Shown piece by piece: positions 1 to 64,000 of a stretch of DNA of 64,000 bases (the first letter of the stretch is position 1; each line of letters opens with the position of its first letter). The stretch covers positions 62,001 to 126,000 of the forward strand of contig NZ_JANIBM010000005.1 of NCBI RefSeq assembly GCF_024505045.1, written 5' to 3'. The notes beneath the pieces were generated by a model. It did not search any database and was not told the DNA's origin. It saw only the letters and a list, made by a program, of their open reading frames with translations. The stretch is from Methylomonas aurea. Lineage in GTDB: Bacteria > Pseudomonadota > Gammaproteobacteria > Methylococcales > Methylomonadaceae. Position numbers and translations under genes: made by a program.

Positions 1-267
1 AAGGTGGTGATTCTGTCGGTCACGGAAGGCGAGGACAAGCCGATCAAATACCCGGACATGTTCCATGCCGCCGATTTGATGATTTTGAACAAAACCGACC
101 TGTTGCCGCATCTGGATTTCGACGTCGAGCAATGCCTCCGCTACGCCAAGCAGGTCAATCCCAAAATCCGGGTGCTGCAACTGTCGGCCAAAACCGGCGA
201 GGGCATGGACCATTGGCTGCAATGGCTGCGGGCGGAGCTGGCGTTGCAGGGGATTGGCTACGCGTAG
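1..267 (+). CDS. hypB: Hydrogenase maturation GTPase HypB (C-terminal part, runs off window start)
   Basis: The window opens inside this gene in frame 1. The visible 88 residues match the C-terminal part of HypB, the GTPase that delivers nickel to the large subunit of [NiFe] hydrogenase in the cytoplasm. The segment [11 protein letters not shown] and the guanine-specificity motif NKTDLL at about residues 30-35 of the visible part are typical, followed by the SAKTGEGMD stretch. The P-loop and any histidine-rich N terminus lie upstream and cannot be seen. hypC and hypD follow on the same strand, as expected, but a toxin-antitoxin pair separates hypB from hypC. Confidence 0.93.
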
Positions 268-330
268 TTTGCGTTGCCTGTAGTCAAGCGCATACGATAG
301 CTGTCATCGCTGATTTATTGGAGCTGTTAA

Positions 331-543
331 ATGTCTACGACTCAAGAACTTTATCAACAACTTAGTCAACTGATGCCGCTAGAGAAACTGCAACTGGCGG
401 AAATGTTACTGGCAGATCTGGATACGCCCGATCCCCAAATCGATGCGGTTTGGCGCGATGAAGCCCAAAAAAGATGGCAAGCGTATAAAGACGGCAAAAT
501 GTCTAGCGTCAGCTATGACTCGATCATGCAAAAATATAAATGA
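331..543 (+). CDS. Putative addiction-module antitoxin (type II)
   Basis: A 70-residue, charged, helical protein of the small putative addiction-module family: a leucine-rich N-terminal half (KLQLAEMLLADLD) and a tail with the WRDEAQKRWQAYKDG stretch typical of the family. These proteins usually pair with a RelE/ParE-fold toxin, and one follows here: its ATG overlaps this gene's TGA in an ATGA junction, implying translational coupling. A purine-rich stretch (TTGGAG) sits before the ATG. Family knowledge suggests that it neutralises the toxin and represses its own promoter; no operator was identified. It sits between hypB and hypC, where no such gene belongs, which suggests insertion. Confidence 0.8.
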   Translation: MSTTQELYQQLSQLMPLEKLQLAEMLLADLDTPDPQIDAVWRDEAQKRWQAYKDGKMSSVSYDSIMQKYK

Positions 544-833
544 ACGTCGAGTTTCTCGCCGCCGCCGAAACTGAACTAGACCAGGCATATCAGTGGTACG
601 AGCAGCAACAATCCGGATTGGGAAAACAATTTTTGTCTGAATTCGATGCAGCGATTCGCCGTATCACAGCCTTCCCTACCTCATACGTTTTAATCGATAC
701 CGATATTCGCCGCTGCCTGATAAAACGTTTTCCTTATGGTGTTTTGTACGGCATCGACCGTCAATCTATTATCGTTGTTGCCGTAGCTCATTTGCATCGA
801 AAACCGGATTATTGGCTAGCTCGGATTGGCTAA
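540..833 (+). CDS. RelE/ParE-superfamily toxin
   Basis: A 97-residue protein with the ParE/RelE plan: an N-terminal strand and helix (VEFLAAAETELDQAYQWYEQ), a second helix ending in FPTSYVLIDTDIRR, then strands with RRCLIKRFPYGVLYGID and a terminal HRKPDYW. The RFPYGVLY core is strongly characteristic of the family. It starts inside the stop of the upstream antitoxin and ends 21 bp before hypC, so the whole cassette could be transcribed with the hyp genes. The target (ribosome-bound mRNA or gyrase) cannot be told from sequence. The pair looks complete, with no frameshift. Confidence 0.82.
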   Translation: MNVEFLAAAETELDQAYQWYEQQQSGLGKQFLSEFDAAIRRITAFPTSYVLIDTDIRRCLIKRFPYGVLYGIDRQSIIVVAVAHLHRKPDYWLARIG

Positions 834-854
834 AATAAATATTAGGAATGTTCT

Positions 855-1082
855 ATGTGCCTAGCCCTCCCTGCCCAAATCGTTCAAATCGCAGCCGCCG
901 GCGACACGGCCACCGTATCGGTGGACGGCGTGCAAGTCGAGGTGTCGCTGGCGCTGGTCGACGATGTGCACGTCGGCGACTATGTGCTGGTCCACGTCGG
1001 TTATGCCTTGAACAAAATCGATGAAGACGAAGCCTTGAAGACCCTGGCTTTGTTTGCCGAAGCCGGTTTGATTGCCTCATGA
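855..1082 (+). CDS. hypC: Hydrogenase maturation chaperone HypC
   Basis: A 75-residue HypC/HupF protein. The N terminus MCLALPAQI carries the essential Cys2, which with HypD holds the iron while cyanide and CO ligands are attached. The following beta-barrel sequence ends in the usual DYVLVHVGYALNKIDEDEA signature. The start is fixed by Cys2, with AGGAAT upstream. The gene overlaps hypD by an ATGA junction, so the two partners are translationally coupled. Length and motifs are normal. Confidence 0.96.
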   Translation: MCLALPAQIVQIAAAGDTATVSVDGVQVEVSLALVDDVHVGDYVLVHVGYALNKIDEDEALKTLALFAEAGLIAS

Positions 1083-2188
1083 AATACATCGACGAATTCC
1101 GTCAGCGCGACCTCGCCCAACAACTGGCCGGCGCGATTGCGCACAGCGTCGATCCTGACCGCCATTATCGGCTGATGGAGTTCTGCGGCGGCCATACCCA
1201 TGCCATTTTCCGTTACGGCGTGCAGGATCTGATGCCGGCCAACGTCGAATTTATCCACGGCCCCGGTTGCCCGGTGTGCGTGCTGCCGACCGGACGCATC
1301 GACAACGCGATCCAACTGGTCGAGCAGCATGATGTCATTCTCTGCACCTACGCAGATTTGATACGGGTTCCCGCGACTGGCCGCAACAGCCTGATTAAAG
1401 CCAAGGCCGCCGGCGGCGACATCCGTATGGTCTATTCGACCCAGGATGCGTTGCATATCGCCCGCGCCAATCCGGAGCGGCAAGTGGTGTTTTTCGCGAT
1501 CGGTTTCGAAACCACGACGCCGCCGACCGCGGTCGCGATCAAACAGGCCCAAGCCGAAGGGCTTCAAAATTTCAGTGTATTCTGTAACCACGTCCTGACT
1601 CCGGCGGCGATGCAAGCCATTTTGGATGCGCCGGAACCGGTGCAAATCGACGGCTTTCTCGGCCCGTCCCACGTCAGCAGCGTGATCGGCAGCCGGCCTT
1701 ACGAAACCTTCGCCGAGCGGTACGGCAAACCCATCGTCATCGCCGGCTTCGAGCCGCTGGACGTGATGCAGTCGGCTCTGATGCTGATCCGCCAACTCAA
1801 TGCAGGCCGGCACCAAGTCGAAAACGAATACAGCCGCGCCGTCACCCGCGACGGAAATTTAAAAGCTCAAGCCGTGGTCGACGAGGTGTTGGAATTGCGC
1901 CCGCAGTTCGAATGGCGCGGCCTCGGCTTGATCGCCAACAGCGCATTGCGCATCAAACCGGACTACGCCGAATTCGACGCCGAACGCCGCTTCGCGATGC
2001 CGGCGATCCGGGCCAGCGACGTCAAGGGCTGCGAATGCCCGGCCATCCTGCGCGGCGCCAAAAAACCGCAGGATTGCAAATTATTGGGAACCGTCTGCAC
2101 CCCGGAAAACCCGATGGGCTCGTGCATGGTGTCGTCGGAAGGCGCTTGCGCGGCGTATTGGAGTTACGGCCGGGTCAGGAGCGGCTGA
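1079..2188 (+). CDS. hypD: Hydrogenase maturation iron-sulfur protein HypD
   Basis: A 369-residue HypD, the scaffold on which the Fe(CN)2CO group of [NiFe] hydrogenase is assembled with HypC and HypE. Visible family motifs are EFCGGHTHAIFRYG near residue 35, GPGCPVCVLPTGRID near residue 60, the GFETTTPPTA loop, and the C-terminal [4Fe-4S] region with GCECPAILRG, GTVCTPENPMGSCMVSSEGACAAY. All expected cysteines appear present. In most genomes hypE follows directly. Here the next gene is a minus-strand LysR regulator and hypE lies 11 kb downstream. Confidence 0.97.
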   Translation: MKYIDEFRQRDLAQQLAGAIAHSVDPDRHYRLMEFCGGHTHAIFRYGVQDLMPANVEFIHGPGCPVCVLPTGRIDNAIQLVEQHDVILCTYADLIRVPATGRNSLIKAKAAGGDIRMVYSTQDALHIARANPERQVVFFAIGFETTTPPTAVAIKQAQAEGLQNFSVFCNHVLTPAAMQAILDAPEPVQIDGFLGPSHVSSVIGSRPYETFAERYGKPIVIAGFEPLDVMQSALMLIRQLNAGRHQVENEYSRAVTRDGNLKAQAVVDEVLELRPQFEWRGLGLIANSALRIKPDYAEFDAERRFAMPAIRASDVKGCECPAILRGAKKPQDCKLLGTVCTPENPMGSCMVSSEGACAAYWSYGRVRSG

Positions 2189-2255
2189 GCCCGGCAAGAA
2201 CGGCGGATAGCGTTCTCCCGATTCTGTAAATGGGCTCGTGCGCCGCGAATAAAGT

Positions 2256-3134
2256 TCAGGCCGAGTTCGTCAACAACTCTTTCAACAAGGCATTCGGAAA
2301 TTGCCGGCTGGGCGTAATGGCGTAAAAGCGTTCGTGAATGTCGGCGATCCGGTAATGTTCCACCAACAGGCCCTGGCGCAACTCGTCCAGCACCACCACC
2401 GGCGGTACCAGAGTCAAATGGCCGGATTCGCGCGCCAGCAAACGCAACATCGCCATATCGTCCACTTCCGCCACCACGACAGGCCGCACCCCGGCTTGCT
2501 CCAGCAAAAAATCGAAGGCGCCGCGAATCTCGCTTTCGATGCTGGGCAACAGCAGCGGCCTGCCGTTCAAATCCTCCGGAAAGCGAAACGGCGCGGCCTC
2601 CGCATCGGGTTTGCCGACCAGGCTGACCGGTTGTTCGTCCAGCAGATGGCAATGCCAATTGGCCTGGGCGTCGCGCGGTGCCGGCCGGTTGGACAGCACC
2701 AGATCCAGCGTGTGCGCATGCATTTGCAACAGCAGTTCGCGCAGGTTGCCGGAATGCAGCACCAATTCGACGTCGCTGCGTTGTACCCAGGTGCGCACCA
2801 GTTCCAACTGGAAATTACGCGACAGGGTCGATACCGCCCCGATTCGCAACAGTTGGCGTTCGCCGGCGGAGCGGCCGTGCATCAGGCTGATCAATTCGTC
2901 GCCGGCCCGGAAAATCGAGTTGGCATAATCCAGCGCGATCCGGCCGGCTTCGGTCAATTGCAGGCGCTTGCCTTCCCGTTCGAATAGTTTTTGCCCCAGC
3001 GATTCCTCAAGTTGCCGCAACTGGATGCTCAGCGCCGACTGCGACACGTGCAGCCGTTCGGCGGCGCGGGTCAGGTTGCTTTCGTTGGCGATCATCCAAA
3101 AATAACGCAAGTGGTGATAATTCAGTGCAGCCAT
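2256..3134 (-). CDS. LysR-family regulator divergent from dabBA
   Basis: A LysR-type regulator of 292 residues from the chosen start (MAALNYHHLRYFW). The frame stays open 47 codons further upstream, but the helix-turn-helix only begins here, so the longer start is unlikely. The N-terminal HTH (NLTRAAERLHVSQSALSIQLRQLEE) is followed by a substrate-binding domain with the NhaR-like RIGAVSTLSRNFQLE stretch. It is transcribed away from dabB across a 188-bp gap that holds a T-N11-A palindrome. The inference is control of the carbon transport and sulfate activation operon; the inducer is unknown. Confidence 0.88.
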   Translation of the reverse strand: MAALNYHHLRYFWMIANESNLTRAAERLHVSQSALSIQLRQLEESLGQKLFEREGKRLQLTEAGRIALDYANSIFRAGDELISLMHGRSAGERQLLRIGAVSTLSRNFQLELVRTWVQRSDVELVLHSGNLRELLLQMHAHTLDLVLSNRPAPRDAQANWHCHLLDEQPVSLVGKPDAEAAPFRFPEDLNGRPLLLPSIESEIRGAFDFLLEQAGVRPVVVAEVDDMAMLRLLARESGHLTLVPPVVVLDELRQGLLVEHYRIADIHERFYAITPSRQFPNALLKELLTNSA

Positions 3135-3159
3135 TTTTTCATTAATAAAAGAGAACGTT

Positions 3160-3172
3160 TGTATTAAATACA
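3160..3172. promoter_or_regulatory. Candidate LysR operator (T-N11-A palindrome)
   Basis: TGTATT-A-AATACA is a perfect 13-bp dyad with the T-N11-A spacing preferred by LysR proteins. It lies 26 bp upstream of the regulator's start and about 150 bp before dabB, next to an AT-rich TATATT (3174-3179). Position and symmetry make it a good candidate autoregulatory and activating site; binding is inferred. Confidence 0.45.
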
Positions 3173-3239
3173 TATATTGGATGAATTGATGGCCGATTGC
3201 TAGCATGGTCACGCACTTACCCTTGCTCAGGAGATCGTC

Positions 3240-3326
3240 ATGCATACCGTCATCCGCGATAGAAACCGCGTCCAAGCCACTTTCCTAACCTGCGGCCGTG
3301 GCGTCGCGGCAGGGGGGCGGCCATGA
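3240..3326 (+). CDS. Possible 28-codon leader ORF coupled to dabB
   Basis: A short reading frame (MHTVIRDRNRVQ...) begins at an ATG preceded by CAGGAG at good spacing. It ends with a TGA that overlaps the ATG of dabB in an ATGA junction. No similarity is recognised. The good ribosome-binding site and exact overlap suggest a translated leader that couples or regulates dabB translation, but a chance ORF in GC-rich sequence is possible. Confidence 0.35.
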   Translation: MHTVIRDRNRVQATFLTCGRGVAAGGRP

Positions 3327-4912
3327 CCCCCTGGATTTCCTATGCCGCAATTGCTGCCCCGGCGCAATTGGTGTGCGCCGGACTCGCCGCTTCCGCGCTG
3401 GTTTCGTTCCGGGCCAGGACCAGCGCGGCGGTTTGCGCCGTGCTGGCCGGCGGCGCGGTCCTCGCCGCGCTGCTCTGCGCGGTCGGTATCTTCGTCGGCG
3501 GCAAATTTCAGGGGGATGTCGCCGGCATTCCGCTCTACATCGACCGGCTGTCCGCCATCATGCTCAGTTTGGTGGCGTTGATCGGCGCGATCGTGATCCG
3601 CTATTCCGGCAATTATCTGGACGGCGATCCGGGCCAGCGCCGGTTTCTGCAGTGGCTGTCCTGGACCGTCGCGGCGGTATTGATGCTGGTGATTTCCGGG
3701 CATTTTGTCGGGTTCGTGCTGGCCTGGATCGCGACCAGCCTGAGCCTGCACCGCTTGTTGCTGTTTTATCCGGAGCGGCCGGGCGCCCAGATTGCCGCGC
3801 GCAAGAAATTCGTCGTCAGCCGCCTGGGCGATGTTGCCTTGATTCTGGCCGGAGTCTGCTTGTATCAGGCCTTCGGTACGCTGGAGTTCGGCGCCTTATT
3901 CGCCGCCGAACTCGGCGCCGGCCAGGAAACCGCGCTGACGGCGGCAGCCTTTGCCTTGATCGTCGGCGCGGCGATGAAGTCGGCCCAGTTCCCGTTTCAT
4001 AGCTGGCTGCCGGAGGTGATGGAAACGCCGACCCCGGTTTCCGCGCTGATGCACGCCGGCATCATCAATGCCGGCGGCTTTTTGGTGATTCGGATGAGCC
4101 ACATCCTGGTGCAGGCGCCCGCGGCCTTGCACATGCTGGCCGTGATCGGCACCTTCACCGCCTTGTTCGGTTCGCTGACCATGCTGACTCAGACCAGTAT
4201 CAAGAAATCGTTGGCGTTCTCAACCGTCGGTCAGATGGGCTTCATGATGCTGCAGTGCGGCTTGGGTGCCTTTTCCTCGGCGCTGCTGCATATCGTGGCT
4301 CATGCCCTCTACAAAGCGCATGCCTTTCTCGCCTCCGGCAGCGTGGTCGACATTGCCCGTGCCGCCTGGGCACCGCCGATCCGCGACAGCCGCCATCCGG
4401 GCGAACTGCTGCTGGCGTTTCTGGCGGCAGCGGCATTGACGGTCGGCAGCGCCGCTGCGTTCGGGCTGAGTCCCGGCACGGAACCCGGCATCGTTTTCCT
4501 CGGCGCGATCCTGCAAATGGCCTTGACCTACCTGCTTTGGAATGCACTGGCCCATCAGGCCGGCCCCAAACAAATATTCCGCGCCAGCCTGATCGCCGCC
4601 GGCACCAGTTTGCTCTATTTCGCATTGCAAACCGGCTTTTTGAACCTGCTGACGAGCGATGTAGCCGGGCCGATCCCGGTCGACAGTCTGTTCGACGGCC
4701 TGTTGCTGAGTATCGTCCTGGCCGGATTTTTCTCGATCCTGATGTTGCAGATCGAGTACCCCGGTCCGGCGGCTGCCGGAATCTGGCAGGCCGCCTACGT
4801 CCATATCTACAACGGTTTTTATATCAGTACCCTCGCCAACCGGCTGCTCGCTAGCCGGCGGTTGGCATCGGCCCGCTTTAGCCATCGCCACTCCGGAGGA
4901 ATGCCGCAATGA
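3323..4912 (+). CDS. dabB: DabB-type membrane subunit of inorganic carbon transporter (NuoL-like)
   Basis: A 529-residue polytopic membrane protein of the proton-conducting NuoL/MrpA antiporter fold. Hallmarks are KSAQFPFHSWLPEVMETPTPVSALMHAGIINAGGFL near residues 215-250 and the TQTSIKKSLAFSTVGQMGFMM helix near residue 300. In the DAB system this subunit couples a cation gradient to the zinc protein DabA for energised CO2 hydration and bicarbonate accumulation. The partner dabA overlaps the stop by an ATGA junction. The short length compared with respiratory NuoL and the DabA neighbour exclude complex I. AGGGGGGCGG precedes the ATG. Confidence 0.9.
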   Translation: MTPWISYAAIAAPAQLVCAGLAASALVSFRARTSAAVCAVLAGGAVLAALLCAVGIFVGGKFQGDVAGIPLYIDRLSAIMLSLVALIGAIVIRYSGNYLDGDPGQRRFLQWLSWTVAAVLMLVISGHFVGFVLAWIATSLSLHRLLLFYPERPGAQIAARKKFVVSRLGDVALILAGVCLYQAFGTLEFGALFAAELGAGQETALTAAAFALIVGAAMKSAQFPFHSWLPEVMETPTPVSALMHAGIINAGGFLVIRMSHILVQAPAALHMLAVIGTFTALFGSLTMLTQTSIKKSLAFSTVGQMGFMMLQCGLGAFSSALLHIVAHALYKAHAFLASGSVVDIARAAWAPPIRDSRHPGELLLAFLAAAALTVGSAAAFGLSPGTEPGIVFLGAILQMALTYLLWNALAHQAGPKQIFRASLIAAGTSLLYFALQTGFLNLLTSDVAGPIPVDSLFDGLLLSIVLAGFFSILMLQIEYPGPAAAGIWQAAYVHIYNGFYISTLANRLLASRRLASARFSHRHSGGMPQ

Positions 4913-7491
4913 ACCCAGCCTTGTCCTCAGTCAAAATCAAATCCGCTCCGGCCGGCGCCGGCGTTATCGACAAAGCCGCGCCGAACGACGTAACTGCCGC
5001 CGTCTGCATCGACGCCGCCACGCGCGCCTGCCGCCGCATCGCGCCGCTCTGGCCGTTGCAACATTTTGTCGCGGTCAATCCGTTTCTGGGCTGGAGCGAT
5101 CGGTCGTTTACCGCAGCCTGCCAATGGGCAACCCGCAGCGGCTTTGGCGAGATGTTGATGCCGACCCGGTTCTACGCCCAACAATACCGTAGCGGCCGGA
5201 TCCGGATGGCCGATATCGAGCAGGCCTTGGCGCTGGCCGGCAGCAGCGTGTCGCTGCAGCAGTGTCTGGATGCGCTGCACGATGCCCGGCCGGAGGCGGC
5301 GAACCAGGCGCCGGCGTGCTGGCCGACAATGGCCGACCACCTCGATGCCGAGACCGGCAGCGCTTGGGCCGGATTGATTACCGACGAGATCTCGAAATGG
5401 TGCGCTGCCTATTTCGACGAAGGCCAGTCGGCTTGGCGCATGCCCTGGCGCAATCAACCGCTTTACTCGGCCTGGCGGCGGGCAGCGGCCTTCGATCGTA
5501 CGCCGGAGTTGGCCGGCATCGCCGACTTCCGCCGCTGCATCGCCACGCTGCCGGAGAGTCCGGCCGCGGCGATTTCGCAGATACTCGCCGGCCTGGGGGT
5601 GGCAGACGACCGGCTGGAGGATTTTTGCCAGCGGCAATTGCTGACTGTCGCCGGCTGGAGTGCCTGGCTGCGTTATAAAACCTGGCCGGCCGAACCGGCG
5701 CAAGCCGCTACGGCTTTGTTGGAGCTATTGGCGATTCGTCTGGCCTACGACTACGCCCTGTACATCCGCGTCGCCCAGCCGCTGGAACTGCAGACCTGGC
5801 GTTTGCGCTGGCAGGCGTCGGCCGTGTCCAGCGACGCGGTCGCCGAGGACTCGCTGCAGATTCGCCATGCGCTGCAATGGGCTTACGAACTGGCCGGACA
5901 GCGCTCGCTATTGGCCCGCTTGGCCTCGCCGCCGCCTGCCGCGAAGCTTGTCCCGGCCGAGCGCAAGGTGCTGCAGGCGGTGTTCTGCATCGACGTTCGT
6001 TCCGAAGTCTATCGCCGGGCGCTGGAAGCGGTATCCGCCGACATCGAAACCTTGGGTTTCGCCGGTTTCTTCGGTTTCCCGATAGAGTACATCGGCCTTG
6101 GCCACCATCACGGCCAGCCGCAATGTCCGGTGTTATTGCAGCCGAAATTCCGGATCAGGGAGAGCGTAGCCGAGGCCGATGTCGGCGATCTGCGCAAAAT
6201 TCTGGAAAAACGCTGGCTCAACAAACGCCTGAATCGGTTGTGGAAGGGATTCAAACACTCGGCGGTTTCCTGCTTTTCCTACGTCGAGATTTCCGGTTTG
6301 ACCTTTGCCGGCAAGTTGTTGAGCGATAGTCTGGGCTTGACCCGCACGGTGGCCAAACCGGGCAGCGCGGGACTGGACCGGGCTGTCGTGCAGCGGATCG
6401 GGCCGGTCATCACTCGCCAGCGCGGGCGGCTGATCGCCAACGGTCCGGTGGTCGAAACCGGCATTGCCTTGGGGGAACGGATTGAACTGGCCCGCAAAGC
6501 CCTGCAAGGCATGAGTTTGAGCGACGGCTTTGCCCGCCTGGTGTTGCTCTGCGGCCATGGCAGCAGCACGGTCAACAATCCGTACGCGGCGGGACTGGAT
6601 TGCGGTGCCTGCGGCGGCCATAGCGGCGAAGCCAACGCCCGGGTGGCCGCGGCCGTGCTCAACGACCGCGAGGTTCGGGCCGGTCTGGCGGCGCAAGGCA
6701 TTGCCATCCCCAGGGAGACCTGGTTCGTCGCCGGGCTGCACGATACCACCACCGATCAGGTGCGGCTGTTCGATCTGGACCAGGTACCGCATTACTTCGC
6801 CGCCGATCTGGCGCAATTGCAGGATTGGCTAGAGCTGGCCTCGCAATTGTCGCGGCGGGAGCGGGCGTCCGCTCTGGGTCTGGCTAATGCCGACGCCAAG
6901 GCGCTGGGGCAAGCGATGCTGAAACGCAGCCGCGACTGGGCCCAGATCCGGCCGGAATGGGGCCTGGCCGGAAACGCCGCCTTCATTGCCGCGCCGCGGC
7001 AACGCACGGCTCACGCCCGCTTTGACGGCCGGGTATTTCTGCACAACTACGACTATCGCCAGGAAGGCGACGGCGCGATTTTGAACCTGATCATGACGGC
7101 GCCGATGGTCGTCGCCAGTTGGATCAATCTGCAGTACTACGCCTCGGCCGTCGACAACCGGCGCTTCGGCAGCGGCAACAAGGTTCTGCACAACGTGGTC
7201 GGCACCATCGGCATCCTCGAAGGTAACGGTGGCGACCTGCGGGTCGGGCTGCCCTGGCAGTCGCTGCACGATGGCCAGGCGCTGCGCCACGAGCCGCTGC
7301 GCCTGAGCGTGATCATCGAAGCCCCGGCGGCCATGATCGAACAGGTGCTGGACAGCCAGGCCGAAGTCCGCCAGTTGGTGGAGAACCGCTGGTTGCATTT
7401 GCTGCGGATCGAGCCGGACGACGGCCGCTGTTTCCGCTACGGCGGCCATAACGCTTGGCAACCCGTTTCCCTAGACCCCGAGGAGTTTTGA
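4909..7491 (+). CDS. dabA: DabA-type zinc subunit of inorganic carbon transporter (DUF2309)
   Basis: An 860-residue DUF2309 protein, the soluble subunit of the DAB dissolved-inorganic-carbon accumulation system. Residues matching the beta-carbonic-anhydrase-like zinc site are visible: Cys360 and Asp362 in FCIDVRSE, and His550 (CGHGSS) and Cys565 (LDCGACGG), the last two 15 residues apart as in characterised DabA. Near the N terminus is the LQHFVAVNPFLGW segment. It forms an overlapping pair with dabB, and cysD begins 1 bp after its stop. A heterotrophic methanotroph could use it to feed carboxylations; that role is inferred. Confidence 0.91.
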   Translation: MNPALSSVKIKSAPAGAGVIDKAAPNDVTAAVCIDAATRACRRIAPLWPLQHFVAVNPFLGWSDRSFTAACQWATRSGFGEMLMPTRFYAQQYRSGRIRMADIEQALALAGSSVSLQQCLDALHDARPEAANQAPACWPTMADHLDAETGSAWAGLITDEISKWCAAYFDEGQSAWRMPWRNQPLYSAWRRAAAFDRTPELAGIADFRRCIATLPESPAAAISQILAGLGVADDRLEDFCQRQLLTVAGWSAWLRYKTWPAEPAQAATALLELLAIRLAYDYALYIRVAQPLELQTWRLRWQASAVSSDAVAEDSLQIRHALQWAYELAGQRSLLARLASPPPAAKLVPAERKVLQAVFCIDVRSEVYRRALEAVSADIETLGFAGFFGFPIEYIGLGHHHGQPQCPVLLQPKFRIRESVAEADVGDLRKILEKRWLNKRLNRLWKGFKHSAVSCFSYVEISGLTFAGKLLSDSLGLTRTVAKPGSAGLDRAVVQRIGPVITRQRGRLIANGPVVETGIALGERIELARKALQGMSLSDGFARLVLLCGHGSSTVNNPYAAGLDCGACGGHSGEANARVAAAVLNDREVRAGLAAQGIAIPRETWFVAGLHDTTTDQVRLFDLDQVPHYFAADLAQLQDWLELASQLSRRERASALGLANADAKALGQAMLKRSRDWAQIRPEWGLAGNAAFIAAPRQRTAHARFDGRVFLHNYDYRQEGDGAILNLIMTAPMVVASWINLQYYASAVDNRRFGSGNKVLHNVVGTIGILEGNGGDLRVGLPWQSLHDGQALRHEPLRLSVIIEAPAAMIEQVLDSQAEVRQLVENRWLHLLRIEPDDGRCFRYGGHNAWQPVSLDPEEF

Positions 7492-7492
7492 A

Positions 7493-8422
7493 ATGACTGT
7501 ATCCACCCACGACGGGCTCGGTCCTGCCGCAGCGGATCATCTGGATCTGCTGGAGGCCGAAGCCCTGTTCATCTTGCGCGAAGTGGCGGCGGAATGCCGG
7601 CATCCGGTGTTGCTGTTCTCCGGCGGCAAGGATTCGGCAATACTGCTGCACCTGGCCTACAAAGCGTTTCATCCGGAACGGATCGGCTGCGCCCTGTTGC
7701 ACATCGACACCGGCCATAACTACGCCGAGGTGATCGCCTATCGCGACCGCATGGCCGAGCGCTACGCTTGCCAGCTGCACGTGCGCAGCGTCGAGGATTC
7801 GATTCGCAAGGGATCGGTGCGTCTGCGGCATGCGCAGGAATCGCGCAACGCGCATCAATCGGTGACCTTGATGGAAGCGATCGCCGAGTTCGGCTTCGAC
7901 GCGTGTTTGGGCGGCGCCCGCCGGGACGAGGAAAAGGCGCGGGCCAAGGAGCGCATCGTCAGCGTGCGCGACGAATTCGGCCAATGGGAACCGAAGAATC
8001 AACGCCCCGAGTTGTGGTCCTTGTACAACACCCGCGTGGCGTTGGGCGACCATCTGCGGGTGTTCCCGATTTCGAACTGGACCGAGCTCGATGTCTGGCA
8101 ATACATCCAGCGCGAGGACATTGAACTGCCCGAGCTGTATTTCGCCCACCAGCGCCAAGTGGTGCGGCGCGGCGACATTCTGGTGCCGGTGACGCATCTG
8201 ACGCCGGCCCGGGCCGGTGATACCGTGGAAACGGTCAGTTGCCGCTTCCGTACGGTCGGCGATATTTCCTGCACCGCGCCGGTGGCGTCGACTGCGGTCA
8301 ACGTCGCCGACATCATCGCCGAAACCGCGCAATGCCTGCTGACCGAGCGCGGCGCCACGCGTCTGGACGACCGCGCTTCCGAAGCGGCCATGGAACAACG
8401 TAAAAAAGAGGGGTATTTCTGA
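7493..8422 (+). CDS. cysD: Sulfate adenylyltransferase small subunit CysD
   Basis: A 309-residue CysD, the catalytic PP-loop ATP pyrophosphatase subunit of ATP sulfurylase, which makes adenosine 5'-phosphosulfate for sulfate assimilation. The PP-loop FSGGKDSAILLHL lies near residue 45, with the downstream GGARRDEEKARAKERI and FPISNWTELDVWQYI family motifs and the terminal RKKEGYF. It starts 1 bp after dabA stops and its TGA overlaps the cysN ATG by one base, so it is part of the dab transcript. Sequence is complete and ordinary; the unusual point is the operon partner. Confidence 0.96.
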   Translation: MTVSTHDGLGPAAADHLDLLEAEALFILREVAAECRHPVLLFSGGKDSAILLHLAYKAFHPERIGCALLHIDTGHNYAEVIAYRDRMAERYACQLHVRSVEDSIRKGSVRLRHAQESRNAHQSVTLMEAIAEFGFDACLGGARRDEEKARAKERIVSVRDEFGQWEPKNQRPELWSLYNTRVALGDHLRVFPISNWTELDVWQYIQREDIELPELYFAHQRQVVRRGDILVPVTHLTPARAGDTVETVSCRFRTVGDISCTAPVASTAVNVADIIAETAQCLLTERGATRLDDRASEAAMEQRKKEGYF

Positions 8423-9747
8423 TGAACGCAATCGTGAATTCAAGCTCCGACAGCTTTGACACCGGAACGGAGCCGACGACTCGCCCGTCCGGTTTGTTAC
8501 GTTTCATCACGGCCGGCAGCGTCGACGACGGCAAAAGCACGTTGATCGGCCGCTTGCTCTACGACACCGGCAACGTTGCCGCCGATCAATTGGCGTCGAT
8601 CCAGGCCACCTCGCATAAGCGCGGGCTGGCCGCCATCGATTGGTCGTTGTTGACCGACGGCCTGATCGCCGAGCGCGAGCAGGGCATTACCATCGACGTG
8701 GCTTACCGCTATTTCGCCACGGCGCGCCGAAAGTTCATCATCGGCGACGCCCCTGGCCACGAGCAATACACCCGCAATATGGTCACCGCCGCCTCCAGCG
8801 CCGATCTCGCCATTCTGTTGGTCGATGCCCGCAAAGGCGTCGTCACCCAGACCCGCCGCCACGCCTACCTGGCGCACTTGCTCGGCATCCCCGAGCTGGT
8901 GCTGGCGGTCAACAAGATGGATCTGGTGGATTGGCAGCCCGCGGTCTACCAGGCCATCGTCGACGAATTCAATGCCTTTGTCGGCCGCCTGGGCCGGCAC
9001 CATGTGCAGGCGATTCCGCTGTCGGCGCTGAACGGCACCAATCTGGCGACCCGCGCCGAGGCCATCCCCTGGTATAGCGGTCCCAGCCTGCTCGAACATC
9101 TGGAATCCAGTCCGGCCAGGCGCGATGCCGACGTCGCGCCGTTCAGGCTGCCGGTGCAACGGGTCGTGCGGGTGATGCTGGGCAACGGCGCCGATTCGGC
9201 GGCCTCCGAATTTCGCGGCTACCAGGGTATGCTGGCATCGGGACGCTTGCGCTTGGGCGACGAAGTGGCGGTGATGCCCGGCGGCCAGCGCGCCCGCGTC
9301 GCGCGTTTGAGCGTGGCTGAGCGCGACTTGGCGGAAGCCGGCGCCGACCGTTCCGTGGTGGTGGCGCTGGATAGCGAGATCGACATTTCCCGCGGCGACA
9401 TGCTGTGCGATCCGCAGCAGTTGCCGCAGGTGGCCAAAACCCTGTGTGCCGATATCTGCTGGCTGTCCGAGCAGCCGCTGGATTTGCGGCGCAAATACTT
9501 GGTCAAGCACACCACCCGCAGCGTCAACGCCGTGTTCGCGGAGCTGAATTATCGGGTCGATGTCAATACCCTGGCCCATCAGCCGCAGCCAGATTCGGCG
9601 CAAATGAACGATATCGTCCGGGCCACGCTGAAGTTGCATCAACCCCTTTGCGCCGACACCTACAGCGACAATCGCACTACCGGCAGTTTCATCGTCATCG
9701 ATCCGGTGTCGTTGCATACGGTGGCGGCCGGCGTAATCGTACGTTGA
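8422..9747 (+). CDS. cysN: Sulfate adenylyltransferase GTPase subunit CysN
   Basis: A 441-residue CysN, the elongation-factor-like GTPase that drives APS formation by CysD. G motifs are visible: G1 AGSVDDGKSTLIGRLLYD near residue 32, G3 DAPGHEQY near residue 110 and G4 NKMDLV near residue 165, followed by two EF-Tu-like beta-barrel domains. There is no C-terminal APS kinase (CysC) fusion, so APS kinase or APS reductase must be encoded elsewhere. It is the last clear member of the dabB-dabA-cysD-cysN run; marC follows after 25 bp. Confidence 0.96.
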   Translation: MNAIVNSSSDSFDTGTEPTTRPSGLLRFITAGSVDDGKSTLIGRLLYDTGNVAADQLASIQATSHKRGLAAIDWSLLTDGLIAEREQGITIDVAYRYFATARRKFIIGDAPGHEQYTRNMVTAASSADLAILLVDARKGVVTQTRRHAYLAHLLGIPELVLAVNKMDLVDWQPAVYQAIVDEFNAFVGRLGRHHVQAIPLSALNGTNLATRAEAIPWYSGPSLLEHLESSPARRDADVAPFRLPVQRVVRVMLGNGADSAASEFRGYQGMLASGRLRLGDEVAVMPGGQRARVARLSVAERDLAEAGADRSVVVALDSEIDISRGDMLCDPQQLPQVAKTLCADICWLSEQPLDLRRKYLVKHTTRSVNAVFAELNYRVDVNTLAHQPQPDSAQMNDIVRATLKLHQPLCADTYSDNRTTGSFIVIDPVSLHTVAAGVIVR

Positions 9748-9772
9748 TACCTTATCGAGCAGGGAAGAAACC

Positions 9773-10411
9773 ATGAATTGGAATGAATTTGTCCAACTGT
9801 TGGCCGGGTTGATCTCGGTGGTGAATCCGATCACAGCCATGCCGGTGTATATGGCGTTGACGGCGCGCAAGAGTCCGGCCGAACGCCGGCAGACGGCCAT
9901 CACCGCCGCCTTTGCGGTGACGATGGTATTGTTGACCGCGTTGCTGGCCGGCGAACCGATTCTGCGCTTTTTCGGTATCGGCCTGCCGGCGTTTCGCGTG
10001 GCCGGCGGCTTGCTGCTGTTGCTGATGGGGATGTCGATGTTGCGGGCCAGCGATGATCGTTCGCGGCATACCCCGGAAGAAGACGCCGAATCGCAGGACA
10101 AGGCCTCGGTGGCGGTGGTGCCGTTGGCGATCCCGTTGCTGGCGGGGCCGGGCGCGATCAGCACCACCATTGTTTACGCCCACCGCGATTTGTCGTTGAA
10201 CCACTATCTGTTGTTCGGCGGCGTGATCGTGACTGTCAGCAGTATCGTCCTGCTGTTTCTGCTGCTGGCGCCGCGGATCGTGGCGATCATGGGCCAAACC
10301 GGCATGAACCTGGTGACGCGGGTGATGGGGTTGTTGCTCAGCTCCATCGCCGTGGAATTCATCGCCGGCGGGATGACGGAACTGTTTCCGCTGTTGGCCG
10401 GCGGCCGATAA
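9773..10411 (+). CDS. MarC-family integral membrane protein
   Basis: A 212-residue MarC/UPF0056 protein with about six transmembrane helices. Typical are the N-terminal FVQLLAGLISVVNPITAMPVYMAL and the mid-protein VVPLAIPLLAGPGAISTTIVY signature. The family's function is unresolved; the old link to multiple antibiotic resistance was withdrawn. It follows cysN after 25 bp with AGGGAAG before the ATG, so it is probably co-transcribed. Confidence 0.88.
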   Translation: MNWNEFVQLLAGLISVVNPITAMPVYMALTARKSPAERRQTAITAAFAVTMVLLTALLAGEPILRFFGIGLPAFRVAGGLLLLLMGMSMLRASDDRSRHTPEEDAESQDKASVAVVPLAIPLLAGPGAISTTIVYAHRDLSLNHYLLFGGVIVTVSSIVLLFLLLAPRIVAIMGQTGMNLVTRVMGLLLSSIAVEFIAGGMTELFPLLAGGR

Positions 10412-10430
10412 GCGGCCGGGGGAGCGATTC

Positions 10431-11291
10431 ATGCCGATCTCGACCGCCGGCCAAAGCGTTTATTGCGGGCAGCAGGTGGCCCTGCTGACCCAGCACGGCA
10501 AGCAAGCCCCGCTGAGCGAGGTGCTGGGCCACTGCTTGGGTTGCCGAATCGAGCATGTCGACCGCTTCGATACCGATAGCCTCGGCACCTTCACCCGCGA
10601 TATTGCCCGCGCCGGCAGTCAGTTGGAAGCAGCCCGGCGCAAGGCGCAAATCGGCATGGAATTGTCCGGCCTGAGCATAGGCCTGGCCAGCGAAGGCGCG
10701 TTCGGGCCGGACCCGGTCAGCTTCATGCTGCCGCACAATCTGGAATTGCTGGTCTGGATCGACGCCCGTTTGGGTATCGAGGTTGTCGCCACCGCATCCG
10801 GCGCCACCAATTTTGCCCACCAAACCGTGACCAACTGGGAAGACGCCGAACGTTTTGCTTTGGCGGCCGGGTTTCCGCAGCACTATCTGATCGTGCGCCC
10901 GGACCAGCAAGACCATCCCGAGTTTAGGAAAGGCCTGGCGACTTGGCCCGAGTTGCAGGCGGCGGTCGCCTGGGCGTTGGCCGCCTCGTCCGCGCGGCAG
11001 GTCTTCATCGAAACCGACATGCGCGCCTTCGCCAATCCGACCCGCATGCTGAACATCCGTCGCGCGGCCGAAGTGTTGGCGCAAAAGCTGTTGTCGCTGT
11101 GCCCGGTCTGCGCCGCGCCCGGTTTTGCCGTCTCCGGCATCGTGCGCGGTTTGCCTTGCGAGGATTGCGGATTGCCGACTGACGACGCCAAAGCCGATCT
11201 CCATGCGTGCGTGCGCTGTGGTCATCAGGTTTCGGTCGCGCGCGAACGCCGTTTCGCCTCCGCCGGCCATTGCAATTACTGTAATCCTTGA
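10431..11291 (+). CDS. DUF6671-like protein with C-terminal zinc-ribbon cysteines
   Basis: A 286-residue cytoplasmic protein that resembles the DUF6671 family. The N-terminal 200 residues contain ALLTQHGKQ, a GLASEGAFGPDP motif, ATGATNFAHQ and FIETDMRAFANPTRM. The C-terminal 75 residues carry four CxxC pairs (CPVC, CEDC, CVRC, CNYC) consistent with two zinc ribbons. Function is unknown. It starts 19 bp after marC and may be the last gene of the dab-cys transcript. Family assignment rests on the HGKQ, GAFGPDP and TDMRA motifs. Confidence 0.7.
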   Translation: MPISTAGQSVYCGQQVALLTQHGKQAPLSEVLGHCLGCRIEHVDRFDTDSLGTFTRDIARAGSQLEAARRKAQIGMELSGLSIGLASEGAFGPDPVSFMLPHNLELLVWIDARLGIEVVATASGATNFAHQTVTNWEDAERFALAAGFPQHYLIVRPDQQDHPEFRKGLATWPELQAAVAWALAASSARQVFIETDMRAFANPTRMLNIRRAAEVLAQKLLSLCPVCAAPGFAVSGIVRGLPCEDCGLPTDDAKADLHACVRCGHQVSVARERRFASAGHCNYCNP

Positions 11292-11412
11292 GGCCTTGGC
11301 CCGCTCCTACAGGATTTGAACAAGCCAGTTGTTGTTCAGACTACATTGCTAAATTGCCAAAGCCTACACAACGCACAGGCTCCCGGCGTAAAACCGCGCT
11401 TCGACAGGGTGT

Positions 11413-11573
11413 TCAAGGAGAATCGGGCTGATGCTGGTGCCGCGGCGGATGAAACGGGGTAGCCTCCAGTAGCTGCAAGGTCTTTAAATACGTCTGCCGT
11501 AACTCCGGATGGCTCTTGATAAAGTACGTGGTTTTTTGCTGTATTGCTCGGTAAAAACCAACACATACGCCAT
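11413..11573 (-). pseudogene. Frameshifted RelE/ParE-type toxin remnant
   Basis: Reading leftward, an ATG at 11573 opens MAYVLVFTEQYSKK, the usual N terminus of a RelE-fold toxin. The homology then moves to another frame (KTTYFIKSHPELRQTYLK, then TLQLLEATPFHPP), where typical family sequence continues. It stops at 11413, before the catalytic C-terminal strands. One indel and a truncation therefore separate it from a working gene. Its ATG overlaps the stop of the antitoxin remnant as TAATG, preserving the ancestral operon layout. Confidence 0.65.
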
Positions 11574-11680
11574 TACAGCGTATCCAGCCGAGCCCGATGC
11601 GCTTCCGGCGCATTGGCAAGCGTCGACTCGATCGCGGCAATGCCTTCGGTTTTCAAATCGTTGGCGCTAATTTGCGGCAT
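11573..11680 (-). pseudogene. Internally deleted Phd/YefM-type antitoxin remnant
   Basis: A 35-codon frame, MPQISANDLKTEGIAAIE..., begins after a good GGGGAG ribosome-binding site and matches the N terminus of prevent-host-death antitoxins. It ends APEAHRARLDTL, which resembles the C terminus of the same family. The central part, including the MEHYHYLRE-like helix, is missing, so about half of the gene was lost in frame. It pairs with the broken toxin downstream. Confidence 0.6.
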
Positions 11681-11887
11681 ATCAAACTCCCCGTGACAAT
11701 TCATGGATTTGATCGTGCGATTAATCAAGCGGTCTTTTGTGTTCAAAAACAGTGGTCGTATGCCAAACTTGGCGGTACCGACGGCATGGGCTAGGATGGG
11801 CGTGTGCAAGACGTAGACGGTATTTTTGCCACGTGGACTAAAAGCATGCTCGACACCTGAATAAAGCGATATTGCATGGAGAATTAA

Positions 11888-13180
11888 ATGCATCAAACAC
11901 TAACAATAATTAAACAACTTTTAGAAAATATCGTTAGTCAAATACGCACAACAATCCCAAACAATGAGCCATTTGGTGCCGCCCAAGGTAACTGGACTTT
12001 TCCTGGTTTAACTAGAGATGAGTTAATCGACGAAGCACAATCAATTATCGACCTTATCGATACGCAGTCAACAGATGAGATAGGCGAACACGAGCAGTTG
12101 ATTAGCGATTATGGACGGCGACTTCAGTTTCTACATCAGAATACAATACCGAATATTTGGGGTAATGCTGCTCAAGGAGTTCCTGCTTACATATTTACGC
12201 TGAATGGACTTCGTAAAGCACTGGAGCCTGTATTAAACCCAGACGGACACGCTGAAGCCATCATCAAGCTAAAAAAGTTATCTAATCAGCTTCGTAGCTT
12301 GGAAGCTAGATTAAATGGACTTGAACCTCGTACAGCCTCACTTAAATCAATGGTTGAGCGCATCGAACGAGCTTACAACGCAGCTGAACAACTTCCTACG
12401 GATTTAGAGTCATTGCAAGAAGCCCGGCAAACAATTAAAGAATTGGTTCAAGATTCAAATACTGAACATGGAAGAATTGCCGGCATCCGGCACGAGATTG
12501 AATTGGTCAATAATGCATTGAGTCAGCGCGCTGATGACGCGAAAGCCGTACTTGAACGCTGCGAAACTGCTTACGCTGCAGCAACCAGCGTAGGTCTTGC
12601 TGCTGCTTTTAGCGAACGATCAAATGCCTTAAATAAAACCACCTGGATTTGGACCACAGGTCTGATTTTTGCGCTTGGTTTAGGTAGCTTCTTCGGATCA
12701 AAGCAGCTTCAGTCGCTTTCAAGCTTAATAGAGTCACCAAATGCATCTAGTGAGGTGATAGCTCTTAATTTGTTGTTGTCATTACTTTCAATAGGTGCCC
12801 CGGTATGGTTTGCGTGGCTGGCAACCAAGCAAATTGGTCAGCGATTCAGGCTAGCTGAGGATTATGCTTACAAAGCATCAATCTCTCGGGCATATGAGGG
12901 TTTCAGGAGAGAGGCGTCTAGGTTTGACAATGACATGGAGGAACGTCTCTTAGCATCTGCGCTGACTCGCCTTGATGAAATACCTCTTCGTCTAGTAGAA
13001 ACACAAACTCATGGCAGTCCGTGGCATGAGCTTGCTTCCTCCGACACCGTGAAACAAGCAATAAAGTTAGTTCCTGGATTCACTGAACAAATCAGAGAAC
13101 TCGCCAATAAGACACTCAGTACTATCGCGGCCTCAAAAGAAAAACCAAGTGCTAAGGCAGTTTCAGAGGTAGAGCAATAA
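11888..13180 (+). CDS. AT-rich coiled-coil protein with two transmembrane helices, unknown function
   Basis: A 430-residue protein I do not recognise. Residues 110-235 are predicted long helices or coiled coil (ALEPVLNPDG to AVLERCETAYAAA). Two transmembrane segments follow, near residues 253-273 (WIWTTGLIFALGLGSFFG) and 292-317 (VIALNLLLSLLSIGAPVWFAWL). The C-terminal cytoplasmic part begins RFRLAEDYAYKASISRAYEGFRREA, a pattern I associate with accessory-island membrane proteins of unknown role. Codon use and base composition are clearly more AT-rich than hypE next door, suggesting acquisition. It sits beside a decayed toxin-antitoxin pair. Confidence 0.7.
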   Translation: MHQTLTIIKQLLENIVSQIRTTIPNNEPFGAAQGNWTFPGLTRDELIDEAQSIIDLIDTQSTDEIGEHEQLISDYGRRLQFLHQNTIPNIWGNAAQGVPAYIFTLNGLRKALEPVLNPDGHAEAIIKLKKLSNQLRSLEARLNGLEPRTASLKSMVERIERAYNAAEQLPTDLESLQEARQTIKELVQDSNTEHGRIAGIRHEIELVNNALSQRADDAKAVLERCETAYAAATSVGLAAAFSERSNALNKTTWIWTTGLIFALGLGSFFGSKQLQSLSSLIESPNASSEVIALNLLLSLLSIGAPVWFAWLATKQIGQRFRLAEDYAYKASISRAYEGFRREASRFDNDMEERLLASALTRLDEIPLRLVETQTHGSPWHELASSDTVKQAIKLVPGFTEQIRELANKTLSTIAASKEKPSAKAVSEVEQ

Positions 13181-13261
13181 AATACAATCGGATCGAAAAA
13201 AAGGTACGCGATGAGTACCCTACATTTTATCTATCCGTCAGATCATCAGTAATTCAAACTC

Positions 13262-14299
13262 ATGTCCCGTTCCCAGTCACTCAACCTCAAATCCGGCCAA
13301 GTCGATTTAACCCACGGCGGCGGCGGCCGGGCCATGGCGCAGTTGATCGATCAGTTGTTCATCAAGCATTTCGACAACGACTTGCTCAATCGCCGCAACG
13401 ATCAGGCCTTGTTCAACGTGCCGGCCGGGCGTTTGGCGATCAGTACCGACGGCCACGTGATTTCGCCGTTGTTTTTTCCGGGCGGCGACATCGGCTCGCT
13501 GGCGGTGCACGGCACCTTGAACGACGTGGCGATGTCCGGCGCCAAACCGCTGTATTTGGCGGCGGCTTTTATCCTGGAAGAAGGCCTGCCGCTGGCCGAC
13601 CTGGAACGCATCGTCGCCAGCATGGCGGCGGCGGCGAATAAAGCCGGCGTGCCGATTGTGACCGGCGATACCAAGGTGGTCGAGCGCGGCAAGGCCGACG
13701 GCGTGTTCATCACCACCACCGGCGTCGGCCTGGTGCCGGACGGCGTCGAGATTTCCGGCGACCGCGCAGCAGCGGGCTGCGCGGTGCTGCTGAGCGGTTC
13801 GATCGGCGATCACGGCGTTTCCATCATGGCCAGCCGCGAGAACTTGCAGTTCGAGACCAGCATCGTTTCCGACTCGGCGGCCTTGCACGGCATGGTGGCC
13901 GACCTGGTCGCCGCGGCGCCGAATGCGATCCGCTGCCTGCGCGACCCGACCCGCGGCGGCCTGGCGGCGGTCTTGAACGAATTGGCCGGCCAGTCCGGGG
14001 TCGGCATCGTGATCGACGAAGCCCGGATTCCGGTCAAGGCCCAAGTCAAGGCGGCCTGCGAAATTCTCGGTCTCGATCCTTTATACGTCGCCAACGAAGG
14101 CAAACTGGTCTGCATCTGCGATGCCGATGCGGCCGAGACGCTGCTGGCGGCGATGCGCCGGCATCCGCTGGGCGGCGACGCCGCCATCATCGGCGAAGTC
14201 GTCGCCGATCCGCACCGTTTCGTGCAAATGACCACGGCTTTCGGCGGCCGGCGCATCGTCGATTGGCCGGTAGGCGAGCAACTGCCGCGCATCTGCTGA
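13262..14299 (+). CDS. hypE: Hydrogenase maturation protein HypE
   Basis: A 345-residue HypE of the PurM/AIR-synthase fold. It dehydrates the thiocarboxamide on its own C-terminal cysteine to a thiocyanate that donates CN to the hydrogenase iron. The N terminus has LTHGGGGRAM and the C terminus is PRIC, giving the required terminal Cys345. FINVPAG-like ALFNVPAGRLAISTDGHVISP and GTLNDVAMSGAKP are family motifs. The gene overlaps hypF by a TGATG junction. It is separated from hypD by 11 kb of unrelated genes. Confidence 0.96.
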   Translation: MSRSQSLNLKSGQVDLTHGGGGRAMAQLIDQLFIKHFDNDLLNRRNDQALFNVPAGRLAISTDGHVISPLFFPGGDIGSLAVHGTLNDVAMSGAKPLYLAAAFILEEGLPLADLERIVASMAAAANKAGVPIVTGDTKVVERGKADGVFITTTGVGLVPDGVEISGDRAAAGCAVLLSGSIGDHGVSIMASRENLQFETSIVSDSAALHGMVADLVAAAPNAIRCLRDPTRGGLAAVLNELAGQSGVGIVIDEARIPVKAQVKAACEILGLDPLYVANEGKLVCICDADAAETLLAAMRRHPLGGDAAIIGEVVADPHRFVQMTTAFGGRRIVDWPVGEQLPRIC

Positions 14300-16776
14300 T
14301 GGCGGGCAAGGCCATCCGCGCCCGCGGCGTGGTGCAGGGCGTCGGCTTTCGGCCGGCGATGTGGCATTTGGCGCGCCGCTGCGGCCTGACCGGCGAGGTC
14401 TGGAACGACGGCGAAGGCGTGATGATTCATGCCTTCGGCAGCGCCGACGCTTTGGAGCGGTTTATCGCCCGGATTCCATGCGAACTGCCGCCGCTGGCAA
14501 GGTTGGACGGGTTGGAATGCCTGGACTTGAATCAAGCCGCGCCGGACGAATTTCGCATCGTCGCCAGCCGGCCGGACGGCATCGCCACGCCCATCGCCGC
14601 CGACGCCGCCACTTGCCCGGAGTGTCTGGCCGACATCGCCGATCCAACCAATCGCCGCTACCGTTACCCGTTTACCAACTGCACCCACTGCGGCCCGCGC
14701 CTGTCCATCGTCCGCGCCGTGCCCTTCGACCGCGCCAACACCAGCATGGCGGCCTTTGCGATGTGCCCGGACTGCCAGCGCGAATACGACGATCCGGCCG
14801 ACCGCCGCTTTCACGCCCAAGCCAACTGCTGCCCGGTTTGCGGGCCAAGCTTGTGGCTGGAAGCGGCCGAGGACAGCAGCGAACCCGCGCTCGGCGCCAC
14901 CGGCAGCCAAACTAGGATGGTTCCGTTCGCCCCGAGCATTTCGAAGGCTGCAGGGGAAAATCCGCGGGCCCAAGTCAAGCCGCTGATGCTTCGACCAGCT
15001 CAGCACCAACGGCTTGACTTAAAGGCATTGGCGCCGGACGTGGGCAGCATGGACGATGTGATCCGGCAAGCTGCCGAATTGATCCGCCAAGGCCGCATCG
15101 TCGCCATCAAAGGCCTGGGCGGCTTTCATCTGGCCTGCGACGCAACTAATGCCGCGGCGGTGGACTCCCTCCGCCAGCGCAAACGCCGTTACGCCAAACC
15201 GTTCGCGCTGATGGCCCGCGATTTAGCCATGGTGCATCGCTTTGCCGCAGCCGACGCGGCCGAAAACCTTGCCTTGCAAGACAGGGCCGCGCCCATCGTG
15301 CTGCTGCGCGCCCGCGGCGAAGCACTGGCCGGCGGCGTGGCACCGGGCGACGCCAAACTCGGCTTCATGCTGCCTTACACGCCGCTGCATACTTTGTTGA
15401 TGCAGGAATTGGACAACCCCATCGTGCTGACCTCCGGCAATGTTAGCGACGAGCCGCAATGCATCGATAACGACGATGCGCGGCAAAAGCTCGCCGGCAT
15501 CGCCGACTTTTTTCTGCTGCATCAGCGCGACATCGTCAACCGGCTGGACGATTCGGTGGCGCGGCTGATGGACGGCGAGATCCGCCTGCTACGGCGGGCG
15601 CGCGGTTATGCGCCGCAAGCGTTGCCGTTGCCGCCCGGTTTCGAGCAGGCCGCGCCTGTGCTGGCGATGGGGGCCGAGCTGAAAAACAGCTTCTGCCTGC
15701 TCAGATCCGGTCAGGCCGTGGTCAGCCAACATATCGGCGACCTGGAAAATGCTGCGGTACAAACCGATTACCGCCACGCCATCGAGCTGTACCGACAGTT
15801 GCATGGCTTCCGGCCCGAACGGATTGCGATAGACCGCCACCCCGGCTATCTGTCCAGCCAATACGGCCAAAGCTTGGCGGCAGCGCAAGGCTTGCCCTGC
15901 TTGACCGTCCAGCATCATCACGCCCATTTGGCCGCCTGCCTGGCCGAACACGGCGTGGCGCTGGACGCGCCGCCGGTATTGGCGGCGATATTCGACGGGC
16001 TGGGCATGGGCGAGAACGGCGAACTGTGGGGCGGCGAGTTCTTGCTGGGCGATTACCGCGGCTTTAGCCGCTTAGGCCATTTTCAGCCGATTGCCTTGCC
16101 CGGCGGCAGCCAAGCCATGCGCGAGCCCTGGCGCAATGCCTATGCCCAACTCAGGCATTATTTCGTTTGGGACGAACTACTGGCGGAATTCGGCAATCTG
16201 CCGTTCTTGCAAGGTTTGGCGAACAAGCCGCTGGCGACCTTGGATACGATGATGGCCAAAAACCTGAACGCACCGCTCTGTAGTTCGGTCGGCCGCTGGT
16301 TCGACGCGTTCGCCGCCGTGCTGGACTTGCACGCCGAGCGAGCCGATTACGAGGGCCAGGCGGCGATTGCGCTAGAGAATCTGGCGGCGCCGGCGTTCGC
16401 CGGCGAAACCGCCTATCCGCAGGCTTGGCAGCTAAACCAAATGGAAGGAAAGCAGGTGTTGACTTGGCGCGGTTTATGGCAGGCCGTGTTGCGCGATCTG
16501 GCCGGCGGCTGCGATAAGGCGGCGATTGCCGCCCGTATCCACCATAGCCTGATCGCGGCCAGCGTGGAAAGCTTATGCCGGCTTGGCCGGGAAAGCGCGG
16601 TAGATACGGTCGTACTGAGCGGCGGCGTATTTCAAAACCGGTTGTTGCTGGAAGGTGTGGCGGAAGGCTTGCGCCGCCAGGGCAAAACCGTGCTGCTGCC
16701 GCAGCGCTACCCGGCCAACGACGGCGGTCTGGCCTTGGGCCAAGCGGTGATTGCCGCCGCGGCCGGCATCAGTTAG
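14299..16776 (+). CDS. hypF: Carbamoyltransferase HypF with an in-frame repeat insertion
   Basis: HypF of 825 residues; it makes the carbamoyl group that HypE turns into cyanide. The start at the ATG overlapping hypE's stop is preferred over one 36 bp upstream because it begins directly before the acylphosphatase domain (ARGVVQGVGFRPAMW). Two zinc-finger pairs (CPEC...CTHC and CPDC...CPVC, residues 110-195) follow, then a YrdC-like domain and a C-terminal Kae1-like domain with VQHHHAHLAACLAEHG. About 45 extra residues lie between the second zinc finger and YrdC (about residues 202-245), where other HypF proteins have a short linker; the DNA there forms an inverted repeat. Confidence 0.94.
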   Translation: MAGKAIRARGVVQGVGFRPAMWHLARRCGLTGEVWNDGEGVMIHAFGSADALERFIARIPCELPPLARLDGLECLDLNQAAPDEFRIVASRPDGIATPIAADAATCPECLADIADPTNRRYRYPFTNCTHCGPRLSIVRAVPFDRANTSMAAFAMCPDCQREYDDPADRRFHAQANCCPVCGPSLWLEAAEDSSEPALGATGSQTRMVPFAPSISKAAGENPRAQVKPLMLRPAQHQRLDLKALAPDVGSMDDVIRQAAELIRQGRIVAIKGLGGFHLACDATNAAAVDSLRQRKRRYAKPFALMARDLAMVHRFAAADAAENLALQDRAAPIVLLRARGEALAGGVAPGDAKLGFMLPYTPLHTLLMQELDNPIVLTSGNVSDEPQCIDNDDARQKLAGIADFFLLHQRDIVNRLDDSVARLMDGEIRLLRRARGYAPQALPLPPGFEQAAPVLAMGAELKNSFCLLRSGQAVVSQHIGDLENAAVQTDYRHAIELYRQLHGFRPERIAIDRHPGYLSSQYGQSLAAAQGLPCLTVQHHHAHLAACLAEHGVALDAPPVLAAIFDGLGMGENGELWGGEFLLGDYRGFSRLGHFQPIALPGGSQAMREPWRNAYAQLRHYFVWDELLAEFGNLPFLQGLANKPLATLDTMMAKNLNAPLCSSVGRWFDAFAAVLDLHAERADYEGQAAIALENLAAPAFAGETAYPQAWQLNQMEGKQVLTWRGLWQAVLRDLAGGCDKAAIAARIHHSLIAASVESLCRLGRESAVDTVVLSGGVFQNRLLLEGVAEGLRRQGKTVLLPQRYPANDGGLALGQAVIAAAAGIS
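14920..15020. repeat. REP-like palindromic element inserted inside hypF
   Basis: Positions 14972-14982 (AAGTCAAGCCG) and 15010-15020 (CGGCTTGACTT) are perfect 11-bp inverted repeats around a 27-base loop. The loop contains CTTCGACCAGCTCAGCACC and the upstream flank contains GTTCGCCCCGAGCATTTCGA. These resemble the two arms of the widespread proteobacterial CTTCGACAAGCTCAG-type repeat. The element is translated as part of HypF without a stop or frameshift. No second copy was noticed in the window. Confidence 0.55.
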
Positions 16777-19700
16777 CGGCGTTGCTGTCGGCCAGTTCGA
16801 CGTGAAAGCGGCCGTAGCGCTGCAAGATTGCCGGCAACAGCAACAGGTTCAGTGCCGTGGACGATGCCAGGCCGCCGATGATTATGGCCGCCATCGGCCC
16901 CATGATCTCGCGGCCGGGGTTGTCGCTGCCGACCGCGATCGGCAACATCGCCAGTGCGGTGACCAGCGCCGTCATCAGGATCGCCGGCAGGCGCTCCTGA
17001 GCGCCGCGGATCAGCGTCGCGGTGGACCATTCCTGGCCTTCGAATTCGATCAGATGCCGGTAATGCGAAATCAGCATGATGCAGTTGCGCACGGTGATGC
17101 CGAACAAGGTGACGAAGCCGACAAACGAGCCGACCGACAACGTGGCGTCGGTAACGACGACCGCGGCGACGCCGCCCAACAGCGCAAACGGCAGATTCAA
17201 TAAGGTCAGCAGCATATGGCGCAGGCTGCCGAATGCGATAAACACGAAAATCAGCACGCCGGCGCCGGCCAACAAGGCATGAATCACCAAGGTTTGCCGG
17301 GCCTTGGCCTGTTCCAGCGCGGCGCCGATGAATTCCGGATAGCTGCCGTCGCGCCAGCTCAATTCGGTTTGTACCCGTTGCTTCAATTCGGCCATGAAAC
17401 CATCCATATCGCGGCCTGCCACCTTGCAGGTCACGGTCTGAATCCGCTGCGCGCCCTGGTGCAGGATGTTGTAGCGGCCCTCGCCGTGGCGGATGTCGGC
17501 CACTTCGCCGAGCAAAACCCGCTGGCCTTCGCCGTTTTTCAAGGGCAATTGCCCCAGGTAATCCGGTTGGCTGCGCCATTCCGGCGGCAGCGACACCGCG
17601 ACGTTGAAGATGCGATTGCCCTGCAAGTTCTTGCCGACGATGCGGCCCTCGTAAGCGGTTTGCAATGCCGCCATCACTTGCGCCGGGCTGATGCCGCGGA
17701 ATTTCAGGCGTTCCAGATCGAGTTGCACTTGCAGCAAACTGGTGGCCGGCGGCGAACGCAATTGCACGTCTTCGGCGCCGGGCAGGGTCTCGATCAGTGC
17801 GGCCAGTTGTTGGGCCTTGGCGTCCAACTCCGCCAGATCGTTGCCGTAGATGTTGACTACCACCGGCGCGGTGTAACCGGAAATGGTTTCGTCGACCCGT
17901 TCGGTCAGGAAGGTGTTGGCCTCGTAATGGATGCCGGGGAAACTGTCCAGAATGGCGCGGATTTCGTCTAGCACCCGTTGCTGTTCGCCACCGGATAGGG
18001 GATGCAAACGTACTTCGTATTCGCTGTAATGGCTGCCGTAAGTGTCGGCGCCGCGTTCGGCGCGGCCGGCCCATTGCGATACCGATTCGACGCCGGCCAC
18101 CGCCATCAGCCGTTCGCTCACCAGGCTGCCGAGCCGGATCGATTCCGGCAACGAGGTGCCGGGCACACTTGCGGTGTGGACGATGAAGTGGCCTTCGCGC
18201 AGTTCCGGCAGAAATTTGTGGTCCAGTTGCAGGAAGGCGGCGATGCCGACCAGGCAGGCCGCGGCTCCGGCCAGCGCCACGCCTTTGAAATGGCGTATCG
18301 CCCACAGTAGCTGCCTGGCATATAGCGGTTTCAACCAACGCAACAGCGGCGGATCGCTGTCGTCCGGTAGCTTGGATCTGAACAACAGGTGGCATAGCGC
18401 CGGCGTCAGTGTCAGCGCCACCAGCAGTGACATCAGGATTGCCAGGATGTAGGACGCGCCGAGCGGCGCGAACAGCCGGCCGCTGACGCCGTCCAGCGTC
18501 AACAGCGGCACGAACACCAGCGCGACGATGAAACTGGCGTAGACCACCGAACTGCGTACTTCCAGCGAGGCCTGGTAGACCACGTGCTCGGTCGGGTCCG
18601 GGAAGATTTTGAGACGGTTTTCGCGCAGGCGGCGAAAGATGTTCTCGGTATCGATGATGGCGTCGTCCACCACTTCGCCCAGCGCGATTGCCAGGCCGCC
18701 CAGCACCATGATGTTCAGATTCACGCCAGCTTCCAGGAGCACCAGCGCGGCGCTGAGGAGCGATAGCGGAATCGCGGTGGCGGCGATGAAGGCGCTGCGT
18801 AAGTTGAACAAGAACAGGTAAAGCACCGCCAGCACGAACAGACCGCCGAGCAACAAATGGCCGGACAGGTTATGCAGCGAGGTTTCGATGTAGTCCGCCG
18901 GGCGGAACAGATGCGGGTAAAAAGCGATGTTTTGCTGTTGGAAGATCGGCTGGAAGTCCTGCAGTACCGCTTCGACCTGGCGCGAAACCGACAGGGTATT
19001 GGCGCCGTACTGGCCGATCACCATCAGCACGATGCCCGGTTTGCCCATGATCTGGGCCGCGCCGATCGGCGGTTCGGCGCCGTAGGCGATTTGGGCGACG
19101 TCGGCCAGCGTCACATTCATGCCGTCCTGGCGTTTGACCACCAGTTGCTTGAATTGCTCGGGATTGGCCGGCTGGCCGCCGATCTGCAAGGTAAAACGCT
19201 GGTTGGCGTTTTCGATGAAGCCGGCACCGTTCATCTCCGCCGCACCGGCCGTCGCGGCGACGATATCGTCGATAGACAGGTTGAAGCGTTGTAGCGCCGC
19301 CGGTTGCAGTTGCACTTGCAATTGCTGGATGTCGCCGCCGAATACATTGACGTCGGCCACGCCGGGAACGGCCAGCAGCCGCGGCACCAGACTCCAATCC
19401 ACCAGGCTGCGCAGGTCCATCAGCGATTTGGTATCGGAGCTGACGCCTATGGTCAATACGGTGGCCGACGACGACGACAGCGGTACCGCCACCGGCGTGC
19501 CGACGCCGGCCGGCAAGCGTTGGCTCAGGCTAGTCAGGCGTTCGCTGACCAGTTGCCGGTTGCGGTAAACGTCGCTATGCTCGGAGAACGTTGCCGTGAC
19601 GATCGATAAACCCTGGATCGATTGCGAACGCAGGGTTTGCAGGCCGATCAGGCCGCTGATCGAGTTTTCGATTTGCTGGGTGACCAGCACTTCCACCTGT

Positions 19701-19876
19701 TCGGCGGCCAGGCCAGGCGCTTCGGTTTGGATGATGACCTGTTTCGGCGCAAATTCCGGAAAAATGTCGAGGCCGGCGTTGGCGAAACGATAGCTGCAGT
19801 AAACGAACAGCAGCAAGGCCAGCGTGACGACGATGCCGGAATAGCGAATCGAAAATCGGACCAGAAGTGCGAGCAT
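16769..19876 (-). CDS. RND efflux permease, heavy-metal (CzcA/CusA-like) group
   Basis: A 1035-residue inner-membrane RND pump. The start MLALLVRFSIRYSG is chosen because it begins at the first transmembrane helix; an upstream in-frame ATG would add 20 residues. It shows the usual two-fold layout of 12 helices with two large periplasmic loops. The helix-4 motif is GEVVDDAIIDTENIFRRLRENR, with acidic residues in the proton-relay position. CzcA-like loops such as QQIENSISGL and ISGYTAPVVVNIYG suggest the metal or heavy-metal-like group. No membrane-fusion or outer-membrane partner is adjacent. Its 3' end overlaps hypF by 8 bp, tail to tail. Confidence 0.88.
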   Translation of the reverse strand: MLALLVRFSIRYSGIVVTLALLLFVYCSYRFANAGLDIFPEFAPKQVIIQTEAPGLAAEQVEVLVTQQIENSISGLIGLQTLRSQSIQGLSIVTATFSEHSDVYRNRQLVSERLTSLSQRLPAGVGTPVAVPLSSSSATVLTIGVSSDTKSLMDLRSLVDWSLVPRLLAVPGVADVNVFGGDIQQLQVQLQPAALQRFNLSIDDIVAATAGAAEMNGAGFIENANQRFTLQIGGQPANPEQFKQLVVKRQDGMNVTLADVAQIAYGAEPPIGAAQIMGKPGIVLMVIGQYGANTLSVSRQVEAVLQDFQPIFQQQNIAFYPHLFRPADYIETSLHNLSGHLLLGGLFVLAVLYLFLFNLRSAFIAATAIPLSLLSAALVLLEAGVNLNIMVLGGLAIALGEVVDDAIIDTENIFRRLRENRLKIFPDPTEHVVYQASLEVRSSVVYASFIVALVFVPLLTLDGVSGRLFAPLGASYILAILMSLLVALTLTPALCHLLFRSKLPDDSDPPLLRWLKPLYARQLLWAIRHFKGVALAGAAACLVGIAAFLQLDHKFLPELREGHFIVHTASVPGTSLPESIRLGSLVSERLMAVAGVESVSQWAGRAERGADTYGSHYSEYEVRLHPLSGGEQQRVLDEIRAILDSFPGIHYEANTFLTERVDETISGYTAPVVVNIYGNDLAELDAKAQQLAALIETLPGAEDVQLRSPPATSLLQVQLDLERLKFRGISPAQVMAALQTAYEGRIVGKNLQGNRIFNVAVSLPPEWRSQPDYLGQLPLKNGEGQRVLLGEVADIRHGEGRYNILHQGAQRIQTVTCKVAGRDMDGFMAELKQRVQTELSWRDGSYPEFIGAALEQAKARQTLVIHALLAGAGVLIFVFIAFGSLRHMLLTLLNLPFALLGGVAAVVVTDATLSVGSFVGFVTLFGITVRNCIMLISHYRHLIEFEGQEWSTATLIRGAQERLPAILMTALVTALAMLPIAVGSDNPGREIMGPMAAIIIGGLASSTALNLLLLPAILQRYGRFHVELADSNAAN

Positions 19877-20098
19877 GGCGGTGGGCGAGATTGAACTAAG
19901 CCGGTTATTGTGCCTTGTCGGCCGGCCGCGGTCCATCGCGGCCTAGGCCGGAGTTGCCAGCGGATTCGGTTTCTGCGCGGGCGGTCGCGCCGCGCCTTAT
20001 CTGTGATGCGGCCGGACAAATCGCCGCCGATAGGCTTTGCCGGCTCCGCCAAACTGCATTAACATCGGTCGCAATGCCAATCGGGGGGATTTACAGTC

Positions 20099-21337
20099 AT
20101 GGACAGCCAGCACATCGATTTACACAGCGCGATCATCTCGTTGACCTGCGCGCTGGACTTGGTCGGGATAGACGAAGTCAAACACGGCAAACGGGTGGCG
20201 ATGATGGCATGGCACATCGCCGGAAAGCTGGCTTGGTCGGCGGAGGATAGGCTCAGTATTCTGCATGCCGGCATGCTGCATGATTGCGGCGTAGCCAAAA
20301 TTCGCGAACACCGGCATCTGACCGAATCGCTGGAATGGGACGGTGCCGAAGCGCATTGCGAGCGCGGCGAGGAATATCTGCGGGCCTGTCCGCCGCTCAG
20401 CCATCTGGCCGAGGAAATCCGTTACCACCATACTCGTTGGGAAAACCTGGTGCAATTGCCGTTGTCCGACAGAACGCGGCTGCGCGCCAATCTGCTGTTC
20501 CTGGCCGATCGCATCGATGTGTTGCAGGTGCCTTATCTGGCCAGCGAGCGGATTTTGATTGCGGCACCGCAGATCGTCGAGCGGCTGCAAAGTTATTCCG
20601 GCAGCCTGTTTTGCCCGGAATTACTCGATGCGTTTGCCGACCTGGCGCAGAGCCAGGCGTTCTGGCTGGCGATGGACCCGGATTACCTGGATGAGGATTT
20701 GCGTAATCTGGGCGACCATTTGCCGATGGTGGTGTTGCCGTATCCGGATTTGCGCGAGATCGCCCGGCTGTTCTCGCGGGTGGTCGACGCGAAGAGCCCC
20801 TACACCGAACTGCATTCCGAACGGGTGGCGCAGATCGCCCGCCGGCTGGCCCAGTCGTTCGGCATCGAAGACGCCAACCTGGAGCAAGTCGAGATCGCCG
20901 GTTTGCTGCACGACATCGGCAAATTGCGGGTGTCGGAAGACATCATCGACAAACCCGGCAGTCTGACCCCGGAAGAGCGGGCCTGCATGCAGCGCCACAG
21001 TTACGATACCTACCGGATTCTGCAGCGGGTGTTCGTCGATTCGAAAATTCCGGAGTGGGCCGGACTGCACCACGAAAATCTGCGCGGCGAAGGCTATCCG
21101 TTCAAAACCGCGGCGACGGCGTTGCCGCTGGAGTGCCGGATTATCAGCGTCGCCGATATTTTTCAGGCCCTGGCCCAGTCCCGGCCTTACCGGGCCGGCA
21201 TGCCGTTGTCGGAAATCATGGCTTACCTGGAGCGGCGGGTTGCCGACGGCGTGCTGGACGCAGACGTGGTCGAGAAACTGAAAGCCGATGCCGAAGGCTA
21301 CTACGATCTGGCCCAGGGCGAATTTCGTCCGAGTTAA
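20099..21337 (+). CDS. Tandem HD/HD-GYP domain protein, probable c-di-GMP phosphodiesterase
   Basis: A 412-residue cytoplasmic protein with two HD-type domains. The first (residues 30-130) has HGKRVAMMAWHIAGKLAW, then LHDCG and YHHTRWENL. The second (residues 235-400) is a fuller HD-GYP: HSERVAQIARRLAQ, LLHDIGKLRVSEDII, RHSYDTYRIL, HHENLRGEGYP. The HD and GYP residues of the second copy are intact, so hydrolysis of c-di-GMP is plausible. No receiver or other sensor domain is visible. A GGGGGG stretch precedes the ATG. It stands alone before dnaB. Confidence 0.85.
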   Translation: MDSQHIDLHSAIISLTCALDLVGIDEVKHGKRVAMMAWHIAGKLAWSAEDRLSILHAGMLHDCGVAKIREHRHLTESLEWDGAEAHCERGEEYLRACPPLSHLAEEIRYHHTRWENLVQLPLSDRTRLRANLLFLADRIDVLQVPYLASERILIAAPQIVERLQSYSGSLFCPELLDAFADLAQSQAFWLAMDPDYLDEDLRNLGDHLPMVVLPYPDLREIARLFSRVVDAKSPYTELHSERVAQIARRLAQSFGIEDANLEQVEIAGLLHDIGKLRVSEDIIDKPGSLTPEERACMQRHSYDTYRILQRVFVDSKIPEWAGLHHENLRGEGYPFKTAATALPLECRIISVADIFQALAQSRPYRAGMPLSEIMAYLERRVADGVLDADVVEKLKADAEGYYDLAQGEFRPS

Positions 21338-21422
21338 ACCTGTCCGGCGTTAGCCGGCCGGAGGCGGCGTAAATCCGGGTATAATGCGGCTCCGATTTAC
21401 CCTGCCGATCCGCCCCGAGCCG

Positions 21423-22817
21423 ATGTCCGAAGACCACTATTTCCTGCCCGATCAAACTTTAGAGTCGCTGAAAGTTCCGCCGCATTCGATTCAAGCCGAG
21501 CAATCGGTGCTAGGCGGCTTATTGCTGGACAACCAGACCTGGGATTCCGTCGCCGACAAGGTCGGCGAGAACGATTTCTATCGCCGCGACCACCGCTTGA
21601 TTTTCCGGGCGATTGCCGAATTGGCCGAGCGGCAGGACCCGTTCGACGTGGTCACTATCTCCGAGGTGCTGGAAACCACCGGCGAGTTGCAGGATGTCGG
21701 CGGCCTGGCTTATTTGAGCATGCTGGCACGGGATACGCCCAGCGCCGCCAACATCGTCGCCTACGCCAACATCGTCCGCGACCGTTCGGTGTTGCGGCAA
21801 TTGATTCACGTCGGCACTGAAATTTCCGACTCGGCGTTCAGTACCGAAGGCCGGGAAACCGCCGAATTGCTGGAGAACGCCGAACGCAAGGTGTTCGAAA
21901 TCGCCGAACAGCGGCAGAAGGGGCAGGGCGGTTTCAATTCGATCAAATCGCTGTTGGCCAAGGCGGTCGACAAAATCGAGATGTTGTACGAGCAGGACGG
22001 CGACATCACCGGTGCCAGCACCGGCTTCACCGATCTGGACGAAAAAACCTCCGGTTTGCAACCGTCCGATTTGATCATTGTCGCCGGCCGGCCGTCGATG
22101 GGTAAGACCACGATCGCGATGAACATGGCCGAAAACGTCGCGCTCAAAAGCGGCATGCCGGTGGCCGTGTTCAGTATGGAGATGCCGGGCGAGGCGCTGG
22201 CGATGCGGATGATGTCGTCGCTGGGCCGGATCGACCAGCACAAGGTCAGGACCGGTAAGCTGGACGACGACGACTGGCCGCGTTTGACCTCGGCAATCAA
22301 CTTACTGGCCGAGACCAAGATGTTCATCGACGACACTCCTGCTTTGACACCGACCGAGGTGCGCTCCCGCGCCCGCCGCTTGACCCGCGAACACGGCCAG
22401 CTCGGCTTGATCGTGATCGACTATTTGCAGTTGATGCAATCGCCGGCCAGCGGCGACAACCGGGTGCAGCAGATTTCCGACATCTCGCGCGGCTTGAAGG
22501 CGTTGGCCAAGGAACTCAACGTGCCGGTTATCGCTCTGTCCCAGCTCAACCGTAACCTGGAGCAACGGCCGAACAAACGGCCGGTGATGTCGGATTTGCG
22601 GGAATCCGGCGCGATCGAGCAGGACGCCGACTTGATCATTTTCGTTTACCGCGACGAGGTCTACCACGAAGACAGCCCGGACAAAGGCATCGCCGAAGTC
22701 ATCATCGGCAAGCAGCGGAACGGCCCGTTGGGCACGGTGCGGCTGACTTTCCTGGGTCAATACACTCGCTTCGAGAATTTCGCCGGGATTTACGACGGTC
22801 CGGAGGACTACGAATGA
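21423..22817 (+). CDS. dnaB: Replicative DNA helicase DnaB
   Basis: A 464-residue DnaB, the hexameric helicase that unwinds DNA ahead of the replication fork. The start MSEDHYFLPD is chosen from domain alignment (an in-frame ATG 39 bp upstream is less likely). The N-terminal DnaG-interaction domain includes SIQAEQSVLGGLLLDN. The RecA-like domain carries Walker A AGRPSMGKTTIAMN near residue 225, Walker B LIVIDYLQLM near residue 330 and the SQLNRNLEQRPNKRP loop. alr overlaps its stop by 4 bp, the classical dnaB-alr arrangement. No intein. Confidence 0.97.
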   Translation: MSEDHYFLPDQTLESLKVPPHSIQAEQSVLGGLLLDNQTWDSVADKVGENDFYRRDHRLIFRAIAELAERQDPFDVVTISEVLETTGELQDVGGLAYLSMLARDTPSAANIVAYANIVRDRSVLRQLIHVGTEISDSAFSTEGRETAELLENAERKVFEIAEQRQKGQGGFNSIKSLLAKAVDKIEMLYEQDGDITGASTGFTDLDEKTSGLQPSDLIIVAGRPSMGKTTIAMNMAENVALKSGMPVAVFSMEMPGEALAMRMMSSLGRIDQHKVRTGKLDDDDWPRLTSAINLLAETKMFIDDTPALTPTEVRSRARRLTREHGQLGLIVIDYLQLMQSPASGDNRVQQISDISRGLKALAKELNVPVIALSQLNRNLEQRPNKRPVMSDLRESGAIEQDADLIIFVYRDEVYHEDSPDKGIAEVIIGKQRNGPLGTVRLTFLGQYTRFENFAGIYDGPEDYE

Positions 22818-23926
22818 TCCCGCCGGCTTACGTGCGCCTGGATCTGGATGCGGTGCGCCACAACCTGGAACAGGTCAAACGCTACGCGCCGGACAACAAA
22901 ATCATGGCGGTGATCAAGGCCAACGCTTACGGCCACGGCATGGACCGGGTCGCGGCGGCGCTGGCACGGGCCGACGGCTTTGCCGTGGCCAGGGTGGACG
23001 AGGGTGCCCGCTTGCGCCAGGCCGGGTTCGAACAGCCGATCACCGTGTTGCAAGGCTTCGTCTGCGCCGACGAATTGCAGCAGTTATTGAAATACCGCTT
23101 GGCGGCGGTGATCCATGCGCCGCAACAAATCGCCATTCTGCAACAGCAACCGGCCGCCGGCGTCAAACTGGCGGTATGGCTGAAGCTGGATACCGGCATG
23201 AACCGGCTCGGATTCAAGGCCAACGATTTCGCCGCCGCCTACCAGGCTTTGCTGGCCTGTGCGGCGGTCGAACAACCGATCAATCTGATCACCCATTTCG
23301 CCAATGCCGATGATTTATTGGACGACAAAACCCGGCGCCAGATCGATCTATTCAACGATGCCGTCAAAGATTATCCCGGCCAGCGCAGCATCGCCAATTC
23401 GGCCGGCATCATCGGCTGGCCCAGCGTCCGCCTCGGCTCGGTTCAGGACCGGGCCAGCGATTGGGTCAGGCCGGGCTTGATGCTGTACGGCTGCTCGCCG
23501 TTCGCCGGCAAAACCGGAGCCGATTTCGGCTTGAAGCCGGTCATGAGCCTGCATTCGCGGCTGATCGCAGTCAAAGACATTGCCGCCGGCGAAAGCGTCG
23601 GTTACAGCGGTACCTGGACTTGCCGCAGCGCCACCCGCCTGGGCGTGGCGTCCATCGGCTACGGCGACGGCTACCACCGCGCCACCCGCAGCGGCGCGCC
23701 GGTGTTGGTCAACGGCCGGCGGGTGCCGCTGGTCGGCCGGGTGTCGATGGACATGATTACCGTCAACCTGAACGATCTGCCCGACGCTCAGCCCGGCGAT
23801 CCGGTCACGCTGTGGGGCGACGGCCTGCCGGTCGAAGAAATCGCCCACCACGCCGACACGATACCCTACACCTTGCTATGCGGGATTACGCAGCGGGTGC
23901 AGGTGATGTCAGGCGAAGACAGCTGA
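22814..23926 (+). CDS. alr: Alanine racemase
   Basis: A 370-residue PLP-dependent alanine racemase that supplies D-alanine for peptidoglycan. The PLP lysine lies in AVIKANAYGHG at about residue 36. Other motifs are WLKLDTGMNRLG near residue 120, IANSAGI near residue 195 and the second catalytic tyrosine region SIGYGDGYHRA near residue 280, with GRVSMDMI close behind. The ATG overlaps the dnaB stop (ATGA), implying translational coupling. All catalytic residues appear present. Confidence 0.97.
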   Translation: MIPPAYVRLDLDAVRHNLEQVKRYAPDNKIMAVIKANAYGHGMDRVAAALARADGFAVARVDEGARLRQAGFEQPITVLQGFVCADELQQLLKYRLAAVIHAPQQIAILQQQPAAGVKLAVWLKLDTGMNRLGFKANDFAAAYQALLACAAVEQPINLITHFANADDLLDDKTRRQIDLFNDAVKDYPGQRSIANSAGIIGWPSVRLGSVQDRASDWVRPGLMLYGCSPFAGKTGADFGLKPVMSLHSRLIAVKDIAAGESVGYSGTWTCRSATRLGVASIGYGDGYHRATRSGAPVLVNGRRVPLVGRVSMDMITVNLNDLPDAQPGDPVTLWGDGLPVEEIAHHADTIPYTLLCGITQRVQVMSGEDS

Positions 23927-24100
23927 GTTGTTGGCTTGATTTGGCATGGCTTGACGCTGAGGATAACGCAAGCAACCTGTTAGGACCGGGTCGATCATGC
24001 CGCGCAACGCCGTTTGTCGGTTCTAGCAGGAGTGTCTGTCGTTGATTCGATAACTTGGTTATCATCCAGTTCTATTCGATTGCTTTTTGTGGAGGGCACG

Positions 24101-25807
24101 ATGACCGAGTCTAACCGTTGCAGCCGGATGGGATCGTTTTGGCTAAGTTGTTGGCTGATACTGTTCGCACCATTCTCCATTGCGGATAGCAAACCAGCCG
24201 CCTGGCCGACTTTCGTTGAAGAATTCATCGCCGGCTATTTCGAACAACAGCCCACCTTCGCTGCAGAGGCCGGCCGGCACGAGTTTGATGGCCGTTTGCC
24301 GGACTGGAGCCCGGCAGGGTTGCGCCGCACCGAGAGCTGGCTGGAAGCGCAGCGGCTGCAAGCGCTGGCGTATCCGGACCAGGCGCTGACGTCCGCGCAG
24401 CGTTTCGAGCGCGATTATTTGCTGGCGACCGTCGCCAAAGAATTGTTCTGGCGGCAAGTCGCGCGGCGGCCGTTCAAGAGCCCGCAGTTTTATGCCGGCG
24501 CGCTGGACCCGAACCTTTACATCAGCCGGCCCTATGCGCCGTTGGCGGAGCGGATGCGGGTGTTCATCGCCTACGCCGGCAACGTGCCGCGCGCTGCGGC
24601 GCAGATTCGCGCCAATCTGGAACTGCCGCTACCGCGCACTTATATCGACATCGGCAAGACCGTGTTCGGTGGCCTGGCCAAGTTTTACGAAGTCGAGGCC
24701 AAGGCGGCGTTTGCCGGTGTCGCCGATCCGGCGTTGCAACGCGAATTCGCCGAACAGGTCGGGCCGGCGGCGCAGGCGCTACGCGAGTTGGTGGCTTGGC
24801 TGGAACAGCAAAGGCCGACCGCGACCGACGCTTTCGCGCTGGGTCCGGAAAAATTCAGCCGGATGCTGGCCGACACCGAAGCCGTCGAGATACCGCTGCC
24901 GAAATTGGAGCAGATGGGCCGCGCCGATTTGCGGCGCAATCTGAAAGCATTGGCACAAGCCTGCCGCCGGTTTGCGCCGCGGGCGACCACGGCCGAGTGC
25001 GTGGCGCAGGCCGAGGCGCATAAACCGCCGGCCGGTCCGGTTGCTGTCGCCACCGAGCAACTCAAGCACTTGAAAGCCTTCGTCGCTGAGCGACAATTGC
25101 TGACGATTCCCAGCGACGACGAAGCAACCGTCGCGCCATCGCCACCCTACGCCCGCTGGAATTTGGCTTACATCGACATTCCGGGGCCTTACGAGCACGG
25201 CTTGCCGTCGGTGTATTACGTGGCGCCGCCGGACCCGGCCTGGACCGCGGCGGAGCAGGCCGCCTATCTACCCGGCCAGGCCAATTTGCTGTTCGTATCG
25301 GCGCACGAAGTCTGGCCCGGCCATTTTCTGCAATTCCTGCACGCCCACCGGGCCGGCTCCAAGTTTGCTCAGTTGTTCGGCAGTTATGCCTTTTCCGAGG
25401 GCTGGGCGCATTACAGCGAAGAATTGGTCTGGGAGGCCGGCCTGAACGATGGCGATCCTGAAACCCACACCGGACAGTTGGTCAACGCCTTGCTGCGCGA
25501 CGTGCGTTTTCTGGCGGCACTGGGTTTGCACACCCAGGGCTGGAGCGTGGAACAGGCCGAGCAAATGTTTCGGGAGCAAGCGTTTCGCGATCCGGGCAAC
25601 GCCCGCCAGCAGGCCGCGCGCGGCACTTTCGATCCAGCCTATCTGAATTACACCTTGGGTAAATTGCTGATTCGGCAATTGCGCGACGACTGGTGTGCCC
25701 AGCGCGGCGGCCGCGCCGCCTGGCGCGAATTTCACGACGCGTTTTTAAGTTACGGTTCGCCGCCGATTCCGTTGGTCAGCAAGGCAATGTTGGCCGGACG
25801 GGACTGA
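24101..25807 (+). CDS. Secreted DUF885-family metallopeptidase-like protein
   Basis: From the ATG at 24101 (ribosome-binding site GGAGG, 6 bp away) the protein has 568 residues and starts with a hydrophobic signal sequence (FWLSCWLILFAPFSIA), so it is exported. The body is DUF885, an M2/M3-like zinc peptidase fold. The zinc site is the family's variant HEVWPGHFLQ near residue 410, followed by a downstream glutamate in FSEGWAHYSEELVWE. Substrate is unknown. An in-frame ATG 87 bp upstream would bury the signal peptide and was rejected. Confidence 0.85.
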   Translation: MTESNRCSRMGSFWLSCWLILFAPFSIADSKPAAWPTFVEEFIAGYFEQQPTFAAEAGRHEFDGRLPDWSPAGLRRTESWLEAQRLQALAYPDQALTSAQRFERDYLLATVAKELFWRQVARRPFKSPQFYAGALDPNLYISRPYAPLAERMRVFIAYAGNVPRAAAQIRANLELPLPRTYIDIGKTVFGGLAKFYEVEAKAAFAGVADPALQREFAEQVGPAAQALRELVAWLEQQRPTATDAFALGPEKFSRMLADTEAVEIPLPKLEQMGRADLRRNLKALAQACRRFAPRATTAECVAQAEAHKPPAGPVAVATEQLKHLKAFVAERQLLTIPSDDEATVAPSPPYARWNLAYIDIPGPYEHGLPSVYYVAPPDPAWTAAEQAAYLPGQANLLFVSAHEVWPGHFLQFLHAHRAGSKFAQLFGSYAFSEGWAHYSEELVWEAGLNDGDPETHTGQLVNALLRDVRFLAALGLHTQGWSVEQAEQMFREQAFRDPGNARQQAARGTFDPAYLNYTLGKLLIRQLRDDWCAQRGGRAAWREFHDAFLSYGSPPIPLVSKAMLAGRD

Positions 25808-25871
25808 GCGGTTGGCCGTTGAATTGGCGATTTATTAGGAAGGCCTGGACTTGGATTGAACAAAAGCGCCG

Positions 25872-27146
25872 CTAGGGCGTCGCTACCAAGCCAACTGGTT
25901 TGGGCTCTCTGATGAACACTACGATGCCGGTTGCAAGAAAGGCAAACAGGCCCGACGCGATGAAAACCCAGCGGTAGTCGCCGATCAGGCTATGGGCGTA
26001 ACCGGCGGTGTAGGCGGCGATGGCCGCCCCGATTTGATGCGCGAAGCAAATCCAGCCGAACACCACGCCGACGTTTTGTTTGCCGAATAAGTCCGCGGTC
26101 AAAGCCGAGGTGGCCGGAATGGTCGACAGCCAATTCATGCCGTAAATAATCGAGAACATCATCAATTGCCCGGCGGTATCGATGCCGGGCAGCAGTATCA
26201 GCGTGGCACCTCTGACCACGTAATAAAACGCCAGCGGCCAGCGCTTGCCGTAGCGGTCGCACAGCCAGCCGGAGAAAATCGTGCCGAACACATCGGCCGC
26301 GCCCATGACTCCCAGCGACATGGCCATGGTCATGTCGCTGAAGCCGTGTTCGATGCCGTGCGGAATCAAATGGGTTTGAAAAAGCCCGGAGGTGGTTAAA
26401 CCGCAAATGCCAAAACTCGAAGCCAACAGCCAGAATTGCGGGCTGCTCATGGCCGAGCGCATGGGATTGCTATCGGGCGTGAGTATTGTTGTGTGTACGC
26501 CATTGCCGCCGTAGGGCAACAGGCCTTTTGATTCGGGATCGTCCCGTAAAAATTTCAGAATCAACGGCAAAACCAGCAAGCCTAACGCGACGGCGATCAA
26601 CAGCGTCGCCGCGCGCCAGCCTTGGTGAACATTGATCTGCATCAGGACCGGGGTGAAGACCAACTGGCCGGAGGAGAAGGCGGCGCCCAATATGCCTAAC
26701 GCTAGCCCCCGATGTTGATGGAACCAGCGATTGATCAACGCCGATCCCATAATCATTGACGTGCCGCCCGAGCCTGCGCCGATCAACAATCCCCAAAACA
26801 AATACAGTTGCCAGGATTCCCGCATAAAAACGCTACCACCGGCGCCTGCCACCGACAAAATCAAGGTGATAACGCTGATGCGTTTGGCGCCGTAGACATC
26901 CATCAACCTACCTAGAAATGGACCTGCCAGGCCGAATAACAGCAGGTTGAGCGAAATCGCCCCGCTAATGGTTTCCCTATTCCATGCAAACTCCTGTTCC
27001 AGGGCCATCATGATGATCCCTGGGACAGAGCGTAGTGCCGAAGCCACAAACAAGCACAAAAACGTGACCGCGAGGACTATCCAGGCGTAGTGAACTGAAT
27101 AGGTAGAACTCCTTGGCATGGTTACTTCAGACTCGGACTGCAACAT
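25872..27146 (-). CDS. MFS transporter, oxalate/formate antiporter-like (OFA) group
   Basis: A 424-residue major-facilitator protein with 12 predicted helices. The first helices (YAWIVLAVTFLCLFVASALRSVPG) and the loop motif GRLMDVYGAKR fit the OFA-like monocarboxylate group, but substrate cannot be assigned. The gene begins 28 bp after pxmC on the same strand and could be transcribed with the methane monooxygenase genes. The start is uncertain: an ATG 27 bp further in (MPRSSTYS) is equally possible and neither has a strong ribosome-binding site. Confidence 0.82.
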   Translation of the reverse strand: MLQSESEVTMPRSSTYSVHYAWIVLAVTFLCLFVASALRSVPGIIMMALEQEFAWNRETISGAISLNLLLFGLAGPFLGRLMDVYGAKRISVITLILSVAGAGGSVFMRESWQLYLFWGLLIGAGSGGTSMIMGSALINRWFHQHRGLALGILGAAFSSGQLVFTPVLMQINVHQGWRAATLLIAVALGLLVLPLILKFLRDDPESKGLLPYGGNGVHTTILTPDSNPMRSAMSSPQFWLLASSFGICGLTTSGLFQTHLIPHGIEHGFSDMTMAMSLGVMGAADVFGTIFSGWLCDRYGKRWPLAFYYVVRGATLILLPGIDTAGQLMMFSIIYGMNWLSTIPATSALTADLFGKQNVGVVFGWICFAHQIGAAIAAYTAGYAHSLIGDYRWVFIASGLFAFLATGIVVFIREPKPVGLVATP

Positions 27147-27174
27147 ATTTGTCTGGGTTTAGATGAGAACAGAT

Positions 27175-27948
27175 TTATTCAGCATCTGGAATTCGATCGA
27201 GTAATTCGATCAGCCGGGTAACCCCTTGCAGCAGGATGCCGCCGACCCCCAAGGCGAACCAGACCCCGATCACAAACCCCCAATGTATCGGCGCCGCGAA
27301 GAATTCCTCTCTAAACCAGAAGGTATGTCCCCACTCGTTGAAACCGACACTCACCAAAATCATGAACGGTCCAAATACCGCCAAGGTCAAGGGCAGCGAG
27401 ATGCCTTTGGCATACAAGGGCAAGCGGGTTCTGGCGTACAGCCAGGCGCAACCGCCCAGGATCACGTACAGCGGGAAGTTGAAATAAAACTCGATGATGT
27501 GATTAGCGGTAAACGGCGTATCGCGAATCGCCACCTGATGCCAGGAGTTGTCCTGTTCGGCAAAATAACTGCCCGCCCAATACACCGCAAAGGTGTATAT
27601 GCTGATCCACATGGTCAAGGTGAAATAGCGGCGAATTTCTTCCTTGGGGGCCAGTTGCTCCAAATTCCGGTCGCGCGTTGTCCATAAATAACCCCAATAA
27701 CCGCTAGCAACGGCGGCGATAATCGCCAGTTCGATATAAAACAGCCGCATCCAGTATTGCTCGAAGGCTGGCTCGGTGGAGTCCAAACCGTGTTCTATGG
27801 CAAAAGCGCCCTGATACAGTCGTAAACCGACATAGATCACGGTCAATATGCCAAAGCCCTTTAAATATTTGGGTAAGTCGATCAAATACCAAGGCAATAA
27901 TTTGGGCGGTTCGGTGCTTAAGCTAACGTGTTCTGTCGTGGTAGCCAT
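27175..27948 (-). CDS. pxmC: Divergent particulate methane monooxygenase subunit C (PxmC)
   Basis: A 257-residue membrane subunit of the copper membrane monooxygenase family with about six helices. The conserved copper-site ligands are visible as Asp133, His137 and His150 in DNSWH...TANH, with the exact Asp-x3-His-x12-His spacing of PmoC. WDxFW-like and NEWGHTFWFREEFFAAPIHWGF motifs near the C terminus are also family signatures. It is the third gene of the A-B-C operon, 16 bp after pxmB; canonical pmo operons run C-A-B. This order and divergence identify the pxm type. Confidence 0.93.
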   Translation of the reverse strand: MATTTEHVSLSTEPPKLLPWYLIDLPKYLKGFGILTVIYVGLRLYQGAFAIEHGLDSTEPAFEQYWMRLFYIELAIIAAVASGYWGYLWTTRDRNLEQLAPKEEIRRYFTLTMWISIYTFAVYWAGSYFAEQDNSWHQVAIRDTPFTANHIIEFYFNFPLYVILGGCAWLYARTRLPLYAKGISLPLTLAVFGPFMILVSVGFNEWGHTFWFREEFFAAPIHWGFVIGVWFALGVGGILLQGVTRLIELLDRIPDAE

Positions 27949-27964
27949 GATGGTTGCTCCTGAG

Positions 27965-29203
27965 TTAATTGAATTTGGGGATGACGGCCGCGGAAATACT
28001 GGAGATATAGCGTTTTCCCATCACATCGTCGTAAAGGAACAGCAAACCGCCGACACGGCTGTCCGCGTCTTTGATCAGCCCGTCCAGCTTTTCCGACTCC
28101 CAGGCCGCATCGCGCACTTCTATCGTGACGGTGCGTTGTTCGCCGGGTGCGATAGGCGCATTGTTATCCAGGCTCAGGCCGTTATTGCTGACGTCATCCT
28201 TGCCGGGCATGTGGCCCACATCGGCCAATTCGGCGTTCATGAAATGCACGTTGGAGCTCGAAAACTCGCCGATCCTGACCGCCCCTTGGCTGCGATTGTC
28301 GACACTCACCTGTAACAGCATGGCACGTTGCGCCACGTTATATTCCGCTTTGATGGCGTCCACATTGACCGTTCCGGCATTGACTTGAGCCGGCAAAGGC
28401 AAAATCCGATCCAATCCCGCTTGTAACGGAATAGCGTCCGGGTAACGGTTGGCAGTGACGGCATTCAGCGCCAATACCAACACCGGCACACCGGCTAATA
28501 CCGCCTTAGCAATGAACTTGTCCCGGTCGGTGATCAACTCCTGTTCCAAACCGGCATCCAGCATGCGGTAACGGCTGATGAACAAGGGACGACGCACCCA
28601 CCACAACAACCAACCGGCAGCCAACACCCCCCAGAACAGGTGCCAGAAGATACCATTGGCAAAGCCGAATCTCTCCATGTCGATCATTTCACCGTTGATG
28701 GTTTTAATCGTATTGCTGAAATCGCTGGGATCGCCGCCAATGTCCAACCACACCCCTGGGCCCATCACCTGACCCGCGTCTTTTAAATTAAAAAACGGGT
28801 GAATGTGATAACGCCCCGGCAAACGGCCCTTCATAACCACCTTGAACTCGTAGTCGCCACCCGGCTCCAGGGCCACCGAGTTGGTCCAAGGTTTACCGTT
28901 CAGGTAACGCTCGGTACGAATCAGCACGGGGCCCGGCGTGGAGATATTCAAGAAGCTGGCTTCCGGTTTGGGCACACTGATCGGCCAGTCTTCGGCAACA
29001 TGAAACTTGCCGCTGACACTGACTTCATCGTTGACGTTGAATTTTTGCGTGGACCACTGCACGTCGTACCACTGGATGGTGCGCATCCGAATGAACGGCT
29101 CCAGGGCTTTTTCGCCATGCGCCTGAGCGGTGGGTACTGTCAACACCGACAACACATTCAAGCAAAGCAATGCCAACAGCCAAGGTTTAAAAAGTACTTT
29201 CAT
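27965..29203 (-). CDS. pxmB: Divergent particulate methane monooxygenase subunit B (PxmB)
   Basis: A 412-residue subunit B. A signal peptide (FKPWLLALLCLNVLSV, cleavage near AQA) exposes His29 at the mature N terminus. His29, His133 and His135 (GRYHIHPFFN) correspond to the three histidines of the periplasmic CuB site of PmoB. Two cupredoxin-like domains flank two transmembrane helices. An in-frame ATG 48 bp upstream was rejected because it places extra charge before the signal peptide. It lies between pxmA (11 bp gap) and pxmC. Confidence 0.93.
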   Translation of the reverse strand: MKVLFKPWLLALLCLNVLSVLTVPTAQAHGEKALEPFIRMRTIQWYDVQWSTQKFNVNDEVSVSGKFHVAEDWPISVPKPEASFLNISTPGPVLIRTERYLNGKPWTNSVALEPGGDYEFKVVMKGRLPGRYHIHPFFNLKDAGQVMGPGVWLDIGGDPSDFSNTIKTINGEMIDMERFGFANGIFWHLFWGVLAAGWLLWWVRRPLFISRYRMLDAGLEQELITDRDKFIAKAVLAGVPVLVLALNAVTANRYPDAIPLQAGLDRILPLPAQVNAGTVNVDAIKAEYNVAQRAMLLQVSVDNRSQGAVRIGEFSSSNVHFMNAELADVGHMPGKDDVSNNGLSLDNNAPIAPGEQRTVTIEVRDAAWESEKLDGLIKDADSRVGGLLFLYDDVMGKRYISSISAAVIPKFN

Positions 29204-29214
29204 GGCTGGTCTCC

Positions 29215-29967
29215 TTAAATGCTTTTCAGATAACGGGTATCGGCGAACCATTTACCGATGTACCACCACAGCGGATACATCAACGAACATAACAACGCCG
29301 AACAAAATGCCGCCAATGGTGTGGCGTACTGGCCGTAGGTTCGCAGGGTGCCGCGCTCGATGATGCGCAGGTATTCCGGCATGCCGGTACGGATATATTG
29401 GAAGCCGAACAAATCGGCGATCGTCAGCTGACTATTGGCCACCTCGACCGGTTGGTGGAACATGCCGAAGATTGGCCAGTTGGTGGGGTAAAACAGCAAC
29501 GCAAACGCCGCGCCGCCGAAGATGGACGTGATGGTCAGACTATTGGTCAGCATCAGCAAAGTGTCCAATACCAAAGCGCCCGGAATCATCGTCGCTGGCA
29601 ACACCATATTGATGGGGAAATAGTTCCAATAGTGGTAGGCAAACACGCGGGTCACCCAGGTACCGATCAACAAGGCCGCGACGCAGAGCGTGGCGCCCAG
29701 CGGTAGACGGAATTTATCCCACAACACTGACTGTACCGCGGCGGGAAAGGTAATGCCGATTAAGGGTGTGACCAATGGCCACCATTGCCGATCTTTCCAA
29801 TCGACCCAGAAATCCCAATCGCCGACCGTGAGGGCGAAATGCAGATGAAACGAGCCGATAAACAGAAATAAAGCCAAGACCAGGATCAGATAGTCGTAGG
29901 CCCTGGCCAGACGGGCTTTTTCGCCCCGGTAGGGTTTGAACGTGGAAATAGGAATTTGTGCGGACAT
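29215..29967 (-). CDS. pxmA: Divergent particulate methane monooxygenase subunit A (PxmA)
   Basis: A 250-residue subunit A, the size of PmoA/AmoA. The start MSAQIPIS follows GGGGGATTCTTACG and gives the usual length; a longer start 60 bp upstream is unlikely. GDWDFWVDWKDRQWWP carries the conserved acidic residues of the family, followed by about six helices. Sequence is clearly PmoA-like but not the main methanotroph type, consistent with PxmA. It is the first gene of pxmABC. In Methylomonas, published work links pxm expression to low oxygen and nitrate. Substrate of this copy is not established. Confidence 0.93.
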   Translation of the reverse strand: MSAQIPISTFKPYRGEKARLARAYDYLILVLALFLFIGSFHLHFALTVGDWDFWVDWKDRQWWPLVTPLIGITFPAAVQSVLWDKFRLPLGATLCVAALLIGTWVTRVFAYHYWNYFPINMVLPATMIPGALVLDTLLMLTNSLTITSIFGGAAFALLFYPTNWPIFGMFHQPVEVANSQLTIADLFGFQYIRTGMPEYLRIIERGTLRTYGQYATPLAAFCSALLCSLMYPLWWYIGKWFADTRYLKSI

Positions 29968-30117
29968 CGTAAGAATCCCCCGAAATGCGTTTGAGTGAAC
30001 GGCAGTCGCCATTGAATGTTTGGGCATGCCGCCAACCGAAAAGCCACCCTTGGGGGAGTAAAACCGTGTAGGCTGGTCGGCACGCTCGCGCTATAAGTTA
30101 GGGAGAATTGCTTGAAC

Positions 30118-30189
30118 TGTGAAATGGTGAAATTTCATCCGCCATCATCAAGACTGTTCATACCGGCCGGCAGCGATGTTGTTTAACAT
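30118..30189. promoter_or_regulatory. pxmA/LysR intergenic region with two candidate operators
   Basis: The 251-bp gap between divergent pxmA and lysR holds two dyads: TGAAATTTCA (30128-30137), preceded by a second GTGAAAT half-site, and ATGTT-GTTT-AACAT (30176-30189). Both lie nearer the regulator. They are plausible LysR binding sites controlling both directions; this is inference from symmetry and position only. Confidence 0.4.
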
Positions 30190-30218
30190 GCAGCCGATTT
30201 TCTTGGGGAGTATTCCGG

Positions 30219-31154
30219 ATGGCCAATCTACGTACCTTCGACTTAAACCTGTTGCTGGCTTTCGATATTTTGATGCGGGAGCGCAATGTCACCCGCGCGG
30301 CGGAATGTATGTTCGTGACGCAGTCGGCGATGAGCCATACCTTGCATCGCTTGCGTCAGCAACTGAACGACCCGGTGCTGATCAAATCGCCGGCCGGCAT
30401 GCAGCCAACCGCGCTAGCGCTGGCCTTGGTGGAACCGGTGCGTAGTCTGTTACAGGAGATGGAACGCTTGCTGGAGGCGCCACAAGCCTTCGATCCGGCA
30501 TCCAGTCAGCGCCGTTTCACCATCGCCGCGACCGATTACATGGAGCTTTTAATCTTGCCCGAATTATCGGAATTAATCGAACAGTCCGCTCCTGGCGTGG
30601 ATATCCATGTCAAACGGACGGAGTCCGCCTTTCCTCTGACGCAGTTGGAAAACGGCAGCCTGGATGTGGTTTTGGGTTTTGCCTCGGTACTGAATCCGCC
30701 CGCACATTTGCACTGCGAACACTTATTCATGGATCGCATGGCTTGCGTGGTCAGGCAGGATCACCCTACGATCAAAGCGGCGCCGTCGTTGGAAGAGTAT
30801 TTGGCGGCGACGCACATGCTGATCTCCAGAACCGGCGATAAATTGGGGGTAATTGACGAGAAATTGGTGGAGTTGGGTTTGGAACGGCGCATCAATTTCA
30901 TCGTGCCGCATTTTTTGTCGGCACCCTTGATCGTTGCCCAGTCCAATATGATTTTGTCTTTACCCTATCGCTTGGCCATCGCCTTTCAAAAACTGGTGCC
31001 ACTGCAAGTATTGCCGGTGCCGGTCAGTTTGCCGGACTATGATTTGGCGATGATTTGGCATCCGTTATGGGAAAAGGATCCGGCCCACGCTTGGTTGCGC
31101 GAGCAAATCAACGCCATAGGCCGGAAAATAAGCGCATTCCAAATCAAACTTTAA
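30219..31154 (+). CDS. LysR-family regulator divergent from pxmABC
   Basis: A 311-residue LysR regulator. The N-terminal winged helix has LNLLLAFDILMRERNVTRAA then MFVTQSAMSHTLHRLRQ; the ligand-binding domain starts near residue 90 (RRFTIAATDYMELLILPEL) and resembles the NodD/NahR-like subgroup. TTGGGGAG precedes the ATG. It is transcribed away from pxmABC across a 251-bp region and overlaps the 3' end of the MRJP-like gene by 4 bp. Location suggests control of pxm; the effector is unknown. Confidence 0.88.
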   Translation: MANLRTFDLNLLLAFDILMRERNVTRAAECMFVTQSAMSHTLHRLRQQLNDPVLIKSPAGMQPTALALALVEPVRSLLQEMERLLEAPQAFDPASSQRRFTIAATDYMELLILPELSELIEQSAPGVDIHVKRTESAFPLTQLENGSLDVVLGFASVLNPPAHLHCEHLFMDRMACVVRQDHPTIKAAPSLEEYLAATHMLISRTGDKLGVIDEKLVELGLERRINFIVPHFLSAPLIVAQSNMILSLPYRLAIAFQKLVPLQVLPVPVSLPDYDLAMIWHPLWEKDPAHAWLREQINAIGRKISAFQIKL

Positions 31155-32245
31155 CGTCCGGGTAGGCCGGCGGCTAAGGCTTTGACCTTCAGCAAAAAGT
31201 AAGGCGGTTTGGATTGATTGTCGCCGCCGTTCAGCGTCGCCGAGCGATGCAGTCGGTTAACCACAGCATAGAGTTGTCCGTTAGAACCAAAACTGAAGGA
31301 GTCGACCCATGACAGCCGCGGGCATTGCGCCAATTGCCGATATTGTCGGTTGGGCGCTATCACGCCGATCGCATTATTGGCTAAGTCGCCTAGGTAGATA
31401 TTGTTGTTTTCATCAATGCTGATACCGTCCGAGATCGGTTTGTCGCTGTAGCGTTCAACCTTCCGGGCAAGTTCTTGCGGCGTTAGGGACTCGTTGATCA
31501 AGTCGGCGGCTTTAATCCGGTAAAGGCTGAGGCCATGCATCGGCCCGAAATAGACCCATTCGTTGGCTAAATCCTCGGTAATCGGATTAATGCCAATATG
31601 CGGTTTCACCAATTCGCCGGACGGGGTTTTCACCTGAATCGGCACATTGTCGATGACCAAATCGACGTTTTCCGGCAGCACACTGCGATGTCCTTCCAAC
31701 ACCCGCCGCGCCGCGCCGGTCGCCAAGTTGACCACGATCAAGGCGGCATTCGCGCCGCCGGCCGGATCGCTGATGAAGGCATGGTTGTGCTGGGCATCCA
31801 AGGCAAAGTCATTGACGAAGGCATCTTTCGGCGCGATAGGCGCGGGTAAAAAAATCAAGCGTTGGAGTTTGTTGGTTTTGCTATTCCAACCGACCAATTT
31901 GGGCGTTACCCCGCTACGCATGCCGTTGTCCAGCATCCAGACGATACCGTTGGCGTCGGAGCGGATGCCCAGCACCGAGTCGAGTTTGATCGGCGCTGTC
32001 GAATCGGCCGCAGACATTTCCTTATTCGGAAAAGGTAACAAGGCTTGATCCTTGTACTCCACCACCGTGTATTGCGGCTGATAAAACTGGTGTTGGCTCA
32101 TGATGATCCGGCCATTTGCCGTCGCGGTGACATTACCCGGTCCGGTATCGAGGTTGGCTAATACATCGAAATTGGCACGGCTGTCCGCCGAGGCCTTAAA
32201 GGCAGCAATCAGCAGAACAGCGCAGGACAGGGTTAACCGGTTCAT
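31151..32245 (-). CDS. Secreted Yellow/major-royal-jelly-like beta-propeller protein
   Basis: A 364-residue protein with a signal peptide (LTLSCAVLLIAAFKASA). The body matches the MRJP/Yellow family of six-bladed propellers: VWMLDNGMRSGVTPKLVGW, FALDAQHNHAFISDPAGG, WVYFGPMHGLSLYRIKAADL and SDGISIDENNNIYLGDLANN are family signatures. Bacterial members have no settled function; ligand binding or gluconolactonase-like activity are possibilities. It converges with the pxm-linked LysR gene (4-bp overlap). No neighbour suggests a pathway other than pxm. Confidence 0.83.
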   Translation of the reverse strand: MNRLTLSCAVLLIAAFKASADSRANFDVLANLDTGPGNVTATANGRIIMSQHQFYQPQYTVVEYKDQALLPFPNKEMSAADSTAPIKLDSVLGIRSDANGIVWMLDNGMRSGVTPKLVGWNSKTNKLQRLIFLPAPIAPKDAFVNDFALDAQHNHAFISDPAGGANAALIVVNLATGAARRVLEGHRSVLPENVDLVIDNVPIQVKTPSGELVKPHIGINPITEDLANEWVYFGPMHGLSLYRIKAADLINESLTPQELARKVERYSDKPISDGISIDENNNIYLGDLANNAIGVIAPNRQYRQLAQCPRLSWVDSFSFGSNGQLYAVVNRLHRSATLNGGDNQSKPPYFLLKVKALAAGLPGR

Positions 32246-32439
32246 CGGCGTCTCCGTAAGTGAATGGGGTGGGCCATAACATACGAGATCGCGAAACCGG
32301 TGTTAAATGACATTAATTAATCGAGGGCCATGCATCCGATTGATGGTGATTTCACGGTTCGCTCCGGCCGGACCTGCCGTTGGTAACAGTCAATGCGTTG
32401 CCGATTCCGTCAATCAAAAAATGTCGTGGCGGGTCGAGG

Positions 32440-33255
32440 TCAAACTTCGACTTCGATTTCGTAGCCGGCGTATTTGCGGATGTTGATCACGCCGCTGTCG
32501 AAAATCAGGTATTGGCCTTTGATGCCGAGCAAGGTGCCGGAGACGGTCGGGTCTTTATCGATATTGAAGGATTTGACCTTGGTCGGATATTCCAGCACCG
32601 GATAATTCAGTTGCAGCGCTGCGGCATCGCTGAGCAAGGTTGGCGGGTGTCCCGGGATGCGCTCGGTTATCGAAGCCAGTGCGGACTGGCACTTGCCAAG
32701 CAGCTCGTCGCGCAAGGCCGGCAGGTCGAGTTCGACGGTGTTGTTTTTCAGCATTTGCTGCCAACTGGTCTTGTCGCTGACGTGAGTCGCCAGCGCGACT
32801 TCGATCAGGCCGGACAAGTGGCGGGAGGCGACTTCGAATACCGGGATGGCTTGCACGGCGCCCTGGTCGATCCAGCGAGTCGGGATTTGCGAGCGGCGGG
32901 TGATGCCGACTTTGATGCCGGACGAGTTGGCCAGATAGACGATATGCGGCTGGAAGCAAAATTCCTCGCCCCAACTCGGTTCGCGGCAAGTGCCGGCGGC
33001 GTAGTGACAGGTTTCCGGCTTCATGATGCACATGTCGCATTGCGCCAGTTTGATGAAGCAGGGGTAGCAATAGCCCTGGTTGAAGCTTTTGTTGGTTTTG
33101 TTGCGGCAATGCACGCAAAAGATTTTGCCGGTGTGGCGCAGCTTCAACGGCTTGCCCAGCAGCGGATTTAACGGGAGTTGTTGCTCGCCCACCGGTAAGC
33201 TGTACTGCACCGGGCTGGCCAGTTCGCTGCGCATTTTTTCCAGACTGCCTATCAC
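32440..33255 (-). CDS. DUF2797 zinc-binding protein
   Basis: A 271-residue cytoplasmic DUF2797 protein. Cysteines cluster in CVHCRNKTNKSF...CYPCF, CDMCIMKPETCHY and GTCREP (residues 47-92), consistent with zinc binding. The following HIVYLANSSGIKVGITRRSQIPTRWIDQGA resembles a GIY-YIG-like fold. Function is unknown. It is transcribed divergently from ppa with 71 bp between the starts. Confidence 0.82.
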   Translation of the reverse strand: MIGSLEKMRSELASPVQYSLPVGEQQLPLNPLLGKPLKLRHTGKIFCVHCRNKTNKSFNQGYCYPCFIKLAQCDMCIMKPETCHYAAGTCREPSWGEEFCFQPHIVYLANSSGIKVGITRRSQIPTRWIDQGAVQAIPVFEVASRHLSGLIEVALATHVSDKTSWQQMLKNNTVELDLPALRDELLGKCQSALASITERIPGHPPTLLSDAAALQLNYPVLEYPTKVKSFNIDKDPTVSGTLLGIKGQYLIFDSGVINIRKYAGYEIEVEV

Positions 33256-33326
33256 TCGATTAATCCTGTTTCAGCGGTAACGGCGGCTATAATGACAGCG
33301 TTTCCAGCTTACTCAAAGAGGATTTG

Positions 33327-33872
33327 ATGTCATTCATGCAAGTCGCCGCCGGCGGCAATATTCCGTACGAAATTAACGTCGTGATCGAAATTCCGGCGTT
33401 CAGCGATCCGGTCAAATACGAAGTGGACAAACACACCGGCGCCTTGACGGTAGACCGTTTCATGGGCACCGCGATGCAGTATCCGTGCAATTACGGTTAC
33501 ATCCCGCAGACTTTATCCGAGGACGGCGACCCGGTGGACGTGATGATCATTACCCCGGCGCCGCTGTTGAGCGGCTGTGTGATCAACTGCCGTCCGGTCG
33601 GCATTTTGAAGATGATAGACGAGGCCGGCCCCGATCCGAAGTTATTGGCGGTACCGATGCCGCGTCTGACGCCGTTTTACAACCACGTCACCGACTACCG
33701 CGATTTACAGCCCGATAAACTGGCCAAAATCACCCATTTCTTTCAGCACTACAAGGACCTGGAGGAGGGCAAATGGGTCAGTGTAGAAGGTTGGGGCGGG
33801 GTGGAAGATGCTAGGCAGGAGATCATGGCCAGCGTGGCCCGCTATAAACAGTCGCATAGCAGTCGCGGCTGA
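33327..33872 (+). CDS. ppa: Inorganic pyrophosphatase (family I)
   Basis: A 181-residue soluble family-I pyrophosphatase that hydrolyses PPi to drive biosynthesis. Active-site motifs include [19 protein letters not shown], the signature DGDPVDVMI near residue 67 with metal-binding aspartates, and NHVTDYRDL with later KKFQHYK-type [11 protein letters not shown]. The ATG at 33327 has AGAGG upstream; a TTG one codon earlier was not chosen. Ordinary housekeeping gene. Confidence 0.95.
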
Positions 33873-33908
33873 GGGGCCGCGCTGGCAACCATCGCGCAGA
33901 TTGCCGGG

Positions 33909-34766
33909 CTAGGTTTTCTGCTCGATGGTCAGTTTGGTTTGCAGTTGCTCCGGCGGCACCGGATGAGTCGGCTTCTGGTAGGAAGCCAGAATTTGCTTCA
34001 CGTAATTGCGGGTTTCCTGGTACGGCGGTATGCCCTGGTAACGCTCGACGGCGCCTTCGCCGGCGTTGTAGGCGGCCAAGACCAGATCGACCTTGCCTTC
34101 GAAATGGCGCAACAGCCAGTGCAGATAAGCGGTGCCGCCCTTGATGTTTTGAATCGGATTGAAGCTGTCTTTGACGCCGAAACGTTCGGCGGTGGCCGGA
34201 ATCAGTTGCATCAGGCCTTGGGCGTTTTTATTGGATAAGGCGCTGGGGTTGAAGGCCGATTCGGCTTGAATCACCGCCATGACCAAGGCCGGGTCGATGC
34301 TGTAGACCGGGGCGATTTGCTTGACCCAGCTTTCCACCAATTCCCGGTTCGGATTCGGCGCCGCAACAAGTTTAATCTCGGGTTCTACCGGCGGCGGTTG
34401 GCAGGCCGGATCGCTGCTAGGCACCGCGTCGCCGAATCGGGCCAGCATCTTTTGGGCATGGGTATCGCCGCGGTCGGCGGCCTGTTTGAACCAGTGGCTG
34501 GCCAGCGGCAGGCTGCGGGCGACGCCGCGGCCGTTGAAATACATGAAACCGATGCTGTAAGCCGACTCGGCGTCGCCTTGCAGCGCGGCCTTACAATACA
34601 TGTCGAAGGCTTGGCGGAAATCTTGTTTGACGATGCGGCCGTGCTCGAAATCGGCTGCGGTTTGGCGGATTTGCGCCAGATTGGCCGGAGTCGGCTGGTC
34701 GGCGGCGCTTGGGCCGGCGCTGAAAGTCAGCAACAAGGCCATTGGGGCGAGGCGGTTCAAGTTCAT
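33909..34766 (-). CDS. Periplasmic lytic transglycosylase with Sel1-like repeats
   Basis: A 285-residue exported protein (signal LAPMALLLTFSAGPSAA). Residues 50-110 hold Sel1-like repeats (AESAYSIGFMYFNGRGV, ASHWFKQAADRGDTHAQKML). A lysozyme-like SLT domain follows, with the catalytic glutamate in VIQAESAFNPSALS near residue 168, then the motifs KNAQGLMQLIPATAERFG and LAAYNAGEGAVERYQG. It should cleave peptidoglycan without hydrolysis. Sel1 plus SLT is seen in specialised transglycosylases. It faces ppa tail to tail. Confidence 0.9.
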   Translation of the reverse strand: MNLNRLAPMALLLTFSAGPSAADQPTPANLAQIRQTAADFEHGRIVKQDFRQAFDMYCKAALQGDAESAYSIGFMYFNGRGVARSLPLASHWFKQAADRGDTHAQKMLARFGDAVPSSDPACQPPPVEPEIKLVAAPNPNRELVESWVKQIAPVYSIDPALVMAVIQAESAFNPSALSNKNAQGLMQLIPATAERFGVKDSFNPIQNIKGGTAYLHWLLRHFEGKVDLVLAAYNAGEGAVERYQGIPPYQETRNYVKQILASYQKPTHPVPPEQLQTKLTIEQKT

Positions 34767-35104
34767 AAAATTCTCGTTCTGTATTGCTGAGACTAGGCTC
34801 TTTTAAAACCCGGCCGGAAAAGGATGAAAGACCATCCTCCAAGCTTCCAGCTACCGTATACATTGCAAGTGCTTGATCGCCCATCCGGCCGAATCTCCCT
34901 GCATTTGCGCCATGCGCCGCTTTGGCGGCGCCGCAGCTCGAGTCGACATCGGAATGCCAACGAATTCAAGCTGTTCCGCACTATACCCACCCAATCGACT
35001 AGGCAATATTGCCCATATGGGCAGTGTGGCCGGCCGACTATACCACAGCGCGTTGACGCGCCAAACATTCGCCTTACGTCTCCACTGCCGCGTAGGCTTG
35101 CAAC
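34767..35104. other. 338-bp gene-free gap with a 14-bp perfect palindrome
   Basis: Between the start of the transglycosylase and the end of the sigma-54 activator gene no credible gene is seen; the short frames on both strands lack recognisable sequence. TGCCCATATGGGCA (35010-35023) is a perfect 14-bp dyad that could be an operator. Nothing else stands out. Confidence 0.4.
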
Positions 35105-36457
35105 TCAGATACCGTATTTTTTGCGTTTGCGCCAGAAAGTGGCGCGGCTCATGCCGGCATAGCGCGCCGCTTGTTCCAGATTGCCGGCGCCGATTTCCAA
35201 GGCTTCTCGGATCAGCGCCTCTTCGGCGGCCGGTTTCGGTCGCGATAGCGGTTGGGTCGGTTGCGGCATCGGCGGACGGACCGGTTCGCGGAATTCCGGC
35301 GGCAGATCGGCGATACTCAACTCGCCGCCGCGACCGACCGCATAGGCGTATTCGACGACGTTATTCAATTCTCTGACATTGCCGGGCCAATCGTAATCCA
35401 GCAACAAGCGCATTGCTTCCGGAGCGATACGGTCTACGAAGCGATGTCCCTGCAGATTGTGCCGATTGATCAGGTGCTGTAACAGCAGGCCGATATCGAG
35501 GCGGCGTTCGCGCAACGGCGGCAGAAAGATCGGCACCACTCGCAGCCGATACATTAAATCCTCGCGGAAACGGCCGGCCTTGACTTCTTCCCGCAACGAG
35601 CGGTGGGTGGCAGCGATGATGCGGACATCGACGCTGACCGGGTGGTCGCCGCCGACCGGAATGAAATTGCGTTCCTGCAACACCCGCAGCAACTTGGCTT
35701 GCAACTCCAGCGGCAGCTCGGCAATTTCGTCCAGAAACAGGGTGCCGCCGTTGGCGCGCTGAAACAGCCCGGCGTGGTTGCGCACCGCCCCGGTAAAGGC
35801 GCCCTTGACGTGGCCGAACAGTTCGCTTTCCAGCAGGCTCGGGGTCAGCGCCGCGCAATTGATCGCCAGAAACGGCCGGTAGTGGCGCGGACTTTCCAGA
35901 TGCAGCGCGTGTGCCACCATTTCCTTGCCGGTACCGGATTCGCCGCGGATCAATACAGTGGCTTCGGTTGCTGCGACGTTGCGGATGATTTGGATCGCTT
36001 CCAGCATTTTCGGATCGCGGGTCAGAATGCCGTGGAAGGTTTCCCCCGTCGGCTGCGGCAATCCCGCGGCTTGATGTTGTGGCTGCAGATATTCGATCGC
36101 GCCGGCGAAGTTGCCGGCGTTGTCGTAAAAGGCTTTGGCGGTCCTGTAGCAATCCAGCGTCCGCCCATCCGGAAGGCGGACGCGGACCGCTTGCGCTTTG
36201 ACGATGCCGAGTTGGGCCAGATTGCAAGGATCGTTGCCGTTGTCGCAATTCAAAGCCGTTTTGCAGGGTTTGCCTACCGCACTGGCGGCGCTCAAGCCGA
36301 GCAGTTGCTCGGCGCCCTTGCTCCACAACAGGATGTCGCTATTGGCGTCGACGATGAACACCGCGCCGGTTTCGAATGAATCGGTCATCACTTCCAACAC
36401 TTGATCGGCACCGATTTGCCCAAGCCAGCGTTTCAGCTGCGGCGAGGAAAAGGCCAT
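35105..36457 (-). CDS. FisR-like sigma-54-dependent activator (PAS-AAA-Fis), likely sulfane-sulfur sensor
   Basis: A 450-residue enhancer-binding protein. The N-terminal PAS-like domain (residues 20-125) contains Cys65, Cys71 and Cys78 (KPCKTALNCDNGNDPCNL), recalling the reactive cysteines of FisR, which detects sulfane sulfur. The AAA domain has Walker A GESGTGKE, the sigma-54 contact loop GAFTGA, Walker B GGTLFLDE and the WPGNVREL motif. A Fis-type helix-turn-helix (NLEQAARYAGMSRATFWRKRK) ends the protein. It diverges from a persulfide dioxygenase gene, exactly the FisR target in other bacteria. The sulfane-sulfur role is inferred from cysteines plus context. Confidence 0.85.
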   Translation of the reverse strand: MAFSSPQLKRWLGQIGADQVLEVMTDSFETGAVFIVDANSDILLWSKGAEQLLGLSAASAVGKPCKTALNCDNGNDPCNLAQLGIVKAQAVRVRLPDGRTLDCYRTAKAFYDNAGNFAGAIEYLQPQHQAAGLPQPTGETFHGILTRDPKMLEAIQIIRNVAATEATVLIRGESGTGKEMVAHALHLESPRHYRPFLAINCAALTPSLLESELFGHVKGAFTGAVRNHAGLFQRANGGTLFLDEIAELPLELQAKLLRVLQERNFIPVGGDHPVSVDVRIIAATHRSLREEVKAGRFREDLMYRLRVVPIFLPPLRERRLDIGLLLQHLINRHNLQGHRFVDRIAPEAMRLLLDYDWPGNVRELNNVVEYAYAVGRGGELSIADLPPEFREPVRPPMPQPTQPLSRPKPAAEEALIREALEIGAGNLEQAARYAGMSRATFWRKRKKYGI

Positions 36458-36472
36458 ACGTTTACTCCGCGA

Positions 36473-36528
36473 TGTTTCAAGTTTTGTTTCAAGTGTATCA
36501 CTGCTGTTTCAGTGTTTCATTTTGAAAC
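36473..36528. promoter_or_regulatory. Array of TGTTTCA sites: enhancer for the FisR-like activator
   Basis: Four direct TGTTTCA copies (36473-36479, 36485-36491, 36505-36511, 36513-36519) and one inverted TGAAAC (36523-36528) crowd into 56 bp. The last two form a perfect GTTTCA-TTT-TGAAAC dyad (36514-36528). The array lies 16 bp from the activator start and about 160-215 bp upstream of the putative -24/-12 promoter, a normal enhancer distance for sigma-54 systems. Confidence 0.7.
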
Positions 36529-36687
36529 GCAACGCCAGTGACCAGCCGGCGCCGGATTGGATCGGTTACCGGCAGTCGGAGACAACCACGCGAGATTTTT
36601 TAGTCAAAACAAATGTCTAGCTCTGGTGGCTCCTGCCGCTGCGGCCTGAGCGTCGCGCTGGCGGTTTGCGAACCGGCATGGTGAAAC

Positions 36688-36702
36688 TGGCATGAGTCTT
36701 GA
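36688..36702 (+). promoter_or_regulatory. Sigma-54 (-24/-12) promoter of the persulfide dioxygenase gene
   Basis: TGGCAT-GAGTC-TTGA matches the TGGCAC-N5-TTGC consensus with the required spacing and the invariant GG; the -12 element ends GA instead of GC. It lies 48 bp before the ATG at 36750 and downstream of the TGTTTCA array, facing the dioxygenase gene. Confidence 0.65.
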
Positions 36703-36749
36703 TATAGAAACATTAACTTATTCTTATTTTGCGATAAACGGAGCAGGTC

Positions 36750-37439
36750 ATGATTTTCAGACAACTCTTCGAAACCGAAACCTCCACTTACAGCTACTTT
36801 CTCGGTTGCGAGCGGACCCGCCGCGCCTGCCTGATCGATCCGGTGGCGTCGGAATTGCCGCTGTACCTGGAACTGTTGCAAAGCCTGGATTTAAAACTGG
36901 TCTATACCCTGGAAACCCACGTTCACGCCGACCACATTACCGGTTCCGGCTTGCTGCGGGAAAAGGTCGGCAGCAAAAGCGTGGTGCACCGCGACGCCGG
37001 CGCAATGTGCGCCGACTTGCTGGTGACGGACGGCGTGCCGTTGCAGGTCGGCGACCTGCAGCTCGAAGTCCGGCATACGCCCGGCCATACCAACGGCTGC
37101 GTCAGTTACGTGATGGCGGACCGGGTGTTTACCGGCGACGCCTTGCTGATCGGCGGCAGCGGCCGGACCGATTTTCAACAAGGCGATGCCGGCCAACTCT
37201 ACGACAGCATCACCGGCAAACTGTTTACGTTGCCGCCCGATACTCTGGTTTATCCCGGACACGATTACAACGGCAATACCGTTTCCACCATCAAACAGGA
37301 AATGGCGAAAAATCCGCGCTTGGGCGGCGGCAAGAGCCGCGACGAGTTCATCGCCATCATGAGCGAATTGAAACTAGCCTATCCGAAATTCATCGACCAG
37401 GCCTTGCCGGCCAACCAGTCGTGCGGTTCGTTGAGTTAG
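36750..37439 (+). CDS. Persulfide dioxygenase (ETHE1-like)
   Basis: A 229-residue metallo-beta-lactamase-fold protein of the ETHE1/persulfide dioxygenase group, which oxidises glutathione persulfide to sulfite in the cytoplasm. Iron ligands and motifs are visible: THVHADHITGS near residue 54 (HxHxDH), HTPGHTNGC near residue 111, FTGDALLIGGSGRTDFQQGD near residue 130 and YPGHDYNG near residue 170. The GSGRTDFQ stretch separates it from glyoxalase II. It is preceded by a sigma-54 promoter and followed 10 bp later by a TauE-type exporter, giving a persulfide-to-sulfite disposal unit. Confidence 0.91.
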   Translation: MIFRQLFETETSTYSYFLGCERTRRACLIDPVASELPLYLELLQSLDLKLVYTLETHVHADHITGSGLLREKVGSKSVVHRDAGAMCADLLVTDGVPLQVGDLQLEVRHTPGHTNGCVSYVMADRVFTGDALLIGGSGRTDFQQGDAGQLYDSITGKLFTLPPDTLVYPGHDYNGNTVSTIKQEMAKNPRLGGGKSRDEFIAIMSELKLAYPKFIDQALPANQSCGSLS

Positions 37440-37449
37440 GAGCGCTGAG

Positions 37450-38391
37450 ATGCTGACCGCTCTGGGTTTGGCGATAGGAATCGGCTTACTGCTCGGCTTG
37501 TTGGGCGGCGGCGGCTCTATCCTGACCGTGCCGATGTTGGTGTATGTGTTGCAGGTGGCGCCGAAGACCGCAATCGCCACGTCTTTCGTCGTGGTCGGCA
37601 TATCCAGTCTGATGGCTCTGATTCCGCATGCCCGGCGCGGCCACGTCTGCTGGAAAAGCGCCGTCGTGTTCGGCATCGCCGGCATGGGCGGCGCATTCGG
37701 CGGCGGGCGTCTGGCCGGCCACATCTCGGGAGACTGGCTGATGGTGTTGTTCGGCCTGGTCACATTGATCACCGGTTTGGCCATGATCTTCAAAAAAGTG
37801 GCGGCGGAGCCGGCCCCCGGCCTGCAGCCGTTGCCGATGTGCCCATTGCGGACGCCGGTGTCGCGGCTGTTGTTCGACGGCGCGTTGGTCGGCGGCTTGA
37901 CCGGTTTGGTCGGCGTCGGCGGCGGCTTTCTGATCGTACCGGCCTTGACGCTTTGGGTAGGCCTGCCGATGCCGGCGGCGATCGGTACCTCGTTACTGGT
38001 GATCGTAATGAATGCCGTGGCTGGATTCAGCGGTTATATCCACCATGCCGAACTGGATTTGCCATTGACGGCCGTGGTGACGGCAGGCGCAGTGGCCGGT
38101 AGCGGCGTGGGCGCCTGGCTTTCGAGTTTTCTCAGCGCGGCTTTGCTGCGGCGCTGCTTCGGCTGGTTTGTCGCTCTGGTGGCCGTTTACGTGCTGTCGC
38201 AGGCGGTGAACGGCGAGGTGTGGTTCGCGGTATCCACTGTGCAATTGGACGAGATCATCGCCGAGAAGCGGATTTGGGGTGGGCTCGTTGCGGCTGCTTT
38301 ACTGGCCTGGATAGGCCGGCGCATCCATCGCATCCGCCAGGATGTTGACGATGCGGCACGGCAAACCAAGTCGAAAATTAGTCTAACCTAA
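37450..38391 (+). CDS. TauE/SafE-family exporter, probable sulfite export
   Basis: A 313-residue membrane protein of the TauE/SafE (DUF81) family. Two homologous halves are visible, each opening with the glycine-rich motif (GLLGGGGSILTVPMLVYVL and GLVGVGGGFLIVPALTLWVG). A third hydrophobic helix and a charged tail of about 50 residues extend the C terminus. Gene order behind a persulfide dioxygenase suggests sulfite or a related sulfur anion as substrate; this is inference. It starts 10 bp after the dioxygenase stop with GGAG upstream. Confidence 0.87.
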   Translation: MLTALGLAIGIGLLLGLLGGGGSILTVPMLVYVLQVAPKTAIATSFVVVGISSLMALIPHARRGHVCWKSAVVFGIAGMGGAFGGGRLAGHISGDWLMVLFGLVTLITGLAMIFKKVAAEPAPGLQPLPMCPLRTPVSRLLFDGALVGGLTGLVGVGGGFLIVPALTLWVGLPMPAAIGTSLLVIVMNAVAGFSGYIHHAELDLPLTAVVTAGAVAGSGVGAWLSSFLSAALLRRCFGWFVALVAVYVLSQAVNGEVWFAVSTVQLDEIIAEKRIWGGLVAAALLAWIGRRIHRIRQDVDDAARQTKSKISLT

Positions 38392-38467
38392 TATTTGGGA
38401 ACGTTGATTTCCTGACCGCTATCCGCTCAGGGTGGCAATAACTATAAAAATGTACGAGGAGGGGGAC

Positions 38468-40348
38468 ATGTCCAATCGATTCAATAAATCGCGGCGGCAA
38501 TTCTTTGCCCAAACCGGAGTGGGTTTGTTGGCTTACGCCAGCATGCCCGGCTGGTTGCGGGCGATGGAGAACATGGGCGAGATGCCGAAAATGGCGCCGT
38601 TCAAGGCATCACCGAACTTTCATCCCGATGTCGAGCTGGATTTGTTCTGCCGACCCGCGGATGTGCAGATTCTGCCCGGTCAGGCCACGCGCCTGCAGCG
38701 CTATTTCGCCAAGTTGCTGAAAGGTCCGGCCAATACTCTGACTGAAATCCCAGGCTCTTACCTCGGGCCGCTGATGCGCTTCGAAACAGGCCAGAAAATC
38801 CGCATCAACCTGCACAATCAGCTCGACGAGCCGACCATCACCCATTGGCACGGCTTGCACGTGCCGGCGGCAATGGACGGCCATCCGCTGTACGCGATCG
38901 ACAAAGGCCAGAGCTTCGTCTACGAATTCGAGATGCTGAACCGGGCCAGCATGAACATCTACCACCCGCATCCGCACAATATTACCGCCAAGCAGGTTTA
39001 CCACGGTCTGGCCGGGGCGATACTGGTCAATGACGCCGAAGAGCGGCGGCTGGAGCTGCCGGGTGGCGAATATGAAGTGCCGATCGTGATCCAGGACCGC
39101 CGCTTCAACGCCAACAACCAATTGCAATACGTGCACGGCATGCACGACCGGATGATGGGATTCTACGGCGACCGTATCCTGGTCAACGGCAAATCCGATT
39201 TTCAGCTCGACGTTGCCAGTCGGGCTTACCGTTTCCGCGTCCTCAACGGCTCAACGGCGCGCATTTACAAGCTGGCCTGGGACGACAATACCCCGCTGAC
39301 CGTCATCGGCACCGATGGCGGCTTGTTGGAAGTGCCCGTCAACAAACCCTACGTGATGTTGGCCCCCGGCGAACGTCTGGATATCTGGGCGGATTTCAGC
39401 GGGCGTAAAGTCGGCTCGCAACTGGTACTGCGCAGCCGTTCTTTCTCCGGGGCGTTGCCGAAAATGGCCGAGCGGATGATGGGCGGTATGGGCGGCGGCG
39501 AACACGGTGGCGGCCGCGGCATGGGGATGCACGCCAATGCCTTGCCGATGGGAAGCGACTATCCGATTTTCACGGTCAAAGTAACGCGCTCAGTCGGCGA
39601 CAGCCCGAAATTGCCCGACAGTCTGGCGCAAATCAAACGTTACACGCTGCACGACACCGCCAATCCCGCTAAACCGGTGCCGATCGGCATCTCCGAAGGG
39701 CCGATGCGAATGGTGTTGAACGGCCGGCCCTACGCCTATAACGACATCCTGCCCAGCGAACGGATTCCGTTCAATACCGTGCAACTGATGGAAATATTTC
39801 ACGCTCACGGCGGTAGCGGCGGCCATGGCGATAAAGCCGGCAGCGAACACGGTGCCGAGTCGGGCAAACCGCAAGGCATGCGCCACGGCAACCAGGGCGA
39901 AGCCGGCGGCCGGCGCATGGGCGGTATGGGTATGGGCGACATGAACCACGGCGGCGGCCAGAACGAGGGCGGCCATAAAATGGGCATGATGCGAGGTATG
40001 GACCATGGTGGCGAAGCTAAAGGCGGCGACCACCAGATGGGCGGCATGGGTGGTATGGGCATGGGTGGCAACATGGGCATGATGATGTCGATGGCGCATC
40101 CTATCCATCTGCACGGCCAATATTTTCAGATATTGAGCCGCACCGTTGGCACGGGCGAGGGCGACGGTTACGCCACGGTCAAAGACGGTTTCATCGAAGG
40201 CGGCTGGAAGGATACTGTGTTGGTCATGCCTGGCGAGCGGGTACGCATCATCAAGCCGTTCCAGGATTTCAAAGGCTTGTTCATGTACCACTGCCATAAT
40301 CTGGAACACGAAGACATGGGCATGATGCGCGACTTTTCAGTCGAGTAG
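38468..40348 (+). CDS. Tat-exported multicopper oxidase with Met/His/Gly-rich inserts (CopA/CueO-like)
   Basis: A 626-residue periplasmic multicopper oxidase. The ATG at 38468 has GAGGAGGGGG upstream and gives a twin-arginine signal SRRQFFAQTGVG; an in-frame ATG 36 bp earlier is unlikely. All four copper motifs are visible: HWHGLHVP, YHPHPHN, HPIHLHGQYF and YHCHNLEHEDMGMM. Two low-complexity regions rich in Met, His and Gly (residues 335-360 and 455-545) resemble the cuprous-ion-binding inserts of CueO/CopA but are unusually long. Likely role: Cu(I) oxidation and copper tolerance, relevant to copper-hungry methane oxidation. Confidence 0.91.
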   Translation: MSNRFNKSRRQFFAQTGVGLLAYASMPGWLRAMENMGEMPKMAPFKASPNFHPDVELDLFCRPADVQILPGQATRLQRYFAKLLKGPANTLTEIPGSYLGPLMRFETGQKIRINLHNQLDEPTITHWHGLHVPAAMDGHPLYAIDKGQSFVYEFEMLNRASMNIYHPHPHNITAKQVYHGLAGAILVNDAEERRLELPGGEYEVPIVIQDRRFNANNQLQYVHGMHDRMMGFYGDRILVNGKSDFQLDVASRAYRFRVLNGSTARIYKLAWDDNTPLTVIGTDGGLLEVPVNKPYVMLAPGERLDIWADFSGRKVGSQLVLRSRSFSGALPKMAERMMGGMGGGEHGGGRGMGMHANALPMGSDYPIFTVKVTRSVGDSPKLPDSLAQIKRYTLHDTANPAKPVPIGISEGPMRMVLNGRPYAYNDILPSERIPFNTVQLMEIFHAHGGSGGHGDKAGSEHGAESGKPQGMRHGNQGEAGGRRMGGMGMGDMNHGGGQNEGGHKMGMMRGMDHGGEAKGGDHQMGGMGGMGMGGNMGMMMSMAHPIHLHGQYFQILSRTVGTGEGDGYATVKDGFIEGGWKDTVLVMPGERVRIIKPFQDFKGLFMYHCHNLEHEDMGMMRDFSVE

Positions 40349-40431
40349 CTGCAAGCCCGTTCGGCGGTAGAGATCCGGCCCGGCCGGTTTCTGCCGCCTA
40401 TCCGCGACCAATCGCCCCCCAGGAGGCCGTC

Positions 40432-40665
40432 ATGAACGACGCTAGCCCAGACCGTCCGCTTTTGCCGAAAACAAGCGCGTTGCGCTGGGAAATCGGCGCC
40501 GCACTGGGCATCAAATTGCTCCTGTTGGTCGGTCTGTGGTTTTTGATTTTTCGCTGGCAGCACCGTCCGGCCGGCAAACCCGATATCGCCGCGCACCTGG
40601 CTTTACCCGCGGCGGCACAGCCATTTTCTTCACAACCCGTAAAGGAGTCCGACCATGTTCGGTGA
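40432..40665 (+). CDS. cydP: Small membrane protein, probable bd-oxidase accessory CydP
   Basis: A 77-residue protein with one transmembrane helix near residues 23-42 ([20 protein letters not shown]) followed by a basic stretch and a soluble tail. Sequence and position directly before cydA match the putative small subunit CydP. It overlaps cydA by 11 bp in another frame, so the two are coupled. The upstream CAGGAGG ribosome-binding site is strong. Role in the complex is not established. Confidence 0.65.
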
Positions 40666-42214
40666 CGATATTGTCATGCTCTCGCGGATGCAGTTCGGCC
40701 TGACCGCGCTGTACCACTTTCTGTTCGTGCCGCTGACGCTGGGCATGACCTTTATTCTCGGCATCATGGAATCGGTTTACGTGATGACCGGTAAAGCAGT
40801 CTATAAGGACATGGTCAAATTCTGGGGCAAATTGTTCGGCATCAATTTCGCGATGGGCGTCACTACCGGCCTGACGCTGGAATTCCAGTTCGGTACCAAC
40901 TGGGCTTATTACTCGCACTATGTCGGCGACATTTTCGGTCCGCTGCTGGCCAGCGAGGGTTGGATGGCGTTCTTTCTGGAATCGACCTTCGTCGGTTTGT
41001 TCTTCTTCGGCTGGGACCGATTGAGCAAGGTGCAGCATTTAATGGTGACCTGGCTGTTGGCGGTCGGCACCAGCCTGTCGGCGCTGTGGATTCTGATCGC
41101 CAACGGCTGGATGCAGCATCCGGTCGGCGCCGAATTCAATTACGAAACCTTACGCATGGAGATGGCCAGCTTCGCCGACGTGTTCTTCAACCCGGTCGCG
41201 CAGGTCAAATTCGTGCATACCGTCGCCGCCGGTTATGTCACCGGCTCGATGTTCGTGCTCGGCATCAGTTCCTGGTATTTGCTGAACCAACGCGACATCG
41301 GCTTCGCCCGCCGCTCGTTCTCGATTGCCTCGGCCTTTGGGCTGGCATCGGTGTTGTCGGTACTCGTACTCGGCGACGAGAGCGGTTATACCTCCGGCGA
41401 AACCCAAAAAATCAAGTTGGCGGCGATCGAATCGGAATGGGAAACCCATCCGGCGCCGGCCAGCTTCACCGTGTTCGGCTTTCCGGACCAGGAAAACGAG
41501 CGCACCGATTTTGCGATCAAAATCCCGTATGTACTGGGCCTGATCGCGACTCGCTCGATCGACGAGGATGTCAAAGGCTTGAAGGATTTGCGCAAGGAAA
41601 GCGCCGAGCGCATCAAAAGCGGCATGATTGCCTACGGCGAGTTGCAGAAACTGCGCGCCGGCGATTTGAGCGCCAAGCCGGCCTTCGAGGCGCATAAAGC
41701 CGATCTCGGTTACGGCCTGCTACTGAAGAAATACACCGGTCGGGTGATCGATGCCGACGCCGCGATGATCCAACAAGCCGCCAACGACACGATTCCCCAG
41801 GTGGCGCCGCTGTTCTGGACCTTCCGCATCATGGTCGCCTGCGGCTTCACGCTGCTGTTCATCTTTGCCATGAGCTTCTACTACTGCGCCACCCGCGTTG
41901 CGGACCAGAAGCGTTGGCTGATGCGGATGGCGGTATGGTGCATTCCGTTGCCGTGGATCGCCGCCGAAACCGGCTGGTTCGTCGCCGAATACGGCCGCCA
42001 GCCCTGGACCATCTCCGGCGTCTTGCCGACCCACATGAGCGTGTCGAGTCTGAGTGCGGACCAGCTTTGGTTCAGTATCGGCGGCTTTGCCATGTTCTAC
42101 ACCGTGCTGCTCATCATCGAGATGTATTTGATGCTGAAGTATGTTCGCTTGGGGCCTAGCAGTTTGCATACCGGCCGCTATTATTTCGAACAATCTGCGG
42201 CGCTGGCCCATTAA
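40655..42214 (+). CDS. cydA: Cytochrome bd ubiquinol oxidase subunit I
   Basis: A 519-residue CydA, the haem-bearing subunit that oxidises ubiquinol and reduces oxygen with high affinity. The N-terminal [22 protein letters not shown] holds the high-spin haem b595 histidine, the [13 protein letters not shown] motif lies near residue 450, and the periplasmic Q-loop spans residues 255-380. AAAGGAG precedes the ATG. Gene order is cydP-cydA-unknown-cydB-cydX. Confidence 0.96.
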
Positions 42215-42224
42215 GGAGGAAGTC

Positions 42225-42737
42225 GTGAAAAACATCGTATCGACCATAGCGCTGGCGGCGTTGGCTAACGTCGCCCTGGCCATTCCGCCGGTCGATCCGG
42301 CCCGGCTGGATCAAGTGGAGCAACGCGGCAGCCAGGTGATGCCGTTTGCGTTGGACAAAACCCTGCACGTGTTTACCCCATCGCCGAGCGGCGGCGTGCA
42401 GCAAGTGCTGGCGAAAAATGCCGGCGATGCCGAGCAAATCGGACTGATTCGCCAGCATTTGATTCATTTGGCGGCGGGTTTCGGCCGCGGCGATTTTTCC
42501 GGGCCGCGCCGAATCCACGGCGACGACATGCCCGGCGTGCAGGCCTTGAGCGCGGCGGCCGGGCAGGTGGTGTACCAATACCGCGAATTGCCGAACGGCG
42601 CCGAAATCGAATACCAAACCGCCGATCCGGCCCTGGTCGAGGCGATACATGCGTATTTCGAGGCCCAGCTCAGCGACCACGCCCGCCATGCCATGCCGGG
42701 CGGCCATGTCCAGCATCACGACCACCCGCGCCAATAA
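42225..42737 (+). CDS. Exported protein of unknown function encoded between cydA and cydB
   Basis: A GTG at 42225 with a perfect AGGAGG gives a 170-residue protein; longer starts would run into cydA. The N terminus (KNIVSTIALAALANVALA) looks like a signal peptide. The body contains MPFALDKTLHVFTPSPSGGVQQV, QIGLIRQHLIHLAAGFGRGDFSGPRRIHGDDMPG and YRELPNGAEIEYQTADPAL. This resembles a conserved small family sometimes mislabelled aspartate carbamoyltransferase; no catalytic motif is evident. The tail is His-rich (GGHVQHHDHP), suggesting metal or haem contact. Its placement inside the bd operon suggests an oxidase-linked periplasmic role. Confidence 0.75.
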   Translation: MKNIVSTIALAALANVALAIPPVDPARLDQVEQRGSQVMPFALDKTLHVFTPSPSGGVQQVLAKNAGDAEQIGLIRQHLIHLAAGFGRGDFSGPRRIHGDDMPGVQALSAAAGQVVYQYRELPNGAEIEYQTADPALVEAIHAYFEAQLSDHARHAMPGGHVQHHDHPRQ

Positions 42738-42752
42738 TTTCCGGAGTAAACC

Positions 42753-43892
42753 ATGTTCGATTATGAAACGATTCGTTTGATCTGGTGGGTGTTCATCGGT
42801 GTCGTCGCCATCGCTTTTGCGGTGACCGAAGGCTTCGATTTCGGCGTCAGCGCGCTGTTGCCGTTCATCGGCAAGACCGACCTCGAACGCCGGGTAGTGA
42901 TCAATACCGTCGGCGCCACCTGGGAAGGCAACCAGGTGTGGCTGGTGCTGCTCGGCGGCGCCGTGTTCGCGATCTGGCCGGCGGTCTACGCCACGCTGTT
43001 TTCCGGCCTATACGTAGCGATGCTATTGGTGTTATTCGCGTTGTTCTTTCGCCCGGCCGGGTTCGATTACCGCAGCAAGATCGAAGATCCGCGCTGGCGC
43101 AACGCCTGGGATTGGTGTCTGTTTCTGGGCGGTACGCTGCCGCCGATTCTGCTCGGCGTGCTGGTCGGCAATCTGTTGCTGGGCTTGCCGTTCCATCTGG
43201 ATCAAGATCTGCGGCCGTTTTACGACGGTTCGTTTTTTGCCCTGCTGAATCCGTTTGCGTTGCTGTGCGGTTTTGCCGGCTTACTGTTGACGCTGTTCCA
43301 TGGTGCGTTGTTTCTGAAATGGCGTAGCGAAGGCACGATCCACCAACGGGCGACGGCCACCGTTGCGGCGTTGGGTCCTCTGCTGCTGACGGCATTGGCC
43401 GTGATCACCGCCTGGGTGTTTTTGGCGATAGACCGGCCGGAAATCACGCAAATGGCCGCGGCCGATGCGCCTTCCAATCCGATGAACAAAACCGTTATCG
43501 CTCACGGCGCCGGTTGGTTGCAGCATTTTCAAACCCACGCCTGGATGTGGCTGGCGCCGGCAGCCGGTTTCGGCGGCATCTTTTTGGCGTGGAAACTCGG
43601 CGCCGGCGCAGCGCGGATGGCGGCGTTCTGGTCCAGCGCGCTGGGTATTGCCGGCATCGGTTTGACGGTCGGCTTCGGTCTGTTCCCGTTTTTGCTGATC
43701 TCCAAAACCGATCCGCGCTCCAGCCTGACTTTGTGGGATGCCAGTTCCAGCCATACCACGCTGTTGTTGGCGTTCTGGATCACCGTGGTGTTCCTGCCGA
43801 TCGTGCTGCTCTACACCCGTTTCGTTTACCGGGTGATCTGGGGCAGCGTCACCGAACAGACCGTATTGCAAGATTCGCAAACCCTGTACTGA
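42753..43892 (+). CDS. cydB: Cytochrome bd ubiquinol oxidase subunit II
   Basis: A 379-residue CydB with about nine helices, the structural partner of CydA. Family sequence includes LIWWVFIGVVAIAFAVTEGFDFG at the N terminus, the NTVGATWEGNQVWLVLLGGAVFAIWP motif near residue 50, and the C-terminal WDASSSHTTLLLAFWITVVFLPIVLLYT. CGGAG precedes the ATG. It is followed 12 bp later by cydX. Confidence 0.96.
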   Translation: MFDYETIRLIWWVFIGVVAIAFAVTEGFDFGVSALLPFIGKTDLERRVVINTVGATWEGNQVWLVLLGGAVFAIWPAVYATLFSGLYVAMLLVLFALFFRPAGFDYRSKIEDPRWRNAWDWCLFLGGTLPPILLGVLVGNLLLGLPFHLDQDLRPFYDGSFFALLNPFALLCGFAGLLLTLFHGALFLKWRSEGTIHQRATATVAALGPLLLTALAVITAWVFLAIDRPEITQMAAADAPSNPMNKTVIAHGAGWLQHFQTHAWMWLAPAAGFGGIFLAWKLGAGAARMAAFWSSALGIAGIGLTVGFGLFPFLLISKTDPRSSLTLWDASSSHTTLLLAFWITVVFLPIVLLYTRFVYRVIWGSVTEQTVLQDSQTLY

Positions 43893-43904
43893 GGAGAATG
43901 AACC

Positions 43905-44039
43905 ATGTGGTATTTCGCGTGGATTTTAGGCGTCGGCTTCGCCGCCGCATTCGGCATCATCAACGCCATGTGGCTGGAATCGGTATGCGATATCGATAAC
44001 CACGGCATCGACCAGTCGTGCGACAGTCTGCGCAAGTAA
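43905..44039 (+). CDS. cydX: Cytochrome bd oxidase small subunit CydX
   Basis: A 44-residue single-helix protein beginning MWYFAWILGVGFAAAF and continuing through a conserved LGV..A..FG..NAMW...E pattern, the CydX/YbgT signature. The first 25 residues form the transmembrane helix; the tail holds two cysteines. GAGGAG lies 7 bp upstream of the ATG and cydB ends 12 bp before. CydX stabilises the bd complex and its haems. It is easily missed because of its size. Confidence 0.92.
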   Translation: MWYFAWILGVGFAAAFGIINAMWLESVCDIDNHGIDQSCDSLRK

Positions 44040-44103
44040 TCCGGATGAGAGGCGCGCTGTCCGCGCTTCACAATTTCATTACCCATGTAGGTTGTACCGG
44101 GCA

Positions 44104-44141
44104 GCAGGCTCCGCCTGCCTATTGCCGCGGGGGAGGCGGAG
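44104..44141. other. Nested inverted repeats between cydX and fae
   Basis: GCAGGC-TCC-GCCTGC (44104-44118) is a perfect 6-bp hairpin. Its CTCCGCCT half (44109-44116) can also pair with AGGCGGAG (44134-44141), giving two mutually exclusive stems. No T-run follows, so this is not a classical terminator; an attenuator-like or repeat-derived structure in the 144-bp cydX-fae gap is possible. Confidence 0.4.
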
Positions 44142-44183
44142 ACATAGAATGCCGGCTCTGTTAACTGATTCCGAGGATTCCCC

Positions 44184-44735
44184 ATGTCAGATTCATTTTG
44201 GTTTAGAACCGGCGAAGCCACCGTATTTTCCAGCGAGGGTCAAGGCACCGACGCCATGCCGGAAATCCTGATCGGCGACGTCAAAGGTCCGGCCGGCCAC
44301 GCTTTTGCCAATCTGATGGGCCAAACCGCGGGCCATACCCGGATGTTCGCGATTCGCGCCACCAACCAGCAAGTGCGCCCGGCCACGATCATGGTGCCGA
44401 AAGTCACGATCAAATCGTCGGCCTACGTCAACCTGTTGGGCGGCCCGGTACAATCGGCCGTAGCCGATGCAGTGATCGACAGCGTCGCCGACGGCGTGAT
44501 TCCGCGGCTGCAAGCCAATGAATTGTGCATCATCGCGATGATCTGGATCGATCCGTCTTGCGCCGACAACCCGAATCTGGACCGCAAGGACCTGTACCGC
44601 ACCAACTACGAAGCGATGAAATTGGCGATCTCCAGGGCGATGAGCAACTCGCCCAGCATCGACGAATTGATCGCCAACCGCCACAAAATCTTCCACGAAA
44701 TGTACGATCCGGAAACCGGCGAGTCGCAGTGGTAA
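44184..44735 (+). CDS. Formaldehyde-activating-enzyme paralogue lacking the catalytic histidine
   Basis: A 183-residue Fae-fold protein. True Fae condenses formaldehyde with tetrahydromethanopterin. Matching segments include LIGDVKGPAGHAFANLM, RPATIMVPKVTIKS and GPVQSAVADAVIDSVADGVIP. Where canonical Fae has its catalytic histidine (AHIDLLIG), this protein has AMPEILIG, so the position is Met25. A serine-rich N terminus and a 25-residue C-terminal extension also differ. It therefore looks like one of the Fae2/Fae3-type homologues of methylotrophs, possibly a carrier or sensor, not the main enzyme. It converges on oxyR with a 20-bp gap. Confidence 0.88.
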   Translation: MSDSFWFRTGEATVFSSEGQGTDAMPEILIGDVKGPAGHAFANLMGQTAGHTRMFAIRATNQQVRPATIMVPKVTIKSSAYVNLLGGPVQSAVADAVIDSVADGVIPRLQANELCIIAMIWIDPSCADNPNLDRKDLYRTNYEAMKLAISRAMSNSPSIDELIANRHKIFHEMYDPETGESQW

Positions 44736-44755
44736 CCGGCTAGCACCGGCCGAAG

Positions 44756-45670
44756 TCAGGTCGCAGCGGTCGCGTCGATCTGGCCGGCGCGGTCGACTAT
44801 CGCAGCCTTCTCGACCAGCCCGCTCAGTTGTCGAATCAACTCGCCGCGGGCACTGGTTTTGCGCCACACCAGGCCTATGGTGCGGCTGGGGGCCGGAGCC
44901 GCAAACGGGATGTAACGGATGCCCGGCTCGTGGCGCACCGCGACCTGCGGGATGAAGGTAACGCCGGTGCCGGCATGTACCATTTGCCGCAGCGTTTCCA
45001 GGCTGGTGGCGCGGACGTCCTGCTCTTCGTCGGCGCCGACGGTTTGGCAAACTTGCAAGGCATGGCCGCGCAGGCAATGCCCCTCGTCCAACAACAGCAA
45101 ATGCTCGCCTTGCAAATCGGATTGTTCGACCACGCTGTTGAAGGCCAGCGGATGGCTATCGGCCACCGCCAGCAAAAATTCGTCGTCGAACACAGCCTTG
45201 CTCTCCAGAAAATCTTCGTAAACCGGTAGCGCCAACAGCGCGCAGTCCATCTGCCCGCTTTTGAGTTGCTGTATCAACTGCTCGGTTTTCTCCTCCACCA
45301 GGATCAGCCGAATCCGCGGCAAGGCCTGTTTGATCAGCGGCACCAGTTGCGGAAACAGGTAGGAAGCCACGGTGGGGAACGCGCCTAAGCGCAGATTGCC
45401 GGCTAGAGGATCCTGCGCCGTAGCGGCCAGTTCCTTGATAATCGCCTGTTCTTTCAGAATTCGTCTGGCCGAGGCGATGATGCGCTCGCCCAACTCGGTC
45501 GGCAGCACTTTTTTATTGGTGCGCTCGAACAACTGTATCCCCAGTTCGTCCTCCAGTTTCTTGATCTGGGTACTCAACGTCGGCTGGCTGATGCAGCAGC
45601 GGTCGGCCGCCTGCACGAAACTGCGCAAATCGGCCACGGCAATCAAATAGTGCAAATCGCGCAGATTCAT
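44756..45670 (-). CDS. oxyR: Hydrogen-peroxide-responsive regulator OxyR
   Basis: A 304-residue LysR protein. The start MNLRDLHYLIAVADL is set by the helix-turn-helix; a much longer frame upstream is non-coding. The two redox cysteines are present as Cys199 (DEGHCLRGHAL) and Cys208 (QVCQTVGADEE), with the same positions and nine-residue spacing as in E. coli OxyR, followed by ATSLETLRQMVHAGTGVTFIP. It should activate peroxide defence. It converges with the fae paralogue, and its promoter lies at the edge of the AT-rich DnaA-box region. Confidence 0.94.
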   Translation of the reverse strand: MNLRDLHYLIAVADLRSFVQAADRCCISQPTLSTQIKKLEDELGIQLFERTNKKVLPTELGERIIASARRILKEQAIIKELAATAQDPLAGNLRLGAFPTVASYLFPQLVPLIKQALPRIRLILVEEKTEQLIQQLKSGQMDCALLALPVYEDFLESKAVFDDEFLLAVADSHPLAFNSVVEQSDLQGEHLLLLDEGHCLRGHALQVCQTVGADEEQDVRATSLETLRQMVHAGTGVTFIPQVAVRHEPGIRYIPFAAPAPSRTIGLVWRKTSARGELIRQLSGLVEKAAIVDRAGQIDATAAT

Positions 45671-45791
45671 AACTCCTCCAGGTACGGCCGCCCTTCGTCG
45701 GCATTTTAAAGCAATCCGGAGCGTGCCGGCGGTTTGCCTCCGGCAGCAATGACTTTGCACTACAGTCATTTTTAGCCGGCGGCGGACTTGG

Positions 45792-46218
45792 TTGTCCACA
45801 GGAAAGGGTTGTTCACAAAATCTGTGCGTATCGTTGTTGATAGCAGTGGGGTTTTTTAGGCAAATATTTGTAATTAAATCATTAATTTTGGTTGCATATA
45901 GTTTGCGCAATCCCCGGTTTTTATTCGATTTGCTACCTGAATGGAGGGGCGAGCCGATCAAATTGCGCAGATTTGCACAATACTCGGTTTATATTCACAT
46001 AATCTGTGGAAAAAACTGTTGGCAATCGCTGGGGTTTGTATTCAACCTATTGTAATTTATCCTTATTTTTGGGTTGTTTAATTTTTATACAATTGCCGGG
46101 ATTTTTGCCGAAACCGACCTTTTTAGGTCAATTTTTTCCGCTGGCTGCGGTTGTCCATGAAAAAATCCCCATGCATTTTTCGTTTATTCACAGAACTTGT
46201 GGAAAAGTCTGTTGGCAA
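45792..46218. repeat. AT-rich cluster of DnaA-box-like sequences and repeats
   Basis: The 647-bp gap between oxyR and the AAA ATPase is AT-rich and holds several 9-mers matching or nearly matching the DnaA box TTWTNCACA: TTGTCCACA (45792-45800), TTGTTCACA (45809-45817), ATATTCACA (45991-45999), TGTGGAAAA (46005-46013), TTATTCACA (46184-46192, perfect) and TGTGGAAAA (46198-46206). The last four form two facing pairs. TGTGGAAAA and a downstream CTGTTGGCAA recur exactly 193 bp apart. GG-TTT-TATTC motifs also repeat. This could be a replication-linked DnaA-binding locus; no dnaA or gidA gene is near. Confidence 0.55.
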
Positions 46219-46317
46219 GCCGTTAAAAACCAAGCTAAGTGCCCGTCGCAACTAAACTGGCGTTAAATTGGCTAAAAAATATACAATCCAGCTATATCAT
46301 CTAACCGGAATTCGAAC

Positions 46318-47088
46318 ATGATCGATTGGAACAACACTTACGCGGCGATTTGGCGCCAGCGCCAGGAATATTTGCGGCCGGTTCGGCACATCGATCCGAT
46401 CCGGCTGAAACAGTTGCTCGGTATCGAATCGCAAAAGAGCCAACTGGTCGAGAACACGCTGCGTTTTTTGGCCGGTCTGCCGGCGAATAACGTTTTGTTG
46501 TGGGGCGCGCGCGGTACCGGCAAGTCTTCGCTGGTAAAAGCCCTGCTAAACGAATACATGCACGAAGGTTTGCGCTTGATCGAAGTCGACAAACACGACC
46601 TGCTGTATTTGCCCGAAATCGTCGACGAAATCCGCGAGCATCGGCAACGTTTCTTGATCTACTGCGACGATCTGTCGTTCGAGGCCGGCGACGGCTTGTA
46701 CAAGCCGCTAAAAAGCGTGTTGGAAGGCTCGATCGAACTGCCGCCGGATAATGTGCTGTTTTACGCGACCTCGAACCGGCGCCATTTGTTGCCGGAACAG
46801 ATGCGGGACAACCTGGATACCTTGCTGGTCGACGGCGAGGTGCATTATTCCGATACCGTCGAAGAAAAAATCTCGCTGTCGGACCGCTTCGGCCTGCGCT
46901 TGGCGTTTTATCCGCAGCAAACCCAAACCTACCTGGACATCGTCGACAGCTATTTCCCGGATTACCGCGGCGATCGCGAGGTGTTGCACAAGGCGGCTTT
47001 GGATTTTGCCCATACGCGCGCTGCTAAAAACGGCCGTACCGCCAAGCAGTTTTTTAACAGCGTCAGCGACGGTCAGGCCGGGTTTTGA
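46318..47088 (+). CDS. AAA-type ATPase of the DUF815 family
   Basis: A 256-residue cytoplasmic ATPase. Walker A is WGARGTGKSSLVKALLNEY near residue 62, Walker B-like FLIYCDDLSFEAGD near residue 120, and the sensor-1 asparagine lies in FYATSNRRHLLPE near residue 150. The layout is that of DUF815 (superfamily P-loop ATPases related to DnaA/Cdc6-type AAA). Function is unknown. It lies directly after the DnaA-box-like cluster and overlaps the end of the zinc-ribbon gene by 16 bp, tail to tail. Confidence 0.85.
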   Translation: MIDWNNTYAAIWRQRQEYLRPVRHIDPIRLKQLLGIESQKSQLVENTLRFLAGLPANNVLLWGARGTGKSSLVKALLNEYMHEGLRLIEVDKHDLLYLPEIVDEIREHRQRFLIYCDDLSFEAGDGLYKPLKSVLEGSIELPPDNVLFYATSNRRHLLPEQMRDNLDTLLVDGEVHYSDTVEEKISLSDRFGLRLAFYPQQTQTYLDIVDSYFPDYRGDREVLHKAALDFAHTRAAKNGRTAKQFFNSVSDGQAGF

Positions 47089-47483
47089 TCGTCCTCCAGC
47101 CACAAGCGCAAGCGGTTGGGGGCGCCCAGCATGAACTTCAAAATTTCGGCGCGGGCGGTCTCGTCAGCGATCCCGCGTGCGGTCAAGGTCTGCAGCAGTC
47201 GCTGAAATTCCTCGCGGTTGCGGCTGCCGGGTTCCGACATATCCCGGCGGCAAACGAATTCGTCCATCAAAGTGGAGCCGCAACGGCAATTGCGAAATAC
47301 CTCGACCACGGCAAATCCGTCGTCGTCGACGAAAGACTTCAACGATGATCGCCCGCCGGGCATATCGCCGGTTTCGTTGAAAAACTGCTCCGGCCCGGAA
47401 TAAACGTAGCCGCAGCTTGGGCAGCGTTTCGGAAAGGCAGATTCCAGCAAGGCTTGCAAACCTTGGAAAGCTTGGATTTTCAT
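47073..47483 (-). CDS. Small zinc-ribbon protein, unknown function
   Basis: A 136-residue protein with two cysteine pairs that could bind one zinc: CPSCGYVYSG near residue 21 and CRCGSTLMDEFVCRRD near residue 66. The remaining C-terminal half is helical (REEFQRLLQTLTARGIADETARAEILKFML). I do not recognise a functional family beyond a conserved hypothetical. It converges on the ATPase gene and is divergent from the hemerythrin kinase. Confidence 0.65.
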   Translation of the reverse strand: MKIQAFQGLQALLESAFPKRCPSCGYVYSGPEQFFNETGDMPGGRSSLKSFVDDDGFAVVEVFRNCRCGSTLMDEFVCRRDMSEPGSRNREEFQRLLQTLTARGIADETARAEILKFMLGAPNRLRLWLEDDQNPA

Positions 47484-47584
47484 GGTGTTGGCCTAGCCCT
47501 TAAAACATTCCTTAGCGTCGGCATTGTGCCATAGCATACGCGCGAGTAATATCGGGCCTTCCATCCGCTTACGGAATCTCGAAC

Positions 47585-49384
47585 ATGAGTATTTTGACCT
47601 GGAACGATCAGTTACTCGTCGGCATCGATAGCGTCGACAGCCAGCACCAGACTTTGGTGGAGCTGATCAATAAACTGGACGAGCTGGTGGCTGTGGGCGG
47701 CGACGGCGAGGGCCTGGTCGCCACGGTCGGCGAATTGGCGGATTACACCGCATACCACTTCCGGCACGAAGAGGAATTGATGGTTTCCGCCGGTTTCAAC
47801 CCGGAACTGTTTGCCAAGCACCGCGAAGAACACCGCGAATTCGTCGACAAAATCCGCCGGGTGCAGTTCGAGGCCGAGCGCGACCGCTCTGCGGTTTCCC
47901 GCGACTTGCTGGATTTTTTGGTCGACTGGCTGTGCCACCATATTCTGAAGACCGACAAGCTGATGGCGATCAGTTTGAACAGGGGCGTGGACGCCGCTCA
48001 GATCGAAATCGACCGCCACGAACATCTGGACGTGCTGCATAGCAACCTTTATTCTGCGTTGCGGGAAAGCGAGGAGCGATTCAAAGATTTGGCGGACAAC
48101 TTGCCGGCGCTGATCTGGATCACCAACGCCAAGCACATGCCGATATTTTGCAACCGGTTCTGGTTTAAAACCTTCGGCTTGCAGCGTAACGAACTGGAAA
48201 AACAGCGCTGGATGAGCGTGATCCATCCCGACGACCGGGCGCTGGTCATGGTGGCGTACAGCAAAGCGGCCGGGGAAAAGACCAAGTTAAAGATCGAGTA
48301 CCGCCTGCTCGGTCCGGAAAGCAAGATCACCTGGATCCTGGAAACCGCGGCGCCCCGGATTCGCCGCAATGGCGAGTTCGCCGGCTTGATGGGCTGCGGC
48401 ATGGACATCACGTTGCGTAAAAAAGCCGAAGCCGCATTGTCCAGGCTGAATCAGCAACTGGAGGAACAGGTCGCCGCCCGTACCCGGGAACTGACCGCCG
48501 CCAACCAAACCCTGGAATCGGAGAAAAACCAGCAAATCGAGCTCAACCGGCAATTGCAGGAAGCGCAGGCGCATTTGGTTCAGGCTGAGAAAATGGCGTC
48601 GATCGGCCAATTGGCGGCAGGGGTCGCTCACGAAATCAACAACCCGCTCGGCTATATTTATTCCAACTTGAATACCTTGCAGGAATATATCGACCAGTTG
48701 GGAGTCGCGGCCACTCTGGCCGAGCGCTTGGCTGAAAGTTTACCGACGGGCCACCCGGCCGGCGCCGAGTTCTGCGCCTTTAAAAATCGGGTAGACCTGG
48801 ACTTCATCAAAGCCGATGCGGCCGACTTGGTCAGAGAATCGCTGGAAGGTGCCACCCGCGCCAAAAATATCGTCCAGGATTTACGCGATTTTTCCCGGAT
48901 CGACAAACAGGAACAAGCCGTGTTCGATCTTGAAGCCGGCTTGGATGCCACGTTGAATATCGTCAACAACGAGCTGAAGTACAAGGCGGAAGTGGTCAAG
49001 CAATACGGCGGGATCAAGCCCTTTGCCTGCGTCGGCGCCCAGTTGAATCAGGTCTTCATGAATCTACTGGTCAACGCCGCCCAAGCCATTCCGGATTTCG
49101 GCAAAATTACCATAAGCACCGGCTATCGCGATGCCGACTGGGTATTTGTCGAGATCGCCGATACCGGCAGCGGCATGAGCGAAGACGTCAAAGCCAAGAT
49201 CTTCGATCCGTTTTTTACGACCAAGCCGGTGGGCAAGGGCACCGGTCTGGGTCTGTCGCTATCGTATAAAATCATCAAGGACCATCAGGGCTACATCCAG
49301 GTCGATTCGGTTCCGGGCCAAGGCACGGTTTTCCGAATTTTGTTGCCGCTACCTACCGCCACATTAGCGCCGAAACTGCCATGA
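47585..49384 (+). CDS. Hemerythrin-PAS histidine kinase
   Basis: A 599-residue soluble sensor kinase. Residues 1-135 are a bacteriohemerythrin: [33 protein letters not shown] and [12 protein letters not shown] supply the di-iron ligands that bind oxygen. A PAS domain (residues 155-285, [17 protein letters not shown]) and a coiled coil follow. The kinase core has [15 protein letters not shown] (phospho-His near residue 348) and an HATPase domain with N, G1 and G2 boxes ([29 protein letters not shown]). The next gene, a response regulator, overlaps by ATGA. Oxygen or redox sensing is inferred from the hemerythrin. Confidence 0.92.
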
Positions 49385-50685
49385 ACGAGAATACCGAAGC
49401 CCCGCCCGCGCAACTGCTGTTCGTCGATGACGAACCGAACGTGCTGAAAGCGTTGAAACGCTTGTTCCGTTCGGCGGAATACAGCGTACATCTGGCCGAA
49501 AGCGGTGCCTCCGGCCTGGATATCCTGCAAACGCAGCCGATAGATTTGATCATTTCCGATATGCGCATGCCGCAGATGGATGGTGCCGAATTTTTGAGCC
49601 GGGCTGCGGAAAATTATCCGGACACAGTGCGGATTTTGCTGACCGGCTATGCCGATATCGAATCGACCATTGCCGCAGTCAACAACGGCCGGATTTACAG
49701 CTATTGCAGCAAGCCCTGGGAGGACAACGAGCTGAGAATTCTGGTCAATAACGCGCTGGAACAAAAGCGCCTGCGCCAGGAACGCCAGCGCCTGTACGAT
49801 ATCGTCCAGCGCCAGAACCTGGAATTGAAGGAACTCAATTCCAGCCTCGAGGAAAAAGTCGAAAAGCGTACCGAGCAATTGAAAAAGTCGCTGCACGTGA
49901 TCGAACAGGCCAACGAATCGTTGAAAAGGCAATATAACGAGTCGGTCAAAGCCTTCGCCAAGATCATCGAAATGCGCCCCGGCATCAAGAGCGGCCACGC
50001 CAAATACATCGCCGAACATGCCAAGGAAGTGGCACAGCGCCTGGGTTTGCCGCCGGCGGAAGTCAGAAACGTGGTGTTCGCCGGATTGCTGTTGCAAATC
50101 GGCAAAATGAGTCTGCCGGATAGCCTGCTGACCATGCCGCATTTTGCGATGAACAGCCAGCAACGCAAACGCTTTTTGAACCATGCCCAGGAAGGCTACC
50201 AGTTGCTGGCCGGAATCGAGCCGCTACACCAAGCCGCTGAGTTGGTGGGCCACCAATACGAATACTACGACGGTTCCGGCTACCCGGCCGGGCTTTCGGG
50301 TCCGGCAATACCGCTAGGCAGCCGGATTTTAACGGTGATTCGTGAATACGTGACCATGCTCGACGGCAGTATCACCGGCAGTACGATGAGCACCGATCAG
50401 GTCAAAACCCGGCTACTGTCGAAAAGAGGCACAAATTACGATCCGCAGGTGGTCGACACTTTTCTGGCCTTACTCGAAGAAACTAAGTGCAACGACGAGC
50501 GGCCGGTGATCGAAATATCCTGGACTCAGCTGCAAGCCGGCATGGAGGCCGCGGAAGTGTTGTGTAACGACGTGCTTTACCTGAAAGACCAGATCCTGAC
50601 CGACAAACACGTCGAAGACATACTCGGTCTGCGCAAGCACGGCAAAAATCTGGTGTTGCGGGTCAGGCTGGGGCAGGGACACTGA
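49381..50685 (+). CDS. Response regulator with degenerate HD-GYP output
   Basis: A 434-residue protein: receiver domain (residues 10-125; phospho-Asp60 in LIISDMRMPQ), coiled coil (130-190), then an RpfG-like HD-GYP domain. The catalytic HD pair of LLHDIGK is replaced by LLLQIGK (Leu238, Gln239) and the HHE motif by GHQYE, while DGSGYPAGL is kept. Metal binding and c-di-GMP hydrolysis are therefore unlikely; it may bind c-di-GMP or a partner. It is translationally coupled to the hemerythrin kinase and is its obvious partner. Confidence 0.88.
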   Translation: MNENTEAPPAQLLFVDDEPNVLKALKRLFRSAEYSVHLAESGASGLDILQTQPIDLIISDMRMPQMDGAEFLSRAAENYPDTVRILLTGYADIESTIAAVNNGRIYSYCSKPWEDNELRILVNNALEQKRLRQERQRLYDIVQRQNLELKELNSSLEEKVEKRTEQLKKSLHVIEQANESLKRQYNESVKAFAKIIEMRPGIKSGHAKYIAEHAKEVAQRLGLPPAEVRNVVFAGLLLQIGKMSLPDSLLTMPHFAMNSQQRKRFLNHAQEGYQLLAGIEPLHQAAELVGHQYEYYDGSGYPAGLSGPAIPLGSRILTVIREYVTMLDGSITGSTMSTDQVKTRLLSKRGTNYDPQVVDTFLALLEETKCNDERPVIEISWTQLQAGMEAAEVLCNDVLYLKDQILTDKHVEDILGLRKHGKNLVLRVRLGQGH

Positions 50686-50704
50686 GGGCTGTCCTCGGCC
50701 GGCA

Positions 50705-51244
50705 TTACTCCAGATCGGTGTCGTCCAGAATAATCGAACCGTCTGCGGCCCAATTGACTTTGGTAATCCCCGGTTCCTCGGCTTCCAGCGCGCGAATCAG
50801 CGCATCCTTTTCCGCCAGCAATTTTTGCTGGGCCCGCACCTGGTCTGCCAGCACTCGGTTTTCCAGCAGCATGCGTTTATGGGCCAAGCCGCTTTCGACG
50901 ACGTGGGCGATCTCCAGATTGCTCCAGGGCTTGTTGATGAAACGGAATACCTCGGCGTCGTTGATCGCATGCTGCGCGCCTTCCAGATCGGCAAAGCCGG
51001 TCAATACCACCCTTACTGCATCCGGTTGCAAGCGTTTGAACAGGATCAGGAAGTCGATACCGTTGATACCCGGCATCCGGTAGTCGGAAATCACCAGATC
51101 GAACATCTGCTGCTCTGCAATCGAGAGCGCTTCCTCGGCACTTTCCGCGGTTACCGTGTCATAGCCCTTCAGCAAGCGGGCGAGGGCTTTGAGTACGTTG
51201 GGTTCGTCGTCGACGATCAAAATTTTAGCGGGACTTGCATTCAT
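50705..51244 (-). CDS. Response regulator with short coiled-coil tail
   Basis: A 179-residue protein from MNASPAKILIVDDEPN; a start 66 bp upstream is less likely. The receiver domain (LVISDYRMPGINGIDF; VLTGFADLEGA; FINKPWSNLEI) closely resembles the receiver of the neighbouring degenerate HD-GYP regulator, suggesting duplication. After residue 125 there is only a coiled coil and an acidic tail, no DNA-binding domain. It lies 96 bp after the REC-kinase gene on the same strand, so the two may act together. Confidence 0.86.
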   Translation of the reverse strand: MNASPAKILIVDDEPNVLKALARLLKGYDTVTAESAEEALSIAEQQMFDLVISDYRMPGINGIDFLILFKRLQPDAVRVVLTGFADLEGAQHAINDAEVFRFINKPWSNLEIAHVVESGLAHKRMLLENRVLADQVRAQQKLLAEKDALIRALEAEEPGITKVNWAADGSIILDDTDLE

Positions 51245-51340
51245 AGCGGGCGGCCATCGGAAATCTGTCGTTAATGAGAGATAGTCTGACACGTAACGCG
51301 CAGCGTGCAAGTTTCCATGCTCGAACGGCCGGTATCCGGG

Positions 51341-52621
51341 TCAGACGGGTTGCGGGCGCGCGATCGGCAGGCACACCCGAAACCGGCTGCCCTGGCCCGG
51401 CTCGCTTTCCACTTCAATGCGGCCGCCGTGCTTGGCGACGATATTCCGCGAAATGGATAAGCCCAGGCCGGTACCCTTGCCGACCGGTTTCGTCGTGAAA
51501 AATGGTTCGAACAAACGGCTGATATGCTCGGGGGCGATGCCTTTGCCGTTGTCGCCGATTTCAACCCAGATCTCGTTCTCCCGGCAACCGGTGCGCACGG
51601 TAATAACCCCTTGGGTTTCGATGGCTTGGCCGGCGTTGATCAACAAATTCATGAACACTTGGTTCAACTGCGACGGCAGGCAATAGATCTGCGGAATCTC
51701 GCCGTACTCTTTGACGATTTTGCAGTGGTATTTCAGTTCGTTGCAGATGATGTTCAGCGTCGAATCCAGACCTTTGTGCAGATCGCTCAATTCCAACGTA
51801 TCGGTGCCGGCGTGGGCGAAATCCTTCAAATCCTGGACGATAGCGCGCACCCGCGCCAGGCCTTCCCGCGATTCGGCGATTAATTGCGGAATGTCCTCGC
51901 GCAAATATGCCATTTGTTTTTTTTCCAGCAGCGTCTGCAACTCGTTGCGGGGCGGTTCCGCGATGGCGCCGGCCGCCAACGCGCCGGAATAGGCGTCCAA
52001 AATGCAAAACAGGTCTGCCAGGTAGCTGGACAGGGTGTTCAGATTGGAATTGACGAAACCGACCGGATTGTTGATTTCATGGGCGATGCCGGCCGCCAAC
52101 TGGCCGATTGCGGCCAGCTTTTCCGACTGCAACAACTGCATGTGTACCCACTGGTTTTCCTTGTGCCGGCGTTCGACTTCCGCTTCCAAAGTCGCATTCT
52201 GGTTGCGCAGCCAGTCGCGGGCTTTTTTCAGTTCGAGTTGGGTTCTAATGCGCGCCAGCAGAATCGACAAATGGCAGGGCTTGTAGATGTAATCGACCGC
52301 GCCGAGTGCCAATCCGCGCTCTTCCTCCAAATCCGAGGTCAGCGCCGTGACGAATATCACCGGGATGTCGCGGGTATCGGCTCGGGCTTTCAATTCCGCC
52401 AGCACTTGGTAACCATCCATACCCGGCATCATGACGTCCAGCAGAATCAAATCCGGTTTGGCCGGACTGTTGACCAGTTTCAGCGCGCTTTCGCCGCCGG
52501 TAGCCACCAACACTTGGTAGTAACGCGTAAGAAACTCGCCGAAGACCGATAGATTGATCGGTTCGTCGTCCACCAGCAAAATGGTGGAACGGTGGTGCTC
52601 GTCGGGTGTGACTGAATCCAT
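51341..52621 (-). CDS. Receiver-histidine kinase hybrid
   Basis: A 426-residue protein with an N-terminal receiver (STILLVDDEPINLSVFGEF; phospho-Asp in LILLDVMMPGMDGYQVL; YIYKPCHLSIL) joined by a helix to a kinase core. The core has IAHEINNPVGFVNSNLNTL with the phospho-histidine and an HATPase domain ending [14 protein letters not shown]. The core is close to that of the hemerythrin kinase, so duplication is likely. No input domain other than REC is seen, so it probably takes phosphate from another kinase. The start at MDSVTPDEHH is preferred to one 45 bp upstream. Confidence 0.88.
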   Translation of the reverse strand: MDSVTPDEHHRSTILLVDDEPINLSVFGEFLTRYYQVLVATGGESALKLVNSPAKPDLILLDVMMPGMDGYQVLAELKARADTRDIPVIFVTALTSDLEEERGLALGAVDYIYKPCHLSILLARIRTQLELKKARDWLRNQNATLEAEVERRHKENQWVHMQLLQSEKLAAIGQLAAGIAHEINNPVGFVNSNLNTLSSYLADLFCILDAYSGALAAGAIAEPPRNELQTLLEKKQMAYLREDIPQLIAESREGLARVRAIVQDLKDFAHAGTDTLELSDLHKGLDSTLNIICNELKYHCKIVKEYGEIPQIYCLPSQLNQVFMNLLINAGQAIETQGVITVRTGCRENEIWVEIGDNGKGIAPEHISRLFEPFFTTKPVGKGTGLGLSISRNIVAKHGGRIEVESEPGQGSRFRVCLPIARPQPV

Positions 52622-52984
52622 TGGCTTCCAATTGAATCGGCGCATCCGGCACGCCACCGCTACCAAGAATCGGAATGGGCGGCCTTTCGGTGCATTGCTA
52701 AAATTGAGTCATTATCCGGATAGTTTAGGCTGCGCGCGGAGTTAAGCCAACCGGGCCTGGCCGGTCGGAATATTGCATGTTCTGATGAAAGCCGTGTCAG
52801 ACGCGATACCTTCTCCGCGCTGGCGCCGCCGCTCCGACGAGTTGGTCTTGTATTCCATGGGCAATTTATCTGCTTAAATAGTTTTAGGGGGCGAATCAAA
52901 TGGTTTTAACGCAAGTCCGGCCGCGGCCGAGACCTTATCCCGGCGGCCGCATGCCCGACCGGCCGGCATGCCTGCGGTTGCGCA
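52622..52984. promoter_or_regulatory. Divergent intergenic region upstream of the corrinoid operon
   Basis: This 363-bp region separates the divergent REC-kinase gene from the corrinoid operon. It must hold promoters for both. An AT-rich patch near 52860-52885 (including CTGCTTAAATAG) is the best -10 candidate for the corrinoid operon. No cobalamin riboswitch box or clear operator was recognised, and the first gene lacks a good ribosome-binding site. Confidence 0.4.
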
Positions 52985-54610
52985 ATGAACGCCGATGACC
53001 GGTCGGCGGCAGCCGATCCTCTGGTCAGCGTCGTTTGCGGCGACCGGATGCGGACGGTGCCGGCCGATCCGCACACTTCCGTGCGCCACGCCCTGGATAC
53101 CGGCGATTTGCGGGTTCGGGCCGCCTGTGGCGGCTTGGGAACCTGCGGCGCCTGCCTGATCACGGTTCTGGAAGGCGAATTCAATCCGCCCACGTTGGCC
53201 GAGCGGCAAAAATTATTGCCGGAAGACCTGGCGCAGGGCCGGCGCCTGGCTTGCCAGTTGTACCCGCGCGGCCCGGCCAAACTGTACCTGGAACATCCAG
53301 CACCGGATTCGGCATGGAAAAGCCCGGACAGTGCCTGCCGCGTGCACGCCGCTGGCAATCCGGCCATGGGAGACTATCCTTTCGGCGTTGCCGTCGATCT
53401 CGGTACCTCCCACATTCGTTTGTCGCTGTGGCAGCGGCAAACCGGCCGCCGGATTGGCAGTCGCATCGGTGTCAATCCCCAGCTTGCCCATGGCGCCGAC
53501 GTCTTGACCCGGCTGGACGCCGAGCGCCTGGCCGCGGCAGAGAGCCTGATATTGGCCGGCGAGGCGCGCCAGGCTGTTATCGAAGGCGTTCGCGACATCC
53601 TCAGTCGCGATTTGGGCGAAATTACCCCCATTCTGCAGCAAGTCGGCAAAGTGTTGATCGTCGGCAATACCGCAATGCTGAGTTTGATTTGCGGCGCCGG
53701 CGACGACAGCCTTTACGATCCGGCGAACTGGCAAGCGTCGATTGCCTGCGTCCCGGACGACCTCGCCGCCTGGCGTGACAACTGGCGCATGCCGCATGCC
53801 GACATCGAGATCGTTCAGCCGCTAGCCGGCTTTGTCGGGTCGGACCTGCTTGCCGCGTTGATTGCCGCCGACATCACCGCACTGCCCGCACCGGCGATGC
53901 TGGCGGATTTCGGTACCAATACCGAAATTGCGTTGTGGGACGGCGGCCGGATATGGGCTACTTCGGTACCGGGTGGCCCGGCGTTCGAAGGCGTCGGCAT
54001 CCGTAACGGTATCGGCGCCGAGGCTGGGGCAATCCAACGCGTCGAGCTTGACGAGGGTTTTCTGCGGCTACAGACCATAGGCGCTGCTTCCGCCCGCGGT
54101 TTCTGCGGCAGCGGCTTTATCGATGCGGTCGCGTTATTGCTGGCGGACGGTGTGATAAAGCCGTCCGGCCGTTTCGCCGCGCCGCAACCGGCAACGGGTT
54201 TGCGCTTAGAGCCGGACAATCCGCGTACTGCGATTTTTGCGAGCGACATCGACATTTTTCAGCGCGCCAAAGCCTCGACCGCGGCCGCCATGGCACAATT
54301 AGCCAAGTTTTCCGGGATCGATTTGGCGAGCCTGAACAGCTTTTGGATCTGCGGCAGCTTCGGTCGGCATTTGCAGGTATCCAGCGCCATCCGCCTCGGC
54401 TTGCTGCCGGACTTGAGCCGGGGACGTTTCCAGATGTTGGCCGATGCCAGTCTGACCGGTTGCGAAAGACTGCTGTTGGCGCCGGACCCTGGTAAATTTA
54501 CAACCGGAATCGCTCAGCGGATCCGCGTCGTCAATCTCGGTGGGGTTGTCGAGTACGAAAACCGCTTCATCGACCACTTGCGCCTGCAACCCTTCGGCGT
54601 TACGGAGTAG
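52985..54610 (+). CDS. Reductive activator of corrinoid proteins (ferredoxin-ASKHA, RACE/RamA-like, DUF4445)
   Basis: A 541-residue protein. Residues 12-100 are a [2Fe-2S] ferredoxin with Cys48, Cys54, Cys57 and Cys90 (ACGGLGTCGACL ... RRLACQ). The rest is the ASKHA ATPase fold of DUF4445: AVDLGTSHIRLSLW near residue 136, IVGNTAMLSL, LADFGTNTEIALWDGG near residue 307 and FWICGSFGRHL near residue 450. Such proteins use ATP to return inactive Co(II) corrinoid to Co(I). The corrinoid protein it should serve starts 5 bp downstream. First gene of a six-gene run; start chosen as the first ATG, although no Shine-Dalgarno sequence is apparent. Confidence 0.9.
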   Translation: MNADDRSAAADPLVSVVCGDRMRTVPADPHTSVRHALDTGDLRVRAACGGLGTCGACLITVLEGEFNPPTLAERQKLLPEDLAQGRRLACQLYPRGPAKLYLEHPAPDSAWKSPDSACRVHAAGNPAMGDYPFGVAVDLGTSHIRLSLWQRQTGRRIGSRIGVNPQLAHGADVLTRLDAERLAAAESLILAGEARQAVIEGVRDILSRDLGEITPILQQVGKVLIVGNTAMLSLICGAGDDSLYDPANWQASIACVPDDLAAWRDNWRMPHADIEIVQPLAGFVGSDLLAALIAADITALPAPAMLADFGTNTEIALWDGGRIWATSVPGGPAFEGVGIRNGIGAEAGAIQRVELDEGFLRLQTIGAASARGFCGSGFIDAVALLLADGVIKPSGRFAAPQPATGLRLEPDNPRTAIFASDIDIFQRAKASTAAAMAQLAKFSGIDLASLNSFWICGSFGRHLQVSSAIRLGLLPDLSRGRFQMLADASLTGCERLLLAPDPGKFTTGIAQRIRVVNLGGVVEYENRFIDHLRLQPFGVTE

Positions 54611-54615
54611 ACACG

Positions 54616-55281
54616 ATGCTTGAGGCCTACATTCAAGCTTACAACGACGCGGTGTTCGAAACCGACAAGCAAACCGCGCTAAACGTGGTTAACCAAGCGC
54701 TGCAAAACGGCTTCAGCGCCGAAGACATTGTGTTCAAACTGGTGATTCCCGCCGTCGAACAAATGATGGCCTTCATCGAACGAGATCCCGACGCCAATCT
54801 GGCTCAACACTTCATGACCGCGCAGATCGCCGCCGACGTCACCGAAAAAATGCTGGAAAAATTCAGCAAACCGCCGGAAATGGTAGGTAGGGTCGTGATC
54901 GGCGCCGCCTACGGCGATCTGCATTCGCTCGGCAAACGTATCGTCTCCGGCTGCCTGAAGTCATTGATGGTCGATGTCGTCGATCTCGGTTGCAACGTCA
55001 GTGCCGAGCGGTTCGTCGATGCCGCGGTGGCCGAACAGGCTCAGGTCATTGCGATTTCGGCGATGATGGTGCACACCGCAATCGGCGAAAACGGTAGCCT
55101 GAAGGTGCGGGCGCTGTTGAAGGAGCGCGGCTTGGAAGACCGGATCAAATTGGCCGTGGGCGGCGCGCCTTACCGTTTCGATCCGGAGTTATATCTGAAG
55201 GTCGGCGCCGACGCCTGGGCTGCCGACGGCGTCAATGCCGCCAAAGCCATCGTCGAATTGATCCGCGAGGTGAAACCGTGA
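54616..55281 (+). CDS. Methyl-carrier corrinoid protein (MtaC/MtbC-like)
   Basis: A 221-residue two-domain corrinoid protein. The N-terminal cap (residues 1-90) is a helical bundle (NVVNQALQNGFSAEDIVFKLVIPA). The C-terminal Rossmann domain binds cobalamin base-off through His103 in GDLHSLGKRIV, which satisfies DxHxxG, with later ISAMMVHTAIGE and AVGGAPYRFD motifs. Such proteins ferry methyl groups between a substrate methyltransferase and an acceptor methyltransferase. Here the activator lies upstream and the acceptor-like gene overlaps by 4 bp, but no substrate methyltransferase is present. Confidence 0.92.
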   Translation: MLEAYIQAYNDAVFETDKQTALNVVNQALQNGFSAEDIVFKLVIPAVEQMMAFIERDPDANLAQHFMTAQIAADVTEKMLEKFSKPPEMVGRVVIGAAYGDLHSLGKRIVSGCLKSLMVDVVDLGCNVSAERFVDAAVAEQAQVIAISAMMVHTAIGENGSLKVRALLKERGLEDRIKLAVGGAPYRFDPELYLKVGADAWAADGVNAAKAIVELIREVKP

Positions 55282-56306
55282 CCCCGCTGCAAATACTGGC
55301 CGCCGCCCAGGACGGTTCGCCGGCGCCGCGGATTCCGGTATTCTGCAACTTGCTGGACCAAGGCGCCCGCGAAGTGGGATTACCGCCGCAGCGTTATTTC
55401 TCCGACGGCGCCGCGGTCGCCGAAGCCCAATTACGTATGCAAAAGCGTTACGGTCACGACAACCTCTGGAGTTTGCACTATGTCGGCAAAGAGGCCGAGA
55501 TTTTGGGTTGCCGGGAAATTTTGTTCGCCGCCGACGGCACGCCGAACGTTGCCGACCTTGTGATCAAAAGCCTCGACGACATCGCAAAGTTCGAAATTCC
55601 GGCGGATATCACCCAAACCGAAGCCTGGCAGCCGATCGGCGAATGCCTGTCGATATTGGCCGGCGAAGTCGGCGCCACCCATCCGATTTGCGCTTACGCC
55701 ACGGCATCCACCACGCTGCCCGCCATCCTGATGGGTATGGATAAATGGATGGAACTGTTTTTGCTCGGTCCGTTCGATCTGCGCGACGAATTGCTGCGCA
55801 AATGTTCCGATTTTTTCCGCCAGCAAATCGCTGCCCTGCGCGCCGCCGGCGCCAACGTACTGGTCTATTCCTCCCCGTTCGGTTCGCCGTATTTCGTCGG
55901 CCGCCGTCAAGTCGAAACCGGCGTGCTGCCGTGGATGCGGCGTGATCTGGCGCCGGGCGGCAGCGACGGCGTGGTCTATTACTGCGGCACGGCGCCATTC
56001 AACGAAGTCATCGATTTGGTGTTCGCCGAATTGGGGATCACGACGTACTATCTCGGGCCGCAGGCGGACCTGGCCGAAGCGAAGTCGCTGATCGGCGATC
56101 GCGGCCTGTGTTGCGGTACGATCGACGATATCCGCATGATCCATTGGACGCCGGAACAGACTCGGGCCGAAGTTAAACGCATCATCGAAATCGGAAAACC
56201 CGGCGGCTTTTTTTTATTCGGTACCGGCGTGATGCCGTTAGCGATACCGGAAGCCAATATCCGGGAGATGCTGGCAGCGGCCTTCGAATACGGGAGCTGG
56301 CAATGA
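55278..56306 (+). CDS. UroD/MtaA-family corrinoid methyltransferase-like protein with altered zinc site
   Basis: A 342-residue TIM-barrel protein of the uroporphyrinogen decarboxylase superfamily, closest in character to MtaA/MtbA/CmuA methyl-acceptor methyltransferases. In those enzymes zinc is held by His-x-Cys and a distant Cys. Here the first site reads Tyr234-Tyr235-Cys236 (VVYYCGTAP) and the last reads GTGVMP (Val318), so two of three ligands seem replaced. GLCCGTIDD at residues 276-284 supplies other cysteines. It may therefore bind the methylated corrinoid without normal thiol methylation. Both its ends overlap neighbours by 4 bp. Confidence 0.8.
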   Translation: MTPLQILAAAQDGSPAPRIPVFCNLLDQGAREVGLPPQRYFSDGAAVAEAQLRMQKRYGHDNLWSLHYVGKEAEILGCREILFAADGTPNVADLVIKSLDDIAKFEIPADITQTEAWQPIGECLSILAGEVGATHPICAYATASTTLPAILMGMDKWMELFLLGPFDLRDELLRKCSDFFRQQIAALRAAGANVLVYSSPFGSPYFVGRRQVETGVLPWMRRDLAPGGSDGVVYYCGTAPFNEVIDLVFAELGITTYYLGPQADLAEAKSLIGDRGLCCGTIDDIRMIHWTPEQTRAEVKRIIEIGKPGGFFLFGTGVMPLAIPEANIREMLAAAFEYGSWQ

Positions 56307-56923
56307 AAGCGTTTACCTTGAAACCGGAGCCGCAACCTACCTTAACCCTGGTCGGCTGCGGTATCCTGCGTAAGGAAGTGGACCGCCTGATCGAAAAAAA
56401 CCATTGGACCGTGCATACCCATTATTTGGATTCGGCGCTGCACAACTATCTGAATCGCTTGGCGACCGAATTGAACCAAGCCCTGGAAGAGCGCGAGAAA
56501 CTGGGCGAGAAAACCGTGGTGTTCTACGGCAGTTGCCATCCGTTGATGGAAAGTTATCTGGAAGCCCACCATACCTGCCGCACCCAAGGCCAAAACTGCA
56601 TCGTCATGCTGCTGGGTTACGAGCGCTTCATGCAGGAATTAGAAAACGGCGCCTATTTTCTGTTGGAGGACTGGGCCTTGACTTGGGAACCGATGATTAC
56701 CGCCTGCTTCGGCAACAACAGCACCGTCGTCCGCGAGATTTTCCACAGCAGCCATAAGTATATTCTGGCACTGCGCACGCCCTGCAATGGGGACTTTACC
56801 CGCGCCGCAGAGGCGGCGGCGCGCTTCGTCGATTTGCCGCTACGCTGGCAGGATGTCGACCTGGATCACCTGGAATCGGTGCTGGCCGATGCCATTCAAC
56901 GCCGTTCGGCCTCCGAGCTGTAA
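56303..56923 (+). CDS. DUF1638 protein of the corrinoid operon
   Basis: A 206-residue cytoplasmic protein that matches DUF1638: the [18 protein letters not shown] opening, [27 protein letters not shown] and the [22 protein letters not shown] stretch. The family occurs with corrinoid methyltransferase genes in methanogens and acetogens; its function is unknown. Conserved Cys and His residues (VGCG, YGSCH) hint at metal or corrinoid contact. It overlaps the MtaA-like gene by 4 bp and its TAA shares a base with the kinase ATG (TAATG). Confidence 0.84.
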
Positions 56924-58551
56924 TGTCCGCGCAATCCAGCCAGCAAGCGTTACTGGAACGAATCGAGCATTTGGAAGCCCGGTTGCGCAAGGTGTCGGAA
57001 GAAAAAGCCAACCTGTATCTGATTCTGCACATGGTGGAATTGCTGAATCCGATCGCCGGTGTCGACAGCATGCTGGAGAACCTGATGATGGCGTTGTGCG
57101 GCAGCCTGGGCGGCAGCAACGTCGAAATCTATTACTTGGAAGATGGTGAAATCCAGTACGCCAATTTGGCCGGCGACCGCAGTAGGCTCGCCAAAATCGA
57201 CGATCCGCTCGTTGCTCAGGTATTTGAGCAGCGCCGCTTCGTCGAGCAGCCCAGCGACTCGGCGCACACCCTGCTGCGCGGTTCGACGCCGGCCGTGGCC
57301 TGTACCTGGGTCATGCCGTTGCTGGCCGGTAAGGAACTGGTCGGGGTGGTCAAAATGACCGACATGCTCGGTAGTGCGCAAATGCGCGACTATCTGGCAC
57401 CTTTTTTTTCGCACATGGCCTTGATTTTGAGCAACGAGATCAAGACCCGGATCGCCGAAGCGGCGAACAAGGCCAAAAGCAATTTTTTAGCAACGATGTC
57501 TCACGAAATCCGTACTCCATTGAACGGCATCCTCGGCATGGCGCAATTGCTGACGCTGCCCGACTGCTCGGCGGAAAAACACCGCGAGTGCGCCCGTACC
57601 ATCCTGTCTTCCGGCCAAACCCTGTTGACTCTGCTCAACGACGTGCTCGACCTGTCCAAGATCGAAGCCAATCGCCTGGAATTAAACCATGCGCCGGTAT
57701 CTCCGGCCCATATTCTGCGGGAAGTCCATTCGTTGTTCAGCGAAAGTGCCCGCCAAAAAAATCTCACGCTGGCCACGGCCTGGACCGGCCCGGCGGAACA
57801 ATGCTATCTGCTCGACCAGATCCGGTTACGGCAAATGCTATCCAATCTGGTCAGCAACGCCGTCAAATTCAGTGACTCCGGCGAAATCGTATTGCTGGGG
57901 CGGGAACTCGGCCGCGGTCATTGCGGCGCTTGCTTGGAATTTTCGGTGACGGACAACGGCGTCGGTATCAGCGAGGAACAACAGCGACTGCTGTTCAAGC
58001 CGTTCAGCCAGGTCGATGCTGGCTCGACCCGGCGCTATGCCGGAACGGGGCTGGGGCTTTCCATAGTACGCCGTTTTGCCGAGTTGATGGGCGGCGAAGC
58101 CGGCGTGGACAGCGTGGTCGGCAAGGGTTCGCGTTTTTGGTTCCGGGTAGAGGGCGAGCAGGCCGACTGTCCGCTGCTTGCGAACGGAACCAACGGCAAA
58201 TCTGAGCTGCAGGAAGTCTCCCGGCTTGTCGCGGCACCGGCAGCGAATGAGCAGTTTAGCCCGGAAGCTCCGCCGCAATCGGCTATACCGTCCGCCGAAA
58301 TCGCGTTTCTGCATGGCCTTCCGCAGATTGGCGCGGAACTGGACGAACTGGAGCGGCTATTGGCGAAAAACATGTTCCAGGCGGTCAGCCAGTACAAGCT
58401 ACTGCAAGCCGAACTGGCGCCGCCGGTTGTGGCGGAACGTTTTGCCGCGGTGGGCCAAGCGGTCAACGACATGAAATTCGAACAAGCCTTGGCCCAACTG
58501 CGGTTGTTTCGCGCTGCGCTAATCCCGGATGCAGGCGAAGCGCATGGTTAA
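56923..58551 (+). CDS. Cytoplasmic GAF-type histidine kinase
   Basis: A 542-residue kinase with no membrane segment. Residues 1-40 are a coiled coil and 45-170 a GAF-like sensor ([38 protein letters not shown]). The kinase core has phospho-His194 in [20 protein letters not shown] and an HATPase with [21 protein letters not shown] and [12 protein letters not shown]. After a low-complexity linker the last 80 residues form a helical HPt-like module ([23 protein letters not shown]), with no obvious phosphorylatable histidine. Translation is coupled to DUF1638 (TAATG) and to the GGDEF-EAL gene (8-bp overlap), so its input is probably the corrinoid module. Confidence 0.92.
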
Positions 58552-60673
58552 AGATAACCAAAAGATACTCGCCATCGACGACATGCCGACTAATCTGGCG
58601 CTGCTGGGTTTGGCGTTACAGGACGACTATCAGATTCAGATCGCCACCTCCGGCGCGAAGGGCCTGGAGTTGGCGAGCGACGATCCGCCGGATCTGATTC
58701 TGTTGGACATCATGATGCCTGACATGGACGGCTACGAAACCTGCCGCCGGCTGAAACTCGATCCGCGGTTGCGCGATATTCCGGTGGTGTTCGTCACCGC
58801 GATGAACGACGCCGAGGCCGAGACCGAAGGTTTTGCGCTGGGTGCCGCCGATTATCTGACCAAACCGCTCAATATCGAAATCGCCCGGCTGCGGATTCGC
58901 AACCTGTTGGAACGCGAACGGCTCCGCCGCGAATTGCAGCGGCGCGAGGCCGATTTACGGCTGGCCGCCAGCGTATTCGCCCATACTCACGACAGCGTGG
59001 TGATAACCGATGCCGAAAACCGGATCATCGATGTAAATAACGCTTTTTGCCGGATGACCGGTTACGCTAAGGAAGAAGTGCTGGGCAAAAATCCCAGTGT
59101 GCTGAAATCCGGTCGGCAATCGGCCGAATTTTACGAAAATATGTGGTGTTCGCTGCTGGGCAGCGGCTATTGGAACGGCGAATTGTGGAACCGGCGCAAG
59201 AGCGGCGAGGTATACGCCGCCCTGACTTCGATTTCGGTGGTACGCGACGAACAGGGAAGGGTGCATCACTACATCGGGCTTTCTGCCGATATTACGCCGC
59301 TAAAGAACCATGAGCTCGACCTGGAACGCATCGCCCATTTCGATCCGTTGACCGGTATACCCAACCGAGTCCTACTGGCCGATCGTCTGAACCAGGCCCT
59401 GGCGCATACCCGCCGCGCCAACAACACGATGGCGGTATGCTATCTGGATCTGGACGGTTTCAAACCGATCAACGACCAATTCGGCCACGATATCGGCGAC
59501 CAATTGCTGATCGAGATTTCGCAACGTATCAAGGACTGTTTGCGTGCCGGCGACACGGTCGCTCGAATCGGCGGCGACGAATTCGTGTTGCTGTTGTTGG
59601 ATTTTAATGCGGCGCACGAGTGCCAGGCGGTATTGCAGCGCATGCTGGACCGGGTGGCGGAATCGGCGTCGATCGGCGGCCACTGCGTCAGTGTTTCGGC
59701 CAGCCTCGGTTACACGCTGTTTCCGGCCGACCCGGCCGACACCGAAACCCTGCTGCGCCATGCCGACCAAGCCATGTACTCCGCGAAGCAGGGCGGCAAA
59801 AACCGTTACCACTTGTTCGATCGCGAGCAAGACAGGCTCAGCACGGTACGCGGAGGCAATTTGGCGCGCATCGGCTCGGCGTTGCGCAACGGCGAATTGG
59901 TGTTGTATTTCCAACCCAAAGTCAATATGCGCAGCGGCCGGATATTGGGTGCCGAAGCCTTGATCCGTTGGCGCCATCCCGAACGCGGCCTGTTGGTTCC
60001 GGCGGCATTTCTGCCGGATATCGAAGGCTCCGATTTGGCTATCGCCGTCGGCAACTGGGTATTGCGCCAAGCTTTGGCGCATGCCGCCGGTTGGCAAGCC
60101 GCGGGCCTGAAAATCCCGCTCAGCGTCAACGTCGCACCGCGGCACTTGTTGGATGCTGATTTCGTCGCCACATTGCAAACCGGCTTTGCCCAATATCCAC
60201 AACTGGCGCCGAATTGCTTGGAGCTGGAGATTCTGGAAACCGCTGCGCTGGAAGACATCGGCCGCGTCACCGGCGTCATGCGGGAATGCCAGAAACTGGG
60301 TGTCAGCTTTGCCCTCGACGATTTCGGTACCGGTTATTCGTCATTGACTTATCTGAAAGCCCTGCCGGCCGAAACCCTGAAAATCGATCAATCCTTTATC
60401 CGCGACATCTTGGCCGATCCGGACGATTTGGCCATCGTTACCGGCATCATCAATTTGAGCGCCGCGTTCAAGCGGCAAGTGGTGGCGGAGGGCGTGGAAA
60501 GCGCCGCTCATGGCTCATTGCTGCTGGAACTGGGTTGCGACAACGCCCAGGGTTACGGCATTGCTCGGCCAATGCCGGCCGAACAACTGCCGGCTTGGAT
60601 CTCCGCTTGGTTGCCGCATCGGGAGTGGCGGCAGGGCTCCGGCCAGCGAACATTGCCGCTACGGATGGGGTAA
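58544..60673 (+). CDS. REC-PAS-GGDEF-EAL c-di-GMP enzyme
   Basis: A 709-residue response regulator from the ATG inside the kinase gene (a start 15 bp upstream is possible). The receiver has phospho-Asp55 in [19 protein letters not shown] domain spans about residues 135-250. GGDEF is intact ([11 protein letters not shown], near residue 343), as is [16 protein letters not shown] near 470, [35 protein letters not shown] and EGVES. It could therefore make or degrade c-di-GMP. As the last gene of the operon and overlapping the kinase, it is the likely output of the corrinoid-linked pathway. Confidence 0.93.
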
Positions 60674-60718
60674 ATTCTCCTAGGGGGCGCCCGGCTTTAG
60701 GCCTGCAGCAGCTTTCAA

Positions 60719-60735
60719 GGGCGCTATATGCGCCC
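60719..60735 (+). terminator. Weak hairpin after the corrinoid operon
   Basis: GGGCGC-TATAT-GCGCCC is a 6-bp GC hairpin 46 bp after the GGDEF-EAL stop. No T-run follows on this strand (CTCCATAAAAAA comes next), so it is at best a weak or factor-dependent terminator. Confidence 0.35.
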
Positions 60736-61393
60736 CTCCATAAAAAATCGGTTTGGCAGAAGTGAATGGGCTCGCGGCAATTAATCGGCGTGTTTAGCGG
60801 GGCTACAAAGATGAGCTGGCGAAAAAATTTTCAACTATTTGATTGCATTGTATTTATCTGGGAATGTTCTGTGTTCGCCGAGTGAGGAAAATCAATTTAA
60901 TTAAAGGACTGAATTATTTTTTACAACTCCTTAGAGGCGTTTGATTTTCTATATTTGCACATTGGACAATCTATATTTAGTAGTAAAAATCTCTCGCACT
61001 CACGGCATATAGTCGATTTTCGTCCAACTTAACGGGTGTGCAATTGTTTTTCAACAGCCTGCTAAGATATCGTAGACAATATACTGTTAACGGCAACGAT
61101 TGGACGAGCTTTTCAGAATTTATGCTGGCTGCCGGTCAGATCGAATGCTTCAATTTGATCAAAGTCCTAAATTGTTTTGTCTGCTCCCGCGCCGAATGTT
61201 AAAAAGCGGTTCGGCGGAGGTTTTGGGGCGGTAAGGCAACGTATATTGAGATAATTTGCCAAGTTTACTGCTATATCAAGTTCGTTAATACGCAGAGTTT
61301 AGAAAATCGACAACTCGTTAACCGGGTATGAGCATGAACCGAACGCTAGTGATATTATTTTTTTAATTTAAAGATGGAAAAGGAAAATTTGCC
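60736..61393. other. AT-rich gene-free region
   Basis: About 660 bp without a credible gene, clearly more AT-rich than the operon before it. TTTTTCAACAGCC (61047-61059) resembles the GGCTGTTGAAAAA end seen on several insertion sequences, but no transposase or second end is present. The last 60 bp, with a long T/A run, probably contain the promoter of the methyltransferase gene. Confidence 0.4.
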
Positions 61394-62299
61394 GTGCCGT
61401 TATCCAAACTAAACAATCCAGTTTCTTGGTTCTGGAGAAGCCTCAAAGAACATACGAAGGCATTTCCAAAGATGTCAGACCTCAGCAATTTGGCGGATAC
61501 CGCGCGTATTCGCCATATACAGTGGTTGCACGAGAGCAGCGATTTCGGAAACCCAGACGATCTGGCGGGCGAGTTGATGGCGGCCAAAGTCCGCAAGGAG
61601 TGTTTTAAACTCAATAGCGAAGCCATCGTAAAAATGCGCAAAAACCCCTACTATTACTACTTGGTTGCGCGGACTAAGTTCTACGACCAGTTGCTCCTTG
61701 ATTCGGTCGCGACAGGCATTCGCCGCGTGTTGATAGTTGGAGCGGGGTTTGATACTCGTTTGTATCGCTTTGGAGACTACCTCGCCAAGCATGGCATTGA
61801 AGTTGCGGAATCTGATCAACCCGATGCGGCGGCGATAAAGCAAAAGCTCGCTAAAAAGCTTCCCCATTCCGAACGAGTTCGCTATCTGACGATAGATCTT
61901 AATAAGCAGGGTACGTGGAATGACTTGCTGGATTGGCTCGATACCAACAACACTGATCCCACGCTGATTTTTGCCGAAGGCGTAAGCCCATACGTGGAAA
62001 GTTCCAAGTTTTTAAATTTCTTGGCCGAGATTGCAGCCCGTATGCCCAGCGGAAGTTGGCTGGCTTATGATTTCAAGCGAGTCGGAGCTCGCGACGATTT
62101 TGGAATAACAGAGGAAGTGTTATCGCCTTTTCGCCTGCCATTGGATAAGGAATTCATAGAGGATAAACACGCTAGCCTCGGTTTTACGCATGTCTCGCTT
62201 ACTTCCTCGCTAGAGTTGATGGAGGCCTTTATTCCTAGTTGGAACGAGGAAGTATCTCCATTGTTTGATGAAGACGCGTTACTTAAAGTCAGGCGCTGA
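61394..62299 (+). CDS. Class I SAM methyltransferase of the leucine carboxyl methyltransferase family
   Basis: A 301-residue protein of the LCM/TIGR00027 type. Family motifs: ADTARIRHIQW near residue 34, the SAM-binding VLIVGAGFDTRLYRF near residue 114, the acidic ESDQPDAAAIKQ near residue 138, and LIFAEGVSPYV near residue 193. A GTG start at 61394 with AAGGAAAA upstream is chosen; an ATG at 61472 (MSDLSNLADTA) is an alternative. Substrate is unknown; family members methylate O or carboxyl groups in secondary or surface metabolites. It opens the AT-richer glycan region. Confidence 0.85.
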   Translation: MPLSKLNNPVSWFWRSLKEHTKAFPKMSDLSNLADTARIRHIQWLHESSDFGNPDDLAGELMAAKVRKECFKLNSEAIVKMRKNPYYYYLVARTKFYDQLLLDSVATGIRRVLIVGAGFDTRLYRFGDYLAKHGIEVAESDQPDAAAIKQKLAKKLPHSERVRYLTIDLNKQGTWNDLLDWLDTNNTDPTLIFAEGVSPYVESSKFLNFLAEIAARMPSGSWLAYDFKRVGARDDFGITEEVLSPFRLPLDKEFIEDKHASLGFTHVSLTSSLELMEAFIPSWNEEVSPLFDEDALLKVRR

Positions 62300-62353
62300 G
62301 TCCGGCGCGGCAATTACACTGAAAATAACGCCATGGACTCCATTATTATGTTA

Positions 62354-62439
62354 CGCCGCCTAAAATAACAACCTGGCATCAAAATAGCACGGATCGAAAC
62401 TTTTTCGTCTAAAGTTTTAACTGCCGGATTTAGGCGGCG
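62354..62439. repeat. 11-bp inverted repeats in the gap before the glycosyltransferases
   Basis: CGCCGCCTAAA (62354-62364) and TTTAGGCGGCG (62429-62439) are perfect inverted repeats 64 bp apart; AACAACC and GGTTGTT lie beside them. They could be ends of a small non-autonomous element or a long hairpin in the 192-bp gap. No target duplication was identified. Confidence 0.4.
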
Positions 62440-62491
62440 GTTGTTTGGCGATGATTTATTATCATCGATTGATTGGCATATTGGGTAATTT

Positions 62492-63436
62492 ATGAAGTCA
62501 CCGGTCGCCGAAAATAACGAAATCACTGTCGCAATATGTAGTTACAACGCTGCACACTATTTGCCAAAATTGCTCGAGGCGTTAGTTACGCAAAATTGTC
62601 CTATTCCCTTTAACATATTAATTGTTGATAACAACAGTACTGATAACACCCGCGCTTTAGTCGCTGATTTTGCTGCGGCTAGCCGTATACCCGTTCGTTA
62701 CGTTCATGAGCCAGAACAAGGCATTGTATTTGCGCGCAACAGAGCGATTAACGAGAGTTTGGCTGGCCGCTACATTGCTTTCATTGATGCCGACGAGCTA
62801 CCGGAAGAAAAATGGTTACAGTCGGCAGTATTAAGTTTGAGCAATGATGAGGTCGATTGTGTAGGCGGTAGAATCAACGTATCGCTCTCTTCTCGACCGC
62901 ATTGGTTGAGCGACGATCTTTTGCCGTTCTACGGCCAATTGGAGCACGGCCCGCATCCATTTAGAATAATCGACGAATCGAAGCCTATTTGGAGTGGTAA
63001 CGTTGCCTACAACATGCGTTTATTTCGAAGCGGATTATTGCGATTTGACAATCGGTACAATCGCAAGGGTGAGGGCATAGGCGGCGGTTCGGATGCAGTT
63101 ATGTTTCAGCAGTTGTTGAAAAATAACTGCCATCTAATGTATGAGCCCAATATGTCTATTTTGCATTTGATACCCGAAAGCAAAATTAAGCGCAGTTATT
63201 TTTTAAAGCTGCACTTTATTGCCGGTAAAAAATCTGGGTTGTATAAGGCAAACCCTGGCGGAAAAAGAATATTTGGTATTCCAGGCTTTATGTTCTTGCA
63301 GTTATTTAAAAAGTTTTTTCGGGTTATTGTTCTGTATTTTGAACAACCCCATGCTTATATGCGCGAAGCCATGAACTTGACTTACCATCTTGGCATGATG
63401 CGCTCTTGGGCCAAATTAAAATTATTTCTTAACTGA
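62492..63436 (+). CDS. Family-2 glycosyltransferase
   Basis: A 314-residue GT-A glycosyltransferase. The nucleotide-sugar fold starts ITVAICSYNAAHYLPKLLEAL, with ILIVDNNSTDNT, the PEQGIVFARNRAI helix and the metal-binding DADELPEE near residue 100. The C-terminal part has GGGSDAVMFQQLL and a hydrophobic FRVIVLYF segment that may touch the membrane. Sugar donor and acceptor are unknown. AT-rich codon use, neighbouring methyltransferase and following glycosyltransferase indicate a surface polysaccharide or glycolipid cluster that continues past the window. Confidence 0.9.
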   Translation: MKSPVAENNEITVAICSYNAAHYLPKLLEALVTQNCPIPFNILIVDNNSTDNTRALVADFAAASRIPVRYVHEPEQGIVFARNRAINESLAGRYIAFIDADELPEEKWLQSAVLSLSNDEVDCVGGRINVSLSSRPHWLSDDLLPFYGQLEHGPHPFRIIDESKPIWSGNVAYNMRLFRSGLLRFDNRYNRKGEGIGGGSDAVMFQQLLKNNCHLMYEPNMSILHLIPESKIKRSYFLKLHFIAGKKSGLYKANPGGKRIFGIPGFMFLQLFKKFFRVIVLYFEQPHAYMREAMNLTYHLGMMRSWAKLKLFLN

Positions 63437-63573
63437 TTGAATGCCGGCCTCAGGGATCGGGTAAAATACGAATCTTACTGTCGCTCGGGTGCGTTAGCGT
63501 CGAGTTTTATCAGAGTTAGAAAGAACGAATCCGAATGGATTGCGCTCGTCATCAATATTCAAGGATTTAGTTA

Positions 63574-64000
63574 ATGGATACACCGCTGATTTCCGTAATC
63601 ATGCCTTGTTACAATGCAGAGAATTATGTTGAAAGTGCCGTCGAAAGCGTGTTTCAGCAAAGTTACACAAATGTGGAATTAATTGTTGTTGACGACGGAT
63701 CTAACGATAAAAGTCATTTAATCCTAACCAGATGCCAGGAAAGACACCCGAATCTGATTGTTTTGCAACAATCGAATCTAGGACCGTTTCCGGCGCGTAA
63801 TTTGGCGCTGAAAAATGCAAAAGGCGAATTTGTCGCGTTTCTTGACGCCGACGACTACTGGGCGCCGAATTTCCTTGAAAAACTCTTGCATGGAATCAAG
63901 CAAAATAACGCCGACCTTAGCTATTGCGGTTGGCAGAATATTGTTGAAGGCGGAGCAAATGGTCCGGCCTATGTACCTAGGCCCTATGAAGAAGGCGATA
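63574..64000 (+). CDS. Family-2 glycosyltransferase (N-terminal part, cut by window end)
   Basis: The ATG at 63574 opens MDTPLISVIMPCYNAENYV, a typical GT-A start, then ELIVVDDGSNDKS, NLGPFPARNLALKNAKGEF and the DADDYW metal-binding motif near residue 92. About 142 codons are visible and the frame stays open at the window edge. No strong ribosome-binding site is seen (AAGGATTTAG is the best). It is transcribed in the same direction as the preceding glycosyltransferase with a 137-bp gap. Confidence 0.88.
   Translation, partial: MDTPLISVIMPCYNAENYVESAVESVFQQSYTNVELIVVDDGSNDKSHLILTRCQERHPNLIVLQQSNLGPFPARNLALKNAKGEFVAFLDADDYWAPNFLEKLLHGIKQNNADLSYCGWQNIVEGGANGPAYVPRPYEEGD

Follow-up and report, generated by a model that had tools for sequence, protein, structure and literature searches.

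The question raised by this locus is why genes for corrinoid-dependent methyl transfer should lie in one run with a histidine kinase and a c-di-GMP enzyme. The window analysed is the whole stretch of 64,000 nucleotides from Methylomonas aurea (contig NZ_JANIBM010000005.1), and the run consists of six ORFs at positions 52985-60673, all on the plus strand. Pfam assigned all six to their families, and they are ordered as follows:

52985..54610, plus strand: RACE-type corrinoid activator, 541 aa (Pfam Fer2, RACo middle and RACo C-terminal/ASKHA domains)
54616..55281, plus strand: MtaC/MtbC-like corrinoid protein, 221 aa (Pfam B12-binding; D101-x-H103-x-x-G106 cobalt-ligand motif)
55278..56306, plus strand: MtaA/UROD-like protein, 342 aa (GTG start; Pfam URO-D; MtaA zinc site incomplete)
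56303..56923, plus strand: DUF1638 protein, 206 aa (Pfam)
56923..58551, plus strand: soluble histidine kinase, 542 aa (Pfam HisKA and HATPase_c; GAF below threshold)
56923..57456, plus strand: divergent GAF-like domain, residues 1-178 of the kinase (GAF alignment and model)
58529..60673 (or from the ATG at 58544), plus strand: REC-PAS-GGDEF-EAL response regulator, 714 aa (Pfam; GGDEF and EAL motifs)

A 5-bp gap separates the RACE and corrinoid protein genes. The other junctions are overlaps of 4 bp (corrinoid/MtaA-like), 4 bp (MtaA-like/DUF1638) and 1 bp (DUF1638/kinase), and the kinase and response regulator genes overlap by 23 bp from the first ATG (58529) or by 8 bp from the second (58544). 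This confirms the original prediction of a six-gene operon of these families on one strand, with a 5-bp gap and four overlaps of 1-8 bp, the last of them being counted from the second ATG. A promoter and terminator scan gave counts no higher than those in shuffled sequences.

The kinase contains the motifs HEIRTP (194), NLVSNA (308), DNGVG (344) and GTGLG (374), and both the GGDEF and the EAL signatures are present in the response regulator. With the HisKA histidine, the N and G boxes of the ATPase and a REC domain all identified, the two proteins are a predicted two-component pair. The kinase had been described as soluble, which fits, since its top 19-residue hydrophobicity mean is 1.53 and no strongly hydrophobic stretch was found.

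The activator has the 2Fe-2S cysteine pattern of Fer2 and the RACo middle and C-terminal domains that define RACE/RACo activators, and it is the sole PF14574 match in its own genome. The solved structures nearest to the corrinoid protein were 1y80 and 7xcn, near full-length, and the DxHxxG motif was found in all 81 corrinoid proteins compared, as expected of an MtaC/MtbC-type protein built from a cap and a Rossmann domain. The corrinoid protein scored 96.4 bits against NCBIfam TIGR02370 and the MtaA-like protein 56.4 bits against TIGR01463, both below the curated cut-offs (215.3 and 235.4, respectively). The MtaA-like protein was aligned with 4ay7, whose HxC...C residues we take to be the MtaA zinc ligands; the His corresponded to Tyr234 and one Cys to Thr316, while Cys236 was retained. 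Two of the three ligands are gone from all 81 MtaA-like proteins: position 234 is Tyr and position 316 is T, N or S in 81/81, and the middle Cys is kept in 77/81. A large set of near-invariant residues is common to all 81.

MttB was found in none of the 201 family genomes, our own included, and MtaB in only one, which was not our own. The original prediction held that a substrate methyltransferase of the MtaB, MttB or MtmB type is absent; this stands for MtaB and MttB, the two families that our search covered. It would also have been undermined by a cognate MtaB or MttB, and neither was matched in the own genome, so the substrate methyltransferase expected of a catabolic corrinoid system was not found there in these two families. 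We further clustered the 535 unlabelled ORFs (at least 130 aa) of the best 80 of 125 related loci. No family occurred in more than 11 loci, and the commonest cluster was a chemoreceptor (MCP). Seven of the eight clusters present in at least four loci were scanned and gave no corrinoid or C1 catabolic enzyme; their representatives were MCP, DUF815, LysR, a TonB receptor, CheR, a PhnD-type binding protein and CheW. A recurrent catabolic neighbour was thus ruled out among these seven of the eight clusters. The intact DxHxxG motif, the altered MtaA site and the finding of no MttB and almost no MtaB all speak for a sensor. Because the corrinoid set recurs next to signalling proteins in bacteria of many phyla (see below), sensing through B12 is its probable role, and consumption of methylated compounds the less likely one.

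Its coupling to signalling was examined in relatives. A histidine kinase directly follows DUF1638 in 37 of 38 family cassettes, and a c-di-GMP response regulator then follows in 25; this count excludes L032 and L041, which have another corrinoid type, and some of the 38 end at contig edges. In the one remaining cassette, L053, a kinase of the Cache-HAMP-PAS type instead overlaps the upstream end. The original prediction depended on these genes being conserved beside the corrinoid genes, and it was borne out in this respect. The GAF subfamily of the kinase was found in 33/38 family cassettes. In the phylum sample, 11 of 299 genomes carried it. These were precisely the genomes that also have a close MtaA-like protein (neighbours were read for the close matches), and in all 11 the GAF lay 612-664 bp downstream on the same strand. 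In the class sample, which overlaps the phylum sample in genomes, it occurred in 4 of 369, again the same four with a close MtaA-like protein. The subfamily is almost confined to genomes with the corrinoid module and to positions beside that module. The profiles used (A1 and A5) were made from cassette members and searched at thresholds of E 1e-15 and 1e-10, so weaker GAF relatives would be missed. Because the gene order is kept in relatives, the coupling of the operon to signalling is more than an accident of one genome.

We found 125 relatives and analysed the best 80 on named contigs, many of which are bins whose titles may be wrong. By contig title these 80 loci span ten phyla, with the GAF in nine. 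The hosts include Rhodocyclaceae, Magnetococcales, Desulfuromonadia, Nitrospirota, Chloroflexota, Verrucomicrobiota and others, and the system, predicted as one-carbon sensing in a methanotroph, is not special to methanotrophs. Another methanotroph with the cassette is Methylotuvimicrobium buryatense 5G (L097). In 75 of the best 80 loci the corrinoid and MtaA-like genes are followed by the GAF, and in 74 the GAF shares the strand of the MtaA-like gene and lies no more than 2.7 kb away from it. Besides kinases, it is fused to GGDEF-EAL (L115, L120, L123), HD-GYP (L149) and a partial GGDEF (L131). A quick tree of 79 of the 80 loci plus the window (L152, with a split gene, was left out; 26/77 forks are weak) requires at least five changes of output, L131 among them.

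Exceptions were also found, and they weigh against a sensor. In four loci (L035, L037, L070, L071) the kinase has PAS and lacks the cassette GAF, which indicates that the GAF is replaceable, and the GAF is absent from three others (L132, L146, L165) though the sequence runs on. Other kinase genes intervene in L139 and L144. One GAF protein of G413 lies apart from the cassette, and that of G316 is on a different contig.

GAF domains commonly bind small ligands. This would suit an enzyme operon with a local regulator, in which the corrinoid proteins would demethylate a compound and the GAF would bind the same compound directly; we consider such an arrangement unlikely. At the MtaB locus of G134, true catabolic genes do stand beside a 1954-aa kinase and a REC protein, and the mec cassette is a second such case, whose PocR kinase has been proposed to act in this way (available excerpt of PMC9768040); kinases next to true catabolic corrinoid genes also speak against a sensor. 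On the other hand, local regulation of catabolism fits poorly with the MttB and MtaB counts, the two zinc ligands missing throughout and the lack of a catabolic family in the scanned clusters. The regulator after the kinase is a c-di-GMP enzyme in most family cassettes, c-di-GMP domains are fused to some of the GAFs, and a c-di-GMP enzyme on one chain with the GAF is difficult to reconcile with a role in regulating transcription of the operon. When 42 GAF-bearing proteins were scanned, 24 families were matched (E 0.001), and PocR was not one of them.

DUF1638 was found in 41/201 family genomes, which indicates a dispensable system and counts against a sensor. Of its 46 places, 42 were read besides the window, and G037, G093 and G176 were left out. 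Cys19, Cys78, His79 and Cys99 are invariant in 38/38 aligned sequences. The DUF1638 model (pLDDT 93.8) had no PDB match reaching E 0.001, so the fold gives no function. In a second, distant lineage, DUF1638 forms the N-terminal part of the signalling protein directly after MtaA in five of the six loci found via MtaA; the sixth, L182, reaches a contig edge. Two of the DUF1638 matches, in L177 and L178, scored 25.3 and 22.6, under the Pfam cut-off of 27; both were also matched by profile A6, with E-values that refer to a nine-sequence set only. In two further distant loci (L183 and L184) DUF1638 is fused to a kinase. These were found via DUF1638, and its presence there is no independent sign of association, but the kinase fusion is.

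The conserved gene order, the dedicated GAF subfamily, the exchanged outputs and the DUF1638 fusions to signalling proteins all point to a sensor. We therefore lean, with modest confidence, towards the operon being a multi-protein sensor with a corrinoid methyl-transfer complex as its input, as predicted from these sequences. RACE, perhaps assisted by DUF1638, would reduce the cobalt of the corrinoid protein to Co(I). The MtaA-like protein, without the thiol-activating zinc site, would bind a small methylated (or alkylated) compound and transfer its methyl group to the cobalt. The GAF of the kinase would read the methyl-cobalt state, or its absence, by protein contact, with DUF1638 in or near that contact, and the kinase would then phosphorylate the REC-PAS-GGDEF-EAL protein and alter c-di-GMP. 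The conserved residues Gly63-Gly64, Asp94, Trp129, Pro132 and Lys144 are candidates for an interface of such direct reading. We infer the direction of signalling, the protein contact, the methyl chemistry and the ligand.

The state of the cobalt itself could instead be the signal. Here Co(I)/Co(II)/Co(III) would be set by RACE and oxygen, with no methyl donor and a structural MtaA-like protein, which we regard as rather improbable. RACE lies near the cassette in 54 of the 80 loci (best 80 of 125), and for the 26 without it, 20 genomes were searched and a PF14574 gene was found elsewhere in 14. Such a sensor would also agree with the loss of two zinc ligands and with the redox gradients from which several hosts are known. 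Against it, the near-invariant residues of the MtaA-like proteins seem too many for a scaffold, and RACE was not found in six of the 20 genomes. These 20 genomes may be incomplete, and the PF14574 matches in the 14 may serve other enzymes; Co(I) chemistry may thus not be general, and the six genomes count against the methyl sensor as well. In the reading we favour, a methylated compound rather than redox would be the input, and the signal would run from the corrinoid protein to the kinase.

Sensing of light by photolysis of an alkyl-cobalamin, as in CarH and photocobilins, is highly improbable. A fusion of a B12 photoreceptor with a diguanylate cyclase is known (available excerpt of PMC10979010), and its structure, 8j2y, matches the corrinoid protein. 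The published light signature is W-x9/10-EH; W-x9-[ED]H was found in 0/81 corrinoid proteins, and a Trp within the first 90 columns in 1/81. Light sensing would also leave RACE and the MtaA-like protein without a purpose, and we rejected it on the missing signature.

There is equally little chance that the module serves reactivation or methyl transfer for methionine synthesis, with the signalling genes adjacent by chance. In Phaeobacter inhibens, RamA-like and DUF1638 mutants are rescued by methionine (available excerpt of PMC5764234), which would favour such a role. But MetH in the own genome is complete and carries its own activation domain, so RACE is unnecessary for it, and a methionine-synthase helper was rejected on this ground. 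Homocysteine and pterin domains are absent from the cassette by Pfam, and the signalling genes are conserved beside it.

Overall, the original prediction is partly supported. The idea of the corrinoid module as a sensor was strengthened by the exchanged outputs and the DUF1638-kinase fusions, while c-di-GMP proved to be only one of several outputs. On the best reading, the corrinoid protein would act in trans, and its cobalt state would be read by GAF or DUF1638. More tentatively, with chances somewhat short of even, the cassettes may represent an undescribed multi-phylum signalling class, in which a methylated compound methylates cobalt and GAF or DUF1638 reads this state into kinases, c-di-GMP enzymes and HD-GYP. 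We found no description of such a system in the literature, where three papers name DUF1638; this absence is weak evidence, with preprints and most subscription papers outside its scope.

Corrinoid methyltransferases are familiar from metabolism, where they act as enzymes, and B12 is familiar as a cofactor of light sensing. If the proposal is true, a corrinoid methyl-transfer complex as receptor would be a new signal input in about ten phyla by contig title, with covalent sensing of one-carbon compounds reset by reduction. Such a receptor would offer a role for DUF1638 that can be tested and would account for corrinoid genes in aerobes where MttB and MtaB were not found. It would also tie the c-di-GMP decisions of methanotrophs and sediment bacteria to one-carbon compounds, or to the redox state of cobalt.

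The operon shares a homologous corrinoid protein, an MtaA-family protein and a reductive activator with MtaABC and with MtgABC/MttBC and their RamA/RACE, but it lacks a substrate methyltransferase and two MtaA zinc ligands and has conserved signalling proteins instead. In the split methionine synthase of P. inhibens, DUF1638 and a RamA-like protein are likewise tied to a corrinoid protein (available excerpt of PMC5764234), whereas the operon has signalling proteins in place of homocysteine and pterin domains. Photocobilins and CarH also use a B12-binding domain as signalling input (available excerpt of PMC10979010); in the operon family the light signature is missing, and the corrinoid protein is mostly a separate chain accompanied by the MtaA-like protein, RACE and DUF1638. 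The mec cassette for dichloromethane, too, combines corrinoid and MtaA/CmuA-family proteins with a two-component system (available excerpt of PMC9768040). Its kinase is of the PocR type, its regulator is transcriptional, and it includes additional MTI/MTII methyltransferases; the operon family uses another GAF, whose outputs are kinases or c-di-GMP enzymes.

Analysis with Pfam and NCBIfam supported the operon as originally predicted: its six genes (52985-60673) all lie on the + strand, are tightly packed and match the expected families. The M. aurea genome (4.8 Mb, 99.98% complete) encodes further B12-binding proteins, namely a MetH carrying an activation domain of its own, a radical-SAM protein and a MerR-B12-binding regulator (G000:C20:50234; locus L186, 3710-4612), whose domain make-up resembles that of CarH. 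The operon is flanked in the window by the following features:

47585-52666: signalling gene cluster just upstream of the operon, with the next four genes
within 47585-52666: kinase-like ORF, 599 aa
within 47585-52666: REC-HD-GYP protein of the NosR family (NF053512, 518.8 bits vs cut-off 400)
within 47585-52666: lone REC protein
within 47585-52666: divergent REC-kinase
61394-62299: protein of the LCM (leucine carboxyl methyltransferase) family, 3′ of the operon

DUF1638 was present in only 41 of 201 family genomes, so the cassette (corrinoid, MtaA-like and DUF1638 genes with signalling genes) is patchy. The surroundings of 40 of 46 DUF1638 places were read, and 38 cassettes remained after leaving out two of another type, L032 and the MtaB locus L041. 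The expectation that the signalling genes are conserved beside the corrinoid genes held here. A histidine kinase lies directly 3′ of DUF1638 in 37 of the 38, and a c-di-GMP response regulator comes next in 25 (18 GGDEF-EAL, 4 HD-GYP and 3 GGDEF only). The sole exception to the kinase position, L053, has no MtaA-like gene, and its Cache-HAMP-PAS kinase overlaps the start of the RACE gene.

Residues 1-178 of the operon's kinase scored only below the GAF cut-offs of Pfam. The model of this domain showed a GAF fold (pLDDT 88; best PDB match E 3.4e-6, TM-scores about 0.6), and the same type of GAF was found in the kinases of 33 of the 38 family cassettes. When the MtaA-like alignment was used to scan named contigs, 125 relatives were found. 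We analysed the best 80, which have 52-76% identity to the window's protein and come from ten phyla by contig title; in the MtaA-like tree, the closest rows to the window are mostly Methylomonas and Methylococcaceae. These 80 loci all contain a corrinoid gene, 71 contain DUF1638 and 54 a RACE gene. In 74 of them the GAF belongs to a protein encoded on the same strand, no more than 2.7 kb from the MtaA-like gene. Searched by profile anywhere in the locus, it was found in 75, which span nine of the ten phyla; the other phylum is represented by L132, the single Myxococcota locus. In the GAF-less L108 and L161 the contig stops within DUF1638 or directly behind it. No GAF was found by profile in L132, L146 or L165, although the sequence there runs on. 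L146, L161 and L165 form one clade.

The MtaA-like genes of L136 (alphaproteobacterial bin) and L137 (Bacteroidales bin) are nearly identical, reflecting either recent transfer or mis-binning. A PhnD-type phosphonate-binding protein is encoded near the cassette in both L132 and L141 (regions 11803-18992 and 16227-17165, respectively), in L132 together with chemotaxis genes (CheR, CheW, MCP). Members of the MCP cluster occur in 11 of the best 80 loci.

We searched the GAF profile in two genome samples, by phylum and by class, picked independently of the cassette. Of 299 genomes in the phylum sample, 11 matched it. The MtaA-like profile matched 17, namely the same 11 at E <1e-160 and six others at only 1e-32 to 1e-45. 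In all 11 the GAF is encoded on the strand of the close MtaA-like match and begins 612-664 bp downstream of it. Nine of the 369 genomes in the class sample matched the MtaA-like profile; four of these matches were close, and those four genomes alone gave a GAF hit; one (G413) has an extra GAF protein away from the cassette, and in another (G316) the GAF protein is on a different contig. The two samples are not independent trials, since they share genomes and the species are related.

Outputs following the GAF vary. HATPase_c, marking a kinase, was found in 34 of 42 GAF-bearing proteins scanned, GGDEF-EAL in L115, L120 and L123, a partial GGDEF in L131 and HD-GYP in L149. PAS repeats often accompany these outputs, and in L143, L147 and L151 the GAF protein has nothing beyond its PAS domains. 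A quick MtaA-like tree required at least five switches between kinase and c-di-GMP outputs, L131 being one. An input that stays constant while outputs are exchanged is what one would expect of a sensory module.

A second, distant lineage comprises eight loci (L177-L184), six from the MtaA search and two (L183, L184) from the DUF1638 search itself, in which a corrinoid gene precedes the MtaA homologue. DUF1638 lies near the N-terminus of the next protein in five of the six MtaA-search loci; in L182, the remaining one, the locus reaches the edge of its contig. All seven DUF1638 proteins match our DUF1638 profile (five above the Pfam cut-off, two below), and six have kinase domains while that of L181 has PAS. 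This domain order indicates that signalling proteins of this lineage incorporate DUF1638. MtaA homologues of the lineage keep His at the first zinc position and have Cys at neither of the other two. Elsewhere, DUF1638 has been tied to B12 reactivation (PMC5764234, PMC12478193).

Could the cassette be an enzyme operon with a local regulator? This is the main rival explanation, because true corrinoid enzyme operons with kinases exist: the mec cassette (PMC9768040) and the MtaB locus of bin G134. The latter (L041, 134-11425; same family) reads REC, corrinoid (weak match), MtaB, RACE (weak match), DUF1638 and then a 1954-aa kinase. Two types of substrate methyltransferase were looked for in the 201 family genomes: MttB was found in none and MtaB in one, a 63%-complete bin with a separate MtaB locus. 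No catabolic family was among the recurrent neighbours scanned around cassettes. By alignment with the MtaA structure 4ay7, all 81 close MtaA-like proteins are without two of MtaA's three zinc ligands.

The DxHxxG motif is intact in 81/81 corrinoid proteins, so corrinoid binding is likely. Corrinoid and MtaA-like proteins share one open frame in L116 (9056-11047), L128 (9224-11029) and L165 (9149-11026), suggesting complex formation between them. By analogy with methyl transfer, RACE implies cycling through Co(I). Of the 26 loci (among the best 80) with no RACE in reach, 20 genomes were searched for PF14574, the family of the operon's RACE; 14 carry one elsewhere, possibly working for other enzymes, and none was found in the other six. 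The published B12 light-sensor signature was found in 0/81 corrinoid proteins. Together with RACE, this makes methyl or redox state a likelier signal than light.

The link of the corrinoid module to signalling is well supported. The best reading, which we hold slightly more probable than its alternatives combined, is that the module is itself the receptor; we propose covalent methylation of cobalt as its mechanism. To our knowledge no signalling input is a corrinoid methyl-transfer complex, and our literature searches found no description of one. The receptor reading therefore counts as new in kind, and the system would be less new than this implies if it were an enzyme with a local regulator.
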